This document shows, in pieces, positions 1 to 64,000 of a stretch of DNA of 64,000 bases. The stretch is from NCBI RefSeq assembly GCF_003003285.1, contig NZ_PVTP01000009.1, positions 62,001 to 126,000 of the forward strand. The letters run 5' to 3'. Positions within the stretch are counted from its first letter, which is position 1. Each line of letters begins with the position of its first letter. The position numbers were made by a program, and so were the translations under genes. This DNA comes from Yoonia maritima (lineage in GTDB: Bacteria; Pseudomonadota; Alphaproteobacteria; Rhodobacterales; Rhodobacteraceae). The notes beneath the pieces are model-generated. The model did no database searches. It was not told the origin of the DNA and was given only the letters and a program-made list of their open reading frames with translations.

Positions 1-78
1 GTTTACGACATCCTGCGCAGCGACACACTTGTGTTGACTAAAGCAGGTGTTGAAGCACTGGAGGCTCGTTTAGCATGA
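1..78 (+). CDS. rplD: 50S ribosomal protein L4, C-terminal end (partial)
   Basis: The window opens inside a reading frame that encodes the last 25 residues of a protein ending in [10 protein letters not shown] and stops at TGA 76-78. This tail and its position directly before rplW identify it as the C-terminus of ribosomal protein L4, which binds 23S rRNA and lines the exit tunnel. The stop overlaps the rplW start in an ATGA arrangement, so the two genes are translationally coupled. The identification rests mainly on the conserved rplC-rplD-rplW order, because little of the protein is visible. Confidence 0.85.
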
Positions 79-371
79 GCGCGAAAGCAGAACACTACGA
101 TGTGATCCGCAAGCCGATCATCACTGAAAAAGCAACAATGGCTTCTGAAGCTAATGCTGTTGTTTTCGAAGTTGCGATCGAAGCAAACAAACCACAGATC
201 AAGCAAGCTGTTGAAGCTCTGTTTGGTGTGAAGGTGAAAGCGGTCAACACAACAATCACTAAGGGTAAAGTGAAGCGCTTCCGCGGTTCGCTCGGCACCC
301 GTAAAGACGTTAAGAAGGCTTACGTTACTCTCGAAGAGGGTAACACCATCGACGTCTCGACTGGCCTGTAA
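75..371 (+). CDS. rplW: 50S ribosomal protein L23
   Basis: 98 residues, the usual size for alphaproteobacterial L23, starting [20 protein letters not shown] and containing the conserved [18 protein letters not shown] loop. L23 sits at the ribosomal exit tunnel and is the docking site for trigger factor and SRP. The ATG overlaps the rplD stop. In most bacteria rplB follows directly, but here a strong intrinsic terminator and two unrelated genes intervene, so the transcript that enters from rplD probably ends just after this gene. Confidence 0.97.
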
Positions 372-392
372 ACTCGTCGGATAGTATTGGGA

Positions 393-424
393 AAGGCCCT
401 CGGCGATTGCCGGGGGCCTTTTTC
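393..424 (+). terminator. Intrinsic terminator after rplW
   Basis: A hairpin pairs AAGGCCC (393-399) and CGGC (401-404) with GCCG (409-412) and GGGCCTT (414-420) around a GATT loop, followed by a T run. It is a canonical Rho-independent terminator placed 22 bases after the rplW stop, inside what is normally an uninterrupted S10 operon. Confidence 0.9.
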
Positions 425-482
425 GTTGCGCATTGCCTGCAAATGACCGTACTCGTAATCACAGCCAACCCGAGGGCAAGCC

Positions 483-1100
483 ATGACGATGATAACCGAA
501 ATTGAAGACTATTTTACCAAGGGCTGCGGGCGTTGTTCACGCTTTGACACGCCGGCCTGTTCAACGACCACTTGGGCGGACGGTCTGGCGGTGCTGCGCG
601 ATACCTGCCGTGATGCTGGGCTGGAAGAAACGGTCAAGTGGGGTCACCCGTGCTATATGCATGCGGGGCGCAACATCGCACTGATCGGCGCGTTTAAGGG
701 CGATTTTCGCCTGACGTTTATGAATGCGTCCCTGTTGAAAGACCCCGAAGGCGTACTGAAGCCAAGTGGCCCGAATAGCGCCACGCCAAGCGTGGTGTTT
801 TTGACATCTGCAGATGACGTGCAGCGTCTGCGCCCGGTGATGCAATCCTATCTGGCCGAGCTAAAGGGCTTTGCCGAAGCAGGGATCAAACCGCGCAAGG
901 TCGAACGCGAACTAGAGCTGCCCGAAGAACTGATCGCCGCCCTCGACGATGACCCCGAACTGGCCGAAGCATTCCACAGCCTGACGCCGGGCCGCCAAAA
1001 AAGCTATGTGATCAACCTGAACAGCGCCAAGCAATCAGCAACGCGGGTAAACAGGATTGCAAAGTTTCGGGATAAGATCATTGCAGGGAATTCGAAATGA
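483..1100 (+). CDS. YdeI/OmdA-family protein with DUF1801-like domain
   Basis: 205 residues. The N-terminal part (about 25-125, with ETVKWGHPCYMHAGRNIALIG) resembles the DUF1801 fold. The C-terminal part (about 140-200, LPEELIAALDDDPELAEAF then LTPGRQKSYV) is the YdeI/OmpD-associated domain, whose conserved helices end in the typical RVNRIAKFRDKI. The biochemical role is unknown; some relatives are annotated as bacteriocin-protection proteins. A GAGGG ribosome binding site precedes ATG 483, and an in-frame ATG at 489 is an alternative start. The gene sits between rplW and rplB, where no gene is expected, so it is probably an insertion into the S10 operon. Confidence 0.85.
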   Translation: MTMITEIEDYFTKGCGRCSRFDTPACSTTTWADGLAVLRDTCRDAGLEETVKWGHPCYMHAGRNIALIGAFKGDFRLTFMNASLLKDPEGVLKPSGPNSATPSVVFLTSADDVQRLRPVMQSYLAELKGFAEAGIKPRKVERELELPEELIAALDDDPELAEAFHSLTPGRQKSYVINLNSAKQSATRVNRIAKFRDKIIAGNSK

Positions 1101-1533
1101 ACTCGCAGGAATGTTTGCGGTGACCATTGTTGCAACCTATGAGGGTATTGTGAAGTCAACTTTGATGGAATATGCCTCCAAGGTTCACCCAAAATACTTG
1201 AAATATGTTGAGGGAGACTTTCATAAATCCAACGCTAGGATTTCTGGTGATGACCTAAAAGCGTATTCAGTTCGTTTTGGGTTGTCGAGGTGGGAGCACG
1301 CGGAGGCTCCCAAGAACGCCACTACATATCACAGAATAATTGCAGAGCGCCGACCTGTTGTGGAACGACGTTTTAGAAAAGATATGATGGGAAGTTACAC
1401 CAACTTATTCCAGTGGAGAAACGCATATGCACATGAGCGCTCGACTTCCGCTACGTTGTTAGATGTGTATGAGTCCCACAGAGTGGCTCAATATGTCGTC
1501 GGGTCTTTTGTTAAGGCTTTTGAAGAAGGCTAG
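1057..1533 (+). CDS. HEPN-like domain protein (possibly N-terminally truncated)
   Basis: Up to 158 residues. The frame is open only from 1051; the earliest start is TTG 1057, inside the end of the upstream gene, and the first ATG is 1111. The helical sequence AVTIVATYEGIVKSTL followed by WRNAYAHE carries an R-X4-H motif (R121, H126 from the TTG), the signature of HEPN RNases and RNA-binding modules found in toxin-antitoxin and defence systems. No antitoxin partner such as an MNT nucleotidyltransferase is adjacent. The gene is clearly more AT-rich than the ribosomal genes around it, which suggests acquisition. I infer that the original 5' end may have been lost where it joins the YdeI gene, so it could be a remnant. 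Function is unproven. Confidence 0.6.
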   Translation: MQSFGIRSLQGIRNELAGMFAVTIVATYEGIVKSTLMEYASKVHPKYLKYVEGDFHKSNARISGDDLKAYSVRFGLSRWEHAEAPKNATTYHRIIAERRPVVERRFRKDMMGSYTNLFQWRNAYAHERSTSATLLDVYESHRVAQYVVGSFVKAFEEG

Positions 1534-1559
1534 ACACCGCCCCCGTCCCCCGCTATACG
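1531..1559 (+). promoter_or_regulatory. Candidate promoter for rplB onward
   Basis: TAGACA (1531-1536), a 17-base spacer and TATACG (1554-1559) match the sigma-70 pattern closely. The -35 overlaps the stop codon of the HEPN gene. It would restart transcription for rplB after the inserted genes, although the hairpin at 1572 follows very soon after the expected start point. Prediction only. Confidence 0.45.
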
Positions 1560-1571
1560 CCAGCAATCGCT

Positions 1572-1604
1572 CAGCCTCGGATTCGTCCGGGGCTGCGCTT
1601 TTAT
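1572..1604 (+). terminator. Intrinsic terminator or leader hairpin before rplB
   Basis: CAGCC (1572-1576) pairs with GGCTG (1591-1595), enclosing a second stem CGGA-TTCG-TCCG, followed by CGCTTTTATT. It probably ends the transcript of the HEPN gene; it could also act as an attenuator in the leader of the promoter at 1531-1559. Confidence 0.65.
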
Positions 1605-1680
1605 TACTCAGGGCACCTACGGGGGCCTATAACTTCGGGGTCTGGAAACAGGCCCTCCTAAGCAAACGGAAGAAGCTAAC

Positions 1681-2523
1681 ATGGCATTAAAGTCGTATAA
1701 GCCGACGACGCCAGGCCAACGTGGGTTGGTGCTGATCGACCGTTCGGAGCTTTGGAAAGGACGTCCAGTCAAGGCCCTCACACAGGGTTTGACGAAATCG
1801 GGCGGCCGGAACAACACCGGACGAATCACAATGCGTCGCATTGGTGGGGGTGCAAAGCGCCTTTACCGTATCGTTGATTTCAAACGTAACAAGCTGGACA
1901 TGTCCGCTGTTGTTGCACGTATTGAATATGACCCGAACCGGACCGCATTCATTGCGCTGATCCAGTACGAAGACGGTACACAGAACTACATCCTTGCTCC
2001 TCAGCGTTTGGCTGTTGGTGACAAGGTGATCGCATCTGCCAAGGCTGACATTAAGCCAGGTAACGCGATGCCTTTCTCAGGCATGCCTATCGGTACGATC
2101 GTTCACAACATCGAAATGAAACCCGGTAAGGGCGGTCAAATCGCTCGTGCTGCTGGTACATACGCACAGTTCGTTGGTCGTGACGGTGGCTATGCGCAGA
2201 TCCGCCTGTCTTCTGGCGAATTGCGTCTGGTACGTCAGGAATGCATGGCAACTGTCGGTGCTGTGTCGAACTCTGACCACTCTAACCAGAACTTCGGTAA
2301 AGCTGGCCGTATGCGCCACAAAGGCATCCGTCCTTCGGTTCGTGGTGTTGCGATGAACCCGATCGATCACCCCCACGGTGGTGGTGAAGGCCGGACATCT
2401 GGTGGTCGTACGCCTGTGACACCTTGGGGTAAAGACACCAAGGGTAAGCGTACCCGTAACAAAAACAAAGCGTCGCAGCGTCTTATCGTACGTTCGCGTC
2501 ACGCCAAGAAGAAGGGTCGGTAA
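1681..2523 (+). CDS. rplB: 50S ribosomal protein L2
   Basis: 280 residues, full length for L2, beginning [20 protein letters not shown]. The conserved peptidyl-transferase-proximal segment [19 protein letters not shown] is intact and includes the universally conserved histidine region. L2 is needed for subunit association and supports peptidyl transferase activity in 23S rRNA domain IV. An AGAAG ribosome binding site precedes the ATG. rpsS begins two bases after the stop. The gene is separated from rplW by about 1.3 kb of inserted sequence. Confidence 0.98.
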
Positions 2524-2525
2524 TT

Positions 2526-2804
2526 ATGGCTCGTTCCGTCTGGAAAGGCCCGTTCGTCGACGCCTATGTCTTGAAAAAGGCAGAAGCATCACGCGAAAGC
2601 GGTCGCAACGAAGTGATCAAAATCTGGTCTCGTCGTTCAACTATCCTGCCTCAGTTTGTTGGTCTCACTTTTGGTGTGTACAACGGCAAGAAGCACATCC
2701 CTGTTAACGTCTCTGAAGACATGATCGGTCAAAAGTTCGGTGAGTATTCACCAACACGCACCTATTATGGCCACGCAGCTGACAAAAAAGCGAAGCGGAA
2801 ATAA
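2526..2804 (+). CDS. rpsS: 30S ribosomal protein S19
   Basis: 92 residues, starting [20 protein letters not shown] and containing the conserved [16 protein letters not shown] and [12 protein letters not shown] segments. S19 forms a complex with S13 in the head of the small subunit and contacts the A-site finger. It is tightly packed between rplB (2-base gap) and rplV (3-base gap), consistent with a single transcript. Confidence 0.98.
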
Positions 2805-2807
2805 GCC

Positions 2808-3188
2808 ATGAGCAAGGATAATAATCCCCGCCGCGTGGCCGACAATGAAGCACGTGCAAAACTGCGCATGCTCCGTACTTCGCCACAAAAGCTAAACCTC
2901 GTTGCGGCACTGATCCGTGGTAAGAAAGTTGAGCAGGCTCTGACTGACCTGACTTTCTCCAAGAAGCGGATTTCAGATGACGTGAAGAAATGTCTTCAGT
3001 CTGCCATCGCGAATGCTGAAAACAACCACAACCTAGATGTTGATGAATTGGTTGTTGCAGAAGCATATTGCGGCAAAAACCTGATCATGAAGCGCGGTCG
3101 TCCGCGGGCACGTGGCCGTTTTGGTAAGATCATCAAGCCATTCTCGGAAATCACAATTGTGGTTCGCCAAGTTGAGGAGCAATCATAA
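2808..3188 (+). CDS. rplV: 50S ribosomal protein L22
   Basis: 126 residues, the usual size. It contains [20 protein letters not shown] and the extended beta-hairpin tail [14 protein letters not shown], which reaches into the exit tunnel and is where macrolide-resistance changes arise in other species; the loop shows no unusual insertion. Its last base overlaps the first base of rpsC, indicating translational coupling. Confidence 0.98.
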
Positions 3189-3892
3189 TGGGTAACAAAG
3201 TAAACCCTATCGGTATGCGTCTTCAGGTCAACCGCACCTGGGACAGCCGCTGGTACGCTGACACCAAAGATTATGGTGATCTGCTACTAGAAGATCTGAA
3301 GATCAAAGACTTCATCAAAAAAGAATGTGCACAGGCTGGTATTAGCCGCGTGATCATCGAACGTCCGCACAAAAAGTGCCGCGTTACGATCCACGCTGCA
3401 CGTCCTGGTGTGATCATTGGCAAGAAAGGTGCAGACATCGAAGGTCTGCGTCAGAAGCTTGCTAAACTGACTGCATCGGAACTGCACCTGAACATCGTTG
3501 AAGTGCGCAAGCCTGAACTGGACGCAGCACTTGTTGCTGAATCCATCGGTCAGCAGCTTGAGCGTCGTGTTTCTTTCCGTCGTGCTATGAAGCGCTCGGT
3601 TCAGAACGCAATGCGCATGGGTGCCTTGGGTATCCGTATCAACCTTGCTGGTCGTCTTGGCGGCGCAGAAATCGCGCGTACTGAATGGTACCGTGAAGGT
3701 CGCGTTCCATTGCACACACTGCGTGCAGACATCGACTATGCATTGTTCGAAGCTATGACACCTTATGGGATCATCGGCATCAAGGTATTCATCTACAAAG
3801 GTGATATCATGGAGCACGACCCGTCAGCGCACGATCGTAAACACGCCGAGCTGCAAGAGGGTTCCATCCCTCGCGGCGCTGGCCGTCGCTAA
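3188..3892 (+). CDS. rpsC: 30S ribosomal protein S3
   Basis: 234 residues starting [20 protein letters not shown]. The type-2 KH domain is visible at [18 protein letters not shown] (about residues 74-91), followed by the C-terminal domain with [21 protein letters not shown]3 forms part of the mRNA entry channel and its helicase activity. The ATG overlaps the last base of rplV; rplP follows after 12 bases. Confidence 0.98.
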
Positions 3893-3904
3893 GGAGCTAG
3901 ATAA

Positions 3905-4318
3905 ATGCTACAACCAAAGCGTACAAAACACCGGAAACTGCACAAAGGCCGTATCCGTGGTGAAGCAAAGGGCGGTTCTGACCTGAACTTTGGTACATAT
4001 GGCCTGAAGGCTATTGAACCAGAGCGGATCACAGCGCGTCAGATCGAAGCTGCACGTCGTGCAATGACGCGTCACATGAAGCGTCAAGGCCGCGTTTGGA
4101 TCCGTATCTTCCCTGACACACCTGTTACATCTAAGCCTGTCGAAGTTCGTATGGGTAAAGGTAAAGGTTCTATCGATTTTTGGGCATGCAAGGTTAAACC
4201 TGGCCGCGTGATGTTCGAAATTGATGGCGTCAACGAAGACATCGCACGCGAAGCACTGCGCCTTGCTGCGATGAAGCTGCCGATCAAAACACGTACTGTT
4301 GTTCGTGAAGACTGGTAA
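3905..4318 (+). CDS. rplP: 50S ribosomal protein L16
   Basis: 137 residues beginning [20 protein letters not shown], with the conserved [16 protein letters not shown] and [13 protein letters not shown] segments. L16 organises the A-site region of the large subunit. A GGAG ribosome binding site lies 8 bases upstream. In most bacteria rpmC follows immediately; here a terminator and two unrelated genes come first. Confidence 0.98.
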
Positions 4319-4354
4319 GCCGTAGGGAGTTCGCTCCCGACGTCTGCGAAATTG

Positions 4355-4387
4355 AAACCCCCGTTGAGAAATCAGCGGGGGTTTTAT
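4355..4387 (+). terminator. Intrinsic terminator after rplP
   Basis: AAACCCCCG (4355-4363) pairs with CGGGGGTTT (about 4376-4384), with an inner TGA/TCA pairing around a GAAA loop, and is followed by TATT. It lies about 37 bases after the rplP stop and would end the rplB-rplP transcript. Confidence 0.85.
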
Positions 4388-4520
4388 TGTGAGTACAGCC
4401 CAATTGACGACGAGTGTGCGTCGGTCGCCCAAGTTTTCCCCTCACAGGTTTTACATGTTCGGTGTAGCCTCATGTTGCAGGCCAGACCTGCACCAGATTT
4501 ACAGACACAGGGAAAACAAT

Positions 4521-5072
4521 ATGTCTATTTTGAAACGCGGCCTTAAAGGCGCTCCTGTTAAACGCCTTCAGGCGAAACTTGGTGTTACTGCCGACGGTGA
4601 CTTTGGTCCCGGTACTGAAAAAGCACTGAAAGAATGGCAAGCAGCGAATGGCCTGGCGGCTGATGGCATTGCTGGTCCAGATACCTTTGCTGCGATTGGC
4701 TTGCCTGAATTGATCCTGCTGCGCAAAGGTTCACGTGGCGCGCAGGTTAAGAAACTACAAGAAGGCCTTGGCATTGGTGCTGACGGTATCTTTGGCGCGG
4801 GTACGGCGAAATCTGTAGCTGAATTCCAAGCCAAGAGCGGCCTCGAAGCTGACGGTATGGCGGGGCCGACGACCCTATCTAAGCTAACAACATTTGCAGA
4901 TGTCGTGACTGAGAAAGTCGTGGAAATGGCCGCCGTGCAGCCCGACGAAGAACACTTCGAAGCAGAGCCGCTGCCAGAGCTTGATGGTGTTGAAGTAGTT
5001 GCCTCTGCCGAAGCAGAAAAGGCTGAGCCGCCTAAATCTGCTTGGGGCAAAGTTAAAGGCTGGTTTTCGTAA
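4521..5072 (+). CDS. Peptidoglycan-binding (PGBD-like) repeat protein, no signal peptide
   Basis: 183 residues from ATG 4521, which has AGGG 9 bases upstream; the longer frame from 4389 has no such site and adds no recognisable domain. Two PG_binding_1-type repeats are visible: KRGLKGAPVKRLQAKLGV..DGDFGPGTEKAL (about 5-60) and RKGSRGAQVKKLQEGLGI..DGIFGAGTAKSV (about 68-125). An acidic, low-complexity linker follows, and the tail ends in KSAWGKVKGWFS, a short amphipathic helix. There is no catalytic domain and no export signal, which is odd for a cell-wall binder. It is flanked by terminators and lies between rplP and rpmC. Confidence 0.85.
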   Translation: MSILKRGLKGAPVKRLQAKLGVTADGDFGPGTEKALKEWQAANGLAADGIAGPDTFAAIGLPELILLRKGSRGAQVKKLQEGLGIGADGIFGAGTAKSVAEFQAKSGLEADGMAGPTTLSKLTTFADVVTEKVVEMAAVQPDEEHFEAEPLPELDGVEVVASAEAEKAEPPKSAWGKVKGWFS

Positions 5073-5081
5073 CTGACCAAT

Positions 5082-5111
5082 ACATCCCCGCCGTATTGTC
5101 GGTGGGGATGT
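5082..5111. terminator. Hairpin between convergent genes
   Basis: ACATCCCC (5082-5089) pairs with GGGGATGT (about 5103-5111), with GCCG/CGGT pairing inside. It lies between the convergent PGBD and TIGR02466 genes. Neither side has a strong T run, so termination in both directions is an inference from position and stem strength. Confidence 0.55.
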
Positions 5112-5125
5112 AGTTCAGCGGGTCG

Positions 5126-5746
5126 TCAGCCCCAGCTATAGTTGAAACTGACAGATATACGTTCGTCTTCTTCGGCCATGTTCATTGGCACCTCATGACG
5201 TAACCAGCTTTCCCATAACAGCACATCACCCACCGCAGGTTTTACATAAATAAAGGGCCGCAGTTCTTCGCGAGCGCCTTTGACGCGGGTAGGAGCGGCC
5301 ATCATCATGGGCAGTCGTGGATCTTCAAGCTTTAGCGCGCTCGCGCCCTCTGGCATAGCGACATAGGTCGTGCCGCTGATCACCGAATGCGGGTGGATGT
5401 GGCTGGAGTGCGTTCCGCCGGGCGGCAGGATGTTGATCCAGATATCCTCTAGCTTCAGTTCTTTGTCGCCAAGATCAAGTTCAAGGTCTTTGGCAAATGC
5501 CGCAACGTGCGTGTCGAGCGACTTCACCAGATCAGCAAAGATCGGAAAGCGCCATGGCAGGTCGGTGAGCGATGCATAGGACGTGTAGCCGGGATAGCCA
5601 TGTTCCTCGCACCATTCTTGGCCAGCCTCGTCATCGTCAGCGATGACAAGGCAAGAGTTTTCCAGCTCGGCTGGGTCAATCGCGCCGTGTTCGGACAGGG
5701 CGGCGTGGTATAGGCGGGTCACGAAAAGCGATTTGATATTAGACAT
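5126..5746 (-). CDS. TIGR02466-family putative 2-oxoglutarate/Fe(II) oxygenase
   Basis: 206 residues from ATG 5744-5746 (MSNIKSLFVTRLYHAAL); the longer frame to 5851 adds residues unlike the family. Residues 113-130 carry the histidine-rich motif HSSHIHPHSVISGTTYV, and LLWESWLRHEVPMN near the C-terminus supplies the distal histidine of a double-stranded beta-helix fold. The family is predicted to be 2OG-Fe(II) dioxygenases; substrates are unknown. It is the only gene on the - strand within the ribosomal region, and its insertion separates rplP from rpmC. Confidence 0.85.
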   Translation of the reverse strand: MSNIKSLFVTRLYHAALSEHGAIDPAELENSCLVIADDDEAGQEWCEEHGYPGYTSYASLTDLPWRFPIFADLVKSLDTHVAAFAKDLELDLGDKELKLEDIWINILPPGGTHSSHIHPHSVISGTTYVAMPEGASALKLEDPRLPMMMAAPTRVKGAREELRPFIYVKPAVGDVLLWESWLRHEVPMNMAEEDERISVSFNYSWG

Positions 5747-5858
5747 GGCGCAATCATACCGCATGGTTTTGTCGGGGGCGAGAGCAACGTGCGGTCGTAA
5801 GGGGGGGGCTAGCCTGTGGTGGGACATGAAGCCAAGAGGTTCAATGTCCAAACAGGGG

Positions 5859-5887
5859 TTGCTTTATTGGGGGATGAGGTCTAAACG
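5859..5887 (+). promoter_or_regulatory. Candidate promoter for rpmC onward
   Basis: TTGCTT (5859-5864), a 17-base spacer and TAAACG (5882-5887) lie about 80 bases before rpmC. Since the upstream gene runs on the other strand, rpmC needs a promoter in this gap. The -10 resembles that proposed before rpsM (TAAACA). Prediction only. Confidence 0.5.
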
Positions 5888-5968
5888 GCGCACTTCTACA
5901 CCCACTCCACCGGGAATCGGGTCACGCCTATGTGCGGCCTACCGGTGATGTTGAAAAAGGAAAATGGC

Positions 5969-6175
5969 ATGAACGCCAATGAACTGCGGGATAAAACGCC
6001 CGATCAGCTCCGTGAAGAGCTGGTGAACCTGAAAAAAGAATCCTTTAACCTGCGCTTTCAGCAGGCCACAGGCCAACTTGAAAACACTTCTGGTATCCGC
6101 GCTGCACGCCGCAACGCTGCCAAAGTAAAAACAATTCTGAACGAAAAAGCAGCTGCCGCTGCTTCGGAGGCTTAA
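5969..6175 (+). CDS. rpmC: 50S ribosomal protein L29
   Basis: 68 residues from ATG 5969 ([20 protein letters not shown]), preceded by AAAAAGG at good spacing; the longer frame from 5930 is not supported. The two-helix coiled L29 fold is evident from [20 protein letters not shown] and [18 protein letters not shown]29 sits beside L23 at the tunnel exit. rpsQ starts 3 bases after the stop. Confidence 0.97.
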
Positions 6176-6178
6176 TCT

Positions 6179-6409
6179 ATGCCTAAGCGTATCCTAGCTG
6201 GGGTTGTTACAAGCAACCAAAACGAACAGACAGTTACAGTATCTGTAGAGCGTCGTTACAAGCACCCGTTGCTTCAGAAAACTATTCGTAAGTCCAAGAA
6301 ATACCGGGCGCACGATGAGAAGAACGCATTCAACGTCGGTGACCAAGTACGCATTCAAGAATGCGCACCGAAGTCGAAAACGAAACGCTGGGAAGTGATC
6401 GCGTCTTAA
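6179..6409 (+). CDS. rpsQ: 30S ribosomal protein S17
   Basis: 76 residues starting [20 protein letters not shown], an OB-fold rRNA-binding protein with the conserved [20 protein letters not shown] stretch. S17 is a primary binder of the 5' domain of 16S rRNA. An 80-base gap with no clear promoter or terminator separates it from rplN. Confidence 0.97.
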
Positions 6410-6489
6410 GACGTACACCAACAGTTTAATCGAAACCCTGGGGCCCCGGACGGAAATCGGGAATACCTCATAGGTCGGAAGGAAACCAA

Positions 6490-6858
6490 ATGATCCAGAT
6501 GCAGACCAATCTGGATGTTGCTGACAACAGCGGCGCTCGCCGTGTTCAGTGCATCAAGGTTCTGGGTGGCTCACATCGTCGTTACGCGAGTGTCGGTGAC
6601 ATTATCGTAGTATCGGTGAAGGAAGCCATTCCACGTGGCCGCGTAAAGAAAGGTGACGTCCGTAAGGCCGTCGTCGTGCGCACCGCAAAAGAAGTTCGCC
6701 GTGAAGACGGCACAGCAATTCGTTTTGACAGCAACGCTGCCGTCATCCTGAACAACGCTGGTGAGCCAATGGGTACTCGTATCTTTGGCCCAGTTGTTCG
6801 CGAACTGCGTGCGAAAAACTTCATGAAAATCATCTCGCTTGCTCCGGAGGTGCTGTAA
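6490..6858 (+). CDS. rplN: 50S ribosomal protein L14
   Basis: 122 residues, exactly the family length, starting [20 protein letters not shown] and ending [13 protein letters not shown]14 forms an intersubunit bridge with 16S helix 14 and is the target of the silencing factor RsfS. GGAAGGA lies just upstream of the ATG. rplX begins 2 bases after the stop. Confidence 0.98.
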
Positions 6859-6860
6859 CT

Positions 6861-7166
6861 ATGGCTGCTAAACTCCGTAAAGGTGACGACGTGATCGTTC
6901 TTGCCGGTAAAGACAAAGGTCAAAAGGGCACTATCTCGTCCATCGACCCGAAATCAGGCAAAGCAATCGTAGACGGCGTAAACATGGCTGTTCGTCACGT
7001 GAAGCAATCTCAGGCGACACAAGGTGGCCGGACGCCAAAGGCGATGCCGATCCAACTGTCAAACCTGGCTATCGTTGACAAAAATGGCAAAGCAACTCGC
7101 GTTGGCTTCCGTATGGATGGCGACAACAAAGTGCGCTTCGCCAAGACAACAGGGGATGCGATCTAA
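6861..7166 (+). CDS. rplX: 50S ribosomal protein L24
   Basis: 101 residues with the KOW motif [20 protein letters not shown] at the N-terminus and [13 protein letters not shown] in the loop that contacts rRNA. L24 is an early assembly initiator. Its last base overlaps the first base of rplE, so the two are probably coupled. Confidence 0.97.
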
Positions 7167-7729
7167 TGCTTGATACCGCAAACTATACCCCACGTTTGAA
7201 GGCTGAATACGTTTCTAAGATCCGCGCAGCGGTCAAAGAAGAGTTCGGTTATAAGAACGACATGCAGATCCCACGTTTGGACAAAATTGTTCTGAACATC
7301 GGCTGCGGTGCAGAAGCTGTCCGTGACAGCAAGAAAGCAAAATCCGCTCAGGAAGATCTGTCCACTATCGCTGGTCAAAAGGCCATGACAACACGCGCTA
7401 AGAAATCAATCGCTGGTTTCCGCGTTCGTGAAGACATGCCGCTTGGTGCAAAGGTAACTTTGCGTGGCGATAAAATGTACGAATTCCTGGATCGTCTGAT
7501 CACAGTTGCTATGCCTCGTATCCGCGATTTCCGCGGCGTATCTGGCAAATCCTTTGACGGTCGCGGCAACTATGCCACTGGCCTAAAAGAGCACCTGGTG
7601 TTCCCCGAGATCAACTTCGATAAAATCGATGAGAACTGGGGCATGGACATCGTCATCTGCACCACAGCGAACACTGACGCTGAAGCAAAAGCATTGTTGA
7701 AAGCTTTCAACATGCCTTTCAACAGCTAA
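7166..7729 (+). CDS. rplE: 50S ribosomal protein L5
   Basis: 187 residues with the conserved [18 protein letters not shown] and [16 protein letters not shown] segments, and the typical [21 protein letters not shown]5 binds 5S rRNA and the P-site tRNA in the central protuberance. The start overlaps the rplX stop by one base; rpsN follows after 20 bases. Confidence 0.98.
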
Positions 7730-7749
7730 GCGTTAGGGAGAGATTAGAA

Positions 7750-8055
7750 ATGGCTAAGAAATCCATGATCGCACGCGAAGTTAAGCGTGAAAAGCTGGTG
7801 GCCCAGTACGCTGAAAAGCGCGCGGCGCTGAAGGCGATCATCAACGACAAAGAGAAGCCCGTAGAAGAGCGTTTCAAGGCAACCCTTGAGCTGGCAAAAT
7901 TGCCACGCAACTCTTCTGCAACGCGTCTTCACAACCGTTGTCAGCTCACCGGGCGTCCACACGCCTACTACCGTAAACTTAAGATCAGCCGGATCGCGCT
8001 GCGGGACCTTGGTTCCAATGGCGAAATTCCTGGCATGGTCAAGTCGAGCTGGTAA
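7750..8055 (+). CDS. rpsN: 30S ribosomal protein S14
   Basis: 101 residues, the long cysteine-poor S14 type usual in Proteobacteria, starting [20 protein letters not shown] and carrying the conserved [20 protein letters not shown] motif. It lacks the four-cysteine zinc site of the short form. S14 assembles late into the head of the 30S subunit. Confidence 0.97.
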
Positions 8056-8067
8056 GGAGAGCATAAG

Positions 8068-8460
8068 ATGAACGATCCTATCGGTGATATGCTAACACGC
8101 ATCCGTAACGGCCAAATGCGCGGCAAAGCAGCGGTGGAAACACCGGCTTCTAAACTGCGCGGTTGGGTTCTGGACGTACTTTCTGACGAAGGTTACATCC
8201 GCGGTTACGCTAAAAAAGATGGCAAAGACGGTCACCCCGCTTTTGCAATCGAACTGAAGTACTACGAGGGTACTCCTGTTATTCGCGAAGTGAAGCGGGT
8301 TTCTAAGCCTGGCCGTCGCGTTTACATGGGTCCAAATGACCTCCCGTCTGTCCGTCAGGGCTTGGGTGTGTCGATTGTCTCCACCTCTAAGGGTGTGATG
8401 TCGGATGCAAACGCACGTGCGGCCAATGTTGGCGGCGAAGTGCTCTGCACTGTATTCTAA
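8068..8460 (+). CDS. rpsH: 30S ribosomal protein S8
   Basis: 130 residues starting [20 protein letters not shown] and ending with the conserved [20 protein letters not shown] region. S8 binds the central domain of 16S rRNA, and in E. coli it also represses translation of the spc operon through rplE mRNA; whether that operates here cannot be told from sequence. Confidence 0.98.
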
Positions 8461-8469
8461 GGGGATAAC

Positions 8470-9003
8470 ATGTCTCGTATTGGTAAAAAACCGGTTGAGC
8501 TGCCCGCAGGCGTTACTGCCTCGGTTTCAGGTCAAACCGTAGAAGTTAAAGGCCCTAAAGGGACCCAGACTTTTAAAGCCACAGACGACGTCACCATCAC
8601 TGTTGATGGTAACGTTGTTACTGTAGAACCACGCGGCAAATCCAAGCGCGCGCGCCAGCAGTGGGGCATGAGCCGCACAATGGTTGCGAACCTTGCGACT
8701 GGCGTTTCCGAAGGCTTCAAGAAAGAGCTTGAGCTATCGGGTGTTGGTTACCGTGCACAGATGCAGGGCAAAGTCCTAAAACTGTCATTGGGTTACAGCC
8801 ATGATGTGAATTTCGAAGTGCCAGAGGGTGTTACCGTGACATCTGCAAAGCCAACCGAAATCACAGTGGAAGGTATCGACGCACAACTTGTTGGTCAGGT
8901 CGCGGCAAATATCCGCGCTTGGCGTAAGCCAGAGCCTTATAAAGGCAAAGGCATCAAGTACAAAGGCGAATACATCTTCCGCAAAGAAGGCAAGAAGAAG
9001 TAA
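8470..9003 (+). CDS. rplF: 50S ribosomal protein L6
   Basis: 177 residues beginning [20 protein letters not shown], with the duplicated L6 fold and the C-terminal rRNA-binding segment [21 protein letters not shown]6 lies near the sarcin-ricin loop and the GTPase centre. rplR follows after 11 bases. Confidence 0.98.
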
Positions 9004-9014
9004 GGAACGCACAG

Positions 9015-9380
9015 ATGGCAAACAGCAAAAGAACTCTGTTTCTGAAGCGCCGCATGCGCGTTCGGAACAAAATCAAGGGCGTTACAGCGAACCAAGGGCG
9101 TGCACGCCTGTCAGTTCACCGCTCGAACAAAAACATCAGCGTCCAGCTGATCGACGACGTCAAAGGCGTGACAATCGCGTCTGCTTCGTCTCTCGAAAAA
9201 GCACTGGGCGTGGTTGGCAAGAACAACATCGAAGCTGCTACAAAAGTGGGTGCTGCAATCGCAGAACGCGCGAAGAAAGCTGGCATCGAAGTTGCTTACT
9301 TCGACCGTGGTGGTTTCCTCTTTCACGGCAAAGTCAAGGCTCTGGCCGAGGCTGCACGTGAAGGTGGCTTGAAGATCTAA
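9015..9380 (+). CDS. rplR: 50S ribosomal protein L18
   Basis: 121 residues with a basic N-terminus and the conserved [20 protein letters not shown] near the end. L18 binds 5S rRNA together with L5. AAGGA lies 8 bases before the ATG. A strong hairpin and a 113-base gap follow before rpsE, an unusual break at this point of the spc operon. Confidence 0.97.
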
Positions 9381-9389
9381 GACAGCGTA

Positions 9390-9417
9390 GAGGGTCCCGG
9401 ACATGTTCGGGACCCTC
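9390..9417 (+). terminator. Strong hairpin after rplR
   Basis: GAGGGTCCCG (9390-9399) pairs perfectly with CGGGACCCTC (9408-9417) around an 8-base loop. There is no T run, so it may be a Rho-dependent end, a partial attenuator or a 3' stabilising stem between rplR and rpsE rather than a classical terminator. Confidence 0.5.
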
Positions 9418-9493
9418 TCGATGATCGAGGCCTGCAAAGGCACTGCGATCGACAAAATCGGTGCTATGCACCATTCATAAAAGGACGCCACAT

Positions 9494-10072
9494 ATGGCAG
9501 AACGTGAAAACCGCGGCCGCGGCCGCAACCGTGAAGAACAAGCTCCTGAGTTTGCTGACCGTCTGGTCGCAATCAACCGGGTATCTAAAACCGTAAAAGG
9601 TGGTAAGCGCTTTGGTTTCGCAGCACTTGTTGTTGTTGGCGACCAAAAAGGCCGCGTTGGTTTCGGTAAAGGTAAAGCGAAAGAAGTACCTGAAGCGATC
9701 CGCAAAGCGACTGAGCAAGCTAAGCGTCAGATGATCCGCGTTGCTCTACGCGACGGCCGGACACTGCACCACGATATCGAAGGCCGTCACGGCGCCGGTA
9801 AAGTTGTTATGCGTACAGCCCCAGTTGGTACCGGTATCATCGCCGGTGGTCCAATGCGTGCTGTTTTCGAAATGCTCGGCGTTCAGGACGTTGTTTCTAA
9901 GTCGATCGGTTCGCAGAACCCATACAACATGATCCGCGCCACTATGAATGGCCTTTCTAAAGAGCAATCCCCACGCAACGTCGCTCAGCGTCGTGGCAAA
10001 AAGGTTGCTGACATCCTGCCAAAGCGTGACGAAGCACCTGCTGCCGCCACTGCTGAAGCTGCAGACGCGTAA
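9494..10072 (+). CDS. rpsE: 30S ribosomal protein S5
   Basis: 192 residues from ATG 9494 ([20 protein letters not shown]), which has AAAAGGA upstream; the frame to 9461 is an artefact of an upstream ATG. The S5 RNA-binding domain [20 protein letters not shown] and the glycine-rich [15 protein letters not shown] are intact. S5 contributes to decoding accuracy. The tail is alanine-rich, as in relatives. Confidence 0.97.
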
Positions 10073-10084
10073 GGAACCTGAACA

Positions 10085-10273
10085 ATGGCAAAAACGATTG
10101 TTGTTAAGCAGGTGGGTTCGCCCATCCGTCGCCCCGCCAAACAGCGTGCTACGCTGATCGGTCTGGGCCTGAACAAAATGAACCGTACGAAAGAACTGGA
10201 AGATACTCCTTCTGTTCGCGGCATGGTTAACTCGATCAGCCACATGGTCGAAATCATCGAAGAAAAAGGCTAA
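10085..10273 (+). CDS. rpmD: 50S ribosomal protein L30
   Basis: 62 residues, typical L30: [20 protein letters not shown], then the conserved [20 protein letters not shown]. It begins 12 bases after rpsE with AAGGA upstream. Normally rplO would follow immediately, but a terminator and two non-ribosomal genes come next. Confidence 0.97.
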
Positions 10274-10312
10274 CGCCTCGCCCGGCTAGTCTGGGTTTCG
10301 TTGAAATGATTT

Positions 10313-10344
10313 AAAACGCCCTCGGGAAACCGGGGGCGTTTTTA
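10313..10344 (+). terminator. Intrinsic terminator after rpmD
   Basis: AAAACGCCC and CGG pair with CCG and GGGCGTTTT around a GAAA tetraloop, with the T run formed by the 3' arm. It would end the rpmC-rpmD transcript before rplO. Confidence 0.88.
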
Positions 10345-10447
10345 CGTTTGACCTAATCCTAAAGTCCGTATCGCTCGAATCGAGTGGGTGTGCTCCGATC
10401 TCGTCGTGCGCGCGGTTTGCGTGCATAGCGTATTGGAGGAGGAAACG

Positions 10448-10885
10448 ATGTCTCATAAACTTTCAGGGGGCTGCGATCATATTAAGACTTATTCTGACGC
10501 GGACCCCATCGATAACCATACTTGTCATTGTTCGGTTTGTAAGGGTGTTACTGGTCAGCCGACCACCCACGTTGCTTTCTTTAAGCATGGAGATCTTGTG
10601 GTTGATGAATCCGCAGGGCTGAACCGACAGCCATTCAACGCAGCTAACCCTGATGGACCGCTCGAATTATGTACCTGCGCAGACTGCGGTGCGCCGATCA
10701 TGCTCGATGACAAAGAAAGCCGGATACGCGCAATTGTGCCAAACTTAATGGGCTATGAGGCGTCTTTTCCAGCCGCAACATATCATGCGTTCTATGATCC
10801 TGCGACTGGTGAAGCACGGCCGACAGACGGGCGCCCAGTGAGTGACGCGTTACGGGCAGATTTCGTTTGGCCAAAGCCTAGCTAG
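10448..10885 (+). CDS. GFA (CENP-V) domain zinc protein
   Basis: 145 residues from ATG 10448, which follows GGAGGAGG at good spacing. The cysteines C9, C26, C28, C31 and C75, C77, C80 (CHCSVCKG and CTCADCG) match the zinc-binding pattern of the GFA/CENP-V family. The first characterised member was reported to help condense glutathione with formaldehyde, but most relatives have no known substrate and I do not assign one. It is the first of two non-ribosomal genes between rpmD and rplO. Confidence 0.85.
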   Translation: MSHKLSGGCDHIKTYSDADPIDNHTCHCSVCKGVTGQPTTHVAFFKHGDLVVDESAGLNRQPFNAANPDGPLELCTCADCGAPIMLDDKESRIRAIVPNLMGYEASFPAATYHAFYDPATGEARPTDGRPVSDALRADFVWPKPS

Positions 10886-11177
10886 CCATGGTCGGACCCC
10901 GGACTTTTTAGACTGAAAAGTTCGGGTGAGATCATCTTAGAGTGCTGCATATGCAGCCAATGCTGAGAACATATTTGGACAGTGTGTGTTCGGATCATTC
11001 CGTTTGTTACTTTAAATCGATATTATGCTGCAGTTGCGGCATTCCAATGCTGCATAGCGGCAATTCCGTACGAGCGTTTGTTGCATGGCTCCAAAGCGCC
11101 TATCTTGAGGTCAAGGAATTCAACGCCCCCGCGCTGACCGCAGCGCTAAATGGGCATCGCTCGAGAAGGAAAATATA
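10886..11177. other. 292-base gap with hairpin and palindrome before the DUF1127 gene
   Basis: No convincing gene is seen. A hairpin at 10898-10926 (CCCGGACTTTT pairing with AAAAGTTCGGG, one G-U pair) could end the GFA transcript, though it lacks a T run. GCTGCATATGCAGC at 10944-10957 is a perfect palindrome. The AT-rich part around 10990-11030 may hold the DUF1127 promoter, but no clear -35/-10 pair stands out. Confidence 0.5.
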
Positions 11178-11402
11178 ATGGCTTACGCAAACGCAAATCT
11201 ACAGAACGCAACCAACAATCAGTTTGGTCGCATGGTTAACGACACTATTGCAGGCTTCAAAGCTGCAAGCGCGCGTCGCGCGGTTTATCGCGAAGTATTC
11301 GGTCAATTGAATAGCATGTCTGACCGTGACCTAGACGATATTGGTGTGGCACGTATCGCGATCCGCGATGTGGCTAAGCAAGCAGCATACGGCGACGCAT
11401 AA
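11178..11402 (+). CDS. DUF1127 small protein
   Basis: 74 residues starting MAYANANLQNATNNQFGRMV. The C-terminal half, REVFGQLNSMSDRDLDDIGV, is the DUF1127 (YjiS-like) motif with the L-x-D-IG-hallmark. Proteins of this family are short, arginine-rich and abundant in alphaproteobacteria; some bind RNA or affect phosphate and stress physiology. GAAGGA precedes the ATG. A long upstream gap and a strong terminator directly after suggest an independent single-gene transcript. Confidence 0.85.
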   Translation: MAYANANLQNATNNQFGRMVNDTIAGFKAASARRAVYREVFGQLNSMSDRDLDDIGVARIAIRDVAKQAAYGDA

Positions 11403-11429
11403 CTTATTAGTAACATATAACGAGTATAG

Positions 11430-11462
11430 ACGCCGGATGAGAAATCGTCCGGCGTTTTTATT
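11430..11462 (+). terminator. Intrinsic terminator after the DUF1127 gene
   Basis: ACGCCGGA (11430-11437) pairs with TCCGGCGT (11448-11455) and is followed by TTTTATTT, 27 bases after the stop. A canonical Rho-independent terminator. Confidence 0.92.
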
Positions 11463-11508
11463 TGCGCGTCAAATGCGCGCGCCCAGGAGTTGTGTTTGCT
11501 GTGCCTAC

Positions 11509-11537
11509 TTGATCCAGCGTCACCATCCGTCTATACG
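11509..11537 (+). promoter_or_regulatory. Candidate promoter for rplO-secY-adk
   Basis: TTGATC (11509-11514), a 17-base spacer and TATACG (11532-11537) lie about 95 bases before rplO and just after the DUF1127 terminator. It is the best sigma-70-like match in the gap and uses the same -10 as the candidate before rplB. Prediction only. Confidence 0.55.
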
Positions 11538-11631
11538 CCGCTGGTCGGATCACGTTGACCCGACTCAATTTTAACGCCGTGTTTGACCGCTCCCGTCGCT
11601 GGGGGTCAGTTCCGGCAAAAGGAGAAGCGAC

Positions 11632-12105
11632 ATGAAACTGAACGAACTTCACGACAACGAAGGCGCAACGCAACGCAAGAAACGCATTGGCCGTGGTCCG
11701 GGTTCCGGCATGGGTAAGACTGGTGGCCGTGGTATCAAAGGTCAAAAGTCACGTTCTGGTGTAGCGATCAAAGGCTTCGAAGGCGGCCAGATGCCAATCT
11801 ACCAGCGTCTGCCTAAGCGTGGCTTTAACAAACCGAACCGCAAGGCATTTGCTGTTGTAAACCTTGGCCTGATCCAGAAATTCATCGACGAAGGCAAGAT
11901 CGACATCAAAGCAGACATCACAGAAGATGCGCTGATCGCGTCAGGTCTGGTTCGTCGCAAAAAAGACGGTATTCGCGTTCTTGCTAAGGGCGATTTTACC
12001 GCCAAAGCAACAATCGTCGTTACTGGTGCGTCTGCGGGCGCTGTAGAAGCTGTCGCAAAAGCAGGCGGTTCACTGACTGTCGCAACTGTCGCCGCGGCTG
12101 AGTAA
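11632..12105 (+). CDS. rplO: 50S ribosomal protein L15
   Basis: 157 residues with the glycine- and basic-rich N-terminus [20 protein letters not shown] that threads into 23S rRNA, and the C-terminal V-rich globular domain. AAAGGAGAAG precedes the ATG. It is followed by a 103-base gap with a strong hairpin before secY. Confidence 0.97.
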
Positions 12106-12154
12106 GGCTTGTGAGCGGCGGTAACGTCGCTTACATATTCTTTCAAGTTTTCCC

Positions 12155-12190
12155 AAACGCCGCCAACGGGAAACCGTCTGGCGGCGTTTA
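12155..12190 (+). terminator. Long hairpin between rplO and secY (possible attenuator)
   Basis: AAACGCCGCC (12155-12164) pairs with GGCGGCGTTT (12180-12189), with ACGG-GAAA-CCGT inside. No T run follows, and secY starts only 19 bases later, so it may reduce rather than end expression of secY relative to rplO. Confidence 0.5.
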
Positions 12191-12208
12191 GCATGAAAAG
12201 AGACTCAA

Positions 12209-13570
12209 ATGGCTTCTGCAGCAGAGCAAATGGCTTCGAACATTAGTTGGAGCGCGTTCGGTAAGGCAACGGAACTGCGTCAGCGCATTCTGTTTACCAT
12301 CGGGATGCTGATGGTTTACCGCCTCGGTACTTATATCCCTGTTCCCGGTATTGATTCTATCGCATTGCGTGATTTCATGACCCAGGCATCCAGCGGCATT
12401 GGCGGCATTCTGTCGATGTTCACCGGTGGGGCATTATCACGTATGGCGATCTTTACCCTAGGTATCATGCCTTACATTTCTGCGTCCATTGTGATGCAGT
12501 TGCTGGGCTCTATGTGGGAGCCGCTAAAAAACCTTAAGAAAGAAGGCGAACAAGGTCGTCGTAAGCTGACGCAATACACGCGTTACGGCACGGTGTTCCT
12601 TGCAACCGTGCAGGCCTATGGTCTGTCTGTTGGCCTTGAGGCTGGTGGTTTTGCCACTGATCCGGGGCTCTTCTTTCGCGCCTCATGTGTGATCACTATT
12701 GTCGGCGGCACAATGCTGTTGATGTGGATCGGCGAACAGATCACATCCCGCGGGATTGGTAACGGCATCTCTTTGATCATTTTCGTTGGTATTATCGCTG
12801 AAATTCCCGCAGCAATGGCGCAGTTTCTTGCCCAAGGTCGTTCGGGCACTATCAGCCCACTGACAATTATTGGCATTCTGTTGATGGTTGGTGTGGTTTT
12901 GCTGTTCGTGGTATTCATGGAACGTTCGTTACGGAAAATCCACATTCAGTACCCGCGTCAACAGCGAGGTATGAAGGTGTATGATGGATCGTCGAGCCAC
13001 TTGCCGATCAAAGTAAACCCTGCCGGCGTTATTCCTGCGATCTTTGCGTCTGCGTTGCTGTTGCTTCCAACAACCATCAGCACGTTCAGTGGCGGTACAT
13101 CTGGACCAGTTATGTCGACGATCTTGGCGTTGTTTGGTCCCGGTCAGCCGCTCTATCTGATATTCTTTGGCGGCATGATCGTGTTTTTCACGTATTTCTA
13201 CACGCGCGAAGTTGCCTTTAAGACCGATGAAGTTGCCGAAAACCTAAAAAGCCAAAACGGCTTCGTGCCGGGCATTCGCCCAGGCAAGAAAACGGCTGAA
13301 TATTTGGATTATGTTGTAACCCGCATTCTTGTGCTTGGTTCTGGCTATCTTGCCCTTGTGGCACTGCTGCCAGAGATCATCCGGGCGCAATTGTCCGTTC
13401 CATTCTATTTTGGTGGTACGTCAGTGCTGATCATCGTGTCAGTTGGGATGGATACGATCCAACAAGTCCAGTCGCATCTCGTCGCCCATCAATACGAAGG
13501 TCTGATTGAGAAGTCACAGCTGCGTGGTAAACGTAGTGCAAACAAACGTAAGGGGCCTTCGCGTCGATGA
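12209..13570 (+). CDS. secY: Protein translocase subunit SecY
   Basis: 453 residues, the expected length, with about ten transmembrane helices. It starts [20 protein letters not shown] and contains the plug-region sequence [12 protein letters not shown] and conserved cytoplasmic loops such as [15 protein letters not shown] and [20 protein letters not shown]. SecY is the channel of the SecYEG translocon in the inner membrane. Its end overlaps the adk start by four bases (ATGA), coupling the two. Confidence 0.98.
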
Positions 13571-14211
13571 ACATTATTCTGCTGGGACCGCCCGGAGCGG
13601 GCAAGGGAACACAAGCACGCAAGCTTGTTGAAGAACGAAACATGGTGCAACTAAGCACTGGGGACATGTTACGTGCCGCGCGGACCAGCGGGACTGAAAT
13701 GGGCAAGAAAGTCGCAGCCGTTATGGATGCAGGCAATCTTGTCACCGACGAAATCGTAATCGGCTTGATCCGGGAGCAGCTAGAAGCTGACAATGGTGCC
13801 GACGGTTACATCTTTGATGGCTTCCCGCGCACATTGGCGCAGGCTGATGCGCTGGGTCGTTTGCTGATGGACATGGGCGAGAACCTCGATTCGGTCATTG
13901 AAATGCAAGTTGATGACGAAGCGCTTGTCGATCGCATCACTGCTCGTTCGACATGTGGGAAGTGTGGTGAGGTCTATAACGACAACACCAAGCCAATCCC
14001 AGCGGACAACAAGTGCACCAACTGCGGTGCGTCTGATTTCCAACGTCGTGCCGATGACAATGAAGAAAGCCTGCGTACTCGTTTGATGGCGTACTATAAG
14101 CAGACCAGCCCATTGGTCGGCTACTACTATGCCAAAGGCGATCTGAAATCCGTGGATGGTTTGGCCAGCATGGATGAAGTGGCGAAAAGCATTTCAGCGG
14201 CGCTGGCGTAA
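13567..14211 (+). CDS. adk: Adenylate kinase (zinc-lid type)
   Basis: 214 residues. The P-loop [16 protein letters not shown] is at 4-19, and the LID domain carries two C-X2-C pairs ([10 protein letters not shown] and CTNCGASDF), so this is the zinc-binding form seen in many alphaproteobacteria and Gram-positives. It catalyses ATP + AMP to 2 ADP. It overlaps secY by four bases. The stop codon itself lies inside a 28-bp perfect palindrome. Confidence 0.98.
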
Positions 14212-14231
14212 ATTTCTAGAAATTTACGCCA
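14204..14231. repeat. 28-bp perfect palindrome over the adk stop codon
   Basis: Bases 14204-14231 form a perfect palindrome centred on CTAG; each arm reads TGGCGTAAATTTCT. In RNA it would fold as a 12-bp stem with a CUAG loop. It covers the last codons and TAA of adk. It shares the core TTTCTAGAAA with a second palindrome 28 bases downstream (centre to centre). Confidence 0.9.
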
Positions 14232-14237
14232 CAGATG

Positions 14238-14253
14238 GATTTTCTAGAAAATC
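14238..14253. repeat. Second CTAG-centred palindrome after adk
   Basis: GATTTTCTAGAAAATC is a 16-bp perfect palindrome with the same TTTCTAGAAA core as the palindrome at 14204-14231. It lies about 20 bases upstream of the -35 element proposed for rpsM, so a protein-binding role is possible. Confidence 0.9.
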
Positions 14254-14274
14254 TATCGCTGCAACTTGGGTGGG

Positions 14275-14303
14275 TTGACCCGATAGGAAATGCCCCCTAA
14301 ACA
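14275..14303 (+). promoter_or_regulatory. Candidate promoter for rpsM-rpsK-rpoA-rplQ
   Basis: TTGACC (14275-14280), a 17-base spacer and TAAACA (14298-14303) lie about 160 bases before rpsM, in the 250-base gap after adk. It would drive the alpha operon separately from secY-adk. Further on, AAGCCCG (14380-14386) and CGGGCTT (14399-14405) form a leader hairpin. Prediction only. Confidence 0.5.
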
Positions 14304-14461
14304 ACGCCATCCCGAACGGGAATCAATAGATGGTTAATGGGTCGCACCCGTGAAGCCATCCACCACCTCGATATGACTTAAGCCCGGGCACATCGCTTCG
14401 GGCTTGCGTTGTGAAAAAAGGGTCTGGAATGACGGACCCGCAACCAAAAGGAATTGCACAC

Positions 14462-14830
14462 GTGGCACGTATTGCCGGCGTAAACATCCCGACTGCAAAG
14501 CGGGTTCCAATCGCCCTTACCTACATCACCGGAATTGGCCCTGCCAAATCTGAAGAAATCTGTGAAGCGGTCAAAATTGACCGCACACGTCGCGTTAACG
14601 AACTGTCTGACGCCGAAGTATTGGCTATCCGCGAGTACATCGACGCGAACCTGACAGTTGAAGGTGACTTGCGTCGTGAAGTCACAATGAACGTCAAGCG
14701 TCTGATGGACCTTGGCTGCTACCGTGGCCTGCGTCACCGTCGTAACCTGCCTGTTCGTGGGCAGCGTACATCAACAAACGCACGTACACGCAAGGGCCCT
14801 GCAAAGGCCATTGCTGGTAAGAAGAAATAA
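14462..14830 (+). CDS. rpsM: 30S ribosomal protein S13 (GTG start)
   Basis: 122 residues from GTG 14462, giving the canonical [26 protein letters not shown] lies 10 bases upstream. The frame is open to an ATG at 14411, but the extra 17 residues are not part of S13. The C-terminal segment [20 protein letters not shown] is intact. S13 contacts P-site tRNA and L5 across the subunit interface. Confidence 0.95.
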
Positions 14831-14844
14831 GGGAGATCTGACAG

Positions 14845-15234
14845 ATGGCACGTGATACCAAACGCACCAAAAAGAAGGTCTCCAAGAACATCGCCGCTGG
14901 CGTTGCTCACGTGAACTCTTCTTTCAACAACACAAAAATCCTCATCTCCGATGTGCAGGGCAACGCGATCTCTTGGTCGTCTGCTGGCACAATGGGCTTC
15001 AAAGGGTCGCGTAAATCGACACCTTATGCTGCTCAGATGGCTGCTGAGGATGCAGGCAAGAAAGCACAAGATCACGGCGTGAAAACGCTTGAAGTCGAAG
15101 TGCAGGGTCCTGGTTCTGGCCGTGAAAGCGCTCTGCGCGCACTGGCTGCTGCTGGTTTTAACATCACATCGATCCGTGACGTGACACCAATGGCACATAA
15201 CGGTTGCCGCCCACCAAAGCGCCGCCGCGTCTAA
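14845..15234 (+). CDS. rpsK: 30S ribosomal protein S11
   Basis: 129 residues with the conserved [20 protein letters not shown] and [20 protein letters not shown], ending PPKRRRV. S11 lies on the platform near the Shine-Dalgarno helix. GGGAGA precedes the ATG. A 112-base gap with a hairpin separates it from rpoA. Confidence 0.98.
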
Positions 15235-15249
15235 TTTCACCCAAACGCT

Positions 15250-15280
15250 TTGGGGTCGTGTATTTATTGCGCGGCCCCAA
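15250..15280 (+). terminator. Hairpin between rpsK and rpoA
   Basis: TTGGGGTCG (15250-15258) pairs with CGGCCCCAA (15272-15280), one G-U pair, with a 13-base AT-rich loop. There is no T run. It may adjust rpoA expression relative to the ribosomal genes; no effect can be shown from sequence. Confidence 0.4.
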
Positions 15281-15346
15281 TACGTCATTTTGAAACCTCG
15301 GGCGTTTGCCTTTTGGACATGAAGGCAGACAGGAATGGAGGGACAC

Positions 15347-16363
15347 ATGATCCACAAGAACTGGGCTGAGTTGATTAAACCAACTCAATTGGAAGTTAAA
15401 CCGGGTAACGACCCGATGCGTCAGGCAACAGTGATTGCTGAACCGCTCGAGCGTGGCTTTGGTCTGACATTGGGCAACGCGCTGCGTCGCGTACTAATGT
15501 CTTCGTTGCAAGGTGCTGCGATTACTGCTGTGCAGATCGACAACGTCCTGCACGAGTTCTCTTCCGTGTCCGGTGTACGTGAAGACGTCACTGACATCGT
15601 TCTGAACCTCAAGGGCGTCGCGATCCGTATGGAAGTCGAAGGCCCTAAGCGTTTGTCCGTTCAGGCCAAAGGCCCTGGCGTTGTGACAGCTGCTGACATC
15701 TCAGAAACTGCTGGGATCGAAGTTCTGAACAAAGACCACGTTATCTGTCACCTTGATGATGGCGCTGATCTGTACATGGAACTGACCGTGAATACCGGTA
15801 AGGGCTATGTTGCTGCAGACAAGAACAAACCAGAAGACGCACCGATTGGCATGATTGCTATCGACGCGATCTATTCGCCTGTGAAAAAAGTGAGCTATGA
15901 CGTTCAGCCGACCCGTGAAGGTCAGGTTTTGGACTATGATAAGCTGACGATGAAAGTCGAAACAGACGGTTCGATCACACCTGACGATGCGGTTGCTTAC
16001 GCAGCACGTATTCTGCAGGATCAGCTGTCTATCTTCGTCAACTTCGACGAGCCTGAATCTGCTTCTACTGGTGCAGACGATGACGGTCTTGAGTTCAACC
16101 CGCTTCTGCTGAAGAAAGTGGATGAGCTGGAACTGTCTGTCCGTTCAGCAAACTGCCTGAAGAACGACAACATCGTCTACATCGGTGATCTGATCCAGAA
16201 AACCGAAGCAGAAATGCTGCGCACACCTAACTTTGGTCGTAAGTCTTTGAATGAAATCAAAGAAGTACTGTCAGGCATGGGGCTGCACCTTGGCATGGAC
16301 GTAGAGGATTGGCCGCCGGATAACATCGAAGATCTGGCGAAAAAGTTCGAAGATCAGTTCTAA
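15347..16363 (+). CDS. rpoA: DNA-directed RNA polymerase subunit alpha
   Basis: 338 residues from ATG 15347 ([20 protein letters not shown]), the canonical start, with GGAGGG just upstream; an ATG at 15335 would add four residues. The N-terminal dimerisation domain contains [20 protein letters not shown], and the C-terminal domain contains [20 protein letters not shown] and [13 protein letters not shown], which bind UP elements and activators. Confidence 0.98.
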
Positions 16364-16369
16364 GAATTT

Positions 16370-16391
16370 GGGTGGGCCTTCGGGCCCATCC
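16370..16391 (+). terminator. Hairpin between rpoA and rplQ
   Basis: GGGTGGGCC (16370-16378) pairs with GGCCCATCC (16383-16391) around a stable TTCG tetraloop, 7 bases after the rpoA stop. It lacks a T run, so it is more likely a processing or stabilising stem than a full terminator. rplQ starts 108 bases further on. Confidence 0.45.
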
Positions 16392-16498
16392 GCACAAATG
16401 CCAGCACGGGCTGGGAATACTCGGACAATTCTGTCCCACTAACGGAGCAGGCGTCATCGCAGCGCAGGCCCATCATAAAACAAAATGGAGACTATCAA

Positions 16499-16918
16499 AT
16501 GCGTCACGCACGAGGTTACCGCCGCCTGAATCGTACACACGAGCACCGCAAAGCGCTGTTCGCGAACATGGCTGGCTCGCTCATCGAACATGAGCAAATC
16601 AAAACAACATTGCCAAAAGCGAAAGAACTTCGCCGCATTGTTGAAAAGCTTATCACACTTGCAAAACGTGGTGACTTGCACGCACGCCGTCAGGCAAACG
16701 CACGCCTGAAGCAAGAAATGCACACAGCGAAACTGTTCGAAATCTTGGGGCCACGCTACCAAGACCGTCAGGGTGGTTACATCCGCATCATGAAAGCCGG
16801 CTTCCGTTACGGTGACATGGCGCCAATGGCGATCATTGAATTCGTTGACCGCGATGTTGATGCTAAAGGTTCTGCTGACAAAGCACGTCTGGCTGAGTTC
16901 GAAGCTCTCGAAGATTAA
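16499..16918 (+). CDS. rplQ: 50S ribosomal protein L17
   Basis: 139 residues with the conserved N-terminus [20 protein letters not shown] and the [20 protein letters not shown] segment. L17 is the usual last gene of the alpha operon and lies near the tunnel exit. A canonical intrinsic terminator follows 28 bases after the stop. Confidence 0.98.
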
Positions 16919-16945
16919 TTTCCCGACATTTCGTTGAGATTTTGC

Positions 16946-16979
16946 AAAGCCTCGCGGTATCGCGGGGCTTTCGCTTTTT
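16946..16979 (+). terminator. Intrinsic terminator ending the alpha operon
   Basis: AAAGCCTCGCG (16946-16956) pairs with CGCGGGGCTTT (16961-16971) around GTAT, one G-U pair, followed by CGCTTTTT. Confidence 0.9.
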
Positions 16980-17002
16980 GAGATAAGGCATATGTTCGCT
17001 TC

Positions 17003-18313
17003 ATGGCTGACTTATTCACATCCGCTCCTACTGATATACCCGCTGGCCCGCGCCCGCTGGCCGATCGTTTACGTCCACAGCGGTTGGGCGATGTCATTGG
17101 GCAAGAACAGGTTCTTGGGCCTGACGCACCATTGGGCACGATGTTGGCATCTGGATCGCTGTCGTCTTTGATTTTCTGGGGGCCGCCGGGCGTCGGTAAG
17201 ACGACAATTGCACGTTTGCTGGCGGATGAAACTGACCTCCATTTCGTCCAGATCAGCGCGATTTTCACCGGGGTTCCGGACCTACGGAAAGTATTCGAAG
17301 CTGCCAAGCTACGTCGCCAAAATGGTAAGGGTACGTTGTTATTCGTGGATGAGATTCACCGCTTTAACAAAGCGCAGCAAGATGGGTTTCTGCCTTACAT
17401 GGAAGACGGTACCATTTTATTAGTTGGTGCCACGACCGAAAACCCGTCGTTTGAATTGAACGCTGCGGTGCTAAGCCGTTCGCAGGTGTTGATCCTGACC
17501 CGGCTTGACCTTGCTGATCTTGAACGCCTTGCACAACGTGCTGAGAAGGACTTGGACCGCGGGTTGCCGCTCGATGGTCACGCGCGCGAAGCACTGCTAG
17601 AGATGGCAGATGGTGATGGCCGTGCGCTGTTGAACTTAATTGAACAGGTCGCGGCGTGGAAGGTCGACGGTAAGCTTTCTACCGACGACTTGACCAAACG
17701 TTTGATGAAGCGTGCTGTGAAATACGACAAGTCAGGTGAAGAACATTACAATCTGATTAGCGCGTTACATAAATCTGTGCGGGGATCTGACCCTGATGCC
17801 GCGCTTTATTGGTTTGCGCGTATGCTGGCTGGCGGGGAGGACCCTCGGTATCTCGCGCGCCGCATTACCCGTATGGCTGTCGAAGAAGTTGGGCTTGCTG
17901 ATCCGCAAGCGCAGGCGGTTTGTTTGCAATCGTGGGATACCTACGAACGTATCGGCAGCCCAGAGGGCGAGCTGGCCCTTGCACAGGCGCTGGTCTATGT
18001 CGCCTTGGCACCGAAATCGAACGCCGCGTACGTCGGGTATAAGGCCGCTGTAGTTGCCGCGAAAAGCACGGGTTCTACCCCACCGCCGAGTCATATTATC
18101 AATGCGCCGACCAAGATGATGAAGGAGCAGGGCTTTGGCGCAGGCTATGCCTATGACCATGACGCAGAAGATGCGTTTTCGGGGCAGAACTATTTCCCCG
18201 ATGGTATGAAACGCGGTGTTTACTATACGCCCGTTGATCGTGGGTTTGAACGAGAGTTGAAAAAGCGCGTAGACTACTTTGCTGGCCTGCGGGCAAAGCG
18301 AGCCAAGAATTGA
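17003..18313 (+). CDS. rarA: Replication-associated recombination protein A
   Basis: 436 residues. AAA+ ATPase of the RarA/MgsA/WRNIP1 family with Walker A GPPGVGKTT (60-68), Walker B LLFVDEIHR (112-120), the sensor segment GATTENPSFELNAAVLSRSQ and the C-terminal clamp-loader-like domain (HKSVRGSDPDAALYWFARML). It acts at stalled replication forks together with SSB and RecA. It begins the compact run rarA-fluC-rluC-HAD-ATP12 on the same strand. Confidence 0.95.
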   Translation: MADLFTSAPTDIPAGPRPLADRLRPQRLGDVIGQEQVLGPDAPLGTMLASGSLSSLIFWGPPGVGKTTIARLLADETDLHFVQISAIFTGVPDLRKVFEAAKLRRQNGKGTLLFVDEIHRFNKAQQDGFLPYMEDGTILLVGATTENPSFELNAAVLSRSQVLILTRLDLADLERLAQRAEKDLDRGLPLDGHAREALLEMADGDGRALLNLIEQVAAWKVDGKLSTDDLTKRLMKRAVKYDKSGEEHYNLISALHKSVRGSDPDAALYWFARMLAGGEDPRYLARRITRMAVEEVGLADPQAQAVCLQSWDTYERIGSPEGELALAQALVYVALAPKSNAAYVGYKAAVVAAKSTGSTPPPSHIINAPTKMMKEQGFGAGYAYDHDAEDAFSGQNYFPDGMKRGVYYTPVDRGFERELKKRVDYFAGLRAKRAKN

Positions 18314-18344
18314 CATCCGCAGGCGAACAGGCCAAGGCACACAC

Positions 18345-18722
18345 ATGATGACACCAGTAATTTCAGTGGCTCTGGGTGGCGCGATTGGCGCTGTTGGGCG
18401 GTACGGCGTAAACATCGCGGCAACTCGGTTGACCGGGATAGGTTTTCCATGGGGCACAGTTACTGTGAACGTGCTGGGGTCGTTTCTGATGGGCGTTATG
18501 GTTGTCGTTTTGGCGCATAAGGGCGGCATGCGTTTTGCGCCACTTCTTATGACGGGGATGCTGGGCGGCTTTACGACGTTTTCGGCGTTTTCTTTGGACG
18601 CAGTGACATTATTTGAGCGTGGACAAGTCGTTCACGCAGCAGCCTATGTGATCGGCACGGTGCTGGTCGGACTAATTGCAATCATGGCCGGTATGGCCCT
18701 AACACGGTGGGCCATAGCATGA
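18345..18722 (+). CDS. fluC: Fluoride ion channel FluC/CrcB
   Basis: 125 residues from ATG 18345. Four membrane segments, with GRYGVN in the first, NVLGSFLMG in the second and the fluoride-pore signature GGFTTFSAFSLD in the third. FluC forms dual-topology dimers that export fluoride. No fluoride riboswitch was recognised upstream; the gap to rarA is only 31 bases. The stop overlaps the rluC start (ATGA). Confidence 0.93.
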   Translation: MMTPVISVALGGAIGAVGRYGVNIAATRLTGIGFPWGTVTVNVLGSFLMGVMVVVLAHKGGMRFAPLLMTGMLGGFTTFSAFSLDAVTLFERGQVVHAAAYVIGTVLVGLIAIMAGMALTRWAIA

Positions 18723-19774
18723 GCGGCGTACAGACAAAAATTATCGGCCCGGACGACGGCGACCAACGGTTAGACCGCTATTTGCGGCGACTATTCCCGC
18801 ATGTCACGCAAGGGCGCATCGAAAAGATGTGTCGCAAGGGTGAGCTGCGCGTGGATGGCGGCCGTGTGAAATCAAATACTCGGCTTGAAGTTGGGCAGAA
18901 AGTCCGCATTCCACCGCTGCCAACTGAAGAAGAAGCGGACGCATTGCGGTCATTGGCCAAGCAGGGCGTGACCAAGGCTGACGCCAAGCTGATCCAGTCA
19001 TGTGTGATTTACAAAGATGACCATATCATTGCGATCAACAAACCGCATGGTTTGGCAACGCAGGGCGGCACGAACACTAGCCGCCATGTTGACGGCATGG
19101 CCGAGGCATTGACCTTTGGTTATGACGAAAAGCCGCGCCTTGTGCACCGTTTGGACAAGGACACGTCTGGTGTGTTGTTGCTGGCGCGTACACGCATGAT
19201 GGCGAAAAAACTGACCGAAAACCTGAAGCACCGCGAAACCCGTAAGATTTACTGGGCAGCTGTTGCCGGCGTTCCGCATCCGCGTGCCGGCACGATCAAA
19301 TACGGCTTGGTCAAATCTGGCGGTCATGGCCGTGGTGGCGAAAACGAAAAGATGCGCTGCGTGCATCCGCGTGAAGTGGACAGCACCGAAGGCGCGAAAC
19401 GCGCGACATCGGATTACGCTGTGATGGACACGCTGGCGTCACGTGCTTCGTGGTGTGCTTTGGTGCCAATCACGGGCCGTACTCACCAGCTTCGTGCGCA
19501 TATGGCCGAGATCGGGCATCCGATTATCGGTGACGGGAAATACGGTGGCTCTGGTCAGGAAAACCTTGGTGATGGCTGGGGCGCTGGTATGGGCAGCGAA
19601 ATTGGCCGCAAGATGCACTTGCATGCGCGTTCACTGACGATTGAACACCCTGAAACGGGTGCGACGCTGCATATCACTGCGCCACTGCCAGAGCATATGC
19701 AAAACACATGGGATTTCGTGGGTTGGGTCGTGGGGCACGCCCCTGTCGATCCGTTCAATATGCCGGATGAGTGA
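18719..19774 (+). CDS. rluC: RluA-family 23S rRNA pseudouridine synthase (RluC-like)
   Basis: 351 residues from ATG 18719. An S4 RNA-binding domain lies at about 15-75 (LDRYLRRLFPHVTQGRIEKM) and the catalytic domain carries HRLDKDTSGVLLLART with the active-site aspartate, then the conserved GRTHQLRAHMAEIGHPIIGD. Length and S4 domain fit RluC, which modifies 23S rRNA positions 955, 2504 and 2580 in E. coli; RluC versus a related paralogue cannot be settled from sequence alone. It overlaps both neighbours. Confidence 0.88.
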   Translation: MSGVQTKIIGPDDGDQRLDRYLRRLFPHVTQGRIEKMCRKGELRVDGGRVKSNTRLEVGQKVRIPPLPTEEEADALRSLAKQGVTKADAKLIQSCVIYKDDHIIAINKPHGLATQGGTNTSRHVDGMAEALTFGYDEKPRLVHRLDKDTSGVLLLARTRMMAKKLTENLKHRETRKIYWAAVAGVPHPRAGTIKYGLVKSGGHGRGGENEKMRCVHPREVDSTEGAKRATSDYAVMDTLASRASWCALVPITGRTHQLRAHMAEIGHPIIGDGKYGGSGQENLGDGWGAGMGSEIGRKMHLHARSLTIEHPETGATLHITAPLPEHMQNTWDFVGWVVGHAPVDPFNMPDE

Positions 19775-20432
19775 TCTACGCCTTGTAATATTCGACGTCG
19801 ACGGCACGCTTGTCGACAGTCAGGCCGAGATTTTGGCCGCGATGACGCATGCGTTTGCGGCTGAAGGTCGCGCAATGCCTGATCGTTCAGATGTGCTTTC
19901 TATTGTTGGGCTTTCGCTCGATGTGGCGTTCGCCAGATTATGCCCTGATTCCGATCAGGCGGTACAAGCCCGTTTGGTCGAAGGCTATAAGGATGCGTTC
20001 AGTACCCAGCGTGCGCAGAATGCGGACCACGGTCCTTTGTATCCCGGTGCTCGCGCCGTGCTTGATGCTCTTGCAGCCCAGGACAACACCTTGTTAGCCG
20101 TGGCGACAGGAAAGTCGCGGCGTGGTTTGGACAAACTGTTAGAACGGCATGCGCTGGAAGGTTTCTTTCACAGTGAGCAAGTCGCTGATCATCATCCGTC
20201 GAAGCCTAACCCTTCGATGATCTTAACGGCGATGAATGAATTAGGTGTTGTCCAGAACCGTGCCGTGATGGTGGGCGACACCACGTATGACATGGATATG
20301 GCGCGCGCCGCTGGTGTGGCAAAAATTGGCGTTGGCTGGGGGTATCATGCGGCTGATTTGCTGATGCCTGATATCCTTATCCACGAATTTGGCGCGTTGC
20401 CCGGCGCCGTTGACGAACTAGCAGGACACTAA
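19767..20432 (+). CDS. HAD-family hydrolase (phosphoglycolate phosphatase-like)
   Basis: 221 residues from ATG 19767, overlapping rluC by eight bases. Motif I is VIFDVDGTLVDSQ, followed by a helical cap (about 17-85), the conserved lysine region HPSKPNPSMI and motif IV VMVGDTTYDMDMARAAG. This is the Gph/pyrophosphatase-like subgroup; the physiological phosphoester is unknown. The rluC-HAD pairing suggests co-expression. Confidence 0.88.
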   Translation: MSDLRLVIFDVDGTLVDSQAEILAAMTHAFAAEGRAMPDRSDVLSIVGLSLDVAFARLCPDSDQAVQARLVEGYKDAFSTQRAQNADHGPLYPGARAVLDALAAQDNTLLAVATGKSRRGLDKLLERHALEGFFHSEQVADHHPSKPNPSMILTAMNELGVVQNRAVMVGDTTYDMDMARAAGVAKIGVGWGYHAADLLMPDILIHEFGALPGAVDELAGH

Positions 20433-20433
20433 G

Positions 20434-21144
20434 ATGAGCGATTGGAAACCAAAACGTTTCTGGAAAACAGCGACCGCGACTGAATGTGACGGCGGTTTTA
20501 CCGTGCTGCTGGATGAACGGGGCGTGAAAACCCCAGCGAAAGCAGCGTTGACTGTGCCGACCCTATCGATGGCCGAAGCAATCGCCGCCGAGTGGGATGC
20601 ACAAATCGAAACCGTCGATCCCGTGACAATGCCGCTAACGCGCGGTGCAAATGCTGCAATTGATAAGGTTCGCACGCAACATGCAGAAGTCGCGGCGCTA
20701 TTGTCAGAATACGGTGATAGTGATTTGCTTTGCTACCGTGCCGCAGGGCCGGATGCATTGATTGCGCGGCAGGCAGAACACTGGGATCCGATCCTAGATT
20801 GGGCGGCCGAATCGCTGGATGCACGGCTCGCTGTCGGCGAAGGCGTTATGCACGTGGCGCAAAATCCAAATACTTTGGCGCGATTACGGGCCGAGGTCGA
20901 GAGTTTCGATGAATTTTCATTAGCTGCAGCACATGACCTGATTAGTATATCGGGATCGTTGGTTTTGGCGTTGGCTGTAACCCGCAAAGCGATTACCGTC
21001 GATCACGCATGGATGGTTTCGCGCATCGATGAACATTGGCAAATTGAGCAATGGGGTGAAGATGATGAAGCATCTGCACTAGAATTGACCAAGCGCGCCG
21101 CATTTATGGACGCCGCGCGGTTTTATGAGCTTTGCCGTCGCTAG
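20434..21144 (+). CDS. ATP12-family F1-ATPase assembly chaperone
   Basis: 236 residues starting MSDWKPKRFWKTATATECDG. The ATP12 pattern includes GGFTVLLDERGVKTPAKAAL, AEAIAAEWDAQIETVDPVTM and PLTRGANAAIDKV. In mitochondria Atp12 binds the free alpha subunit of F1; alphaproteobacteria retain the family. It starts one base after the HAD stop. A 217-base gap before bztA holds short inverted repeats but no gene. Confidence 0.92.
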   Translation: MSDWKPKRFWKTATATECDGGFTVLLDERGVKTPAKAALTVPTLSMAEAIAAEWDAQIETVDPVTMPLTRGANAAIDKVRTQHAEVAALLSEYGDSDLLCYRAAGPDALIARQAEHWDPILDWAAESLDARLAVGEGVMHVAQNPNTLARLRAEVESFDEFSLAAAHDLISISGSLVLALAVTRKAITVDHAWMVSRIDEHWQIEQWGEDDEASALELTKRAAFMDAARFYELCRR

Positions 21145-21361
21145 GTAATTGTCCTGTTTCGGTCTGATTGGCAGGAAAACTGCCTGTTTTGGCAGCGTTT
21201 GCCTAGGGTTTTCTATTTGTGACCCTTGACCTCATTGCGTGATTCCGCACACTCTAGCGTCATTGAGAGGGGACTCCTTTTCTCATTCACCACACTGTCC
21301 AATAGGACGGGATAAAATACCGCCCCTCTTGTTAGGGGTGGAAACTCAGGAAGAGGTAAAA

Positions 21362-22381
21362 ATGAAAAAAACCGTATTCTTCGGCGCGCTGACTGTTGCT
21401 GGCTTGACTGCCGGTATGGCTTCTGCGGCGACACTGGACGATGTCAAAGCACGTGGCTCGCTGAACTGCGGCGTTACAACTGGTCTTGTTGGTTTTGCTG
21501 CACCTGACGCTGAAGGCGTCTGGGAAGGTTTCGACGTTGGCGTATGCCGCGCGGTCGCTGCTGCAATCTTTGGTGATCCTACTGCAGTGGAATTCGTTCC
21601 AACAACTGGCCAGACACGTTTCACAGCGCTTGCTTCCGGCGAAATCGATCTTCTCGCACGTAACACAACATGGACAATGAGCCGTGACGTCGATCTGAAG
21701 TTCGAATTTGTTGGCGTGAACTACTATGATGGTCAAGGTTTCCTTGTACCAAAAGCGCTTGGCGTGACATCTGCTAAAGAACTGGACGGCGCAACTGTAT
21801 GTATCCAAACTGGTACAACCACAGAGCTGAACCTTGCTGACTTCTTCCGCGTCAACGACATCAGCTATGAGCCGGTTCCAATCGAAACAAACGCTGAAGG
21901 TCAACAGCAGTACCTTGCTGGTGCTTGTGACGTGTACACAACAGACGCATCTGGTCTGGCTGCGACACGTGCGACTTTCGAAAACCCTGCTGACCACGTT
22001 TTGCTGCCTGAAATCATCTCTAAAGAGCCACTCGGCCCGCTTGTTCGCCACGGTGACAACGAATGGGGTGATATCGCACGTTGGACACTGAACGCACTGA
22101 TCACAGCCGAAGAGCTGGGCGTTACCTCAGAAAACATCGAAGAGCTTGCTGCGACTCCGGGTAACAACCCTGAAGTTAACCGTCTGCTGGGCACCGAAGG
22201 TGAACTGGGCGCGCAACTGGGTCTGGATGCTGACTGGGCGAAGAACGCAATCGCTGCTGGTGGTAACTACGGCGAATTGTTTGACAACAACATCGGTGAA
22301 AACACTTCGATCGGTCTGGCTCGTGGCCTGAACGCACAGTGGACAGATGGCGGCTTGATCTACTCTCCGCCTTTCCGTTAA
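21362..22381 (+). CDS. bztA: Amino-acid ABC transporter, substrate-binding protein BztA
   Basis: 339 residues from ATG 21362, with AGGAAGAGG upstream; the frame continues to 21239 but those residues are unrelated. The signal peptide MKKTVFFGALTVAGLTAG ends near ASA. The mature protein begins TLDDVKARGSLNCGVTTGL and includes WEGFDVGVCRAVAAAIFGD, typical of BztA, the periplasmic protein for glutamate, glutamine, aspartate and asparagine in Rhodobacter. A hairpin in the gap to bztB may keep its expression above that of the permeases. Confidence 0.95.
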   Translation: MKKTVFFGALTVAGLTAGMASAATLDDVKARGSLNCGVTTGLVGFAAPDAEGVWEGFDVGVCRAVAAAIFGDPTAVEFVPTTGQTRFTALASGEIDLLARNTTWTMSRDVDLKFEFVGVNYYDGQGFLVPKALGVTSAKELDGATVCIQTGTTTELNLADFFRVNDISYEPVPIETNAEGQQQYLAGACDVYTTDASGLAATRATFENPADHVLLPEIISKEPLGPLVRHGDNEWGDIARWTLNALITAEELGVTSENIEELAATPGNNPEVNRLLGTEGELGAQLGLDADWAKNAIAAGGNYGELFDNNIGENTSIGLARGLNAQWTDGGLIYSPPFR

Positions 22382-22396
22382 GAACTGAAAACGGCG

Positions 22397-22425
22397 AAGG
22401 GCTCGGTTTTTAACCGGGCCCTTTA
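22397..22425 (+). terminator. Hairpin between bztA and bztB (likely partial terminator)
   Basis: AGGGCTCGGTT pairs with AACCGGGCCCT (one bulge), followed by TTACCC. Attenuating hairpins after the binding-protein gene are common in ABC operons, giving excess binding protein over permease. Confidence 0.65.
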
Positions 22426-22534
22426 CCCAATGGCGACCACGCTAAATAATAAAAATGCGTATCCTGCGCGTGATGACAGTCAGATTAACTGACGCGCACG
22501 CGGCCTATATCAGGACGCACCGGGAGATAAATAT

Positions 22535-23812
22535 ATGTCGACGTTGACCGACCCGCCTAAGCCGGGTTTTCGGCTAAGCCAGCTTATTTACGATACACGT
22601 TATCGATCCATCACCATCCAGGTAATTGCATTGGCGCTGATTGTCGCTGCGTTCTGGTGGTTGGGAAACAACACAGTGAACAACCTCAATGCGTTGGGTA
22701 AGGACTTTAATTTTGGGTTCCTGAATAGCGCAGCGGGCTATGACATCAACCAAAAGCTAATAGAGTATAACAACCAGATGTCGCACGGACGTGCCGCATT
22801 GGTTGGTATTCTGAATACGCTGTTGGTGGCATTTCTTGGCTGTATTGCAGCTTTGATTATCGGTGTGTTCGTGGGCGTCTTACGGTTGTCGAAAAACTGG
22901 GTCGTAAGCAAACTGATGGCCGTTTACGTCGAAGGCTTTCGCAACGTACCGCTTTTGATTTGGATCCTGCTGATTGGCGCTGTGATGTCAGAAAGTATGC
23001 CGCAGCCGCGCGAATTCCGAGGTGAAAACGCAACGCAAAGCATGTATTTCAGCGATAACGTAGCGGTAACGAACCGCGGCATTTGGATTCCGCGGATAGG
23101 CTTTACGAATTCGGTAAGCGGCGAAGAAGCTGTTGCACCTGTTGAAGGTGCCGCTGCTGTGGCATCTGGTGGGCTGGATTGGCTTCTGGTTCTTGGAACA
23201 CTTGGTCTCAGCCTTTTTGCAATGCGGCTGGTTCGCCAACGTGCAGACCGTATTCAACAAGCAACTGGCGAGCGCCCAACGACCTGGTATCAACGACTTG
23301 GACTGTTGATTATTCCCGTTGGGATCGTTCTGTTCCTTTTGGGCGCGACGATAGTATCGCCTTACCTAAAAGGATTTAACTTTACTGAGGGTATCCACCT
23401 TCGGAACTCGTTGATCGCGCTTTGGTTTGCACTGTCGCTATACACAGGTGCATTTATCGCGGAAATCGTTCGTGCTGGTATCTTGGCGGTCTCGAAGGGG
23501 CAGTCAGAAGCCGCAGCTGCGCTGGGTATTCAACCAAGCCGCACGATGAACCTTGTGATTTTGCCGCAGGCGATGCGGGTCATCATCCCGCCGCTAATTT
23601 CGCAGTTCTTGAACCTCACCAAAAACTCATCGCTGGCAATTGCGGTCGGATACATGGATGTGCGCGCCACGCTTGGCGGCATTACTATCAACCAAACCGG
23701 TCGCGAGCTTGAAGGCATGCTGTTGATGGGGGCTTTCTATCTTGCTCTGTCTTTGGTGATTTCTGGCGGCATGAACTACTACAACCGTTCAACTCAACTC
23801 GCGGAGCGCTAA
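22535..23812 (+). CDS. bztB: Amino-acid ABC transporter permease BztB
   Basis: 425 residues with an N-terminal membrane segment, a long periplasmic insertion (about 150-220) characteristic of BztB/AapQ, and a C-terminal permease domain with the EAA-like loop SEAAAALGIQPSRTMNLVIL. It forms the inner-membrane channel with BztC. One base separates its stop from bztC. Confidence 0.94.
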   Translation: MSTLTDPPKPGFRLSQLIYDTRYRSITIQVIALALIVAAFWWLGNNTVNNLNALGKDFNFGFLNSAAGYDINQKLIEYNNQMSHGRAALVGILNTLLVAFLGCIAALIIGVFVGVLRLSKNWVVSKLMAVYVEGFRNVPLLIWILLIGAVMSESMPQPREFRGENATQSMYFSDNVAVTNRGIWIPRIGFTNSVSGEEAVAPVEGAAAVASGGLDWLLVLGTLGLSLFAMRLVRQRADRIQQATGERPTTWYQRLGLLIIPVGIVLFLLGATIVSPYLKGFNFTEGIHLRNSLIALWFALSLYTGAFIAEIVRAGILAVSKGQSEAAAALGIQPSRTMNLVILPQAMRVIIPPLISQFLNLTKNSSLAIAVGYMDVRATLGGITINQTGRELEGMLLMGAFYLALSLVISGGMNYYNRSTQLAER

Positions 23813-23813
23813 G

Positions 23814-25121
23814 ATGTCGGATACTCCTATTACTTACGTCCGTGACACGATGCTGCCGCAACAGGCACCACCAACGTCCGAAGTCGGTCCAGTTCGTTGG
23901 GCGCGCGAGAACCTGTTCTCGTCGCCTATGAATGCCATTTTGACCATCCTGTCGTTGTACATCGTCTATACGGTTATTAGCCATGTTGGGCCTTGGTTAA
24001 TCAACGGCATTTGGGATGCGGATTCGCTTAGCGAATGTCGTGAAATCATTGCGGCAAAAGGTGATGGTCACCACTCCGCAGCTTGCTTTGGCGTTATCAC
24101 TGCGCGTTGGCACCAGCTTGTGTTTGGCTACTATCCATCCGAGCTGTACTGGCGTCCGGTCTTGGCGTTGCTGGTATTCTTCGTTGGTATCGCGCCAGTG
24201 TTGTTCCCTTCACTGCCACGCAAGCTTTTCATCGTTTCGATGGTTGCGCCATTCCTTTGCTTTTGGTTGCTCTGGGGCGGTTCAATTTGGCTACCTATCA
24301 GCATCGCGCTTGGGTTCGGTGTGGGTGTCGTTGCGTTTAAACTGTTGAGCGTTTCTGTGAGCTCACTTGTGGCGATCATTGGCGCGATTCTGCTGCCGTT
24401 GATCTACTGGCTGTACCTGTCGGGGCCTCTTGCCGCTGGATTGGCAAGCATCGTTCCACTGGGCATTGAATTTGTCCCGTCTCGGTCATTTGGGGGCTTT
24501 ATGCTTTCAATCGTGATCGGGCTATCTGCGATTGTGATATCACTGCCGCTGGGCATTTTGTTGGCTTTGGGCCGTCAGTCTGATCTGTTCATCATCAAAA
24601 CATGTGCCGTTGTGTTTATCGAAGTGATCCGAGGCGTGCCGTTGATTGTGTGGCTGTTCACAGCGCAATTGCTGCTGAACTACTTCCTGCCGCCCGGCAG
24701 CAACTTTGATCTGACACTGCGCGTGATCATCATGGTGACCTTGTTTGCATCTGCGTACATTGCAGAGGTCGTTCGGGGTGGTCTTGCTGCCCTGCCAAAG
24801 GGACAATACGAAGGCGGTGATAGCCTTGGTTTGAACTACTGGCAGTCTATGCAGCTGATTATCTTGCCGCAGGCGCTTAAAATCTCAATCCCGGGTATCG
24901 TGAACACCTTTATCGGTCTGTTCAAAGACACCACGCTGGTTGTTTTCATTGGTCTGTTCGATCCTCTTGGCATTGCCAGCGCGATCCGTGCGACGACCGA
25001 ATGGAACGGCATCTACTGGGAACTCTTCCTCTTTATCGGCATCATGTTCTTCATCTCTTGCTTTAGCATGGGCCGTTACTCACTTTACCTGGAGAAAAAA
25101 CTCCAGCGTGAACACCGCTAA
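23814..25121 (+). CDS. bztC: Amino-acid ABC transporter permease BztC
   Basis: 435 residues, about eight membrane segments, with the EAA loop GQYEGGDSLGLNYWQSMQLI that contacts the ATPase. The N-terminal half, which has extra membrane helices, is typical of BztC/AapM. It partners BztB. bztD starts after a 12-base gap with AAGGAGA. Confidence 0.94.
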   Translation: MSDTPITYVRDTMLPQQAPPTSEVGPVRWARENLFSSPMNAILTILSLYIVYTVISHVGPWLINGIWDADSLSECREIIAAKGDGHHSAACFGVITARWHQLVFGYYPSELYWRPVLALLVFFVGIAPVLFPSLPRKLFIVSMVAPFLCFWLLWGGSIWLPISIALGFGVGVVAFKLLSVSVSSLVAIIGAILLPLIYWLYLSGPLAAGLASIVPLGIEFVPSRSFGGFMLSIVIGLSAIVISLPLGILLALGRQSDLFIIKTCAVVFIEVIRGVPLIVWLFTAQLLLNYFLPPGSNFDLTLRVIIMVTLFASAYIAEVVRGGLAALPKGQYEGGDSLGLNYWQSMQLIILPQALKISIPGIVNTFIGLFKDTTLVVFIGLFDPLGIASAIRATTEWNGIYWELFLFIGIMFFISCFSMGRYSLYLEKKLQREHR

Positions 25122-25133
25122 GGAGACCTGACA

Positions 25134-25925
25134 ATGGTTGAACTCACACAAGAACGCGCAGTCGATCGTAGCCAGATGCAGGTCTCTGACGAGGTCGCGA
25201 TTGAAATTCGCAACATGAACAAGTGGTACGGTACGTTTCACGTTCTGCGCGACATTAACCTAACCGTGCAACGCGGTGAGCGGATCGTTATCTGTGGCCC
25301 GTCGGGTTCTGGTAAATCGACCCTAATCCGCTGCATTAACCGGCTTGAAGAACACCAAGCCGGTGACATCATCGTTGACGGGACAGAGCTGTCCTCGGAT
25401 TTGAAAAACATCGACAAGATCCGGTCAGAGGTTGGCATGTGCTTTCAGCACTTTAACCTGTTCCCGCACCTGACGATCCTTGAAAACTGCACGCTGGCGC
25501 CAATCTGGGTCCGTAACACGCCCAAGAAAGAAGCCGAAGAAATCGCGATGCATTTCCTTGAAAAGGTGAAGATCCCTGATCAGGCGCATAAGTACCCCGG
25601 CATGTTGTCCGGTGGTCAGCAGCAGCGTGTGGCGATTGCCCGTTCGCTTTGCATGAAACCACGTATCATGCTGTTCGATGAACCGACCTCTGCTCTTGAT
25701 CCTGAGATGATCAAAGAGGTGCTGGATACAATGATCGAACTGGCCGAAGAAGGCATGACCATGCTTTGCGTGACCCACGAAATGGGCTTTGCTCAAGCAG
25801 TTGCCAACCGGGTCATCTTTATGGACCAAGGTCAGATCGTGGAACAGAACGAACCAACGGAGTTCTTCAACAACCCGCAATCTGAGCGGACCCAGTTGTT
25901 CCTAAGCCAGATTATCGGCCACTAA
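25134..25925 (+). CDS. bztD: Amino-acid ABC transporter ATPase BztD
   Basis: 263 residues. Walker A GPSGSGKST at 55-63, Q-loop CFQHFNLFPH, ABC signature LSGGQQQRVAIARSL, Walker B IMLFDEPTSALDPE and the H-loop CVTHEMGFA are all intact. It energises BztBC from the cytoplasm. It is the last gene of the operon, followed immediately by an intrinsic terminator. Confidence 0.96.
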   Translation: MVELTQERAVDRSQMQVSDEVAIEIRNMNKWYGTFHVLRDINLTVQRGERIVICGPSGSGKSTLIRCINRLEEHQAGDIIVDGTELSSDLKNIDKIRSEVGMCFQHFNLFPHLTILENCTLAPIWVRNTPKKEAEEIAMHFLEKVKIPDQAHKYPGMLSGGQQQRVAIARSLCMKPRIMLFDEPTSALDPEMIKEVLDTMIELAEEGMTMLCVTHEMGFAQAVANRVIFMDQGQIVEQNEPTEFFNNPQSERTQLFLSQIIGH

Positions 25926-25929
25926 AAAC

Positions 25930-25965
25930 AAAGCCCCGGGCATGACCCGGGGCTTTTTGTTTTAT
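25930..25965 (+). terminator. Intrinsic terminator ending bztABCD
   Basis: AAAGCCCCGGG (25930-25940) pairs with CCCGGGGCTTT (25946-25956), followed by TTGTTTT. A strong Rho-independent terminator. Confidence 0.95.
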
Positions 25966-26013
25966 AGGAATACTGCAGAGTTCTTATTTCTCTAAGTTCC
26001 ACGTGCACATTTC

Positions 26014-26655
26014 ATGAAGACAATATTAGCGAGCATCCAAGATCAGTTCGGAGTTCAGGAACTGCCTCATGGCTTATTTCACGCGTTCGACAATGCGCTG
26101 CGTTTCGATTTGGGAGGCACAGAGAGTAACATACACCGTCCGATGCACCGGTTCTGTCAAGCATATGAGCGGGCATGTACGATTGCACATGCGCATTTTG
26201 AAGACTCATCAGAGATTTATCTTCTGCTTGCTAGCTATGGCTTAGAGCAGCCTAGTAAGAAACGTCTAAACCATATCGAACTCTGTGGAGTTGAGCGTTC
26301 CGAAGTGCAGTACGTAAGTAAGACTGCGCAGCAAGATGAAGAGCATATGGCTGAGTTTGGATGTGATCAGTTTCGTCATTGGGATATTGTTAAGGTAAAC
26401 GATAAAAGATCTATTTCCGATATCATGTGGTTATGCATCGCTTCTGAAATGATGATCGAGCCAGCTTTTCATTCGACCACAGCGTATCTTGTAGATGCGA
26501 GAAATGGTCTAATCCTGCATGCATATGATGATCGCGGGCTGGATGTCGTTTCTCTTAACAAATCGCAGTTATCTGAGCTTTTCATAAAATTTAACAAATG
26601 GTTGCTAGAGTGTGACCTTGCTCGCATGAGTGCTATGTTTGCATCTGATGACTAG
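26014..26655 (+). CDS. DUF3885 domain protein
   Basis: 213 residues. The pattern FDNALRFDLGG (25-35), the DQFRHWDIVKVNDKRSISDI region and HAYDDRGLDVV with the C-terminal FNKWLLECD match the DUF3885 family, for which no function is established. Codon use and composition are more AT-rich than in the flanking genes, hinting at acquisition. No clear promoter or ribosome binding site was seen. It ends convergently with sixA, the stop codons overlapping by four bases. Confidence 0.72.
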   Translation: MKTILASIQDQFGVQELPHGLFHAFDNALRFDLGGTESNIHRPMHRFCQAYERACTIAHAHFEDSSEIYLLLASYGLEQPSKKRLNHIELCGVERSEVQYVSKTAQQDEEHMAEFGCDQFRHWDIVKVNDKRSISDIMWLCIASEMMIEPAFHSTTAYLVDARNGLILHAYDDRGLDVVSLNKSQLSELFIKFNKWLLECDLARMSAMFASDD

Positions 26656-27179
26656 CGGTCTGTGCCACCCGTCGTCCCAATCAAATCGCGCGGCACGATG
26701 AAATCTACACACTCCCCCGTATGCCTTTGCACCGCTGACCAGCTTTCTGCGTCAAAGTCGATCACCGTTGTGGCGCAGGTTGGGTAGCCGCTGAAACGTG
26801 CGTGATCGGGTGCATTGGCGACCATCCCGTTGGCGAACATGCCGATGCCGGGGTTGTGCCCGATAAGAGCGACGGTTTTGACGCTTTCGCGATGGATGGT
26901 GTCCATCAGCGTGTCTGGGGCGGCGTGGTATAGCGACTTCATCAATCGTAGCTTTGGCGCGGTGGAAAGCTGTGCCATGATCAGGTCCGCTGTTTCGTGG
27001 GTGCGGGTCGCGTCCGAGCAGAGGATTTCTTCGGGTTCATAGCCGTTTTTGCGCATCCACCGGCCTATCGCCTTGGCAGATGCGATGCCGCGTGCATTCA
27101 GCACTCTTGCGTGATCATCAGAAAACGGGTCGTCCCAGCTAGATTTTGCATGGCGGATTAATATTAAACGAAGTGTCAT
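26652..27179 (-). CDS. sixA: SixA-family phosphohistidine phosphatase
   Basis: 175 residues from ATG 27177-27179 (MTLRLILIRHAKSSWDD). The RHG-type motif LIRHAKSSW at 7-15 holds the phospho-accepting histidine, and the second catalytic histidine is in LIGHNPGIGM. SixA-like histidine phosphatases remove phosphate from phosphohistidine, for example in the nitrogen phosphotransferase system. The start overlaps the stop of the ferredoxin-like gene (ATGA), so they are translationally coupled. Confidence 0.9.
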   Translation of the reverse strand: MTLRLILIRHAKSSWDDPFSDDHARVLNARGIASAKAIGRWMRKNGYEPEEILCSDATRTHETADLIMAQLSTAPKLRLMKSLYHAAPDTLMDTIHRESVKTVALIGHNPGIGMFANGMVANAPDHARFSGYPTCATTVIDFDAESWSAVQRHTGECVDFIVPRDLIGTTGGTDR

Positions 27180-27802
27180 AGGAAAGCGTCCATGTGAAAT
27201 GCGGATTGGTCGGTAACACGACGATCTTGGCCGATAGGGCAGGCGCGTCGAGCAGCGCAGCCCTGTGTCATGCAAGTTCGCCCTTCGGGGGTGGTTAAAT
27301 AGCTTTTGCAGGTCGGGACATCATAGCTGTCATTGGCAAACGCGCCAACAGGGCAAGTGGTCTGACAGGGTTTTGTTGCGCAAACTGTGCAAGGTGGGGT
27401 GGCGATGGGCATTTGTACTTGCCAAGGCACCAGCAACGCGCCGCGATAGGATACAAATAAGCCCGCTTGTTCGTGAACTAATAACCCGATCGGAGACTTC
27501 CACGCGTGCCCTGACCGCAGCGCCCAGCTGTAAAACGGATGAAACGGCGGGCCGTCAGAAGGGAATATCGCTGCGGCGCTGTTATCGATGGCAATGCGGC
27601 TAAGCACGCGTTTCGACCAACGATCCATAGGGTCGGGGTGCCCGTCGTTGTATTCACTTGATCTGATAAAGTCTGGCCAAAACGCAGGCTCATCCGGCCC
27701 AATCAGCAAGAGCGTCCCGTTAGATTGGGGTAATCCGTCGTCTGGGCTGATCGTGAACCCGCCAAGCACGCAAAGCCGCGCCTTTGATAGCGCTTGAAGC
27801 AT
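27176..27802 (-). CDS. Ferredoxin-like 4Fe-4S protein
   Basis: 208 residues from ATG 27800-27802; a TTG at 27826 would add eight residues, and the longer frame would run into argB. The C-terminal third holds CTVCATKPCQTTCPVGAF followed by further cysteines in CMTQGCAARRACPIG, enough for one 4Fe-4S cluster and perhaps a second metal site. The N-terminal part resembles uncharacterised rhodobacterial ferredoxin-like proteins. Partner and function are unknown. Confidence 0.75.
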   Translation of the reverse strand: MLQALSKARLCVLGGFTISPDDGLPQSNGTLLLIGPDEPAFWPDFIRSSEYNDGHPDPMDRWSKRVLSRIAIDNSAAAIFPSDGPPFHPFYSWALRSGHAWKSPIGLLVHEQAGLFVSYRGALLVPWQVQMPIATPPCTVCATKPCQTTCPVGAFANDSYDVPTCKSYLTTPEGRTCMTQGCAARRACPIGQDRRVTDQSAFHMDAFL

Positions 27803-27833
27803 CGCGTGATGGCGGGGATCAATCAATGGCCCG

Positions 27834-28688
27834 TTAGCGTGGTTCGCGGATAATCGAACCCGCACCATGTTCGGTGAACAGTTCCAATAGGCTCGCGTTC
27901 GGCAGGCGGCCATCAAGTATCACGACCGCACGCACGCCTTTGTCGAGTGCGTCGAGCGCGGTTTCGGTCTTGGGGATCATCCCGCCAGCGATGGTGCCGT
28001 CTGCGATCATATCGCGGACTTGGGCCGGTGAAAGCTGTGTGACGACCTCTCCGCTGCCGTCTTTGACGCCGGGTACATCGGTTAGCAAGAGAAGGCGGTC
28101 GGCCTTCAGAGCGCCTGCGATGGCCCCTGCAGCGGTGTCGCCGTTGACGTTAAAGGTTTCATTCGCGCTCATCCCAGTGGCGACAGGTGCGACGACGGGG
28201 ATAATGCCCGCGTTGAACAGATCACGCAGGACTTGGACGTTCATTTCGACAGGGCGGCCAACAAAGCCCAATTCTGGATCGTCGGCTTCGGCAACCAGCA
28301 GGTCGTCGTCTTTGCCAGATAGGCCAACAGCGCGGCCGCCTTCATCCATGATGGCCTGCACAATGCGTTTGTTCACAAGGCCCGTTAGGACCATTTCGAC
28401 GACTTCGACTGTTGCTTGATCGGTTACGCGTTTGCCGCGGACAAACTTAGATTCAATACCCAGTTTACCCAACATTTCGTTGATCATCGGCCCGCCGCCG
28501 TGCACGACAACTGGATTCATCCCGACTTGCTTCATCAGGACGATGTCACGTGCAAATTGCGCCATCGCATCTGCGTCGCCCATTGCGTTGCCGCCAAACT
28601 TAACGACCACAATCGCGCCAGAATAGCGCTGCAGATAGGGCAGGGCTTCGGACAATGTACGGGCGGTTGCGATCCAATCACGGTTCAT
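27834..28688 (-). CDS. argB: Acetylglutamate kinase
   Basis: 284 residues from ATG 28686-28688 ([20 protein letters not shown]), which has AAGGA 8 bases upstream; an upstream ATG at 28709 overlaps the engB stop and is an alternative. Kinase motifs [21 protein letters not shown] and the C-terminal [15 protein letters not shown] are present. It phosphorylates N-acetylglutamate in arginine synthesis and is often feedback-inhibited by arginine. Confidence 0.95.
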
Positions 28689-28705
28689 GTCTTCGGTCCT
28701 TGATT

Positions 28706-29353
28706 TCATGATAGACCTGCAATGATGGCGCGAAGCGTTGGAATGCCTTCGCCTTTTTCGGATGAGGTCAGGATTAATTCAGGGAATGCCGCGGGGTGCT
28801 TTGCCAGCGCAGCACGTGTTTTTTCAAGTGACGCAGCAAGGGCATCCCCCTTGAGCTTGTCGACTTTGGTCATCACGACCTGAAACGTCACCGCAGAACG
28901 GTCGAGCAGTGACATGATTTCTTCGTCTACGGCTTTGGCACCATGGCGCGCGTCGATCAGAACAAAGACCCGACGAAGTGTTTGACGCCCGGACAGGTAG
29001 TTTTTCAGCAAACGCTGCCACTTTTCGACAACGGCAACGGGCGCATTAGCAAAGCCATAGCCAGGAAGGTCCACAACATAGATGTCGCCTGCGGTGAAGT
29101 AGTTGATTTCTTGCGTACGGCCCGGTGTGTTGGATGCACGGGCGAGGCCTTTGCGGCCTGTCAGCGCATTGATCAGAGACGATTTCCCAACGTTGGATCG
29201 ACCAGCAAAACAGATTTCTAAACGGTCAGCTGGCGGCAACCCGTCCATCGCGACAACGCCTTTGACGAATTCAGTTTCGCCCGCGAACAACAGACGACCT
29301 GTTTCCAGTTCGCTTGGTTCAGGTGTTTCAACCTCGGGGAAGCGCATTTCCAT
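28706..29353 (-). CDS. engB: Ribosome biogenesis GTPase EngB (YihA/YsxC)
   Basis: 215 residues. G1 [16 protein letters not shown]3 VDLPGYGFA and G4 TKVDKL are intact. EngB helps assemble the 50S subunit. It lies downstream of yidC on the same strand, an order common in alphaproteobacteria. A 178-base gap separates it from yidC and contains a hairpin GCCCCT/AGGGGC at 29511-29525 directly after the yidC stop. Confidence 0.95.
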
Positions 29354-29531
29354 TTTAAAGTACCTCGACCTTGTCGTTCATCGCACCTTATCGTCGTTAA
29401 TGACGATGGCATAGGTGGCAAAATTTGTGGCCCAAACTATTAGGCCGTCATTTCATTGCTAAACCGCGAGACGCTTTGCAGCACCCCGCGGTCTAGGTCA
29501 TTGGTTGGCAGCCCCTGCGAGGGGCGTCACC

Positions 29532-31343
29532 TTATTTGTCGTCTTCGGCGGCAGTTTTCTTTTTGCGGCGCATGCTGGATTTGATGTTTCCAAACACATC
29601 CGGCTTTGCCCCGTGGCTGCGCATGATCAGATACTGCTGGGTAAAGGTGATCACGTTGTTCGCGATCCAGTACAGAACCAAGCCACTGGCAAAGTTGCCC
29701 AGCATGAACATGAATACCCATGGCATCCATGCAAAGATCATTTGCTGGGTTGGATCAGTCGGCGCTGGGTTCAGGCGCTGTTGCAGCCACATGGAAACAC
29801 CAAGGAAGATTGGTAAAATACCCAAAGACAACAATTGAAGCGGCCCAAGATCAGGCACAGCGAATGGCAGCAACCCAAACAGGTTGAAGATTGATGATGG
29901 GTCTGGTGCGCTAAGGTCATTGATCCAACCGATCCAGGCTGTGTGGCGTAGTTCGATGGTGACAAAGATCACCTTGTACAGGGAAAAGAAGATCGGAATC
30001 TGCAACAGCATTGGCAGACAGCCGGATGCTGGGCTGACCTTATTTTCTTTGTAGAGCTTCATCATGCCTTGTTGCATGGCTTGGCGGTCGTCGCCTGCTT
30101 GCTCTTTCAGTTTCTCCATCTCTGGTTGCAGTTCTTTCATCCGCGCCATCGAGACGTAGGACTTATAGGCCAAAGGCAGAACGATCGCTTTGAGGATAAC
30201 AGTGAGCGCGATGATCGCCCAACCCATGTTGCCGATCAAACCATGCAGCGTGTGCAGCAGCCAGAAGATGGGTTTGGTCAGGAAAAAGAACATGCCCCAG
30301 TCGATGCTGTCCAAGAAACCTCCAACACCTTCTTCGTCTTCATAGTGCTTGATGGTTTCCCATTCTTTTGCACCAGCAAAGAAACGGGTCGTGTTTGTAT
30401 AGGTTTGACCCGCGGCGATAGATGCGACGGGCATCACTGCCTCGGCTTGGAATAGATCGCGGCTTTCGTAGTATTTCGACGTTGACCGGAATGGTGCATC
30501 CTGTGTCGGGATCAGCGTTGTCATCCAGTAGTGGTCAGTAAATCCAACCCAGCCGGATTGGCTTGCCTCTAGGCGCTCAGCGGGCACCCCTTCTTTGGGG
30601 TCGATATCGTAATCTTGGATATCTTTATAGTCGGTTTCCTCCAGCGCGCCGTCAGTCATCCGCACCAGACCTTCATGCAAGATGAAGAATTTTTTCAGAT
30701 CGGCAGGGATGCCGTGACGACGGATCAGACCATATGGTCGCGCTGAAATCGCAGTATCTGCGTTGTTTTCGATGCTTTGCGCAAAGCTAAACATAAATTC
30801 GTCATCCACCGAAATTTCGGTGCGGAAAACTTGGCCTGCGCCATTGTCCCAAGAAATTATCACGGGTGTCTGATCGGTTAAGATGTCGCCACTTTCCAAT
30901 GTCCAAACAGTGTCAGGCGTTGGGACGTTTGCAGCTTCGATGCCCTCGGATGCAGCCCAGCCAAATGCTGTGTAATATGCCCCTGCTTCGCCTTCGGGGC
31001 GCAGCAATTGGACGATTTCAGAGTCCGGGTCGATTGTTTCATGGTATTGGGTCAGGGAAAGTTCGTCGATCCGACCACCGCGTAGTGACAGTGAACCTTC
31101 TAGGTCTGCTGTGCGGATTTGAACGCGGGGGGCCGGAGCTGTGGCCACTTCGGCTTCTGCCGGAGCGGTGGCCGTAGATGTCGTTGTAGTCGTACCCGGC
31201 AACGCTGACACATCGGCGCTAACCGTTGCCTCGGCGGCTATATCGATTGGTTGGTCCTCTGGCGGGAACAATACTGTCCATGCCATGATCACCGCAAAGC
31301 TTAGCACTGTTGCCAAGATGAGGTTTTTGTTCTGGTCGTCCAT
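29532..31343 (-). CDS. yidC: Membrane protein insertase YidC
   Basis: 603 residues: an N-terminal anchor (LILATVLSFAVIMAWTVLF), a large periplasmic beta-domain (about 70-345), then five conserved membrane segments starting KPIFWLLHTLHGLIGNMGWA and a basic tail RRKKKTAAEDDK. YidC inserts proteins such as F0c with or without SecYEG. rnpA and rpmH, its usual neighbours in many bacteria, are not upstream here. Confidence 0.96.
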   Translation of the reverse strand: MDDQNKNLILATVLSFAVIMAWTVLFPPEDQPIDIAAEATVSADVSALPGTTTTTSTATAPAEAEVATAPAPRVQIRTADLEGSLSLRGGRIDELSLTQYHETIDPDSEIVQLLRPEGEAGAYYTAFGWAASEGIEAANVPTPDTVWTLESGDILTDQTPVIISWDNGAGQVFRTEISVDDEFMFSFAQSIENNADTAISARPYGLIRRHGIPADLKKFFILHEGLVRMTDGALEETDYKDIQDYDIDPKEGVPAERLEASQSGWVGFTDHYWMTTLIPTQDAPFRSTSKYYESRDLFQAEAVMPVASIAAGQTYTNTTRFFAGAKEWETIKHYEDEEGVGGFLDSIDWGMFFFLTKPIFWLLHTLHGLIGNMGWAIIALTVILKAIVLPLAYKSYVSMARMKELQPEMEKLKEQAGDDRQAMQQGMMKLYKENKVSPASGCLPMLLQIPIFFSLYKVIFVTIELRHTAWIGWINDLSAPDPSSIFNLFGLLPFAVPDLGPLQLLSLGILPIFLGVSMWLQQRLNPAPTDPTQQMIFAWMPWVFMFMLGNFASGLVLYWIANNVITFTQQYLIMRSHGAKPDVFGNIKSSMRRKKKTAAEDDK

Positions 31344-31502
31344 TCGAAACCGCCCATTTTCCCATAAAAATCTGATGGCCGTTCAACCCCTCAGGGTCAC
31401 AAAGGTCAAGTGGTTTTCAGGAAATAGGGACGTATTGAGGCACTTGTGACCGATATAAACGGCAAACGCATCGTAGTGCTGATGTGTCGGGTCAGAGGGC
31501 GA

Positions 31503-31676
31503 TCAGTTCTGACGAGACTGGAGATAGTGCGTACGTGTCTGGTGGAATACCGCGATTAAGCGGGGGTCATTGATGGCAAGTTGTTCAACTTGCTCTGAAA
31601 AGTCGGCCTCGTTTTGGCCGTAAAAAGAGGAAGCGGCTGCCTCGTGGGGGGCGGTTAGTTTATTGGCTTGTTTCAT
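31503..31676 (-). CDS. Hypothetical 57-residue protein upstream of yidC
   Basis: A short frame on the - strand, ATG 31674-31676 to TGA 31503-31505, reading MKQANKLTAPHEAAASSFYG and ending LQSRQN. It is hydrophilic and predicted helical, with an acidic middle. Only a weak AAAGTAAG site precedes it. I do not recognise the family. If it is not real, the region 31344-31966 is gene-free. Confidence 0.45.
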   Translation of the reverse strand: MKQANKLTAPHEAAASSFYGQNEADFSEQVEQLAINDPRLIAVFHQTRTHYLQSRQN

Positions 31677-31966
31677 AACTGCTTACTTTCTGACATTTCA
31701 CGCCCTATTGTTATTCATCTAACGCGGTAAAAATGAGGCCGCAATATGGAGTATGGGTCGAATTTTATCGATCAAGGGCGGTAAATAGTGTTGGATAAAT
31801 GACTTTACGGAAGGTTATGCCGTATGACTGTTAATCTTTGCAACTATTTGAGTTGTCGAAAAACTGACTGTGTTAAAGCGGTACCACGGCAGAAACCCCT
31901 CAAGATTACGTTGCGTAAACTCGGGTGCGCTTTCTCGCTAAACGACTTGTGATTGTTTTTGCTAAC
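31677..31966. other. AT-rich gap between the small ORF and the SulP gene
   Basis: About 290 bases, clearly AT-rich, with no frame longer than a few dozen codons and no terminator-like hairpin that I can see. It presumably contains the promoter of the small - strand ORF. I see nothing else in it. Confidence 0.4.
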
Positions 31967-33706
31967 TTATTTTAAATTCCTAGTAATGCGCTCGACAGCC
32001 TCAAACTGGGACAAGTGGACGCTTCCGCCTAATTCGTGCAAAAAATGCTGTTCGCGCAAACGATCCATTACAGGGCCTTTTACCTCTGACAGGTGCAGAT
32101 ACACGCCCATTTCCAGCAGTCTTTGGTTTATCGTCTCAAGTGATTCGAGCGCGCTAAGGTCGATTTCATTGACCGCAGAGCACTGCAATATCACGTGCCG
32201 CACTTGCTGATCTCCTGCGACGCGATCTTGTACTTGATCCTCAAGATAGCGTGCGTTCGCGAAGTATAGGCTTTCGTCGACGCGTAAGGTCACGATCTCT
32301 GGGTGGGTCTGTACATCGTGACGATTGATATTTCGAAAATGTTCGGTGCCAGCGATTAGGCCGACCTCAGCGATATGTGGGCGCGATGTTTTATACAGGT
32401 GCAATAGAATAGAAAGCCCGACACCAGCAGAGACGCCGACTTCTACTCCCATGATAAGAGTAAGAAGGATCGTGGCCAGAACAGCCGCAAAGTCGGCCTT
32501 TGAATAGTTCCAAGCGCGCTTCAGTATGCTGAAATCAACGAGGCTGAGCACCGCCACGATGATTGTCGCGGCAAGCGTAGCTTTGGGTAAGAAAAAGATT
32601 AGCGGGGTTAGTGCCAATGCGGCGATGGCAAGCCCGATCGCGGTAAATGCACCGGCAGCGGGGGTTTCTGCGCCCGCGTCGAAGTTCACGACAGACCGTG
32701 AAAACCCACCCGTGAGGGGAAACCCACCGGTGAATGCCGCGCCGATATTCGCAGCGCCCAATCCGATCAATTCTTGGTCAGGGTCGATCCGCTGGCGTTT
32801 CTTTGCAGCAAGCGTTTGCGCGACAGAAATAGACTCTACAAAGCCGATTATTGAAATAAGGAAGGCAGGCAGTAGTAGCTGCCCCAGCAACATAGGCGAG
32901 AAAGATGGTAGCGTCAGCGGCGGGAGGCTTTGCGGAACGTCACCCACGATTTTGACACCTTGGTCAGCCAATCCGAACATCCACACAGATAAAGTTGTCA
33001 CCACAACAACTGCGACGGGGCCAGCCTTCACAAGTACACTGGTTAACCCTGCATTCAGCCCGATTGTTTGCAGCAACGGCTTTAGCCCTTTGCGGACCCA
33101 AAATAGGAAAGCTGTCGCGATGATGCCGATAGTCGCGGTAATGACGTTCGTTTCAGGTAAATGTTCGAAAAGTGACGATAGCAGGTCGAGCAAGTTATGC
33201 CCGTGGGCCTCAATGCCAAGAATGTGCTTGAGCTGGCTCGCTGCAATGATGATTCCAGATGCTGTGATGAACCCAGCGATGACCGGATGGGATAGGAAGT
33301 TTGCAATGAACCCTAACCGAAACAATCCCATAGCAAGCAAGATCATCCCCGAAAGTGCCGCAAGTGATAGGGCGGCGACGGCATAGCCCATGGTCCCTTG
33401 TTCTACGATGTTACTCAGCGCTGCAGCGGTCATTAGCGAAACAACCGCAACTGGTCCCACTGCCAGCGCGCGGCTTGTTCCGAAAATGGTGTATAGGATA
33501 ATGGGTGCGATTGACGCGTATAGCCCCGCCTCTGGAGGTAAGCCCGCCAGCAAGGCGTAGGCAAGCGATTGCGGTATCAGCATGATTGTCACGATCACCG
33601 CCGCGACGAGATCGTTAGAGAGTGTCGCGCGGTTATAGGCTTTGCCCCATGATAGGATGGGTAGGTAGCGTGTGATTGTGGCGTTCATACGAGGGCTCGG
33701 TTTCAT
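31967..33706 (-). CDS. SulP-family anion permease with STAS domain
   Basis: 579 residues from ATG 33704-33706, with AAAGG upstream; the longer frame would overlap the next gene. The SulP core has about twelve membrane segments, including VTIMLIPQSLAYALLAGLPP and the family motif AFTGGFPLTGGFSRSVVNF. The C-terminal STAS domain (about 450-579) includes VRHVILQCSAVNEIDLSALE. The family carries sulfate, bicarbonate and other anions. As the last gene of a sulfide-oxidation operon, sulfite, sulfate or thiosulfate is a reasonable guess for the substrate, but bicarbonate cannot be excluded. Confidence 0.88.
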   Translation of the reverse strand: MKPSPRMNATITRYLPILSWGKAYNRATLSNDLVAAVIVTIMLIPQSLAYALLAGLPPEAGLYASIAPIILYTIFGTSRALAVGPVAVVSLMTAAALSNIVEQGTMGYAVAALSLAALSGMILLAMGLFRLGFIANFLSHPVIAGFITASGIIIAASQLKHILGIEAHGHNLLDLLSSLFEHLPETNVITATIGIIATAFLFWVRKGLKPLLQTIGLNAGLTSVLVKAGPVAVVVVTTLSVWMFGLADQGVKIVGDVPQSLPPLTLPSFSPMLLGQLLLPAFLISIIGFVESISVAQTLAAKKRQRIDPDQELIGLGAANIGAAFTGGFPLTGGFSRSVVNFDAGAETPAAGAFTAIGLAIAALALTPLIFFLPKATLAATIIVAVLSLVDFSILKRAWNYSKADFAAVLATILLTLIMGVEVGVSAGVGLSILLHLYKTSRPHIAEVGLIAGTEHFRNINRHDVQTHPEIVTLRVDESLYFANARYLEDQVQDRVAGDQQVRHVILQCSAVNEIDLSALESLETINQRLLEMGVYLHLSEVKGPVMDRLREQHFLHELGGSVHLSQFEAVERITRNLK

Positions 33707-33741
33707 GCTGGTGGCCTTTGTTTTCAAAGGCAGCGTTGATA

Positions 33742-35415
33742 TTATTCGGCAGTGATTTTTTCGGGTTTCGCGAGCCATTCACGACCCTTTAGCATACCTT
33801 TCCAGTAGATCGGTGGCAGCAGCTTCTCTTTCAGGAACCATGCTGCGCGCGTGGGTTTTGTCCCGTCGATCAGGAGTTTTGGAAAGCTAGGGAGCAGGGT
33901 GCCGCCGTATCCGAATTCAGCTAGAACGATTTTCCCGCGTTCAACGGTCAATGGACACGACCCGTAGCCATTGTATTGGGCAACAGGTGCACCGCCGCGC
34001 ATGTCGGCAATCATGTTTTCAGCCACAACAGGGGCCTGCATACGTGCAGCAGCGGCTGTTTTGGCGTTCGGCGCGTTCATCACATCGCCGAGCGACCAGA
34101 TGTTGTCGTAGGTCTTGTGGCGCAGGGTTGCCTGATCGACATCGACCCAACCTGCTGCATCAGCCAGTGGCGACACCCGGATAAAATCCGGCGCTGTCTG
34201 TGGGGGAACGACATGCAACATGTCAAAACCCATCTCGACGCGCTCGATTGGGGTGTCGGGTTTGGTAACATTGAACCACGCTTTTTTTGCGGGACCATCG
34301 ACGGCAACGAGGTTGTGAAAGAAGTTCAGCGTTGCGTCGTATTTTTCGACGTATTCCATAAGTGCCGGAACATAGTCTTTGATGCCGAACAGCACGCCGC
34401 CAGCATTGTTAAAGTGGATGTCGATGTCTTTTAGAACACCACGGCGGGACCATGCGTCACCGGATAGATACATCGCCTTCTGCGGTGCACCTGCGCATTT
34501 GATCGGCATCGGGGGTTGCGTAAAGATTGCGCGGCCAGACTTCATACCGGACACTAATTCCCACGTATATGGGGCAAGGTCATAGCGATAGTTTGAGGTT
34601 ACGCCATTCTGGCCCAAGGTTTCGACCAAACCGTCGATCTTGTTCCAGTCAAGTTTGAGGCCGGGTGTCACGATCAACCGATCATATTTCACGACCCGGC
34701 ATCCATCAAGAATGACGGCATTATTCTCAGGTTCGAACGCGGCGACTGCTGCTTTGATCCAGTGAACGCCGCGCGGGATCAAGGACCCCATCGTACGCGC
34801 CGTTTCTTGGGGTTCAAAGATACCGCCGCCGACCATCGTCCAGCCGGGCTGGTAATAGTGGACATCAGCGGGATCGATAATTGCGATCTCGAGTTCTGGT
34901 TTGCGTGCCTTTAGGCTAGCCGCAACTGCGATCCCACCAGCGCCTGCGCCGACAATCACCACCTCATAGCTTGCGTCACCCGTATCGGTCGGGGTTTTGC
35001 CGCCATTCGCAATGCGGCGAACAACGCCGCCCATGTCATAGCCAGCTGCTTTGGTTGCAGCCAGAATGTCGGCGACGCTAAGTGCGCTGGCTTGCGATAG
35101 CGACCACAGCGTGGCCGACCGTGTGCCAGTGCGGCAATAGGCAAGCACTGGACCGGGAAGGGTGTCCAGTGCATTGCCAAATGCGACAGCATCATCGTCG
35201 CTAACTTTGCCAGCGACGATGGGTTGGTATACTGCCTCTAAGCCGAACTCTTTGGCGGCATTGGCGATTTCTTGGAACGTTGGCTGATCCGCACCCTCAC
35301 CGTCAGGACGGTTGCAGATGATGGCTTTAAAGCCGGCGTCCTTAATAACCTGCATGTCATCAGGCATGATTTGGGGACTCGCAGACACGCCTGCGGCAAG
35401 GGTGTTCAGTTCCAA
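33742..35415 (-). CDS. DUF442 (TIGR01244) - sulfide:quinone oxidoreductase fusion
   Basis: 557 residues in two parts. Residues 1-110 form a DUF442/TIGR01244 phosphatase-like or sulfur-transfer domain with the loop AYCRTGTRS (C94). Residues 150-557 form a flavoprotein with FAD motif VVIVGAGAGGIAVAASL and two cysteines in contexts IKCAGAPQKAMYL and GYGSCPLT, closely matching mitochondrial type II SQR. It should oxidise sulfide to a persulfide at the membrane and reduce quinone; the fused domain may receive the sulfane sulfur. AGGAG precedes the ATG, 15 bases after the dioxygenase gene. Confidence 0.87.
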   Translation of the reverse strand: MELNTLAAGVSASPQIMPDDMQVIKDAGFKAIICNRPDGEGADQPTFQEIANAAKEFGLEAVYQPIVAGKVSDDDAVAFGNALDTLPGPVLAYCRTGTRSATLWSLSQASALSVADILAATKAAGYDMGGVVRRIANGGKTPTDTGDASYEVVIVGAGAGGIAVAASLKARKPELEIAIIDPADVHYYQPGWTMVGGGIFEPQETARTMGSLIPRGVHWIKAAVAAFEPENNAVILDGCRVVKYDRLIVTPGLKLDWNKIDGLVETLGQNGVTSNYRYDLAPYTWELVSGMKSGRAIFTQPPMPIKCAGAPQKAMYLSGDAWSRRGVLKDIDIHFNNAGGVLFGIKDYVPALMEYVEKYDATLNFFHNLVAVDGPAKKAWFNVTKPDTPIERVEMGFDMLHVVPPQTAPDFIRVSPLADAAGWVDVDQATLRHKTYDNIWSLGDVMNAPNAKTAAAARMQAPVVAENMIADMRGGAPVAQYNGYGSCPLTVERGKIVLAEFGYGGTLLPSFPKLLIDGTKPTRAAWFLKEKLLPPIYWKGMLKGREWLAKPEKITAE

Positions 35416-35430
35416 TGTTCTTCTCCTAGA

Positions 35431-36312
35431 TCAAAGACCGTTTACAGGTACTTTCAGCATTGGGTTGCCGTCTTTGTCTTTTGGGACAGCACCTGCGCGC
35501 ATGTTTACCTGAAGCGACGGAATGATCAGTTTCGGCATATCTAGTGTCGCATCACGTTCCGTGCGGAACTTGATAAAGTCTTCGCGGCTTTTGCCTGCGC
35601 CGACGTGGATGTTGTGCGCCTTTTCTTCGCCAACAGTGGTTTCCCACTGAATGTCGCGGCCATTGGGGCCGTAGTCGTGGCACATGAACAAACGCATGTC
35701 GTCAGGTAGCGTCAGTACCTTTTGGATGCTGTCATAGAGGGTGCCAGCGTCCCCGCCGGGGAAGTCAGCACGGGCAGATCCGCCGTCTGGCATGAACAAT
35801 GTGTCACCAACAAAGGCAGCGTCACCAACAACATGAACCATGCATGCGGGCGTGTGTCCGGGCGTATAGATTGCAAAGACTTCCATGTTGCCGATCTTGT
35901 AGGTGTCGCCGTCTTCGAACAGCGCATCAAACTGCGATCCGTCACGCTGGAATTCGGTGCCTTCGTTAAAGACTTTGCCGAATGTGTCTTGCACGACCAT
36001 GATCTTTGATCCGACGCCGATCTTACCACCCAGTTTTTGCTGGATATAAGGCGCAGCGGACAGGTGGTCTGCATGCACGTGGGTCTCGATGATCCAGTCC
36101 AACGTCAGGCCTCGGTCCTGCACTTCTTTGATCAGCCGATCTGCGTGGTCATAGGTGATCCGGCCAGCGGCATAGTCGATGTCCATCACGCTATCGATGA
36201 TCGCGCAATGGTCACTGGTTGGGTCTTTGACGATATAGCTAATCGTATTTGTAGCCTCATCAAAATGGGCGGATACGTCAGGGGTGACGTTCATATCAAC
36301 TGGATAAGTCAT
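35431..36312 (-). CDS. MBL-fold persulfide dioxygenase (ETHE1/Blh-like)
   Basis: 293 residues with a strong AAAGGAG site. The metallo-beta-lactamase motif IETHVHADHLSAAPY gives the HxHxDH ligands, followed by YTPGHTPACMVH and FMCHDYGPNGRDIQWETTVG. The segment SARADFPGGDAGTLYDSI matches the substrate loop of ETHE1-like enzymes. These non-haem iron enzymes oxidise glutathione persulfide to sulfite, the step after SQR. Its place beside the SQR fusion supports this role. Confidence 0.9.
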   Translation of the reverse strand: MTYPVDMNVTPDVSAHFDEATNTISYIVKDPTSDHCAIIDSVMDIDYAAGRITYDHADRLIKEVQDRGLTLDWIIETHVHADHLSAAPYIQQKLGGKIGVGSKIMVVQDTFGKVFNEGTEFQRDGSQFDALFEDGDTYKIGNMEVFAIYTPGHTPACMVHVVGDAAFVGDTLFMPDGGSARADFPGGDAGTLYDSIQKVLTLPDDMRLFMCHDYGPNGRDIQWETTVGEEKAHNIHVGAGKSREDFIKFRTERDATLDMPKLIIPSLQVNMRAGAVPKDKDGNPMLKVPVNGL

Positions 36313-36338
36313 GTGTGGTCTCCTTTGATTCAGGGAGG

Positions 36339-36551
36339 TTAGGCCTGACAGGTACGCAGGCCAAAAATGCTATAAAGTGGGCAAAATCGGATGGCCGAAG
36401 TGGCCAGTAAGACGATACCAACAACCACCGAAATCGTGGTCACAGTGGTATTGGTAAAAAGAGCGAAATTCGTCACGAAAGGCGCAGCAAGCAAGACAGC
36501 GCCAATCACAAGGCGAACAAGGCGGTCGCGTGTTCCAACATTTACGGTCAT
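36339..36551 (-). CDS. DUF2892 inner-membrane protein
   Basis: 70 residues with two membrane segments (RLVIGAVLLAAPFVT and ISVVVGIVLLATSAIRF) and the tail motif CPLYSIFGLRTC. DUF2892 proteins, sometimes fused to rhodanese domains as in YgaP, commonly accompany sulfide and persulfide genes. It heads the - strand operon. The two cysteines might handle sulfane sulfur, but this is an inference. Confidence 0.88.
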   Translation of the reverse strand: MTVNVGTRDRLVRLVIGAVLLAAPFVTNFALFTNTTVTTISVVVGIVLLATSAIRFCPLYSIFGLRTCQA

Positions 36552-36607
36552 TTTCTTGGCTCCGTGTTAGGTTCATGATCCTTCTACATCGGGAGCCCGT
36601 TAGATTC

Positions 36608-36622
36608 GGTGACATTGTCACC
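36608..36622. promoter_or_regulatory. Palindromic operator candidate before the sulfide operon
   Basis: GGTGACATTGTCACC is a perfect 7-1-7 inverted repeat, 57 bases upstream of the DUF2892 start, in the 90-base gap after the Crp/Fnr gene. Its TGAC/GTCA arms resemble Crp/Fnr half-sites but with a spacing one base shorter than the usual TGA-N6-TCA. It is the obvious binding site for the adjacent regulator; binding is not shown. Confidence 0.6.
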
Positions 36623-36641
36623 AAACGAAATAAGGTTCCCG

Positions 36642-37310
36642 TTAATGATTATGGCCTGCTAAGTTTTCCAGCGCATTGCGCTGGATCAAGTGTACAGACC
36701 CGCGACTTTGTTCGACCCAACCCCTGCGCTGGAATTCTTGAAGCTGACGCGAGATGACCTCGCGGGCGGTACCCAATTCGACGGATAGTTTTTGATGGGT
36801 TGTTGCGATGGTATCTTGGCCATCAGAAAGCGCGATCAGCTTATCTGCTAGCCGCACATCCATCTTTTGAAACGCGACCTCGTCGATCATCAAAAACAGA
36901 TCGGTAATTCGTTTGGAAAAAGCAGCAAAAACAAAGTCGCGAAACTGTTTGGACTGGGCGACAAGGTCGTCAAAAACGGTTCGCGGTATTGCGGCTGCTT
37001 GGATGTCGGTTTCGCAAATACCTTCGGCTGAGTAGTCTTCGAAGGCCAATAAACAGGCCGTTGTTAGCACGCAACTTTGGCCTGCGTGGATGCGATAAAG
37101 AACAATTTCATGACCGGTTTCTGATACTTGCTGCACCCGAACAGTGCCGTCTAACAAGAACAGCATGTTCTCTGGTGAATTTCCGGGGCCAAAAATTGTC
37201 GTACCCGCAGGGACAGAAATGACGTTGCTTTTGTCCAAAAGCAGGTTTTGAGTTTCTGCAGACAGTTTTGCCAAGCCGGGAAAACGTTGTGTCCAGTTTT
37301 CAATCGTCAT
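36642..37310 (-). CDS. Crp/Fnr-family regulator of the sulfide operon (inferred)
   Basis: 222 residues: a cyclic-nucleotide-binding-like domain (about 20-125) and a C-terminal Crp-type helix-turn-helix with TTHQKLSVELGTAREVISRQ. It lacks the N-terminal cysteine cluster of Fnr, so it is not an oxygen-sensing iron-sulfur protein of that kind. Three cysteines, C80, C86 and C99, lie close together in the sensor domain and could react with persulfide. It is upstream of the sulfide operon and divergent from cydA, so it may control both. Confidence 0.87.
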   Translation of the reverse strand: MTIENWTQRFPGLAKLSAETQNLLLDKSNVISVPAGTTIFGPGNSPENMLFLLDGTVRVQQVSETGHEIVLYRIHAGQSCVLTTACLLAFEDYSAEGICETDIQAAAIPRTVFDDLVAQSKQFRDFVFAAFSKRITDLFLMIDEVAFQKMDVRLADKLIALSDGQDTIATTHQKLSVELGTAREVISRQLQEFQRRGWVEQSRGSVHLIQRNALENLAGHNH

Positions 37311-37502
37311 TATTTTGTTTGTCCCGTTACCAATCGCCGCACTGCGGCGCGATGCCTCATGAAATCCACGCTGTTGCGCTTTGCCGCCGTAAGCTTAGGC
37401 TCTATGTCATGTTATACATTCTAATGTCGAAATGTGTACAGCAACCTGTTCGATCGACTTGTTCAGCCGTCGCGTAGAATGACGCGATAAGCGGAGATTA
37501 AT
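37311..37502. other. Divergent promoter region between the Crp/Fnr gene and cydA
   Basis: 192 bases shared by two divergent genes. It contains the -10-like TTATACAT near 37412-37419, but I see no perfect copy of the GGTGACA palindrome found at 36608. No small gene was seen. Confidence 0.4.
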
Positions 37503-38921
37503 ATGTTCGATACTATGACCGCCGAAACCCTTGCCCGGATGCAATTTGCATTCACGGTGTCGTTTCACATCATCTTTCCAGCCTTTTCCATTGGATTGGC
37601 CAGCTATCTGGCAGTGCTAAATGGTCTGTGGCTTAAAACCCGCGATGAGACTTACCTGACCCTGTTTAACTATTGGAAAAAGATATTCGCCGTCGCCTTT
37701 GGTATGGGCGTCGTGTCGGGTATTGTCATGTCGTACCAATTTGGCACCAACTGGTCGGTGTTTTCGGATAAGACAGGGCCGGTGCTGGGCCCATTGATGG
37801 CATACGAAGTGCTGTCTGCGTTTTTCCTTGAAGCAGGTTTTCTGGGTATCATGTTGTTCGGCCGCGAACGCGTTGGTGACAAATTGCACATGTTTGCCAC
37901 TGCGATGGTGGCTTTTGGTACGCTGATGTCAGCAACATGGATTTTGTCCGTGAACTCATGGATGCAAACACCTGCCGGTTACAGCATGAACGAACTAGGG
38001 CAGTTTGTACCCGAAGATTGGTGGCAAATCGTCTTTAACCCGTCGTTCCCATATCGGCTCGTTCATATGGTGTTGGCCGCGTATTTGACCACCGCGCTTG
38101 TCGTTAGCGGGGTGGGTGGATTGCATTTGTTGCGTGACCGTGAAGATGCGCCCGCGCGGCGGATGTTTTCGATGGCAATGTGGATGCTGGTTGTCGTTGC
38201 TCCGCTACAGATTTTCGCAGGTGATGCACATGGTCTAAATACGCTGGAACATCAACCGGCCAAGGTCATGGCGATGGAAGGTCACTATGACAGTCACCCA
38301 GATGGCGCGCCGCTGATCCTGTTTGGCATCCCGAACCCGGAAGAAAAGCGGATCGATTACGCAATCGAAATTCCAAAGCTGTCGAGTCTGATTCTCAAGC
38401 ACCATTGGGATGCGCCTTTGGCAGGATTAGACACTATTCCTGACGAAGATGAGCCACCTGTCATGATCGTATTCTGGAGCTTTCGCGTCATGGTTGGGCT
38501 GGGGTTCGCGATGTTAGGTCTTGGCGCTTGGAGCCTGTGGCGACGGGCCAAAGGCAAACTCTATGCGGATCGCTGGCTACATCGCACCGCCATTTTGATG
38601 GGGCCGATGGGGTTTGTTGCGGTGCTCGCTGGTTGGATCACAACCGAGGTCGGGCGGCAGCCTTTCACCGTTTACGGGCTACTCCGCACATCCGATAGCC
38701 TTGCGCCGGTGGCAGCACCCGCAGTTGCTGCATCGCTGATCGCTTTTATCGTCGTGTATTTCTTCATCTTTGGGGCAGGGACGTTCTACTTGCTTCGGAT
38801 GATGAACAAACCTGCAGGCACTGTGCGTTTGGGGCTGCGTGATGCACCCGTTCGTGCTGCAGGGATTACCCCGATCCAAGAGACACACCCAGACGACGCC
38901 CATGGCGTAAAAGGAGACTGA
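37503..38921 (+). CDS. cydA: Cytochrome bd quinol oxidase subunit I
   Basis: 472 residues, about nine membrane segments. Haem-ligand histidines lie in FTVSFHIIFPAFSIG (H22) and PYRLVHMVLAAYL (H188). The quinol-side motif GWITTEVGRQPFTVYGLLRT is intact, and the Q-loop is short, as in the CIO (cyanide-insensitive) group. The enzyme reduces oxygen to water with quinol without pumping protons and resists cyanide and sulfide. Two bases separate it from cydB. Confidence 0.96.
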   Translation: MFDTMTAETLARMQFAFTVSFHIIFPAFSIGLASYLAVLNGLWLKTRDETYLTLFNYWKKIFAVAFGMGVVSGIVMSYQFGTNWSVFSDKTGPVLGPLMAYEVLSAFFLEAGFLGIMLFGRERVGDKLHMFATAMVAFGTLMSATWILSVNSWMQTPAGYSMNELGQFVPEDWWQIVFNPSFPYRLVHMVLAAYLTTALVVSGVGGLHLLRDREDAPARRMFSMAMWMLVVVAPLQIFAGDAHGLNTLEHQPAKVMAMEGHYDSHPDGAPLILFGIPNPEEKRIDYAIEIPKLSSLILKHHWDAPLAGLDTIPDEDEPPVMIVFWSFRVMVGLGFAMLGLGAWSLWRRAKGKLYADRWLHRTAILMGPMGFVAVLAGWITTEVGRQPFTVYGLLRTSDSLAPVAAPAVAASLIAFIVVYFFIFGAGTFYLLRMMNKPAGTVRLGLRDAPVRAAGITPIQETHPDDAHGVKGD

Positions 38922-38923
38922 TC

Positions 38924-39925
38924 ATGTTTGAACTATCTTTCATCTGGGCAGGTATCATCGCATTTGCGGTACTGACATATGTGATCCTTGACGGGTTTGA
39001 CCTTGGGATCGGGATATTATTTCCGACTGCAAAAAGCGAAAGAGACAAGGCAACCATGATGAATTCCATTGCCCCAATCTGGGACGGGAATGAAACATGG
39101 TTGGTTATGGGCGGTGGAGGTCTGTTTGCGGTATTCCCGTTGGCCTACGCGGTGATCATGCCCGCGCTTTACATGCCTATAATCTTGATGCTGTTGGCGC
39201 TGATCTTTCGGGGTGTCGCATTCGAATATCGCTGGCGGACCGAACGATGGAAACCTGTTTGGGATGCCGCATTCTTTGGCGGATCTATCATGGCTGCCTT
39301 TATGCAAGGCATTGCGCTGGGCGCGCTGGTGCAGGGGATTGAGGTTGCCGACCGCGCCTACGCCGGCGGCTGGTGGGATTGGTTAACCGCGTTCTCTATC
39401 CTGACCGGGGTTGCCGTTGTTGTTGGTTACGCCCTGTTGGGCGCAACTTGGTTAATCCTAAAAACCGAGGGTCCATTGCAAAACCAAATGCAGCGCTATG
39501 CGTGGTGGCTGGCCGCGGGGACGCTGGGCTTTATTGGTGTCGTCAGCATCATGACCCCATTCCAGGACCCGATCTATTTCCAGCGTTGGTTTAACCTGCC
39601 TGGCAGTATTTTGAGCGTGCTTATGCCCGGGGCAGTTCTGGCGGCGGCGTTTTCATTGTTCAGTGGACTGAGTGCCGGAAAAGACGGACAGCCGTTCCTG
39701 TCTGCGCTTAGCCTTTTCGTACTATGCTTTGTCGGAATTGGGATCAGCTTTTATCCGAACATCGTACCGCCGGGTCTGACTATTGCCGAAGCTGCGGCAC
39801 CTGATGCAAGTCTGAAATTTGCATTGGTTGGAACCGTTGTCTTGGTACCGTTGATCTTGGCGTACACCGCTTATGCTTACTGGGTGTTTCGCGGCAAGAT
39901 CGATCCAGAGGAAGGGTATCATTGA
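38924..39925 (+). CDS. cydB: Cytochrome bd quinol oxidase subunit II
   Basis: 333 residues, eight to nine membrane segments, with the N-terminal hallmark YVILDGFDLGIGILFP and the conserved IAPIWDGNETWLVMGGGGLF. It pairs with CydA to build the bd oxidase. GGAG precedes the ATG. Its final base is the first base of the DUF2474 gene. Confidence 0.96.
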   Translation: MFELSFIWAGIIAFAVLTYVILDGFDLGIGILFPTAKSERDKATMMNSIAPIWDGNETWLVMGGGGLFAVFPLAYAVIMPALYMPIILMLLALIFRGVAFEYRWRTERWKPVWDAAFFGGSIMAAFMQGIALGALVQGIEVADRAYAGGWWDWLTAFSILTGVAVVVGYALLGATWLILKTEGPLQNQMQRYAWWLAAGTLGFIGVVSIMTPFQDPIYFQRWFNLPGSILSVLMPGAVLAAAFSLFSGLSAGKDGQPFLSALSLFVLCFVGIGISFYPNIVPPGLTIAEAAAPDASLKFALVGTVVLVPLILAYTAYAYWVFRGKIDPEEGYH

Positions 39926-40029
39926 TGCAATCGCTCGCAAAAATCGCGTGGTTCATCGGTATTTGGATTGCAAGCGTCGCAGTGCTTGGCGTTGTTGCCT
40001 ATGCAATCCGATGGGCGATAATGGGGTGA
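39925..40029 (+). CDS. DUF2474 small membrane subunit (CydX-like)
   Basis: 34 residues beginning MQSLAKIAWFIGIWIASVAV and ending YAIRWAIMG, one membrane helix. The ATG uses the last base of the cydB stop codon, so translation is coupled. The WF-G-W-ASV pattern matches DUF2474, the small protein that follows CIO-type cydAB in many Proteobacteria and is analogous to CydX/CydS. It probably stabilises the oxidase. Confidence 0.85.
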   Translation: MQSLAKIAWFIGIWIASVAVLGVVAYAIRWAIMG

Positions 40030-40247
40030 CACCTTTACCCGACTAAAAGAATCATGTATTTGGGCGGCAGCGAGTTCGGCGCAATGGCGTGCTGTCACCA
40101 AGCCATCCCTCTATGTCATAAATTCGTATGCGCGGGGGGATATCTGTTCAAAGGGCACAACGATCTGGATGCAGCAAAGATGTTGCCGTCCGCTTACGGC
40201 GTGAGTGCGATGGGCGGTGTACCTGCAACGTGGTAGTCGAAACAAGA

Positions 40248-40275
40248 AAGCAGCCCATTGGGCTGCTTTTGCTGT
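40248..40275 (+). terminator. Intrinsic terminator after cydAB
   Basis: AAAGCAGCCC (40248-40257) pairs with GGGCTGCTTT (about 40260-40269) around ATT, followed by TGCTGTTTTT. It lies between the + strand cyd genes and the - strand TRAP gene and may serve both. The 218 bases before it hold no gene that I can support. Confidence 0.85.
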
Positions 40276-40299
40276 TTTTGCGCGTGTCCATACGCAAAC

Positions 40300-41346
40300 T
40301 TAACCGCCTGAGGTTAAGCGCCGTGTAAATGCCAGCGCACGTTCACCTTCGAAACCAGACGCTGCCATTTCAGCGCTCCATGCGGATTCGTAGTTGGCTG
40401 CGACGTCCTTAACCGCGTTGATGACGCTTTGTGGGGCTGTTTCGATTTCGATGCCTGCTGCGATAAGCTGCTCTTTGCCAATGTAGTCAGCGTAGTCGAA
40501 CGCCTTGGCCGCAAGAACAGGGATCATTTCATTCGAATAGCTGCGGATCAAAGCGAGATCTTCGGCAGGTAGTCGCGCCGCTGCAGCGTTTGACATGCCT
40601 TGGAACCAGGTCGCGTTATAATACCCGCTTGGGATTTCGGAAACATATGTGATCTGGTCTACGATGTTGAATGCTTTCGCGCCTTCAAAAGGAAAGCATA
40701 CGCCGTCGATTGTTCCATCGATCAATGCCTGCCGTGCATCAGTCGGCGACATTGGTACGTTGGTCGCGCCTAAATCCGACATAAGTCCAGAGATATAGCC
40801 GCCTGATGTCCGCACGCGCAGCCCTTGGAAATCTTCGGCTGTTCTTACGACTTTGTCACGCAACATCAACATGCCAGGGCCGTGTTGGAACAATCCAAGC
40901 AGTGTAATGCCAGTGTGTTCCTCAGAACCACGTAGCAGTTGACCATAAACCTTTGAGAACGCCTGAGACGCCCCATAAGCGTCGCCCAAGAACGAAAACT
41001 GTCCGATCTTTGCGCGTGCAAATTCGCCTTGTGAATAGCCGTGTATACTAAACCCAACGTCAAGTTGACCCGACCGCAACAGTTCGAGATGCGCAGGTGG
41101 CGGGCCCATCGGGCTTGGCAGGATGTCGATCTTGACCCGGCCATCGGTGATTTCTTCAATGCCTTCGGCCCATGGGTAAAACAGGTTCTGGGCAACGTCA
41201 CCTTGCAGGGGAACCCAAACGGACATGGTCAATGTATTGACCGCCTGAGCACGAAGAATGCCTGGCGTCGCTAGCGTTGTCGTCATCGCAGCAGTTGTCG
41301 TGGACAACAACTTACGACGTGTAATCTGGAATGGCGTCTTATTCAT
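40300..41346 (-). CDS. Orphan TRAP transporter substrate-binding protein (DctP family)
   Basis: 348 residues. A twin-arginine-type signal, ITRRKLLSTTTAAMTTTLAT, ends near RAQA. The mature part shows the DctP fold, with LDVGFSIHGYSQGEF and the family's anion-binding region around FQGLRVRTSGGYISGLMSDL and ALIDGTIDGVCFPFEGAKAF. No membrane subunits are adjacent, so it either borrows DctQM from elsewhere or serves as a binding or sensing protein. Ligand unknown. Confidence 0.85.
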   Translation of the reverse strand: MNKTPFQITRRKLLSTTTAAMTTTLATPGILRAQAVNTLTMSVWVPLQGDVAQNLFYPWAEGIEEITDGRVKIDILPSPMGPPPAHLELLRSGQLDVGFSIHGYSQGEFARAKIGQFSFLGDAYGASQAFSKVYGQLLRGSEEHTGITLLGLFQHGPGMLMLRDKVVRTAEDFQGLRVRTSGGYISGLMSDLGATNVPMSPTDARQALIDGTIDGVCFPFEGAKAFNIVDQITYVSEIPSGYYNATWFQGMSNAAAARLPAEDLALIRSYSNEMIPVLAAKAFDYADYIGKEQLIAAGIEIETAPQSVINAVKDVAANYESAWSAEMAASGFEGERALAFTRRLTSGG

Positions 41347-41506
41347 TTACGTCTCCATTGTGACGGGCACTTTCGCGTTTGGTTTTGGCAAAGTGGCGGC
41401 ACATTCGTGTTTAAAATAGGGCCGGTGGTTGCGAGCTTCGTCATGTGGTTTCTAAATCCTATCATACGAAGCATCACAACTATAGCGCGACCCAGTGTTA
41501 GCGTGC

Positions 41507-43060
41507 TTAGCGAAGCCAGATTTCAACGCGGCGGTTGATTTGGCGCCCGTCTTCATCATTGTTACACGCAGCAGGAGATGCAGCACCAAAGCCTAACGTG
41601 GTGATCGCATTTGGATCAATTCGACCAGCACTTGCTGCCAGAATTTCATCACGAATTTGCGCAGCACGACGACGCGATAGAACTGTGTTCAATTCGCTTT
41701 TACCGATGGAATCGGTGAAGCCAATCAGCAGCATTTCGATGCCCTCGTATTCAGGGCGTTCAAGTAGTTCTGAAAGACGGATCGCATCGGCACGCGCTTT
41801 GTTATCGATCTGGCTGGACCCGCTAGAGAAACGGAAAGTCGTCGACAGACGTTCAGAATTCAAAACTTCGCGTGTGAACTGTTGCATGTTGTACAGTTCG
41901 CCGCCTTGTTCTGGGGCAGCCAAGGAATACGCTAATTGCTGACCAAATGCGTCCAGTGTCGCAGTTTCTGAATCAAGGCTTACGAAACCAGCGTTGGTTA
42001 CGATGCTTTGTCCCTTGGCGCTTTGCATGATGGTAATCATACGACGCAGTAGTGACGGCGAAACGCGATTGGTTGTGTATGCGTACAAACGACGGCTGAG
42101 TGGGTAGTCTTCTGACCGGATTGCGAATGTGTCTGGTTCAGAGATGATCCCGCAAGCTGACGCCAAGCGTACCGGACGTGCAAGTTTGTTGTCTGCTGTA
42201 GAAAGAAGTGCAATCGCGCCCGGCTGGTTTGCGACCAGTGCATCCAGTTCATCAGAGTTGAGAGTACGGTCAACGTTCGGTGCGAAGGATGAGAAGTTTT
42301 GATCCAGAATTGCGCGTGTAAAGTAGTCAGACAATTCGCCGCCATCAGATGGGACATATAGTTGGATCGGTAGGTCTGATCCTCCGATTTCATTCCAGTT
42401 TCGGATCTGGCCAGAGAAGATGGCTTCGGTTTGCGCGACGCTGATGGATTTTACTGGGTTTTCAGGGGAGACAACCGCAGCAAGCGCATCTTGACCGAAA
42501 ATAGTTTCGTTTTCTGGGTCATTCAAGTTGCCAAGGCCGGCATCAATAAAGCGTTCGACCTCAGTATTTGTTGCACGGCGCTCTGAGAATACAATTTCGA
42601 CTTCGCCGTTATACAGTTTATCAAACGCAGAGGACGTGTCGCTGCTGTGAATCTGGAAGTTACCGTATAGCAAACCGCCTTCGCCAAGAATAAGACCTGA
42701 CTGAGACGTCGTTTGTTGCACGACAAGCTGGAGGCTCGCATCGCTTTGCGTGGCCAGTTCTTCCATCAGCTCTGGCAGCAGCTCGGATGTGAACGCAGGG
42801 GTGGACGCGATACGGATCAGCTGGTTCAGCTCATCTGCGAGTTCGGGGCAATCTTCGCCGCTACACGTCACTTTATCACTATCGATTACCAGCTGACCAA
42901 GCCCAGAGGCGATCGTGTACTGATCGTTTTCGAATTTGATTAGTTCGCCCGAAACACGAATTGTTCGGTCCATCGATTCGAGAGTAACCTCGGCCATGGC
43001 AGGCACAGCTGCCAGTAGACCAGCTTGGGCTACCCAGAAACACCTGTTCAACGTCACCAT
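41507..43060 (-). CDS. PstS-like substrate-binding domain fused to OmpA domain
   Basis: 517 residues: signal peptide (about 1-23, ending AMA), a small beta-rich segment IRVSGELIKFENDQYTIASG, a phosphate-binding-protein-like domain (about 100-330, with ISVAQTEAIFSGQIRNWNEI) and a C-terminal OmpA-like domain (about 400-517, with LLIGFTDSIGKSELNTVLSR and INRRVEIWLR). The OmpA part should anchor it to peptidoglycan. No pst genes are nearby. Possible roles are phosphate or anion scavenging at the wall, or signalling. AAGGGA precedes the ATG. Confidence 0.82.
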   Translation of the reverse strand: MVTLNRCFWVAQAGLLAAVPAMAEVTLESMDRTIRVSGELIKFENDQYTIASGLGQLVIDSDKVTCSGEDCPELADELNQLIRIASTPAFTSELLPELMEELATQSDASLQLVVQQTTSQSGLILGEGGLLYGNFQIHSSDTSSAFDKLYNGEVEIVFSERRATNTEVERFIDAGLGNLNDPENETIFGQDALAAVVSPENPVKSISVAQTEAIFSGQIRNWNEIGGSDLPIQLYVPSDGGELSDYFTRAILDQNFSSFAPNVDRTLNSDELDALVANQPGAIALLSTADNKLARPVRLASACGIISEPDTFAIRSEDYPLSRRLYAYTTNRVSPSLLRRMITIMQSAKGQSIVTNAGFVSLDSETATLDAFGQQLAYSLAAPEQGGELYNMQQFTREVLNSERLSTTFRFSSGSSQIDNKARADAIRLSELLERPEYEGIEMLLIGFTDSIGKSELNTVLSRRRAAQIRDEILAASAGRIDPNAITTLGFGAASPAACNNDEDGRQINRRVEIWLR

Positions 43061-43288
43061 ATTACAATCCCTTGATTTTGTTTAAATTGTTTTCTTATCG
43101 CGTCTGTGACTGTGCGATGAATGCGGCGAAAACTTGGCAGATATTAGGTATAGGGTGGGTTTTTTGCAATCGCAGCATTAGTGACACAGCGCTACGCAAC
43201 TTCACCGCTACCGTGCTTGGTAAACTGCCGAATTTTAAGCAGGGATTACTGCCTATCCGTGAAATAACGCGGCGCGGCGACTTTGACG

Positions 43289-43948
43289 TTAAACGAGAAC
43301 AGAGTTAACAATTGTGTGAACAACGTCGTCTCTGAGGGCAATTTGACCTTCTTGTGTGGCAATCTCATTGCCAAAAATTACGGAAAAAGTTGATTCGTTG
43401 GATACATTGAAAAAGCACAGGCCACTAATCTTCCAGTGGAGCTGTAGCGGGTTAATGTCGCTTCTGAAGATGCCTTGTTGCATTCCGCGTTCTAAAATTT
43501 CCTGAAGCTGTTCAACCGCAGGAGAATTGCCTGCCTTTATGGTTTCGGAAGCTGCAACATGTGATCCACGATGTATGTTTTCGATCATGACAAGACGAAT
43601 GAAATCTTCGTTTTGGCGGTGGTGATCAAATGTATAGGACACCAGTTTTCGCAGTGCGGCAACAGGATCTAGGTTTTCAAGTTCTAGGGCTTTTTCCCCG
43701 TTCCGTACGTCACGGTAGGCTTGCTCAAGTACCTCACGATACAGGCTTTCCTTGTCTTTAAAGTAGTAAAAGATCATCCGCTTTGACGTCTTGGTGCGCG
43801 AAGCAATTTCTTGCGCGCGCGCGCCCGACAGCCCGTGTGCTGCAAATTCTTCTCGGGCAACCCGTAGAATGTCGGCCTTCACGGCTTCGGGGTCTTGCTT
43901 CCATGTTGCACGTTGGCGTGAGGCTTTGGGTTTTGCTTCGGCTGTCAT
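43289..43948 (-). CDS. TetR-family regulator of the shikimate/quinate operon (inferred)
   Basis: 219 residues with a TetR-type helix-turn-helix, GARAQEIASRTKTSKRMIFY then YFKDKESLYREVL, and a helical ligand-binding part. AAGGA precedes the ATG. It is divergent from the dehydrogenase gene, and the 137-base gap contains two near-identical operator-like repeats. Most likely it represses the operon and is released by shikimate, quinate or a pathway intermediate. Confidence 0.88.
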   Translation of the reverse strand: MTAEAKPKASRQRATWKQDPEAVKADILRVAREEFAAHGLSGARAQEIASRTKTSKRMIFYYFKDKESLYREVLEQAYRDVRNGEKALELENLDPVAALRKLVSYTFDHHRQNEDFIRLVMIENIHRGSHVAASETIKAGNSPAVEQLQEILERGMQQGIFRSDINPLQLHWKISGLCFFNVSNESTFSVIFGNEIATQEGQIALRDDVVHTIVNSVLV

Positions 43949-43980
43949 GTGACATCCTTAGCCGCAATTTACGCCCTTCG

Positions 43981-44004
43981 CAATTAACCGATTGGTTCAA
44001 AGCG
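43981..44004. promoter_or_regulatory. TetR operator candidate 1
   Basis: A 24-base element beginning CAATTAACCGATTGGTTCAA contains the inverted repeat TTAACC-GATT-GGTTCA. A second copy lies 33 bases downstream. Together they flank the -35 TTGACA at 44006-44011. Confidence 0.75.
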
Positions 44005-44005
44005 A

Positions 44006-44034
44006 TTGACAGGCAATTAACCGCATGGTTCATT
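44006..44034 (+). promoter_or_regulatory. Candidate promoter of the shikimate/quinate operon
   Basis: A consensus -35, TTGACA (44006-44011), is followed at 17 bases by TTCATT (44029-44034), a weak -10 inside the second operator repeat. A regulator bound there would block RNA polymerase. The -10 is poor, so the exact promoter is uncertain. Confidence 0.5.
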
Positions 44035-44037
44035 GCG
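44014..44037. promoter_or_regulatory. TetR operator candidate 2
   Basis: A 24-base element beginning CAATTAACCGCATGGTTCAT is a near copy of that at 43981-44004, keeping the AACC-N4-GGTT core. The spacing of 33 bases, about three helical turns, would place two dimers on the same face of DNA. Confidence 0.75.
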
Positions 44038-44085
44038 CTTGTTCCAGCGGGCAAGGTTCGGATTCGTTGGGGTGGGAGGACGTAA

Positions 44086-44970
44086 ATGACATCGCAACAA
44101 TCCATCGCAGTTGATTCTGGCGTATACGATGATTTGGTTATCGGGCTCGTTGGGCGCGGAATTCAAAGTTCACGTACCCCACGGATGCACATGGCCGAAG
44201 GTGCCGCGCAGGGTCAGCGGATCATCTATCAGTTGCTTGATGTTGACCAGTTTCCGGGCGGTGACCGCCCGCTCCAACAGATAATTGACGCCGCAGAGAT
44301 TTGTGGATTTTCCGGTCTTAATATCACGTTTCCATATAAAATTGACGTTATGCCGCTATTAGATGGCCTTTCAGACAATGCACGCGCGATTGGCGCGGTG
44401 AACACAGTTGTGTTCAAAGACGGTAAGCGGATTGGTCACAACACCGACAAAGTGGGTTTCCAAGAGGGATTTCGTCAAAACATGCCCGGCGCAAACCTTA
44501 ACCATGTCTTGCAGATCGGGGCAGGGGGTGCTGGTGTCGCCGTTGCGCATGCGCTTGCGTCTTTGGGTGTTCAGCGTCTGACAATCGCCGACAGCGACCA
44601 TGGTCGCGCTGTTGCTTTGCAAACTCAAATTGCTGCGGGACACGAAGGTGTCACCGTTGATGTAGCTGATCTTAAGGAGATGCTAGACCTTGTTCCTGAT
44701 GGTATCGTGAACGCGACGCCTGTCGGAATGGCCAAGTTACCGGGCACGTCTTACCCCGTGTCGCTGCTGCGCCCCGAGATGTGGGTTGCAGATATCGTAT
44801 ATTTTCCGCTTGAAACTGAATTGTTGGCCGCCGCGCGTGCCAAAGGCTGCCGCGTGCTGCCCGGTTCAGGAATGGCCGTTTATCAGGCTGTACGAGCGTT
44901 CGAACTTTTCACCGGGCGTCAGCCAGATGCGGCCCGGATGAAAGCAACTTTTGAGGCTATGACCTCATAA
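44086..44970 (+). CDS. Shikimate/quinate dehydrogenase (AroE family, catabolic type)
   Basis: 294 residues. Catalytic lysine K85 in FPYKIDVMPLLD and aspartate D121 in HNTDKVGFQEGF match the AroE family; the NAD(P)-binding loop is GAGGAGVAVAH (145-155). The N-terminal substrate loop reads SSRTPRMH rather than the S-x-S-P-x-x-H of biosynthetic AroE, typical of the catabolic quinate/shikimate dehydrogenases. GGAGG precedes the ATG. As first gene of an operon with QuiC and Pca enzymes, it probably oxidises shikimate or quinate. Confidence 0.85.
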   Translation: MTSQQSIAVDSGVYDDLVIGLVGRGIQSSRTPRMHMAEGAAQGQRIIYQLLDVDQFPGGDRPLQQIIDAAEICGFSGLNITFPYKIDVMPLLDGLSDNARAIGAVNTVVFKDGKRIGHNTDKVGFQEGFRQNMPGANLNHVLQIGAGGAGVAVAHALASLGVQRLTIADSDHGRAVALQTQIAAGHEGVTVDVADLKEMLDLVPDGIVNATPVGMAKLPGTSYPVSLLRPEMWVADIVYFPLETELLAAARAKGCRVLPGSGMAVYQAVRAFELFTGRQPDAARMKATFEAMTS

Positions 44971-45013
44971 ACGACGCTGCGAAAGCAGTACTACACGCAA
45001 AAGGGAGGATACC

Positions 45014-46021
45014 ATGCGTTTCACATTTAAATCCATCGCCGTTTCTACAGCGGTTGTTATGGCGCTTGCGACATCTGTTGCACAGGCGCAAACCATTCGC
45101 ATCGCGCACGTTGATCCAGACGAATGGACAGGCTCCAAGAAAGGTGCTGCAGCACAGATTTTCCGTAACATCGTCGAAGGCGAAACCGGTCTGTCAGTTG
45201 AGATCTTCCCAGCCGGCGCTTTGGGCAACGAAGACGAACTGGTTGGTCAGGTTCAAGAAGGCCTGCTGCAAATGGCGATCGTTTCTGGCGCAATGTCCAA
45301 AGCATGCCCAGCAGCATCTGTTCTAGACATTCCTTACACATTCGCATCCGCGACTGTTGCTTGGGATGTTCTTGACGGTGAATTCGGCGAAGCACTGGGC
45401 GAGCACTGCCTAGAGCAGACTGGCATGCGTACTTTGGCGTACGGCGAAACTGGTTTCCGTAACTTCACAAACAACACACGTGAAATTCGCACACCCGCAG
45501 ACATGGAAGGTCTGAAGTTCCGCGTGCAGCCTATCCCGCTGTACCTGGAAATGGTAAGCGGTCTTGGCGGTGAGCCAACACCAATCGCATGGACAGAACT
45601 GCCAAACGCGCTTTCTACTGGTGTTGTTGACGGTCAGGAAAACCCTGTTGGCGTTATCTACAACAACGGCCTGCACCAGCTGCAAAAGTACATGACACTG
45701 GACGGCCACGTTTACGCGGCTGACTTCCTTGTCATCAGCGACGAATTCTACCAGTCGCTGACAGCAGCAGAGCAAGAAGTTGTTGCACGTGCGGCAGTTG
45801 TTGCAGGTAACATGGGTCGTTCGATCCAGCAGTGGACATCTGCCGAAGGCGTTCTGGCTGTTCAGGCCGAAGGCATGCAGATTTACTCTCCGACTGCTGA
45901 CGAACTGGCAATGTTTGCTGAAAAAGCACAGCCAGCTGTAGTAGAATTCCTGCGCGGCGAGCTTGGTGACGACGCTGCTTGGATCGACCAACTGCAAGCT
46001 GCTGTTGCTGCGGCACAGTAA
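45014..46021 (+). CDS. TRAP transporter substrate-binding protein (shikimate/quinate operon)
   Basis: 335 residues, signal peptide about 1-25 (MRFTFKSIAVSTAVVMALAT, ending AQA). The DctP fold is clear from IEVSG-free regions such as FRNFTNNTREIRTPADMEGL and LKFRVQPIPLYLEMVSGLGG, which includes the arginine that usually binds a ligand carboxylate, and WTELPNALSTGVVDGQENPV. With the two following genes it makes a complete TRAP system. Ligand is inferred from context to be shikimate, quinate or dehydroshikimate. Confidence 0.88.
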   Translation: MRFTFKSIAVSTAVVMALATSVAQAQTIRIAHVDPDEWTGSKKGAAAQIFRNIVEGETGLSVEIFPAGALGNEDELVGQVQEGLLQMAIVSGAMSKACPAASVLDIPYTFASATVAWDVLDGEFGEALGEHCLEQTGMRTLAYGETGFRNFTNNTREIRTPADMEGLKFRVQPIPLYLEMVSGLGGEPTPIAWTELPNALSTGVVDGQENPVGVIYNNGLHQLQKYMTLDGHVYAADFLVISDEFYQSLTAAEQEVVARAAVVAGNMGRSIQQWTSAEGVLAVQAEGMQIYSPTADELAMFAEKAQPAVVEFLRGELGDDAAWIDQLQAAVAAAQ

Positions 46022-46089
46022 AGAAACACTTTGGTAGGCGGCATCTAGGTGCCGCCTGCCGAACTACGAGCCATGTAGGAGCCAGCCAA

Positions 46090-46617
46090 ATGACCAAACT
46101 GAATTCACTCGTAAGCCGAATATTCGGTTGGGGCGCTGGCCTATCAATGGGGCTGGTTTTTGTAATCATCTTTGTAAATTCATTGCGCCGTTACACTGTC
46201 GGGCAATCCGTCCAATGGGGTGAAGAACTGCCCGTTTACCTTGCCGTTTACGGTGTCATGTTCGGTGTCGCGCTGGCCTATATGCAAGACCGCCACATCC
46301 GTTTCACAATCGTGATCGATTTTCTGAATGAACGCCGCAAGACGATCATGTTTATCCTTGGTGACGTGCTGATGGCCGTGACCGGTGTGATGCTTGTTCT
46401 TTCTGCACTGGCGTTTGTTGAACGCCGTGGTGACACGATGTCGTCGGGTATGTTTGGCCTGTCGCGTTGGTTGGGTGATGTGACCGGTATCAAGGCGCTA
46501 GATGCGCTTGGTACGCTTGGACCATACCAATACGCGCTTGTTATTGGCGGCGCGATGATCACGCTGGCTGCCGTATTGAAATTCATCGAGCGTGCAACCG
46601 CGCTGCGGGGACTATAA
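46090..46617 (+). CDS. TRAP transporter small permease (DctQ)
   Basis: 175 residues from ATG 46090, with AGGAG eight bases upstream. Four membrane segments; the conserved DctQ motif VQWGEELPVYLAVYGVMFGV and the AYMQDRHIRFTIVIDFL loop are visible. It works with the DctM subunit in a sodium-driven importer in the inner membrane. dctM starts just after the stop. Confidence 0.9.
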   Translation: MTKLNSLVSRIFGWGAGLSMGLVFVIIFVNSLRRYTVGQSVQWGEELPVYLAVYGVMFGVALAYMQDRHIRFTIVIDFLNERRKTIMFILGDVLMAVTGVMLVLSALAFVERRGDTMSSGMFGLSRWLGDVTGIKALDALGTLGPYQYALVIGGAMITLAAVLKFIERATALRGL

Positions 46618-46618
46618 T

Positions 46619-47902
46619 ATGATCTACGTTATCTTGATCGCGGGCCTTTTGATTGGCGCGCCGATTGCCTTTGCTATCCTTGCTTCGCTTTCTTACTTTA
46701 TGGCGACAGGCGACGCGCCATACAATTTGCGTATCGTCGCAACAGAGCTATTCAATGGTCTGAACTCCTATCCGCTGCTCGCTATCCCACTGTTCGTTCT
46801 AGCCGGAGAGCTGATGAACGAAAGCGGTATCACTGGCCGGATTATCGCATTCGCGAATGTCCTTGTTGGCCGTATGCGGGCGGGCCTCGCGATGGTGAAC
46901 ATCTGGGCCTCTGTTATCTTTGCTGGTCTTTCTGGGTCTGCGGTTGCTGATACCTCTGCGATCGGTCGTGTGTTTATCCCTGAAATGGAAAAGCACGGTT
47001 ATGACCGCGCCTATGCTGCCGCGTTGACTGCCGCGTCATCTGTTATCGGTCCGATTATCCCGCCGTCTATTCCTGTCATCATCTATGCGTTGATCGTAAC
47101 GGGTGTTTCAGTGCCTGCATTGTTCATGGCTGGGATCATTCCGGGGCTGTTGCTGGCTGTGTTCTTGTCCGTCTACGTCATGCTGACCGTCGACATGAAA
47201 AAGATCAACGCGGCGTCCGCTGCCCTGAACGAAGAAAAACAGCCCGCACGTGAAGCCCTGCTTGGTGGTATCTTGCCGCTGATGATGCCGGTGTTTGTTG
47301 TCGGTTCGATCCTGATGGGGGTCGTCACCCCGACCGAGGCTGCCAGCTTTGCTGTGGCTTATGCGCTTGTCATCGGTACGTTTGTTTACCGCAAGATCAA
47401 GATTTCCGCCCTGCCGCGTCTGTTCACCGAAGCCATGCGCGATAGTGCGGTTATTATGATCATCATCGCTGCTGTATCTGCCGCGAACTGGTTGCTGACC
47501 TATAACCGTGTGCCAAACATGCTGACGGATTGGGTGTTGGGTAACGTTGATAGCAAAACGACCTTCTTAATTGCTGTGATCATTCTGTTCTTGTTCGTCG
47601 GCCTGTTCCTAGAAGGCATCGCTGCGATGCTGGTGCTTGTGCCAATCCTGCACCCAATCGCCGTGAGCTTTGGCATCGATCCTGTGCATTTCGGAATTTT
47701 GGTTATCTTTAACCTGATGATTGGTCTGATCACCCCACCTCTTGGGTTGTGTCTATTCGTTGCCGAAGGGATAGCCGGGGTCGGGATGGCCCGACTGACC
47801 AAAGCGATCTTGCCGTTCTTCTTGGTTGAAGTTGCCGTTCTGCTTGTTCTGACTTTCGTGCCTGAAACAGTCACCTGGCTGCCAACCGCATTAGGATACT
47901 AA
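46619..47902 (+). CDS. TRAP transporter large permease (DctM)
   Basis: 427 residues from ATG 46619, about twelve membrane segments. Typical DctM sequences are FAGLSGSAVADTSAIGRVFI, SVIGPIIPPSIPVIIYALIV and FNLMIGLITPPLGLCLFVAE. It is the transport channel of this TRAP system. quiC begins one base after its stop. Confidence 0.92.
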   Translation: MIYVILIAGLLIGAPIAFAILASLSYFMATGDAPYNLRIVATELFNGLNSYPLLAIPLFVLAGELMNESGITGRIIAFANVLVGRMRAGLAMVNIWASVIFAGLSGSAVADTSAIGRVFIPEMEKHGYDRAYAAALTAASSVIGPIIPPSIPVIIYALIVTGVSVPALFMAGIIPGLLLAVFLSVYVMLTVDMKKINAASAALNEEKQPAREALLGGILPLMMPVFVVGSILMGVVTPTEAASFAVAYALVIGTFVYRKIKISALPRLFTEAMRDSAVIMIIIAAVSAANWLLTYNRVPNMLTDWVLGNVDSKTTFLIAVIILFLFVGLFLEGIAAMLVLVPILHPIAVSFGIDPVHFGILVIFNLMIGLITPPLGLCLFVAEGIAGVGMARLTKAILPFFLVEVAVLLVLTFVPETVTWLPTALGY

Positions 47903-47903
47903 C

Positions 47904-49790
47904 ATGAAAACCTCGATCGCCACGGTCTCTATCTCTGGTAGCCTTCCTGAAAAACTGGATGCCATTCAAAAGGCAGGGTTCGACGGGATCGAGATTTTCG
48001 AACAGGACTTTATCGCCCATGACGGCAGTCCGCGCGAAGTGGGCAATATGATCCGCGACATGGGGCTGGACATCACGCTGTTCCAACCCTTCCGCGATTT
48101 CGAAAGCCTGCCAGAACCGTTGCGCGCCAAAGCGTTTGATCGTGCAGAGCGCAAGTTCGACTTGATGCAGGAACTCGGCACCGATTTGGTGCTGATCTGT
48201 TCGTCTTGTCATCCCGAGGCTATCGGTGGCATCGACCGGGCAGCTGCCGATTTCCATGAACTGGGCGAACGCGCTGCAAAACGCGGGTTGCGTGTTGGCT
48301 ATGAGGCATTGGCGTGGGGTAAGCACGTTAATGATCACCGCGATGCATGGGAAATCGTGCGCCGTGCTGATCATGAAAACGTTGGGCTGATTGTTGACAG
48401 CTTTCATACGCTTTCCCGCAAGTTAGACCCGAATTCGATCCGCAGTGTGCCGGGCGACAAGATTTTCTTTGTACAGCTGGCTGATGCACCGCTGATTGAC
48501 ATGGACCTGCTGTACTGGTCCCGCCATTTCCGGAACATGCCGGGCGAGGGCGATTTGGACGTTACAGGTTTCATGCAAGCTGTCATGGCAACCGGATATA
48601 GCGGCCCGATCAGTCTTGAAATCTTCAACGACCAATTCCGCGGTGGTAGCCCGACAACGATTGCCAAGGACGGCCACCGTTCACTGATCGCGTTGATGGA
48701 TGATGTACGTCGTACAGAACCCACCGTGACCGTCGATATGCCTGCAATGCCCCCACGTATTGGGGTAAACGGTGTTTCGTTCGTGGAATTCGCATCGCGT
48801 GGGGCCGAGGCCGAACAGCTAGAGGCCATGCTGCAAACGCTGGGCTTTGAAAAGGCGGGCAATCACATTGCAAAGAACCTCGCGCTGTGGACACAAGGCG
48901 ATGTCCGGATCGTGGTCAACCGCGAAACCGAAGGCTATGCCAGCAGCGCCTACACCATGCATGGCACCACAGTTTGCGATATTGGCCTTTCTGTCGACAA
49001 TGCCGCTGCGACAGTGGCGCGTGCGATGGCGCTTGGTGCGAACACGTTCAATCAACCAGTCGGCCCCGGCGAATTGGATATCCCTGCGATCCGTGGGCTT
49101 TCCGGATCAGTAATGCATTTCATTGACGAAGAAAGCGGTCTTTCCAACGTTTGGTCGGTCGAATTCACGTCGGATGAAAATGTCGGTACTGGCGCGGGTT
49201 TGCGCAGTATCGACCACCTTGCCCAAACCATGAGCTATGACGAGATGCTAAGCTGGTCACTGTTTTACACGTCGTTGTTCAGCATGGGGAAATCGCCGAT
49301 GTTTGACGTGGTCGACCCTGACGGGTTGGTGCGCAGCCAAGCATTAGAGACCAAAGACGGCAGTTTCCGTATCACGCTAAACGGGGCTGAAACGCATCGC
49401 ACCATGGCGGGGAACTTCCTTGCCGATAGCTTTGGCGCGTCGGTTCAGCATATCGCGCTTGCCACCGATGATATCTTTGCGACACGGGACGCGATGGCCG
49501 AATGTGGCTTCAAGCCGCTACCGATGTCCGACAATTACTATGCCGATTTGGCAGCGCGGTTCACGCTGTCCGACGAAAAGCTGGCCAAGCTAAAGGCTGG
49601 CAGTATTCTGTATGACGAAGATGCCAATGGCGCGTTCTATCAGTTCTATTCGCAACCATATGCGGGCGGAATGTTCTTTGAGATCGTTCAACGCAAAGGT
49701 GGCTATGCGGGTTACGGTGCACCAAATGCGCCTTTCCGCATTGCCGCGCAGAAACGCCTGATGCGTCCTAAAGGTATGCCAAAAGCCTAA
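47904..49790 (+). CDS. quiC: 3-Dehydroshikimate dehydratase fused to HPPD-like domain
   Basis: 628 residues in two domains. The N-terminal sugar-isomerase-like TIM barrel (1-270) carries metal ligands E134, D165, Q191 and E239, which agree with the positions I recall for Pseudomonas putida QuiC1. It should convert 3-dehydroshikimate to protocatechuate. The C-terminal part (290-628) is a 4-hydroxyphenylpyruvate dioxygenase-like vicinal oxygen chelate domain that still has the 2-His-1-Glu set H438, H516 and E593; its role in QuiC enzymes is unclear. The gene is tightly coupled to the TRAP genes. Confidence 0.92.
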   Translation: MKTSIATVSISGSLPEKLDAIQKAGFDGIEIFEQDFIAHDGSPREVGNMIRDMGLDITLFQPFRDFESLPEPLRAKAFDRAERKFDLMQELGTDLVLICSSCHPEAIGGIDRAAADFHELGERAAKRGLRVGYEALAWGKHVNDHRDAWEIVRRADHENVGLIVDSFHTLSRKLDPNSIRSVPGDKIFFVQLADAPLIDMDLLYWSRHFRNMPGEGDLDVTGFMQAVMATGYSGPISLEIFNDQFRGGSPTTIAKDGHRSLIALMDDVRRTEPTVTVDMPAMPPRIGVNGVSFVEFASRGAEAEQLEAMLQTLGFEKAGNHIAKNLALWTQGDVRIVVNRETEGYASSAYTMHGTTVCDIGLSVDNAAATVARAMALGANTFNQPVGPGELDIPAIRGLSGSVMHFIDEESGLSNVWSVEFTSDENVGTGAGLRSIDHLAQTMSYDEMLSWSLFYTSLFSMGKSPMFDVVDPDGLVRSQALETKDGSFRITLNGAETHRTMAGNFLADSFGASVQHIALATDDIFATRDAMAECGFKPLPMSDNYYADLAARFTLSDEKLAKLKAGSILYDEDANGAFYQFYSQPYAGGMFFEIVQRKGGYAGYGAPNAPFRIAAQKRLMRPKGMPKA

Positions 49791-49858
49791 GTCCCGCGTG
49801 TCACTGGTGGTCTGGCTATGAACCTGATTTAATTGGCGCAAATACTTTTGGGGGCACT

Positions 49859-50698
49859 ATGACTAATCCTTGCATTATCTGCGTCGCAATTACTGGGTCT
49901 CTTCCGACCAAGGAAAATAACCCGGCAGTGCCGATCACGATCTCCGAGCAAATCGAAAGCACGCAAGAAGCATTCGAGGCAGGGGCGACTATTGCCCACT
50001 GTCACGTCCGTGATGACGAAGGTAAACCAACATCGGATCCTGATCGCTTTGCGCGTCTTAAGGAAGGGTTGGAAAAACACTGCTCCGGGATGATTGTGCA
50101 GCTGTCCACTGGTGGCCGTTCAGGTGCGGGGCGTGATCGCGGCGGGATGCTTTCGCTGCGTCCAGATATGGCGTCGCTGTCTGTCGGGTCCAACAATTTC
50201 CCAACGCGGGTGTATGAAAACAGCCCCGATCTGGTCGATTGGTTGGCGTCTGAAATGCAAACCTATGACGTCAAGCCAGAGATCGAAGCATTCGACCTAA
50301 GCCACATCGTACAGGCGACCCGCATGGCCGCCGATGGGCGGCTCAAGTCGCCATTGTACGTGCAGTTCGTGATGGGCGTGAAGAACGCGATGCCAGCGGA
50401 CGAGCCGATTTTCGATTTCTATATCGAAACGCTTAAGCGCCTTGCGCCCGATGCGCAGTGGTGTGCTGCAGGGATCGGACAGGCGCAGCTTACGATCAAT
50501 GAATGGTCTATTGCTAAAGGCGGGCATACGCGAACTGGATTGGAAGACAACGTGCGCCTGGATCGCAACACGTTGGCATCGTCCAATGCAGCCTTGGTGC
50601 AGCGGGCCGTGGACCTGTGCGAAAAATACGAACGCCCGGTTGCGACCTGGCAGCAAGCCCGCGACATCCTGGGCCTGCGCAAAGTCGAAACAGCCTGA
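49859..50698 (+). CDS. BKACE-family beta-keto acid cleavage enzyme (DUF849)
   Basis: 279 residues. Zinc ligands H47 and H49 in ATIAHCHVRD and E227 in RTGLEDNVRLD match the Kce/BKACE family, as does the STGGRSGAGRDR segment. Known members condense a beta-keto acid with acetyl-CoA to give acetoacetate and a new CoA ester. Lying between quiC and pcaD, its natural substrate may be beta-ketoadipate, which would yield succinyl-CoA and acetoacetate. This is an inference from family chemistry and context. GGGGG precedes the ATG. Confidence 0.87.
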   Translation: MTNPCIICVAITGSLPTKENNPAVPITISEQIESTQEAFEAGATIAHCHVRDDEGKPTSDPDRFARLKEGLEKHCSGMIVQLSTGGRSGAGRDRGGMLSLRPDMASLSVGSNNFPTRVYENSPDLVDWLASEMQTYDVKPEIEAFDLSHIVQATRMAADGRLKSPLYVQFVMGVKNAMPADEPIFDFYIETLKRLAPDAQWCAAGIGQAQLTINEWSIAKGGHTRTGLEDNVRLDRNTLASSNAALVQRAVDLCEKYERPVATWQQARDILGLRKVETA

Positions 50699-50709
50699 GG
50701 ACCGAACAA

Positions 50710-51492
50710 ATGCCATTCGCTAATGTAAACGATGTGACGCTACACTACCGGTATCGGGCGGGTTCCGGCACGGCTGTGGTATTTCTGAACTCACTCGGAA
50801 CGGATTTCCGCATTTGGGACGAAGTCATCGCCGATATGGACCGTGATACGCCGGTGCTTTGTATGGATAAGCGCGGTCATGGCCTTAGCGACGACGCAGA
50901 GATCACCATGGACCTTTTGGTCGCTGATGTTGCCGCGTTGATGGACCAGTTGGAGATTAAGAATGCTCTGATTTGTGGGGATTCAGTTGGCGGAATTATC
51001 GCGCAGGGATTGGCCGCAACGCGTGCGGATTTGGTTTCGGGGCTGGTTCTATGCTGCACAGGGGCAAAGATTGGCGATGCCGACGGTTGGAACGCCCGGA
51101 TCAACGCCGTGCAGTCAGATGGCATCGAGCCAATCGCAGATACGATTATGGAACGCTGGTTTTCGCCGGGCTATATTTCGACGCAGCCAGCGGGGCTAGC
51201 TGGGTATCGCAACATGTTGGTGCGCACTTCGGCTGTGGGTTACGCAGGTGTGTGTGCTGCAATCCGCGACACGGATTACCGTGAACAAACCGCCCAGCTT
51301 ACTGTGCCGACCCATTGTGTTGCGGGGACAGCGGATATGTCGACGCCTGTTCCATTGTTGCAAGAGCTTGCCACGATGATCAAAGGTGCGACGCTGGAAG
51401 TGATCGAAGGTGTTGGACATCTGCCGTGTATTGAGGTCCCTAAACGGGTGGCGGCAACTGTCACTAACATGCGAGGCGCGCTCAATGACTGA
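50710..51492 (+). CDS. pcaD: 3-Oxoadipate enol-lactonase
   Basis: 260 residues from ATG 50710, with TGAGGA upstream. Alpha/beta hydrolase with nucleophile S92 in LICGDSVGG and the oxyanion region FLNSLGTDFRIWD typical of PcaD; the catalytic histidine is in EGVGHLPCIEVP. It hydrolyses beta-ketoadipate enol-lactone. No carboxymuconolactone decarboxylase domain is fused, so PcaC must come from elsewhere. It overlaps pcaB by eight bases. Confidence 0.88.
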   Translation: MPFANVNDVTLHYRYRAGSGTAVVFLNSLGTDFRIWDEVIADMDRDTPVLCMDKRGHGLSDDAEITMDLLVADVAALMDQLEIKNALICGDSVGGIIAQGLAATRADLVSGLVLCCTGAKIGDADGWNARINAVQSDGIEPIADTIMERWFSPGYISTQPAGLAGYRNMLVRTSAVGYAGVCAAIRDTDYREQTAQLTVPTHCVAGTADMSTPVPLLQELATMIKGATLEVIEGVGHLPCIEVPKRVAATVTNMRGALND

Positions 51493-52543
51493 CGTTTTTA
51501 ACCACCCGTGGCTTAGCGGCCTGTTGAGCGATGCAGAGGCAAGTGCGATCTTTGGCCCTGACCGTCAGTTGGCGCATATGATGGCGTTCGAAGTCGCGTT
51601 CACGCGCGCGCTGGGTCGTGCTGGGGTCGTGGCCGAAGACGTTGCTACAACGGTCGCGGATCAGCTGGCCGGCTTTACGCCTGACATTGCTGATTTACAG
51701 GTCGGATCGGGCCGAGATGGCTTGCCGGTTCCAGCATTGGTCGCGCAACTGAAAGCACTGGCAGGTGATAACGCCAAGGCGGTGCATAGCGGTGCGACAT
51801 CGCAAGATGTGATCGATACTGCGCTGGCCCTTTCAGTTCAGGAATTCAACGCACTGTTGCGGAAACGTCTGACCGGTTTGGTCGCTGCGCTGCGCAATCT
51901 GATTGCCCAGTTTGGCGAAAACCAAATGATGGGCCGGACGCGTATGCAGGCGGCCGTACCGATCACTGTGGCGGACCGTTTGGAAACATGGGTGCAGCCG
52001 CTTGAGGCACATCAGGAACGACTTGCACAGATCCAACCGCGTGTTGAATGCCTGCAGCTTGGCGGTGCCGCAGGGAACCGCGCTGCTTTGGGTGAAAATG
52101 CAACTGCGATTGCCGCTGATATGGCGCAGCAGTTAGGTCTCCAAAATCCAGAACGGGCATGGCACGCTATGCGTGATGGCATCGCCGAATACGCGGGACT
52201 TTTGTCTCTGATCAGCGGTAGCTTGGGCAAGATGGGCCAGGACGTTTGTCTTATGGCCCAGCAAGGCGTCGGTGAGATTGGGATGGATGGCGGCGGCGGT
52301 TCATCTGCCATGCCACATAAACAGAACCCTGTTCTGGCCGAATTGCTTGTCACGCTCGCGCGTTTCAATGCGACCCAAGTTGCTGGAATACACAATGCGA
52401 TGATTCACGAGCAAGAACGGTCCGGCGCTGCTTGGACACTCGAATGGATGATTCTGCCGCAGATGGCGCTGGCAACTGCCCGCAGTTTGTCCGCCGCAAA
52501 GACCCTTAGCGACCAGATCACACGGATCGGTACAGCCGCCTAA
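51485..52543 (+). CDS. pcaB: 3-Carboxy-cis,cis-muconate cycloisomerase
   Basis: 352 residues from ATG 51485. Fumarase/aspartase superfamily with the signature GGSSAMPHKQNPVLAE and the HSGATSQDVIDTALAL segment. It is shorter than Pseudomonas PcaB (about 450) because the C-terminal lyase domain is reduced, as in other rhodobacterial forms. It converts 3-carboxymuconate to the lactone. Last gene of the shikimate/quinate operon; no clear terminator follows. Confidence 0.87.
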   Translation: MTDVFNHPWLSGLLSDAEASAIFGPDRQLAHMMAFEVAFTRALGRAGVVAEDVATTVADQLAGFTPDIADLQVGSGRDGLPVPALVAQLKALAGDNAKAVHSGATSQDVIDTALALSVQEFNALLRKRLTGLVAALRNLIAQFGENQMMGRTRMQAAVPITVADRLETWVQPLEAHQERLAQIQPRVECLQLGGAAGNRAALGENATAIAADMAQQLGLQNPERAWHAMRDGIAEYAGLLSLISGSLGKMGQDVCLMAQQGVGEIGMDGGGGSSAMPHKQNPVLAELLVTLARFNATQVAGIHNAMIHEQERSGAAWTLEWMILPQMALATARSLSAAKTLSDQITRIGTAA

Positions 52544-52678
52544 GCGGAAACGTGCTGATCGATGTTCCAGGCGAACGCGTGCTTTCGATCCACAATTAGG
52601 GATTGCATTCGAAGGCGCGCCGACTGTTTCTGCGCCTGCATAACCTTTGCTGCACTGCAAAATTTATAATATTTTTTG

Positions 52679-52708
52679 TTGACCTATGCTGAGCGTAAGT
52701 TCTTTATA
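52679..52708 (+). promoter_or_regulatory. Candidate promoter of the hydroxycinnamate operon
   Basis: TTGACC (52679-52684), an 18-base spacer and TTTATA (52703-52708), about 130 bases before the SDR gene. The surrounding sequence is AT-rich. Prediction only. Confidence 0.45.
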
Positions 52709-52779
52709 GGAATAGTAAAAATGTGTTTTGCGCTTAGGGGTTGTATCGCTCGCGCTGCCGCGGTCTGAGTATCGAGTTC

Positions 52780-52802
52780 AATTGTTCATTGACATAACAA
52801 TT
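52780..52802. promoter_or_regulatory. Inverted repeat, candidate MarR operator
   Basis: AATTGTT (52780-52786) and AACAATT (52796-52802) form a perfect 7-9-7 inverted repeat that includes a consensus TTGACA (52789-52794). It lies 35 bases before the first gene of the operon that encodes a MarR regulator, so it is a natural operator candidate. Confidence 0.55.
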
Positions 52803-52836
52803 CGGATGATGAAGCTTTCCGGCAGGGAGGACGATA

Positions 52837-53601
52837 ATGACACTAGTGGATACTTGCGTTGTGGTGACCGGTGCGGGCAGTGGCCTAGGCGCTGCGACTG
52901 CAAAACGTTTCTCACAACTTGGCGCAAAAGTGGCTTGTCTTGATCTTAGCGGCGACGCTGCGAGCGAAATTGCGTCCCAAATTGACGGTATTGGATATGC
53001 CGTTGATGTTTCCGATAGCGCTGCAGTAGAGGCCGTTTTTGAAAAAATCGGCGTTGAGATCGGGGTGCCGCGGGTCGTCGTGTCCTGCGCAGGAATTGGC
53101 ACTGCCAGCCGTATTTTGCCGCGCGACGGTAGCCTGACAATCGATAGTTTCGAAAAGACTTTGCGCGTTAATTTATTGGGGACCTACGCGGTAATGAATA
53201 TCGCAGCGCGCGCGATGGCCGCCGCTGACCCGATCAACACGGATGGGCAACGGGGCGTGATTATCAATACCGCGTCAGTTGCTTTCGAAGATGGGCAGAT
53301 CGGCCAAGCCGCCTACTCTGCATCAAAGGGCGGGATCGTTTCCATGACTTTGCCGGCTGCGCGTGAACTTGCGCGGTTTGGCATCCGCGTTATGGCGATT
53401 GCCCCGGGTCTTTTTGAAACCTCTATGAGCGCAGGCCTGCCAGACGACGCCCGTTCAGAAATTCTAAAAGCGGTGCCGTTTCCATCACGGATGGGCGACG
53501 CCGATGAATATGCCCGACTGGTGCAAAGCATCGTCGAGAACCCCATGCTCAACGGTACGGTGATCCGTCTTGATGCCGCTGCGCGTATGCCGATTAAGTA
53601 A
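52837..53601 (+). CDS. SDR oxidoreductase, 3-hydroxyacyl-CoA dehydrogenase-like
   Basis: 254 residues. NAD motif TGAGSGLG (11-18), NAG-type segment SCAGIG, and catalytic S147, Y160 and K164 (NTASVAF and YSASKGG). The pattern with APGLFETSMSAGLPDD resembles type-2 3-hydroxyacyl-CoA dehydrogenases. Beside a crotonase and a feruloyl-CoA synthase it could oxidise a beta-hydroxy acyl-CoA from a cinnamic acid. GGGAGGA precedes the ATG. First gene of the operon. Confidence 0.85.
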   Translation: MTLVDTCVVVTGAGSGLGAATAKRFSQLGAKVACLDLSGDAASEIASQIDGIGYAVDVSDSAAVEAVFEKIGVEIGVPRVVVSCAGIGTASRILPRDGSLTIDSFEKTLRVNLLGTYAVMNIAARAMAAADPINTDGQRGVIINTASVAFEDGQIGQAAYSASKGGIVSMTLPAARELARFGIRVMAIAPGLFETSMSAGLPDDARSEILKAVPFPSRMGDADEYARLVQSIVENPMLNGTVIRLDAAARMPIK

Positions 53602-53610
53602 GGAAAAATA

Positions 53611-54390
53611 GTGTCCAACACGCCTACAGAACCTGTTCTATTGATTGACGTTGATGGCCCGATTGCCACTTTGACGATGAACCGTCCGGCCAAGCGGAAC
53701 GCGATGTGCGATGAACTGCTTGATGACATCGATGCGTTCTTTGCAAAGCCGCCCGAAGGCGTGCGTGTTGTGATTATGGTCGGCACCGCGGGGCACTATT
53801 GTTCTGGGTTGGACCTTTCTGAACATGTTGCGCGCGATGCTGAAGGCACGATGCGCCATTCGCGTAACTGGCACCGGGTCATGGATACGATCCAGTTCTC
53901 TGGCTTGCCAGTTGTGTCGGCCATGTTTGGTGCTGTGATTGGTGGCGGGCTTGAGATGGCTGCCTCGACGCATGTGCGTATTGCGGAACCGTCTACCATT
54001 TTCCAACTGCCCGAAGGGCGGCGTGGAATTTACGTTGGTGGCGGTGCTTCTGTTCGGATTGGCCGCATTCTGGGTGCTGACCGGATGTGTGAAATGATGC
54101 TGACTGGGCGCAAATATGACGCCCAAGAAGGCCTGGCGATGGGTCTGACCCATTATGCCGTAGGTGAGGGCGAGGCGCTGCCTTTGGCCCGTGAACTTGC
54201 TGGAAAGATCGCGCGCAATGCGCAGCTTTCCAACTATATGATGATTCAGGCGATTAGCCGGATTTCAGATATGTCTCGTAGTGATGGATTGTTTACCGAA
54301 AGTCTTGCCGCAGCGGTCTCTCAGACCAGTGCGGATGCCGAAGAAGGGCTCAAGGCATTCTTAGAAAAAAGAAAACCTGTTTTCCGGTAA
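53611..54390 (+). CDS. Crotonase-family enoyl-CoA hydratase/lyase
   Basis: 259 residues from GTG 53611, with AAGGAAAA upstream. Crotonase oxyanion-hole elements are PAKRNAMCDELLDD and GHYCSGLDLSEH, then GAVIGGGLEMAAST; the acidic residue E135 lies in PEGRRGIYVGGG. In this operon it most likely hydrates feruloyl- or coumaroyl-CoA and may release the aldehyde by retro-aldol cleavage, as in Ech/HcaA enzymes. Hydratase-only activity feeding the SDR is the alternative. Confidence 0.85.
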   Translation: MSNTPTEPVLLIDVDGPIATLTMNRPAKRNAMCDELLDDIDAFFAKPPEGVRVVIMVGTAGHYCSGLDLSEHVARDAEGTMRHSRNWHRVMDTIQFSGLPVVSAMFGAVIGGGLEMAASTHVRIAEPSTIFQLPEGRRGIYVGGGASVRIGRILGADRMCEMMLTGRKYDAQEGLAMGLTHYAVGEGEALPLARELAGKIARNAQLSNYMMIQAISRISDMSRSDGLFTESLAAAVSQTSADAEEGLKAFLEKRKPVFR

Positions 54391-54435
54391 TCCGGGAAAC
54401 CAAGAAGCTATCTTTTCCAAAACAGGGGAAACTAA

Positions 54436-55476
54436 ATGACAACAATGACACGCCGTACGGCACTTGCTTCGATGGGGGCCGCGCTTGCGACACCCGCGCT
54501 TGTTTCTAATCTGAACGCCGCCGAAGTGACGCTGCGCCTGCACCACTTCTTGCCACCTGTCGCACCAATGCAAAAACAGTTCTTTGAGGTGTGGTCCGCC
54601 GAGCTGTCCGAAGCTACAAACGGTGCCGTAGAAGTGCAGATCTTCCCAGCAATGCAATTGGGTGGTAAGCCGCCACAGCTTGCTGATCAGGTTCGTCAAG
54701 GTATCTGTGATATCGCATGGACACTGCCAGTTTACACACCTGACCGTTTCCCAATCGCTGAAACAATGTCGAACCCATTCATGGTGACCAACGCTGAAAA
54801 GTCTTCAGTTGCGATGCACACATTGATGGATGAATTCGGCCAAGGTGAATACCGCGGCATCAAGCCACTGGCGTTCCACACACACGATGGCGGCAAGCTG
54901 CACACACGCAACGCGCCTGTGCTTAGCAAAGCGGACCTGCAAGGTCTGAAACTGCGCGCGCCGAACCAGTCTACCGGTGACATGCTGACTGCACTTGGTG
55001 CAGAGGTCGTGTTCTTCCCAGTTACTGACATGGTTGTTGGCCTGTCCAACGGCGTGATCGACGGTTGCTGCCTACCATACGAAGTTGTGCCTGCATTCAA
55101 ACTACAGGAACTGACATCTTACACTGCTGCCCCGGCACCTGCGTCACGCGGTCTGTATTCGAACACCTTCGCGTTCATCATGAACGAAGCAAAATACGAA
55201 GGCATGTCTGACGATATCCGTGCTGCGGTTGATGCTGCATCCGGCATGCAGTTGTCACAGCGTTTGGGCGCACAGTTCGACGTATTCGAAGCAGGCGGTA
55301 AAGCTGCTGTCGAAGCACAAGGCAACACAATCGTAGAAATTCCAGCCGAAGAAATCGCGTCTTGGCAGGAAGAAGCAGCGCCGGTCCACGAAGCGTGGAT
55401 CGAAAAGCTGAACGGCATGGGCCACGACGGTGCTGCTGTGATGGCACGCGCAAACGAACTGCTGGACGCAGGCTGA
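54436..55476 (+). CDS. TRAP transporter substrate-binding protein (hydroxycinnamate operon)
   Basis: 346 residues with a twin-arginine-type signal MTTMTRRTALASMGAALATP, ending near NAA. The DctP fold includes LKLRAPNQSTGDMLTALGAE with the ligand-carboxylate arginine and GLSNGVIDGCCLPYEVVPAF. Several TRAP binding proteins in aromatic operons of alphaproteobacteria bind p-coumarate and ferulate, and this is the natural guess here. The next two genes supply the membrane subunits. Confidence 0.87.
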   Translation: MTTMTRRTALASMGAALATPALVSNLNAAEVTLRLHHFLPPVAPMQKQFFEVWSAELSEATNGAVEVQIFPAMQLGGKPPQLADQVRQGICDIAWTLPVYTPDRFPIAETMSNPFMVTNAEKSSVAMHTLMDEFGQGEYRGIKPLAFHTHDGGKLHTRNAPVLSKADLQGLKLRAPNQSTGDMLTALGAEVVFFPVTDMVVGLSNGVIDGCCLPYEVVPAFKLQELTSYTAAPAPASRGLYSNTFAFIMNEAKYEGMSDDIRAAVDAASGMQLSQRLGAQFDVFEAGGKAAVEAQGNTIVEIPAEEIASWQEEAAPVHEAWIEKLNGMGHDGAAVMARANELLDAG

Positions 55477-55483
55477 TCTGATC

Positions 55484-56020
55484 ATGTCTGAACCGATTGT
55501 TCACCAGACAGGAGAGAGTAACTCTCTCCTGTACCGGCTTTTGCATGCCGTCTGCATCTCTAGCGCTGCGATTGGCGGGCTGGTGATTTTCGGAGCGGCA
55601 TTTGTTGTTACGTATTCGGTGCTATCCAGCACCCTTGGATTCGGCGCTGTGCGCGGCGAATTCGAACTTGTCGAACTGGCCTGCGCCGCGAGCGCCTCGC
55701 TGTTTTTGCCGTTGTGCCAACTGACAAAAGGGCACGTCATGGTCGACGTGTTCACAAGCAAACTACCGGGGGCAATCAACACGACCGTTGATGCCGTCTG
55801 GACGCTGTTTTTTGCTTTGGGCTGGGCTTATCTTGCTTGGCGGTTAAGCGTCGGGCTCGAAGAAATCCACGGTTACGGTGACAAGACCATGCTTTTGCGT
55901 GCACCTGTCTGGTGGGTTTACGTTCCGGCCGTATTTGGCACCGGACTATCCGCAATCGTTGCCGCACTTATGGGCCTATCGGTGTTCATGCCGCGCCTTA
56001 TCCCGATGGAGGCCAAATAA
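55484..56020 (+). CDS. TRAP transporter small permease (DctQ)
   Basis: 178 residues with four membrane segments, e.g. ISSAAIGGLVIFGAAFVVTY, and the DctQ loop EFELVELACAASASLFLPLC then KGHVMVDVF. It starts seven bases after the binding protein gene. Its stop overlaps the dctM start by one base. Confidence 0.87.
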   Translation: MSEPIVHQTGESNSLLYRLLHAVCISSAAIGGLVIFGAAFVVTYSVLSSTLGFGAVRGEFELVELACAASASLFLPLCQLTKGHVMVDVFTSKLPGAINTTVDAVWTLFFALGWAYLAWRLSVGLEEIHGYGDKTMLLRAPVWWVYVPAVFGTGLSAIVAALMGLSVFMPRLIPMEAK

Positions 56021-57342
56021 TGGACCCGTTTACACTTGCCCTTCTTCTTGTTGTTGGGTTGTTCATTCTTATCTTCCTGCGGGTTCCAATTGCGCTCGCT
56101 ATGGCGCTGGTCGGTGTCTTTGGCTATATACAGCTTAGTTCGCTAGCAGGGCTAAAGGCCTATCTCAGCACGGCTTGGGTCGACAAATTCATGTCATATG
56201 ATCTGTCGGTTGTGCCGCTGTTCATCTTGATGGGTCACTTGGCGACCAACTCTGGAATTTCCGCATCGATCTTTAACGCCGCACGGGCGTGGATCGGCCA
56301 TCTTCGCGGTGGTTTGGCCATGGCCGCGGTCGCAGGTTGCGCTTTGTTCGGGTCTATTTCGGGATCGTCGCTTGCCACTGCTTCAACGATGACACGCGTT
56401 GCGATGCCAGAAATGCGCAAGCACGGGTTTTCCGGCGCGCTTTCATCTGGTTCGCTGGCTGCGGGTGGTACGCTGGGTATTCTGATCCCGCCATCAGTTG
56501 TGCTGATTATCTATGCGCTGTTGACCGAACAAAACATCGTCAAACTGTTCCTTGCGGCGACTGTGCCGGGCATTCTGGCCGTTGTCGGCTTTATCATCGC
56601 GATTTCTATTTACGTCCGCCTGTTCCCTGAAGAGGGTCCAACAAGCGAACGGTCAAACATGAAAGAACGCCTGCTGGCGCTTGCCGATATCTGGCACGTC
56701 ATGGTGATCTTCGTTGTGGTTCTGGGCGGTATCTATGGCGGGTTCTTTACGCCTGCGCAGGGCGCTGCGGTTGGCGTTGTTCTGACGCTGGTGCTGGGCA
56801 CAATCAAAGGCGGCCTGACACCAAAGACCATCCTGAACAGCCTGATCGACACGGCGGGTTCAACCGCAATGATCTTTGCGATCGTGTTTGGTGCGGACCT
56901 GTTCAACGTTGCGCTAGCGCTAAGCCGGATGCCGATGGAAGTCGCGCAATACTTTGCGACCTCGGACATCGCGCCAATGGTGGTCTTGTTGGGTATCGTT
57001 GCGTTCTATCTGGTGATGGGTTGCCTGATGGACAGCCTTTCGATGATCTTGCTGACTGTGCCGGTGTTCTTTCCGACCGTCATGGCGCTTGATTTCGGGA
57101 TGACCTTTGAACAGCAGGCGATGTGGTTCGGAATCATCTCGCTTGTTGTGGTGGAAATGGGGCTGATTACGCCGCCGGTGGGGATGAACCTATTCGTCAT
57201 TTCCGCGATGGCCAAAGATATCCCAATGACGCAAATTTTTCGCGGTACAATTCCGTTCATCATGGCCGAATTTATCCGCATAGCCATCCTTATCGCCTTT
57301 CCAGTGCTTAGTTACTGGCTGGTCGATTTGGTCGCCAATTAG
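56020..57342 (+). CDS. TRAP transporter large permease (DctM)
   Basis: 440 residues from ATG 56020, which overlaps the dctQ stop; the frame open to 55912 lies within dctQ. About twelve membrane segments, with the DctM sequences FGSISGSSLATASTMTRVAM, GTLGILIPPSVVLIIYALLT and VVEMGLITPPVGMNLFVISA. It completes the TRAP importer of this operon. Confidence 0.92.
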   Translation: MDPFTLALLLVVGLFILIFLRVPIALAMALVGVFGYIQLSSLAGLKAYLSTAWVDKFMSYDLSVVPLFILMGHLATNSGISASIFNAARAWIGHLRGGLAMAAVAGCALFGSISGSSLATASTMTRVAMPEMRKHGFSGALSSGSLAAGGTLGILIPPSVVLIIYALLTEQNIVKLFLAATVPGILAVVGFIIAISIYVRLFPEEGPTSERSNMKERLLALADIWHVMVIFVVVLGGIYGGFFTPAQGAAVGVVLTLVLGTIKGGLTPKTILNSLIDTAGSTAMIFAIVFGADLFNVALALSRMPMEVAQYFATSDIAPMVVLLGIVAFYLVMGCLMDSLSMILLTVPVFFPTVMALDFGMTFEQQAMWFGIISLVVVEMGLITPPVGMNLFVISAMAKDIPMTQIFRGTIPFIMAEFIRIAILIAFPVLSYWLVDLVAN

Positions 57343-57351
57343 GAGGACGAA

Positions 57352-57831
57352 ATGTCCGATACGCCTAAGGATGACGTTTCCGAAGACACTGCTGCAGATC
57401 GGTTTCTGCAGCAGTTTACCGGATACCGGATCAAACGCGCGTTGTTGGTTGTACATGAAGACATGACGGAAACCCTTGTTCCGCTTGGGCTTCGGGTGGG
57501 TACATTTGCACCGTTGGCTGTTGTGGCTGCTAACCCCGGTATATCGCAAACGAAGTTATCGGATGTGTTGAAAATCAAACGGTCCGGGGTTGTTGCGGTC
57601 GTTGATGAACTGGAACGGATCGGTGCGATTGAGCGTAAGCCAGTTGCGGGTGATCGCCGCACCAATGCGCTGTTTATGACGACAGCAGGTGGTCGGCTTT
57701 GGCAGCAGGCCGAGGCCGCAATTCAAGCACACGAAGACCGCCTTTTTACTGATTTAACTGACGAAGATAATGATCAAATTCGTGATCTCCTATCTCGGGT
57801 CATACTGCGCGCCGAACGGGCCAAGGAGTAA
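57352..57831 (+). CDS. MarR-family regulator, probably CoA-thioester responsive
   Basis: 159 residues. Winged helix-turn-helix with ISQTKLSDVLKIKRSGVVAV recognition region and wing VAGDRRTNALFMTTAG, typical of MarR. Related regulators such as FerC/CouR/HcaR repress hydroxycinnamate operons and release DNA on binding feruloyl- or coumaroyl-CoA. Its place just before the CoA synthase supports this. GGAGGA precedes the ATG. Confidence 0.87.
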   Translation: MSDTPKDDVSEDTAADRFLQQFTGYRIKRALLVVHEDMTETLVPLGLRVGTFAPLAVVAANPGISQTKLSDVLKIKRSGVVAVVDELERIGAIERKPVAGDRRTNALFMTTAGGRLWQQAEAAIQAHEDRLFTDLTDEDNDQIRDLLSRVILRAERAKE

Positions 57832-57836
57832 ACACC

Positions 57837-59651
57837 ATGACGGACAAGATAACTGGCCTGAATTTACGCGCTCATGCGGTGGAAATGACGCAGGCGGGTG
57901 ATAACCTAATCTTAACGTCAAAAATTCCGTTGGATCCAGTCGTGGATCGGACAGCCGATTGGCTGCACAAGTGGGCCCGTGAAACCCCCGACACGGTGTT
58001 TTTAGCTGAACGTGCGGGCGACGCGTGGCGCGAAGTAACTTATGCGCAGGCACTTACCGCTGTACGTGCGATTGCCACGTCGCTGGCCGGTCGTGGCATG
58101 GGGCAGGAAACGCCGATTGTTATTATGTCCGGCAACTCGATTGATCACGCATTGCTGTCGTTCGGGGCCCAATATGCGGGTGTTCCGACCGTACCGCTGG
58201 CCGAACAGTACTCGCTCATCCCGGAGGCGCACGGCCGCTTGATCTATGTTTTGGACAAGGTCAAACCGGCGATGGCATTCGTCGATGATGCAGGACGATA
58301 TGCTGCTGCATTGGCGTTGTCTCAGCTGGACGAGGTTGAGATTGTTGCGTCGAAAACTGACGGGGCGCCGGGCGCAGTAACCAGCTTTGAAGCACTGCTT
58401 GCAGGTGATGACAGTCACGACGCCGACGCGCTGTTGGCGACGACTGGTCCTGATACAGTCGCGAAAATTCTGTTTACGTCGGGGTCATCTTCCGACCCCA
58501 AGGGAGTTTTGACCACCCAACGTATGATGTGCGCGAACCAATCGCAGATGGCCTCGGTTCTGCCGTTTATCAAAGAACGAGCACCGCGCATCTGTGACTG
58601 GCTGCCGTGGAACCATGTGTTCGGCGGATCGCATAACGTAAACATGATGCTGGCCCATGGTGGAACGCTGACCATTGATGCTGGTAAGCCGACCAAGAAA
58701 CTGTTCGCCGAGACCGCTCGCAGCATCATCGAACGCCCCGGCACGTTGTCGTTCAATGTCCCTGTTGGCTTTGCGATGTTGGTTGCCGAAATGGAAACCA
58801 ACCACGCCCTGCGCGAGGTATATTTCAAAGACCTCGACATGATTTTCTATGCAGGCGCATCGCTGCCCCAAGACGTCTGGACCCGGCTCGAGGAAATGGC
58901 GTTAGAAGTACGTGGCAAGTTGCCACTGATGATTTCTAGCTGGGGTATGACCGAAACCGCGCCTGCTACGATCATGCTTCACGAACCCATCGGGCGCTCG
59001 GGTGTTGTTGGTGTTCCGCTGCCGGGCACCGAAGTAAAACTACTGCCCGATGATGAAATGCGCTGCGAAGTGCGCGTCAAAGGGCAGAACATTATGCCCG
59101 GGTATTTTGCCGATAGTGTCAAAACAGCAGAGGCATTTGATGAAGATGGTTTCTTGCTGACTGGCGACGCTATGCGCTTTGTCGACAATGACGATCCTGA
59201 ACGCGGTCTAAAATTTGACGGTCGCGTGTCCGAGGATTTCAAACTGCTGACAGGTACATGGGTGCAGGCGGGTAAGCTGCGGTTGGATGCACTGGATGGG
59301 CTTCGCGGTCTTGTCCAAGATGTTGTCATCTGTGGCCATGATCGCGATGCGATTGGGCTGTTCGTTTTTCCGCGTCCCGATCAAGTGCATGGCGACAATA
59401 CGTCCGATGGTGCGGTCATTGATCCGATCCTTCAAGCGCAGATCGAGGAACGTTTGCGAGACATGGCAAAGGCCGCAACAGGTTCCGCCAAGCGGATCAG
59501 CCGCGCGCTAATCTTGGCCGAGCCACCGTCGCTTAAAGATGCCGAAGTTACTGACAAAGGGTCGCTGAATGTCCGCAAAATCATGACGCGGCGTGCCACC
59601 CTGCTTGAGCGCCTGTACGACAACGAAGACCCCGCGCTGATCCGCGTTTAA
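57837..59651 (+). CDS. fcs: Feruloyl-CoA synthase
   Basis: 604 residues of the adenylate-forming family. The phosphate-binding loop ILFTSGSSSDPKGVLTT, A5-type SWGMTETAPATIM and the hinge with LTGDAMRFVDNDDPERGLKF DGR are present. Length and sequence fit Fcs rather than general long-chain ligases. It activates ferulate, p-coumarate or caffeate with ATP and CoA. It starts five bases after the MarR stop. Confidence 0.9.
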   Translation: MTDKITGLNLRAHAVEMTQAGDNLILTSKIPLDPVVDRTADWLHKWARETPDTVFLAERAGDAWREVTYAQALTAVRAIATSLAGRGMGQETPIVIMSGNSIDHALLSFGAQYAGVPTVPLAEQYSLIPEAHGRLIYVLDKVKPAMAFVDDAGRYAAALALSQLDEVEIVASKTDGAPGAVTSFEALLAGDDSHDADALLATTGPDTVAKILFTSGSSSDPKGVLTTQRMMCANQSQMASVLPFIKERAPRICDWLPWNHVFGGSHNVNMMLAHGGTLTIDAGKPTKKLFAETARSIIERPGTLSFNVPVGFAMLVAEMETNHALREVYFKDLDMIFYAGASLPQDVWTRLEEMALEVRGKLPLMISSWGMTETAPATIMLHEPIGRSGVVGVPLPGTEVKLLPDDEMRCEVRVKGQNIMPGYFADSVKTAEAFDEDGFLLTGDAMRFVDNDDPERGLKFDGRVSEDFKLLTGTWVQAGKLRLDALDGLRGLVQDVVICGHDRDAIGLFVFPRPDQVHGDNTSDGAVIDPILQAQIEERLRDMAKAATGSAKRISRALILAEPPSLKDAEVTDKGSLNVRKIMTRRATLLERLYDNEDPALIRV

Positions 59652-59662
59652 GGAGCAAACAG

Positions 59663-60538
59663 ATGGTCGATTTTTCCAAAGTCCGCGCGATTGATTTTCA
59701 TACCCACGCAGAAGAATCCTGCGGCTGTCACGATGATGATGGCTATGACGAGCTGCAATCGACGATGGCGAAATACTTTGGTGCGCCTTGGGCACATCCG
59801 CCGACGATTGATGAAACCGCGGCGCACTACCGTGAAAAGAATATCGCCGCCGTGATCTTTCCCGTCGATGCAGAACGCGAGACTGGCTACCGCCGTTACG
59901 ACAACTACGAAGTTGCCGATGCTTGCGCTAAGAATGACGATATCCTGATCCCGTTCGCTTCGATTGACCCAGCGAAGGGTAAGATCGGCGCACGCGAGGC
60001 GCGTGATCTGGTTGAAAACCACGGCATTCAGGGGTTCAAATTTCACCCCACCATGCAGGGTTTTTATCCCAATGATCGCAGCGCCTATGTGCTGTACGAG
60101 GCGATCGCGGAATCGGGCAAGCCTGCGTTGTTTCATACCGGGCAAACCGGTGTTGGGTCTGGGATGCGCGGCGGCAACGGGATGCGGCTGAAATACTCCA
60201 ACCCGATGTATATGGATGATATCGCCGTGGATTTCCCGGACATGCCAATCATCCTCGCGCACCCGTCATTCCCGTGGCAGGAAGAGGCGCTTTCGGTCGC
60301 AACACACAAACCCAACGTCTACATCGATCTGTCTGGCTGGTCGCCCAAGTACTTTCCACCAATCCTTGTCCGTTATGCCAATACGCTTTTGAAAAAGAAG
60401 ATGTTGTTCGGGTCGGATTGGCCAATGATTGCCCCGGAAAAATGGCTTGATGCCTTTGATAAGGCAGAGTTCAAAGACGAAGTGCGTCCGTTGATCTTAA
60501 AAGAGAACGCCATGCGATTGCTTGGGGTGTCAAAGTGA
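59663..60538 (+). CDS. Amidohydrolase-family protein of the hydroxycinnamate operon
   Basis: 291 residues of the amidohydrolase_2 (ACMSD-like) group. Metal ligands H13 and H15 in IDFHTHAEE, then GFKFHPTMQGFYPND, LFHTGQTG, ILAHPSFPWQEEAL and LFGSDWPM. Characterised relatives decarboxylate or hydrolyse aromatic acids, for example resorcylate and vanillate-type decarboxylases. Its exact reaction here is unknown. AAGGAG precedes the ATG, and the stop overlaps the acyl-CoA dehydrogenase start. Confidence 0.83.
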   Translation: MVDFSKVRAIDFHTHAEESCGCHDDDGYDELQSTMAKYFGAPWAHPPTIDETAAHYREKNIAAVIFPVDAERETGYRRYDNYEVADACAKNDDILIPFASIDPAKGKIGAREARDLVENHGIQGFKFHPTMQGFYPNDRSAYVLYEAIAESGKPALFHTGQTGVGSGMRGGNGMRLKYSNPMYMDDIAVDFPDMPIILAHPSFPWQEEALSVATHKPNVYIDLSGWSPKYFPPILVRYANTLLKKKMLFGSDWPMIAPEKWLDAFDKAEFKDEVRPLILKENAMRLLGVSK

Positions 60539-62091
60539 CCCCATTCACTGCGCCAGTTGATGACATCTTGTTTTCGCTGCGCAGTGTTGCTGGCGCTACC
60601 AGCGTTGCTGATTGGGATGATGAACTTGCCAAAGGGATCATCACCCATTTTGCGTCTTTCGCCGCAGGTGTGATCGCGCCGCTTGACGAAAGCGGCGACC
60701 GTCAGGGCTGTCGGTTTGATAACGGCTGGGTGACGATGCCCGACGGGTTTGTCGCAGCGTTCGCGGAATTGGCCGAGGGCGGTTGGCAGGGGCTAAGCGC
60801 CCCGGAAGAATTCGGCGGAATGGCGCAAAATCATCTGATCGCGGCAGCCGTGTCAGAGGTGTTTTCCGGCGCGAACCACGCCATGCAAATGGTCTGTAAT
60901 CTGGTGCCCGGCGCAATTGCGACATTGATGCGGTTTGGGACGGACGATCAGAAATCAACTTGGGTTCCAAAGCTTGCAAGTGGCGAGGCACTATCGACGA
61001 TGTGCCTCACGGAACCGGGGGCGGGGTCTGATCTGTCGCGGATCCGGACCAAGTCGACCCGCAACGGTGAAAGCTGGCGTATTGATGGCGAAAAGATATT
61101 CATCTCGGGCGGTGATCAGGACATGTCGAATGACATCCTGCATCTGATCCTTGCCCGGACGGGGGATGCCAATTCGGGCGTGAAGGGTTTGTCGCTATTC
61201 ATCGCCAACAAAGCTGCTGCAGGCGATACGATCAAAGTTACACGGATTGAAGAAAAGCTGGGGCTGCATGCCTCACCCACCTGTCAGATGGTGTTTGACG
61301 CTGCGCCCGCCAAATTGGTCGGGCAAGAAGGTGCCGGGCTGGCCGCGATGTTCACCCTGATGAACCACGCACGGATTGATGTGGCGCTTCAGGGTGTAGC
61401 CCACGCGAGCCGCGCCCATGCGATTTCCGCTGCATATGCCGCCGAACGCAAACAGGGGCGTCGCGCTGACAAGTCAGATGCCGTTCTGGCCGATCATGCC
61501 GACGTGCGGCGCATGCTGGATGACCAACGCGCCCTGACGATGGGCGCACGCGCGATGGCGCATATTGCATTGGTGGAACTTGAAAAGGGTAATCGCCCCG
61601 GCCTCGTCGATTTTCTGACGCCGCTGTGCAAAGTGTTTTGCACCGAAGCGGGGATTACGTCCGCTGATCTAGGGATGCAGGTTTTGGGTGGATACGGCTA
61701 TCTGACTGAATACCGGGTATCCCAAACATGGCGCGATGCGCGGATCACGTCGATCTACGAAGGAGCGAATGGCATTCATTCACTGGCGACCGCAACACGC
61801 GGTTTGCGCGTCGGCGACGGGGCTGATGCGTTTGATGCCCTGATCGGCGAATTAACAGACCATCCTGCCGTCATGACATTGCGCGATACTTGGCGTGCCG
61901 CACGTAGACATGCGTTGAATTCCTATGATCCGGCGGTGATTGCCCATGATTATATGCAGCTGACGATGCAGCTATATTACCGTGCAGTTTGGTGCCGGAT
62001 CGCTGAGTGTGATGCGCAATATAATCGGCTGCGTGATGTGGCGTTATCCCGTCCAATCCCCGTGGCACCTGCCATGATGGCATTGGGCTAA
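60535..62091 (+). CDS. Acyl-CoA dehydrogenase (possibly dihydrocinnamoyl-CoA)
   Basis: 518 residues from GTG 60535, overlapping the amidohydrolase stop (GTGA). Acyl-CoA dehydrogenase motifs MCLTEPGAGSDLSRIRTKS and GYLTEYRVSQTWRDARITSI followed by YEGANGIHS, with the catalytic glutamate, are intact. In Acinetobacter, HcaD of the hca operon dehydrogenates dihydro-hydroxycinnamoyl-CoA; this gene may do the same. Its stop overlaps that of pcaQ on the other strand. Confidence 0.87.
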   Translation: MTPFTAPVDDILFSLRSVAGATSVADWDDELAKGIITHFASFAAGVIAPLDESGDRQGCRFDNGWVTMPDGFVAAFAELAEGGWQGLSAPEEFGGMAQNHLIAAAVSEVFSGANHAMQMVCNLVPGAIATLMRFGTDDQKSTWVPKLASGEALSTMCLTEPGAGSDLSRIRTKSTRNGESWRIDGEKIFISGGDQDMSNDILHLILARTGDANSGVKGLSLFIANKAAAGDTIKVTRIEEKLGLHASPTCQMVFDAAPAKLVGQEGAGLAAMFTLMNHARIDVALQGVAHASRAHAISAAYAAERKQGRRADKSDAVLADHADVRRMLDDQRALTMGARAMAHIALVELEKGNRPGLVDFLTPLCKVFCTEAGITSADLGMQVLGGYGYLTEYRVSQTWRDARITSIYEGANGIHSLATATRGLRVGDGADAFDALIGELTDHPAVMTLRDTWRAARRHALNSYDPAVIAHDYMQLTMQLYYRAVWCRIAECDAQYNRLRDVALSRPIPVAPAMMALG

Positions 62092-62996
62092 GGGCGCTGC
62101 ACGTAGTCCAAAAGGCTTTGCCGGAATAGATGCGCAATTGCGCTGGGGACTTCTTCGGACCTTGCCATGACGCCGATGGCACCTGTCGTCGCTGACATGT
62201 CGATATCGATTGCCACCAATCGCCCGCTTTCCAGATCATTGGCGACGACACCGTGTGAGATGAACCATATTGCTTGGGCGTTGCCCAAGGCCATTGCACG
62301 TCCGAATTCGCCGGACGCGCTTTCGATCCGGTTGTTGAACAGCGGAAGGCCCGAGGCGATCAGTTTGCCTGCAACCAAGGGCCGGATCGCCGCTGCTTGT
62401 GGTGGATAGACGATTGGGAATCCATCAAGCTGTTCAAGCTGCGTTGCACCGGCCAACGGATGGTTTGGGGCAACAACAATCACGACTTCTTCGGAATACA
62501 GTTGTGTGAATGATAGGCCGACCATGCTTTCGGGCCGTCCCAAACGCCCAACCGCGAGATCAAGCGCACCTGCGCGCAGGCGGTCAGTCATATATTCGTG
62601 GGGTCCTTCAAGCAATTGCACGACCGTACCCGGTGATTTTTGCCGAAAATCTTGCACCGCCCACGGAAGCAGTTGGCTTGCCACACTGGGCAGGGCGCCC
62701 ACAGTCAATGTGGGATTGCCGCCAGCCCCGATGCTGGCCACACTGCTTAATCCAGTCTGCAGGGCCTGCATGCTTTGTTCGGCAAAGGTCAAGAATACTT
62801 CGCCCTCGGGCGTGAGCCGCACGCCCGCACGACCACGATCCATCAGCTGCTTGCCGATGATCACCTCAAGGTCCTTGAGCGTTTTTGAAATCGCGGGCTG
62901 CGTCAGATGTAGCTGCTCAGCCGCGCGTTTCAGGCTTTTGGCTCGTGCAATGTGGGTGAACGCCTCTAGGTGGCGAAATTTAATTCTGCGGTCCAT
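62088..62996 (-). CDS. pcaQ: LysR-family regulator PcaQ
   Basis: 302 residues. The N-terminal helix-turn-helix MDRRIKFRHLEAFTHIARAK then SLKRAAEQLHLTQPAISKTL is characteristic of PcaQ, the activator of protocatechuate genes that responds to beta-ketoadipate-pathway intermediates. The effector domain spans about 90-300. It is divergent from pobA with a 94-base AT-rich gap and convergent with the hydroxycinnamate operon. It usually neighbours pcaDCHGB, which is not the case here. Confidence 0.83.
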   Translation of the reverse strand: MDRRIKFRHLEAFTHIARAKSLKRAAEQLHLTQPAISKTLKDLEVIIGKQLMDRGRAGVRLTPEGEVFLTFAEQSMQALQTGLSSVASIGAGGNPTLTVGALPSVASQLLPWAVQDFRQKSPGTVVQLLEGPHEYMTDRLRAGALDLAVGRLGRPESMVGLSFTQLYSEEVVIVVAPNHPLAGATQLEQLDGFPIVYPPQAAAIRPLVAGKLIASGLPLFNNRIESASGEFGRAMALGNAQAIWFISHGVVANDLESGRLVAIDIDMSATTGAIGVMARSEEVPSAIAHLFRQSLLDYVQRP

Positions 62997-63025
62997 AGTT
63001 GCCCATTTGGAAAGTAAAACGGTCT

Positions 63026-64000
<975 letters not shown>

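Follow-up and report, generated by a model that had tools for sequence, protein, structure and literature searches.

A putative shikimate operon of Yoonia maritima with a predicted beta-ketoadipate-cleaving BKACE, in a genome that also encodes PcaIJ and PcaF

The cleavage of beta-ketoadipate by a beta-keto acid cleavage enzyme (BKACE) is already catalogued as the NCBIfam equivalog NF053568, and the beta-ketoadipate activity of this subfamily is taken from the NCBIfam name and from papers citing Bastard 2014. The BKACE encoded in the window (the whole stretch of 64,000 nucleotides of Yoonia maritima DNA that was analysed) matches NF053568 over nearly its full length, with no sequence difference seen, but its gene sits with quiC and not beside pcaHG, unlike the setting of NF053568. 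The classical ending of the pathway (PcaIJ and PcaF) has the same substrate and net reaction as BKACE, but employs other enzyme families and proceeds via beta-ketoadipyl-CoA. For Methylobacterium, two reports (PMC8963497, PMC12379598) describe a pca cluster that includes kce/DUF849, with pcaIJF not in the cluster, and propose the same reaction. As in the window, the BKACE gene of these reports is found among pca genes and the proposed reaction is identical, but DUF849 is located between pcaG and pcaB, whereas in Yoonia maritima pcaHG and pcaC are some distance from the operon and pcaIJF are present in the genome. The original prediction, which knew of no described operon with such an arrangement, was anticipated in this respect by the Methylobacterium cluster; no published operon with the exact order QuiC-BKACE-PcaD-PcaB was found among the literature matches listed. 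Other papers state PcaIJ and PcaF for an island of M. extorquens SLI 505 (PMC12542667) and predict a beta-ketoadipate role of BKACE in R. eutropha H16 (PMC6449761).

Among relatives, Roseovarius sp. 217 possesses the run SDH-QuiC-PcaC-PcaH-PcaG-BKACE-PcaD-PcaB (L258), which shares QuiC, BKACE, PcaD and PcaB in one run with the window but keeps pcaCHG within the run, a fuller set than that of the window operon; its SDH is 33% identical to the window SDH, and no match to the window DctP or DctM was found in the L258 stretch. A locus of a congener (L209) has the order QuiC-BKACE-PcaD-PcaB, as in the window. Two other genomes, G094 (L169) and G047 (L166), have SDH (54-59% identity), DctP (78-79%), DctM (82%) and QuiC (71-72%) in the window order, and their 19 kb stretches gave no match to BKACE, PcaD or PcaB. 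What the window operon offers is an already known reaction whose genes are somewhat rearranged; the family-wide result matters more.

Gene content and layout of the operon

The operon and its divergent regulator gene consist of the following features:

43289..43948, minus strand: TetR-family regulator (TetR_N + TetR_C_29; Pfam PF17938 151 bits, PF00440 46 bits), divergent from the operon
44086..44970, plus strand: SDH, shikimate (quinate/shikimate) dehydrogenase (NF009201 384 bits, cut-off 235)
45014..46021, plus strand: DctP, TRAP solute-binding protein (TIGR00787 186 bits, cut-off 175; PF03480 237 bits)
46090..46617, plus strand: DctQ, putative TRAP small permease (assigned from its place between the DctP and DctM genes and from hydrophobic stretches seen by eye)
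46619..47902, plus strand: DctM, TRAP large permease (TIGR00786 407 bits, cut-off 268)
47904..49790, plus strand: QuiC-type 3-dehydroshikimate dehydratase, two-domain (TIM barrel + HPPD-like half; PF01261 + PF14696)
49859..50698, plus strand: BKACE, 3-oxoadipate:acetyl-CoA acetyltransferase type (NF053568 501 bits, cut-off 350)
50710..51492, plus strand: PcaD, 3-oxoadipate enol-lactonase (TIGR02427 292 bits, cut-off 256)
51485..52543, plus strand: PcaB (NF004631 467 bits, cut-off 371)

The mechanical open reading frame starts of DctQ, DctM, PcaD and PcaB are longer, and the coordinates given are those of a chosen inner ATG. Because every intergenic gap from SDH through PcaB is at most 68 bp, these genes are likely on a single transcript. 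A promoter and terminator scan of positions 43900-52900 informs the operon limits little, since the site counts are near the shuffle means (5 promoter-like sites versus 6.3, sd 2.3; 15 terminator-like sites versus 10.7, sd 3.4). The earlier proposal of one operon under one TetR regulator is upheld in its gene content, gene order and short gaps, with the single transcript graded as likely and TetR control put forward from gene position.

SDH scores 289 bits on the quinate/shikimate dehydrogenase model NF010631, under the cut-off of 515. No 3-dehydroquinate dehydratase was seen among the operon's own genes, and therefore shikimate fits better than quinate as the substrate, unless such an enzyme encoded elsewhere helps. 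The dehydratase, for which a QuiC-like function is predicted from its sequence, matches NF042435 over residues 1-618 of 628 (674 bits, under the cut-off of 1200) and PDB 5hmq across residues 1-618 (609 bits), with the same two-domain layout. PcaB scores slightly under the cut-off of TIGR02426 (350.4 bits versus 355.75) and is the sole close copy detected in the genome, the second-best by score having 27% identity; the second-best match to PcaD is at 44%.

The BKACE covers profile positions 1-274 of 274 in PF05853 (313.5 bits, cut-off 24.8), and scores 260 bits on the Kce model compared with 501 on NF053568. In an alignment with 2y7d, its residues H47, H49, R225, E229 and D230 fall at Kce-aligned positions, the zinc ligands and catalytic residues of Kce being His46, His48, Glu230, Arg226 and Asp231. 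Relatives with solved structures are 3fa5, 3chv and 3no5. On account of the NF053568 score and of the pcaHG linkage across the family (below), this BKACE is very probably of the beta-ketoadipate type, splitting the last six-carbon intermediate; the predicted action on beta-ketoadipate and acetyl-CoA is supported at this level. With 172 bits on NF053568, the second BKACE of the genome (L029:7692-8606) falls below the cut-off of 350 and was rejected as acting on beta-ketoadipate.

Endings of the protocatechuate pathway

Further genes of the pathway are found at the window end and elsewhere on the contig:

62088..62996, minus strand: PcaQ, LysR regulator beside the pobA-pcaCHG cluster (TIGR02424 368 bits, cut-off 304)
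63028..64000, running off the window end, plus strand: PobA, 4-hydroxybenzoate 3-monooxygenase (TIGR02360 695 bits, cut-off 539)
G000:C9:2122-4775, minus strand: PcaF, PcaJ and PcaI (profile matches), with PcaR divergent (cluster with pcaR, G000:C9:2122-5587)

The PobA open reading frame spans L027:5029-6261, its true start probably being an inner ATG, and is followed beyond the window end by genes of PcaC, PcaH and PcaG (equivalogs above cut-off). Because these genes are located outside the window, approximately 12 kb downstream of the operon, the operon is not self-sufficient for protocatechuate breakdown.

Neither the CoA-transferase family PF01144 nor the thiolase family PF00108 has a match within the 64-kb window, but a whole-genome search for pcaIJ and pcaF found a pcaR-pcaI-pcaJ-pcaF cluster with no internal stops on the same contig, approximately 107 kb from the operon. 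The absence of PcaIJ and PcaF claimed earlier thus holds for the window and fails for the genome, and with it the claim that BKACE acts instead of them. PcaF exceeds the cut-off of TIGR02430 (698 bits, cut-off 597), and PcaI and PcaJ, with PcaR adjoining, match the same subfamily models as ScoAB, from which they are separated only by PcaR/PcaF linkage and identity. That BKACE is the sole ending, as the window taken by itself would suggest, is refuted at the gene level by this cluster and retains almost no credibility.

The locus is probably an operon for uptake and breakdown of shikimate-type plant compounds, shikimate and dehydroshikimate, that adds PcaB, PcaD and BKACE to the protocatechuate pathway of a genome with two endings. 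Shikimate would be imported by the TRAP transporter, converted to 3-dehydroshikimate by SDH and then to protocatechuate by QuiC, and the ring would be opened by PcaHG, encoded in the neighbouring PcaQ cluster. Beta-ketoadipate would be formed via PcaB of the operon, PcaC encoded elsewhere and PcaD of the operon, and BKACE would convert beta-ketoadipate and acetyl-CoA to succinyl-CoA and acetoacetate. ScoAB would activate the acetoacetate, and a thiolase would then split it into acetyl-CoA. The second ending would be PcaIJ and PcaF beside PcaR, the two endings probably being induced by different signals. By hand-calculated stoichiometry, the net of either ending is beta-ketoadipate + CoA -> succinate + acetyl-CoA. 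The notion that BKACE finishes the pathway in one step is rejected because acetoacetate still requires a CoA-transferase and a thiolase, and the net equals that of PcaIJ plus PcaF; because this balance is identical, growth yields alone cannot separate the endings. Counted against the two-ending explanation were the promiscuity of BKACEs, the QuiC score under its model cut-off and, with PcaIJF in the genome, a BKACE that is perhaps dispensable for beta-ketoadipate.

Distribution across the family and in roseobacters

The sample comprised 149 family genomes, one per genus. The BKACE set consists of 116 matches in 101 of the 102 matching genomes (G076, at 40% identity, and the partial match G118:C42 were left out); for PcaI, 18 genomes passed the threshold of at least 62% identity and 309 bits, two genomes at 53-56%, G066 and G088, were treated separately as borderline, and matches at or below 46% were read as ScoA-like. 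The 93 genomes with PcaH include 74 that have BKACE without PcaI, 10 with both (Yoonia maritima included), 2 with BKACE and borderline PcaI, 4 with PcaI only and 3 with neither. BKACE and PcaH occur together in 86 of the 149 genomes, BKACE only in 15, PcaH only in 7 and neither in 41 (Fisher p 5e-17, genomes taken as independent). The pcaHG genes are within 4 kb of 59/116 BKACE copies, and PcaIJ is in none of the 116 neighbourhoods; 52/116 copies lack any pca gene within the same 4 kb at the thresholds used, some contigs ending early. Weak PcaH-like matches number nine anywhere in the stretch, seven of them within 4 kb.

A main role of BKACE on some other beta-keto acid, with an incidental position in the operon, would accord with the promiscuity reported for the family (PMC4922564), with the 15 BKACE genomes that lack PcaH and with the 52 copies for which no pca gene was found nearby, the latter two counts having also been set against the two-ending explanation; but the higher score on NF053568 than on the Kce model, the strong co-occurrence with PcaH and the proximity of pcaHG to 59 copies make it improbable. 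More serious, though still the less probable account, is that PcaIJ and PcaF are the working ending, with BKACE retained in the operon for backup or overflow: the pcaRIJF cluster is intact, the net chemistry is identical, and BKACE is accompanied by PcaI or borderline PcaI in 12/93 PcaH genomes, but BKACE shares a tight gene run with PcaD and PcaB, and in 74 of the 93 it was found and PcaI was not. Because of these 74 genomes, BKACE alone is likely enough as an ending in relatives. The two-ending reading is preferred for Yoonia maritima.

ScoA/ScoB-like genes are within 3 kb of BKACE in 5/116 family copies and in 7 of the 80 named loci among the matches listed; the named loci partly overlap the family genomes (L244 and L065 share their coordinates), so that the two sets are not additive. 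A CoA-transferase match at E 1e-50 was found in 59 of the 74 genomes with BKACE and no PcaI, the ScoA-like gene of the window genome being itself at that limit (2.4e-51), so that the other 15 genomes do not constitute evidence of absence.

In published work, Roseovarius sp. 217 is inferred to be pcaF-deficient, and Roseovarius nubinhibens, which is outside the 80 named loci, grows on 4-hydroxybenzoate independently of pcaF. Roseovarius sp. 217 has BKACE within its pca run, and BKACE may explain why pcaIJ and pcaF are reported missing in roseobacters. We lean toward the view that BKACE accounts for Roseovarius sp. 217 and for the pcaF-independent growth of R. nubinhibens, that the CoA-transferase assigned there as pcaIJ is ScoAB acting on acetoacetate, and that in genomes with two endings, such as Yoonia maritima, the classical route is an added or retained second ending. 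The published puzzle that R. nubinhibens does not need pcaF becomes testable. Since PcaI was not found in most PcaH genomes that carry BKACE, the last step may be wrong wherever PcaIJF is assumed in annotations and flux models of marine roseobacters.

Candidate operators of the TetR-family regulator

Two candidate operator sites are found upstream of SDH, and these are the 2 sites in L064, which includes this region:

43984..43999, plus strand: candidate TetR operator TTAACCGNNTGGTTCA, copy 1
44017..44032, plus strand: candidate TetR operator, copy 2, its start offset by 33 bp from that of copy 1

In the window, the looser core AACC-N4-GGTT has 3 occurrences versus 0.88 expected, a count that is weak by itself because 9 of 100 shuffles reach at least 3. 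One candidate operator site is also located directly upstream of the SDH match in L169, which has an SDH-TRAP-QuiC run.

The shikimate operon and its beta-keto acid cleavage enzyme

All of the genes listed in the original prediction are present, as judged by open reading frames and family-model matches:

Genes of the operon and its divergent regulator (plus strand unless stated)
43289-43948, minus strand: TetR regulator
44086-44970: shikimate dehydrogenase (SDH)
45014-47902: TRAP importer
47904-49790: QuiC-type 3-dehydroshikimate dehydratase
49859-50698: beta-keto acid cleavage enzyme (BKACE)
50710-51492: PcaD
51485-52543: PcaB

The overlap of PcaD and PcaB (8 bp) and the small size of the remaining intergenic gaps (at most 68 bp) fit a single transcript. 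The sequence TTAACCGNNTGGTTCA occurs twice between TetR and SDH (starts 43984 and 44017), a pair that is a candidate TetR operator. Another SDH-TRAP-QuiC run (L169) carries one copy directly upstream of its SDH match. The pattern is present in 3 of 312 loci, namely L169, L286 and L064, the last of which includes this part of the window; its looser core is too common for its count alone to carry weight. Elsewhere, SDH-TRAP-QuiC runs occur in which the sequence fetched shows no BKACE, PcaD or PcaB (L166, L169), and at the loci of several close BKACE relatives (L065, L211, L213) pcaCHG is followed by BKACE-PcaD-PcaB. The operon looks like these two modules joined, pcaCHG having stayed behind in the PcaQ cluster.

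The best NCBIfam match of the BKACE is NF053568, 3-oxoadipate:acetyl-CoA acetyltransferase (501 bits versus a cut-off of 350), and the lysine-fermentation Kce model scores 260 bits, under its cut-off of 382; the reaction on beta-ketoadipate that had been proposed, which agrees with the name of the matched model, is therefore one already named in the reference library. The nearest solved structures are 3fa5 (500 bits), 3chv (478 bits) and 3no5 (424 bits), deposited under DUF849 or as uncharacterised; the Kce structure 2y7d scores 184 bits. The Zn ligands and catalytic residues of Kce align with H47, H49, E229, R225 and D230, and the Kce glutamate that contacts the substrate amino group aligns with L15, a leucine.

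Two probable endings of the beta-ketoadipate pathway

In the host genome (G000), where the window is C9:62001-126000, PobA crosses the window end and adjoins PcaQ, followed by PcaC, PcaH and PcaG, every one an equivalog match over cut-off. The classical ending, which the original prediction held to be absent, is encoded on the same contig:

C9:2122-5587: PcaF, PcaJ, PcaI and divergent PcaR (profile matches)

PcaF matches TIGR02430 (698 bits, cut-off 597), PcaR matches TIGR02431 (333 bits, cut-off 285), and PcaJ and PcaI are recognised by subfamily models. A second CoA-transferase pair, on contig C7, is read as ScoAB, and the host strain probably has two endings:

PcaIJ: beta-ketoadipate + succinyl-CoA -> beta-ketoadipyl-CoA + succinate
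PcaF: beta-ketoadipyl-CoA + CoA -> succinyl-CoA + acetyl-CoA
or
BKACE: beta-ketoadipate + acetyl-CoA -> succinyl-CoA + acetoacetate
ScoAB: acetoacetate + succinyl-CoA -> acetoacetyl-CoA + succinate
Thiolase: acetoacetyl-CoA + CoA -> 2 acetyl-CoA

Worked by hand, the net of either ending is beta-ketoadipate + CoA -> succinate + acetyl-CoA; BKACE therefore re-orders the steps and saves none, so that the proposed one-step finish falls away. The enzyme and reaction of this system are ordinary; its arrangement and the two endings together are mildly unusual. No second close PcaB was found in the host genome (next best by score, 27% identity), and the next best match to PcaD is 44% identical (contig C4). 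The 4-hydroxybenzoate route therefore probably also draws its PcaB, and perhaps its PcaD, from the shikimate operon.

BKACE in the Rhodobacteraceae

With proteins of the window or host genome as queries against 149 family genomes, one per genus, BKACE orthologs were found in 101 (116 matches, leaving out one 40% match and one partial match), PcaH in 93, PcaI at 62% identity or more in 18, plus 2 borderline, and QuiC at E 1e-60 in 40 (weakest match 38% identical). Among the 93 genomes with PcaH, 74 have BKACE without PcaI, 10 have both (host genome included), 2 have BKACE and a borderline PcaI, 4 PcaI only, and 3 neither; the 56 without PcaH divide into 15 with BKACE, 4 with PcaI and 37 with neither. 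BKACE is associated with PcaH (86/15/7/41, Fisher p 5e-17). Among the genomes that carry PcaH, BKACE and PcaI show a tendency towards mutual exclusion (10/76/4/3, p 0.009, borderline PcaI counted as no PcaI). Both tests assume that genera are independent, an assumption that does not hold. Absence calls in draft genomes are soft; at 90% completeness or more, 86 PcaH genomes comprise 68 with BKACE only, 12 with both (borderline included), 4 with PcaI only and 2 with neither. This family-wide pattern is the part of the result worth following. The 15 genomes with a BKACE ortholog and no PcaH match are G005, G009, G033, G037, G040 and 10 others.

Up to 8 kb per side was fetched around all 116 BKACE matches and searched with 19 host-genome proteins, giving counts that are lower bounds, contig ends shortening a number of stretches. 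Within 4 kb of BKACE lie pcaHG in at least 59, any of pcaH, G, B, C or D in at least 64, and QuiC in at least 2 (the window and G135); ScoA/ScoB-like genes lie within 3 kb in at least 5, and neither PcaI nor PcaJ was found anywhere in the 116 stretches, some of them so shortened. Nine stretches without pcaHG carry a dioxygenase 29-37% like PcaH (e.g., L112, L118, L150, L160), within 4 kb of BKACE in seven, possibly of the catechol branch.

The best 80 of 590 BKACE matches, taken as named loci, include pcaHG in 43, ScoA/ScoB-like genes in 7, QuiC within 4 kb in 4, and PcaIJ in 1, as well as records from Halomonas, Bradyrhizobium and Methylobrevis. The PcaIJ-bearing locus, of Limimaricola sp. 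G21655-S1 (L242), reads pcaCHG-BKACE-PcaD-PcaB, then divergent pcaR and pcaIJF, the two endings adjoining. Others are:

Yoonia vestfoldensis SKA53 (L233): pcaDCHG-BKACE-scoAB
Roseovarius gaetbuli (L238): BKACE-scoAB, with no pcaHG in the stretch
Roseovarius sp. 217 (L258): SDH-QuiC-PcaC-H-G-BKACE-PcaD-PcaB
Leisingera ANG59 and ANG-Vp (L283, L291): PcaC-H-G-BKACE

In the genus of the window, 20 of 31 genomes have BKACE, host genome included, and among their short loci QuiC adjoins BKACE in the host genome and in two further genomes (L209, L214).

A Methylobacterium survey describes pca clusters with DUF849 and without pcaIJ or pcaF, suggesting a beta-ketoadipate BKACE (PMC8963497), and a later paper names the DUF849 gene kce and proposes that its enzyme forms succinyl-CoA and acetoacetate (PMC12379598). 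A beta-ketoadipate BKACE is predicted for R. eutropha H16 (PMC6449761), and the Bastard 2014 grouping has beta-ketoadipate among BKACE substrates, with promiscuity stressed (PMC4922564); a contrary case is the M. extorquens SLI 505 island, for which PcaIJ and PcaF are stated (PMC12542667). Phaeobacter, Pseudophaeobacter, Leisingera and Ruegeria are described as missing pcaIJ, with a 3-oxoacid CoA-transferase proposed in place (PMC5064897). In R. nubinhibens, pcaF is dispensable, a double mutant of pcaF and an acyltransferase retains growth at lower OD, and a strain with ISM_RS03130 (called pcaI) inactivated no longer grows on 4-hydroxybenzoate, consumption of which is severely repressed; beta-oxidation thiolases are hypothesised for the pcaF-deficient backgrounds of Roseovarius sp. 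217 and two Roseobacter strains (PMC12442348). Roseovarius sp. 217 carries a BKACE among the pca genes of its run (L258). An ending by BKACE and ScoAB would fit these roseobacter results, but so would genuine PcaIJ backed by redundant thiolases, which is how the authors read them. A word search of the main text of PMC12442348 returned none of BKACE, keto acid cleavage, DUF849, aminohexanoate or acetoacetate, and among the matches listed, which cover few subscription papers, no statement of BKACE as the usual roseobacter ending was found.

Other loci in the host genome

A second QuiC (69% identical) lies on contig C21 (L200:8223-10990, minus strand) with its own shikimate dehydrogenase-like gene, adjoining genes that by eye resemble xanthine dehydrogenase and helpers; no pca genes were matched in the 11 kb stretch around it. 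Within the window, a second run (52837-62091) ends at PcaQ. Family matches point to an SDR dehydrogenase, a crotonase, an acyl-CoA synthetase and an acyl-CoA dehydrogenase. Assigned by eye are a further TRAP importer, a MarR-like regulator and an amidohydrolase-like protein; neither the regulator nor the amidohydrolase-like protein has an NCBIfam match at 1e-25. The gene set resembles a CoA-dependent route for an aromatic or cyclic acid. The second BKACE of the host genome (L029:7692-8606, contig C2) reaches the cut-off of none of the NCBIfam BKACE models that it matched, and downstream of it is, by eye, a 3-hydroxyacyl-CoA-dehydrogenase/thioesterase-like protein; the locus resembles one for carnitine breakdown.
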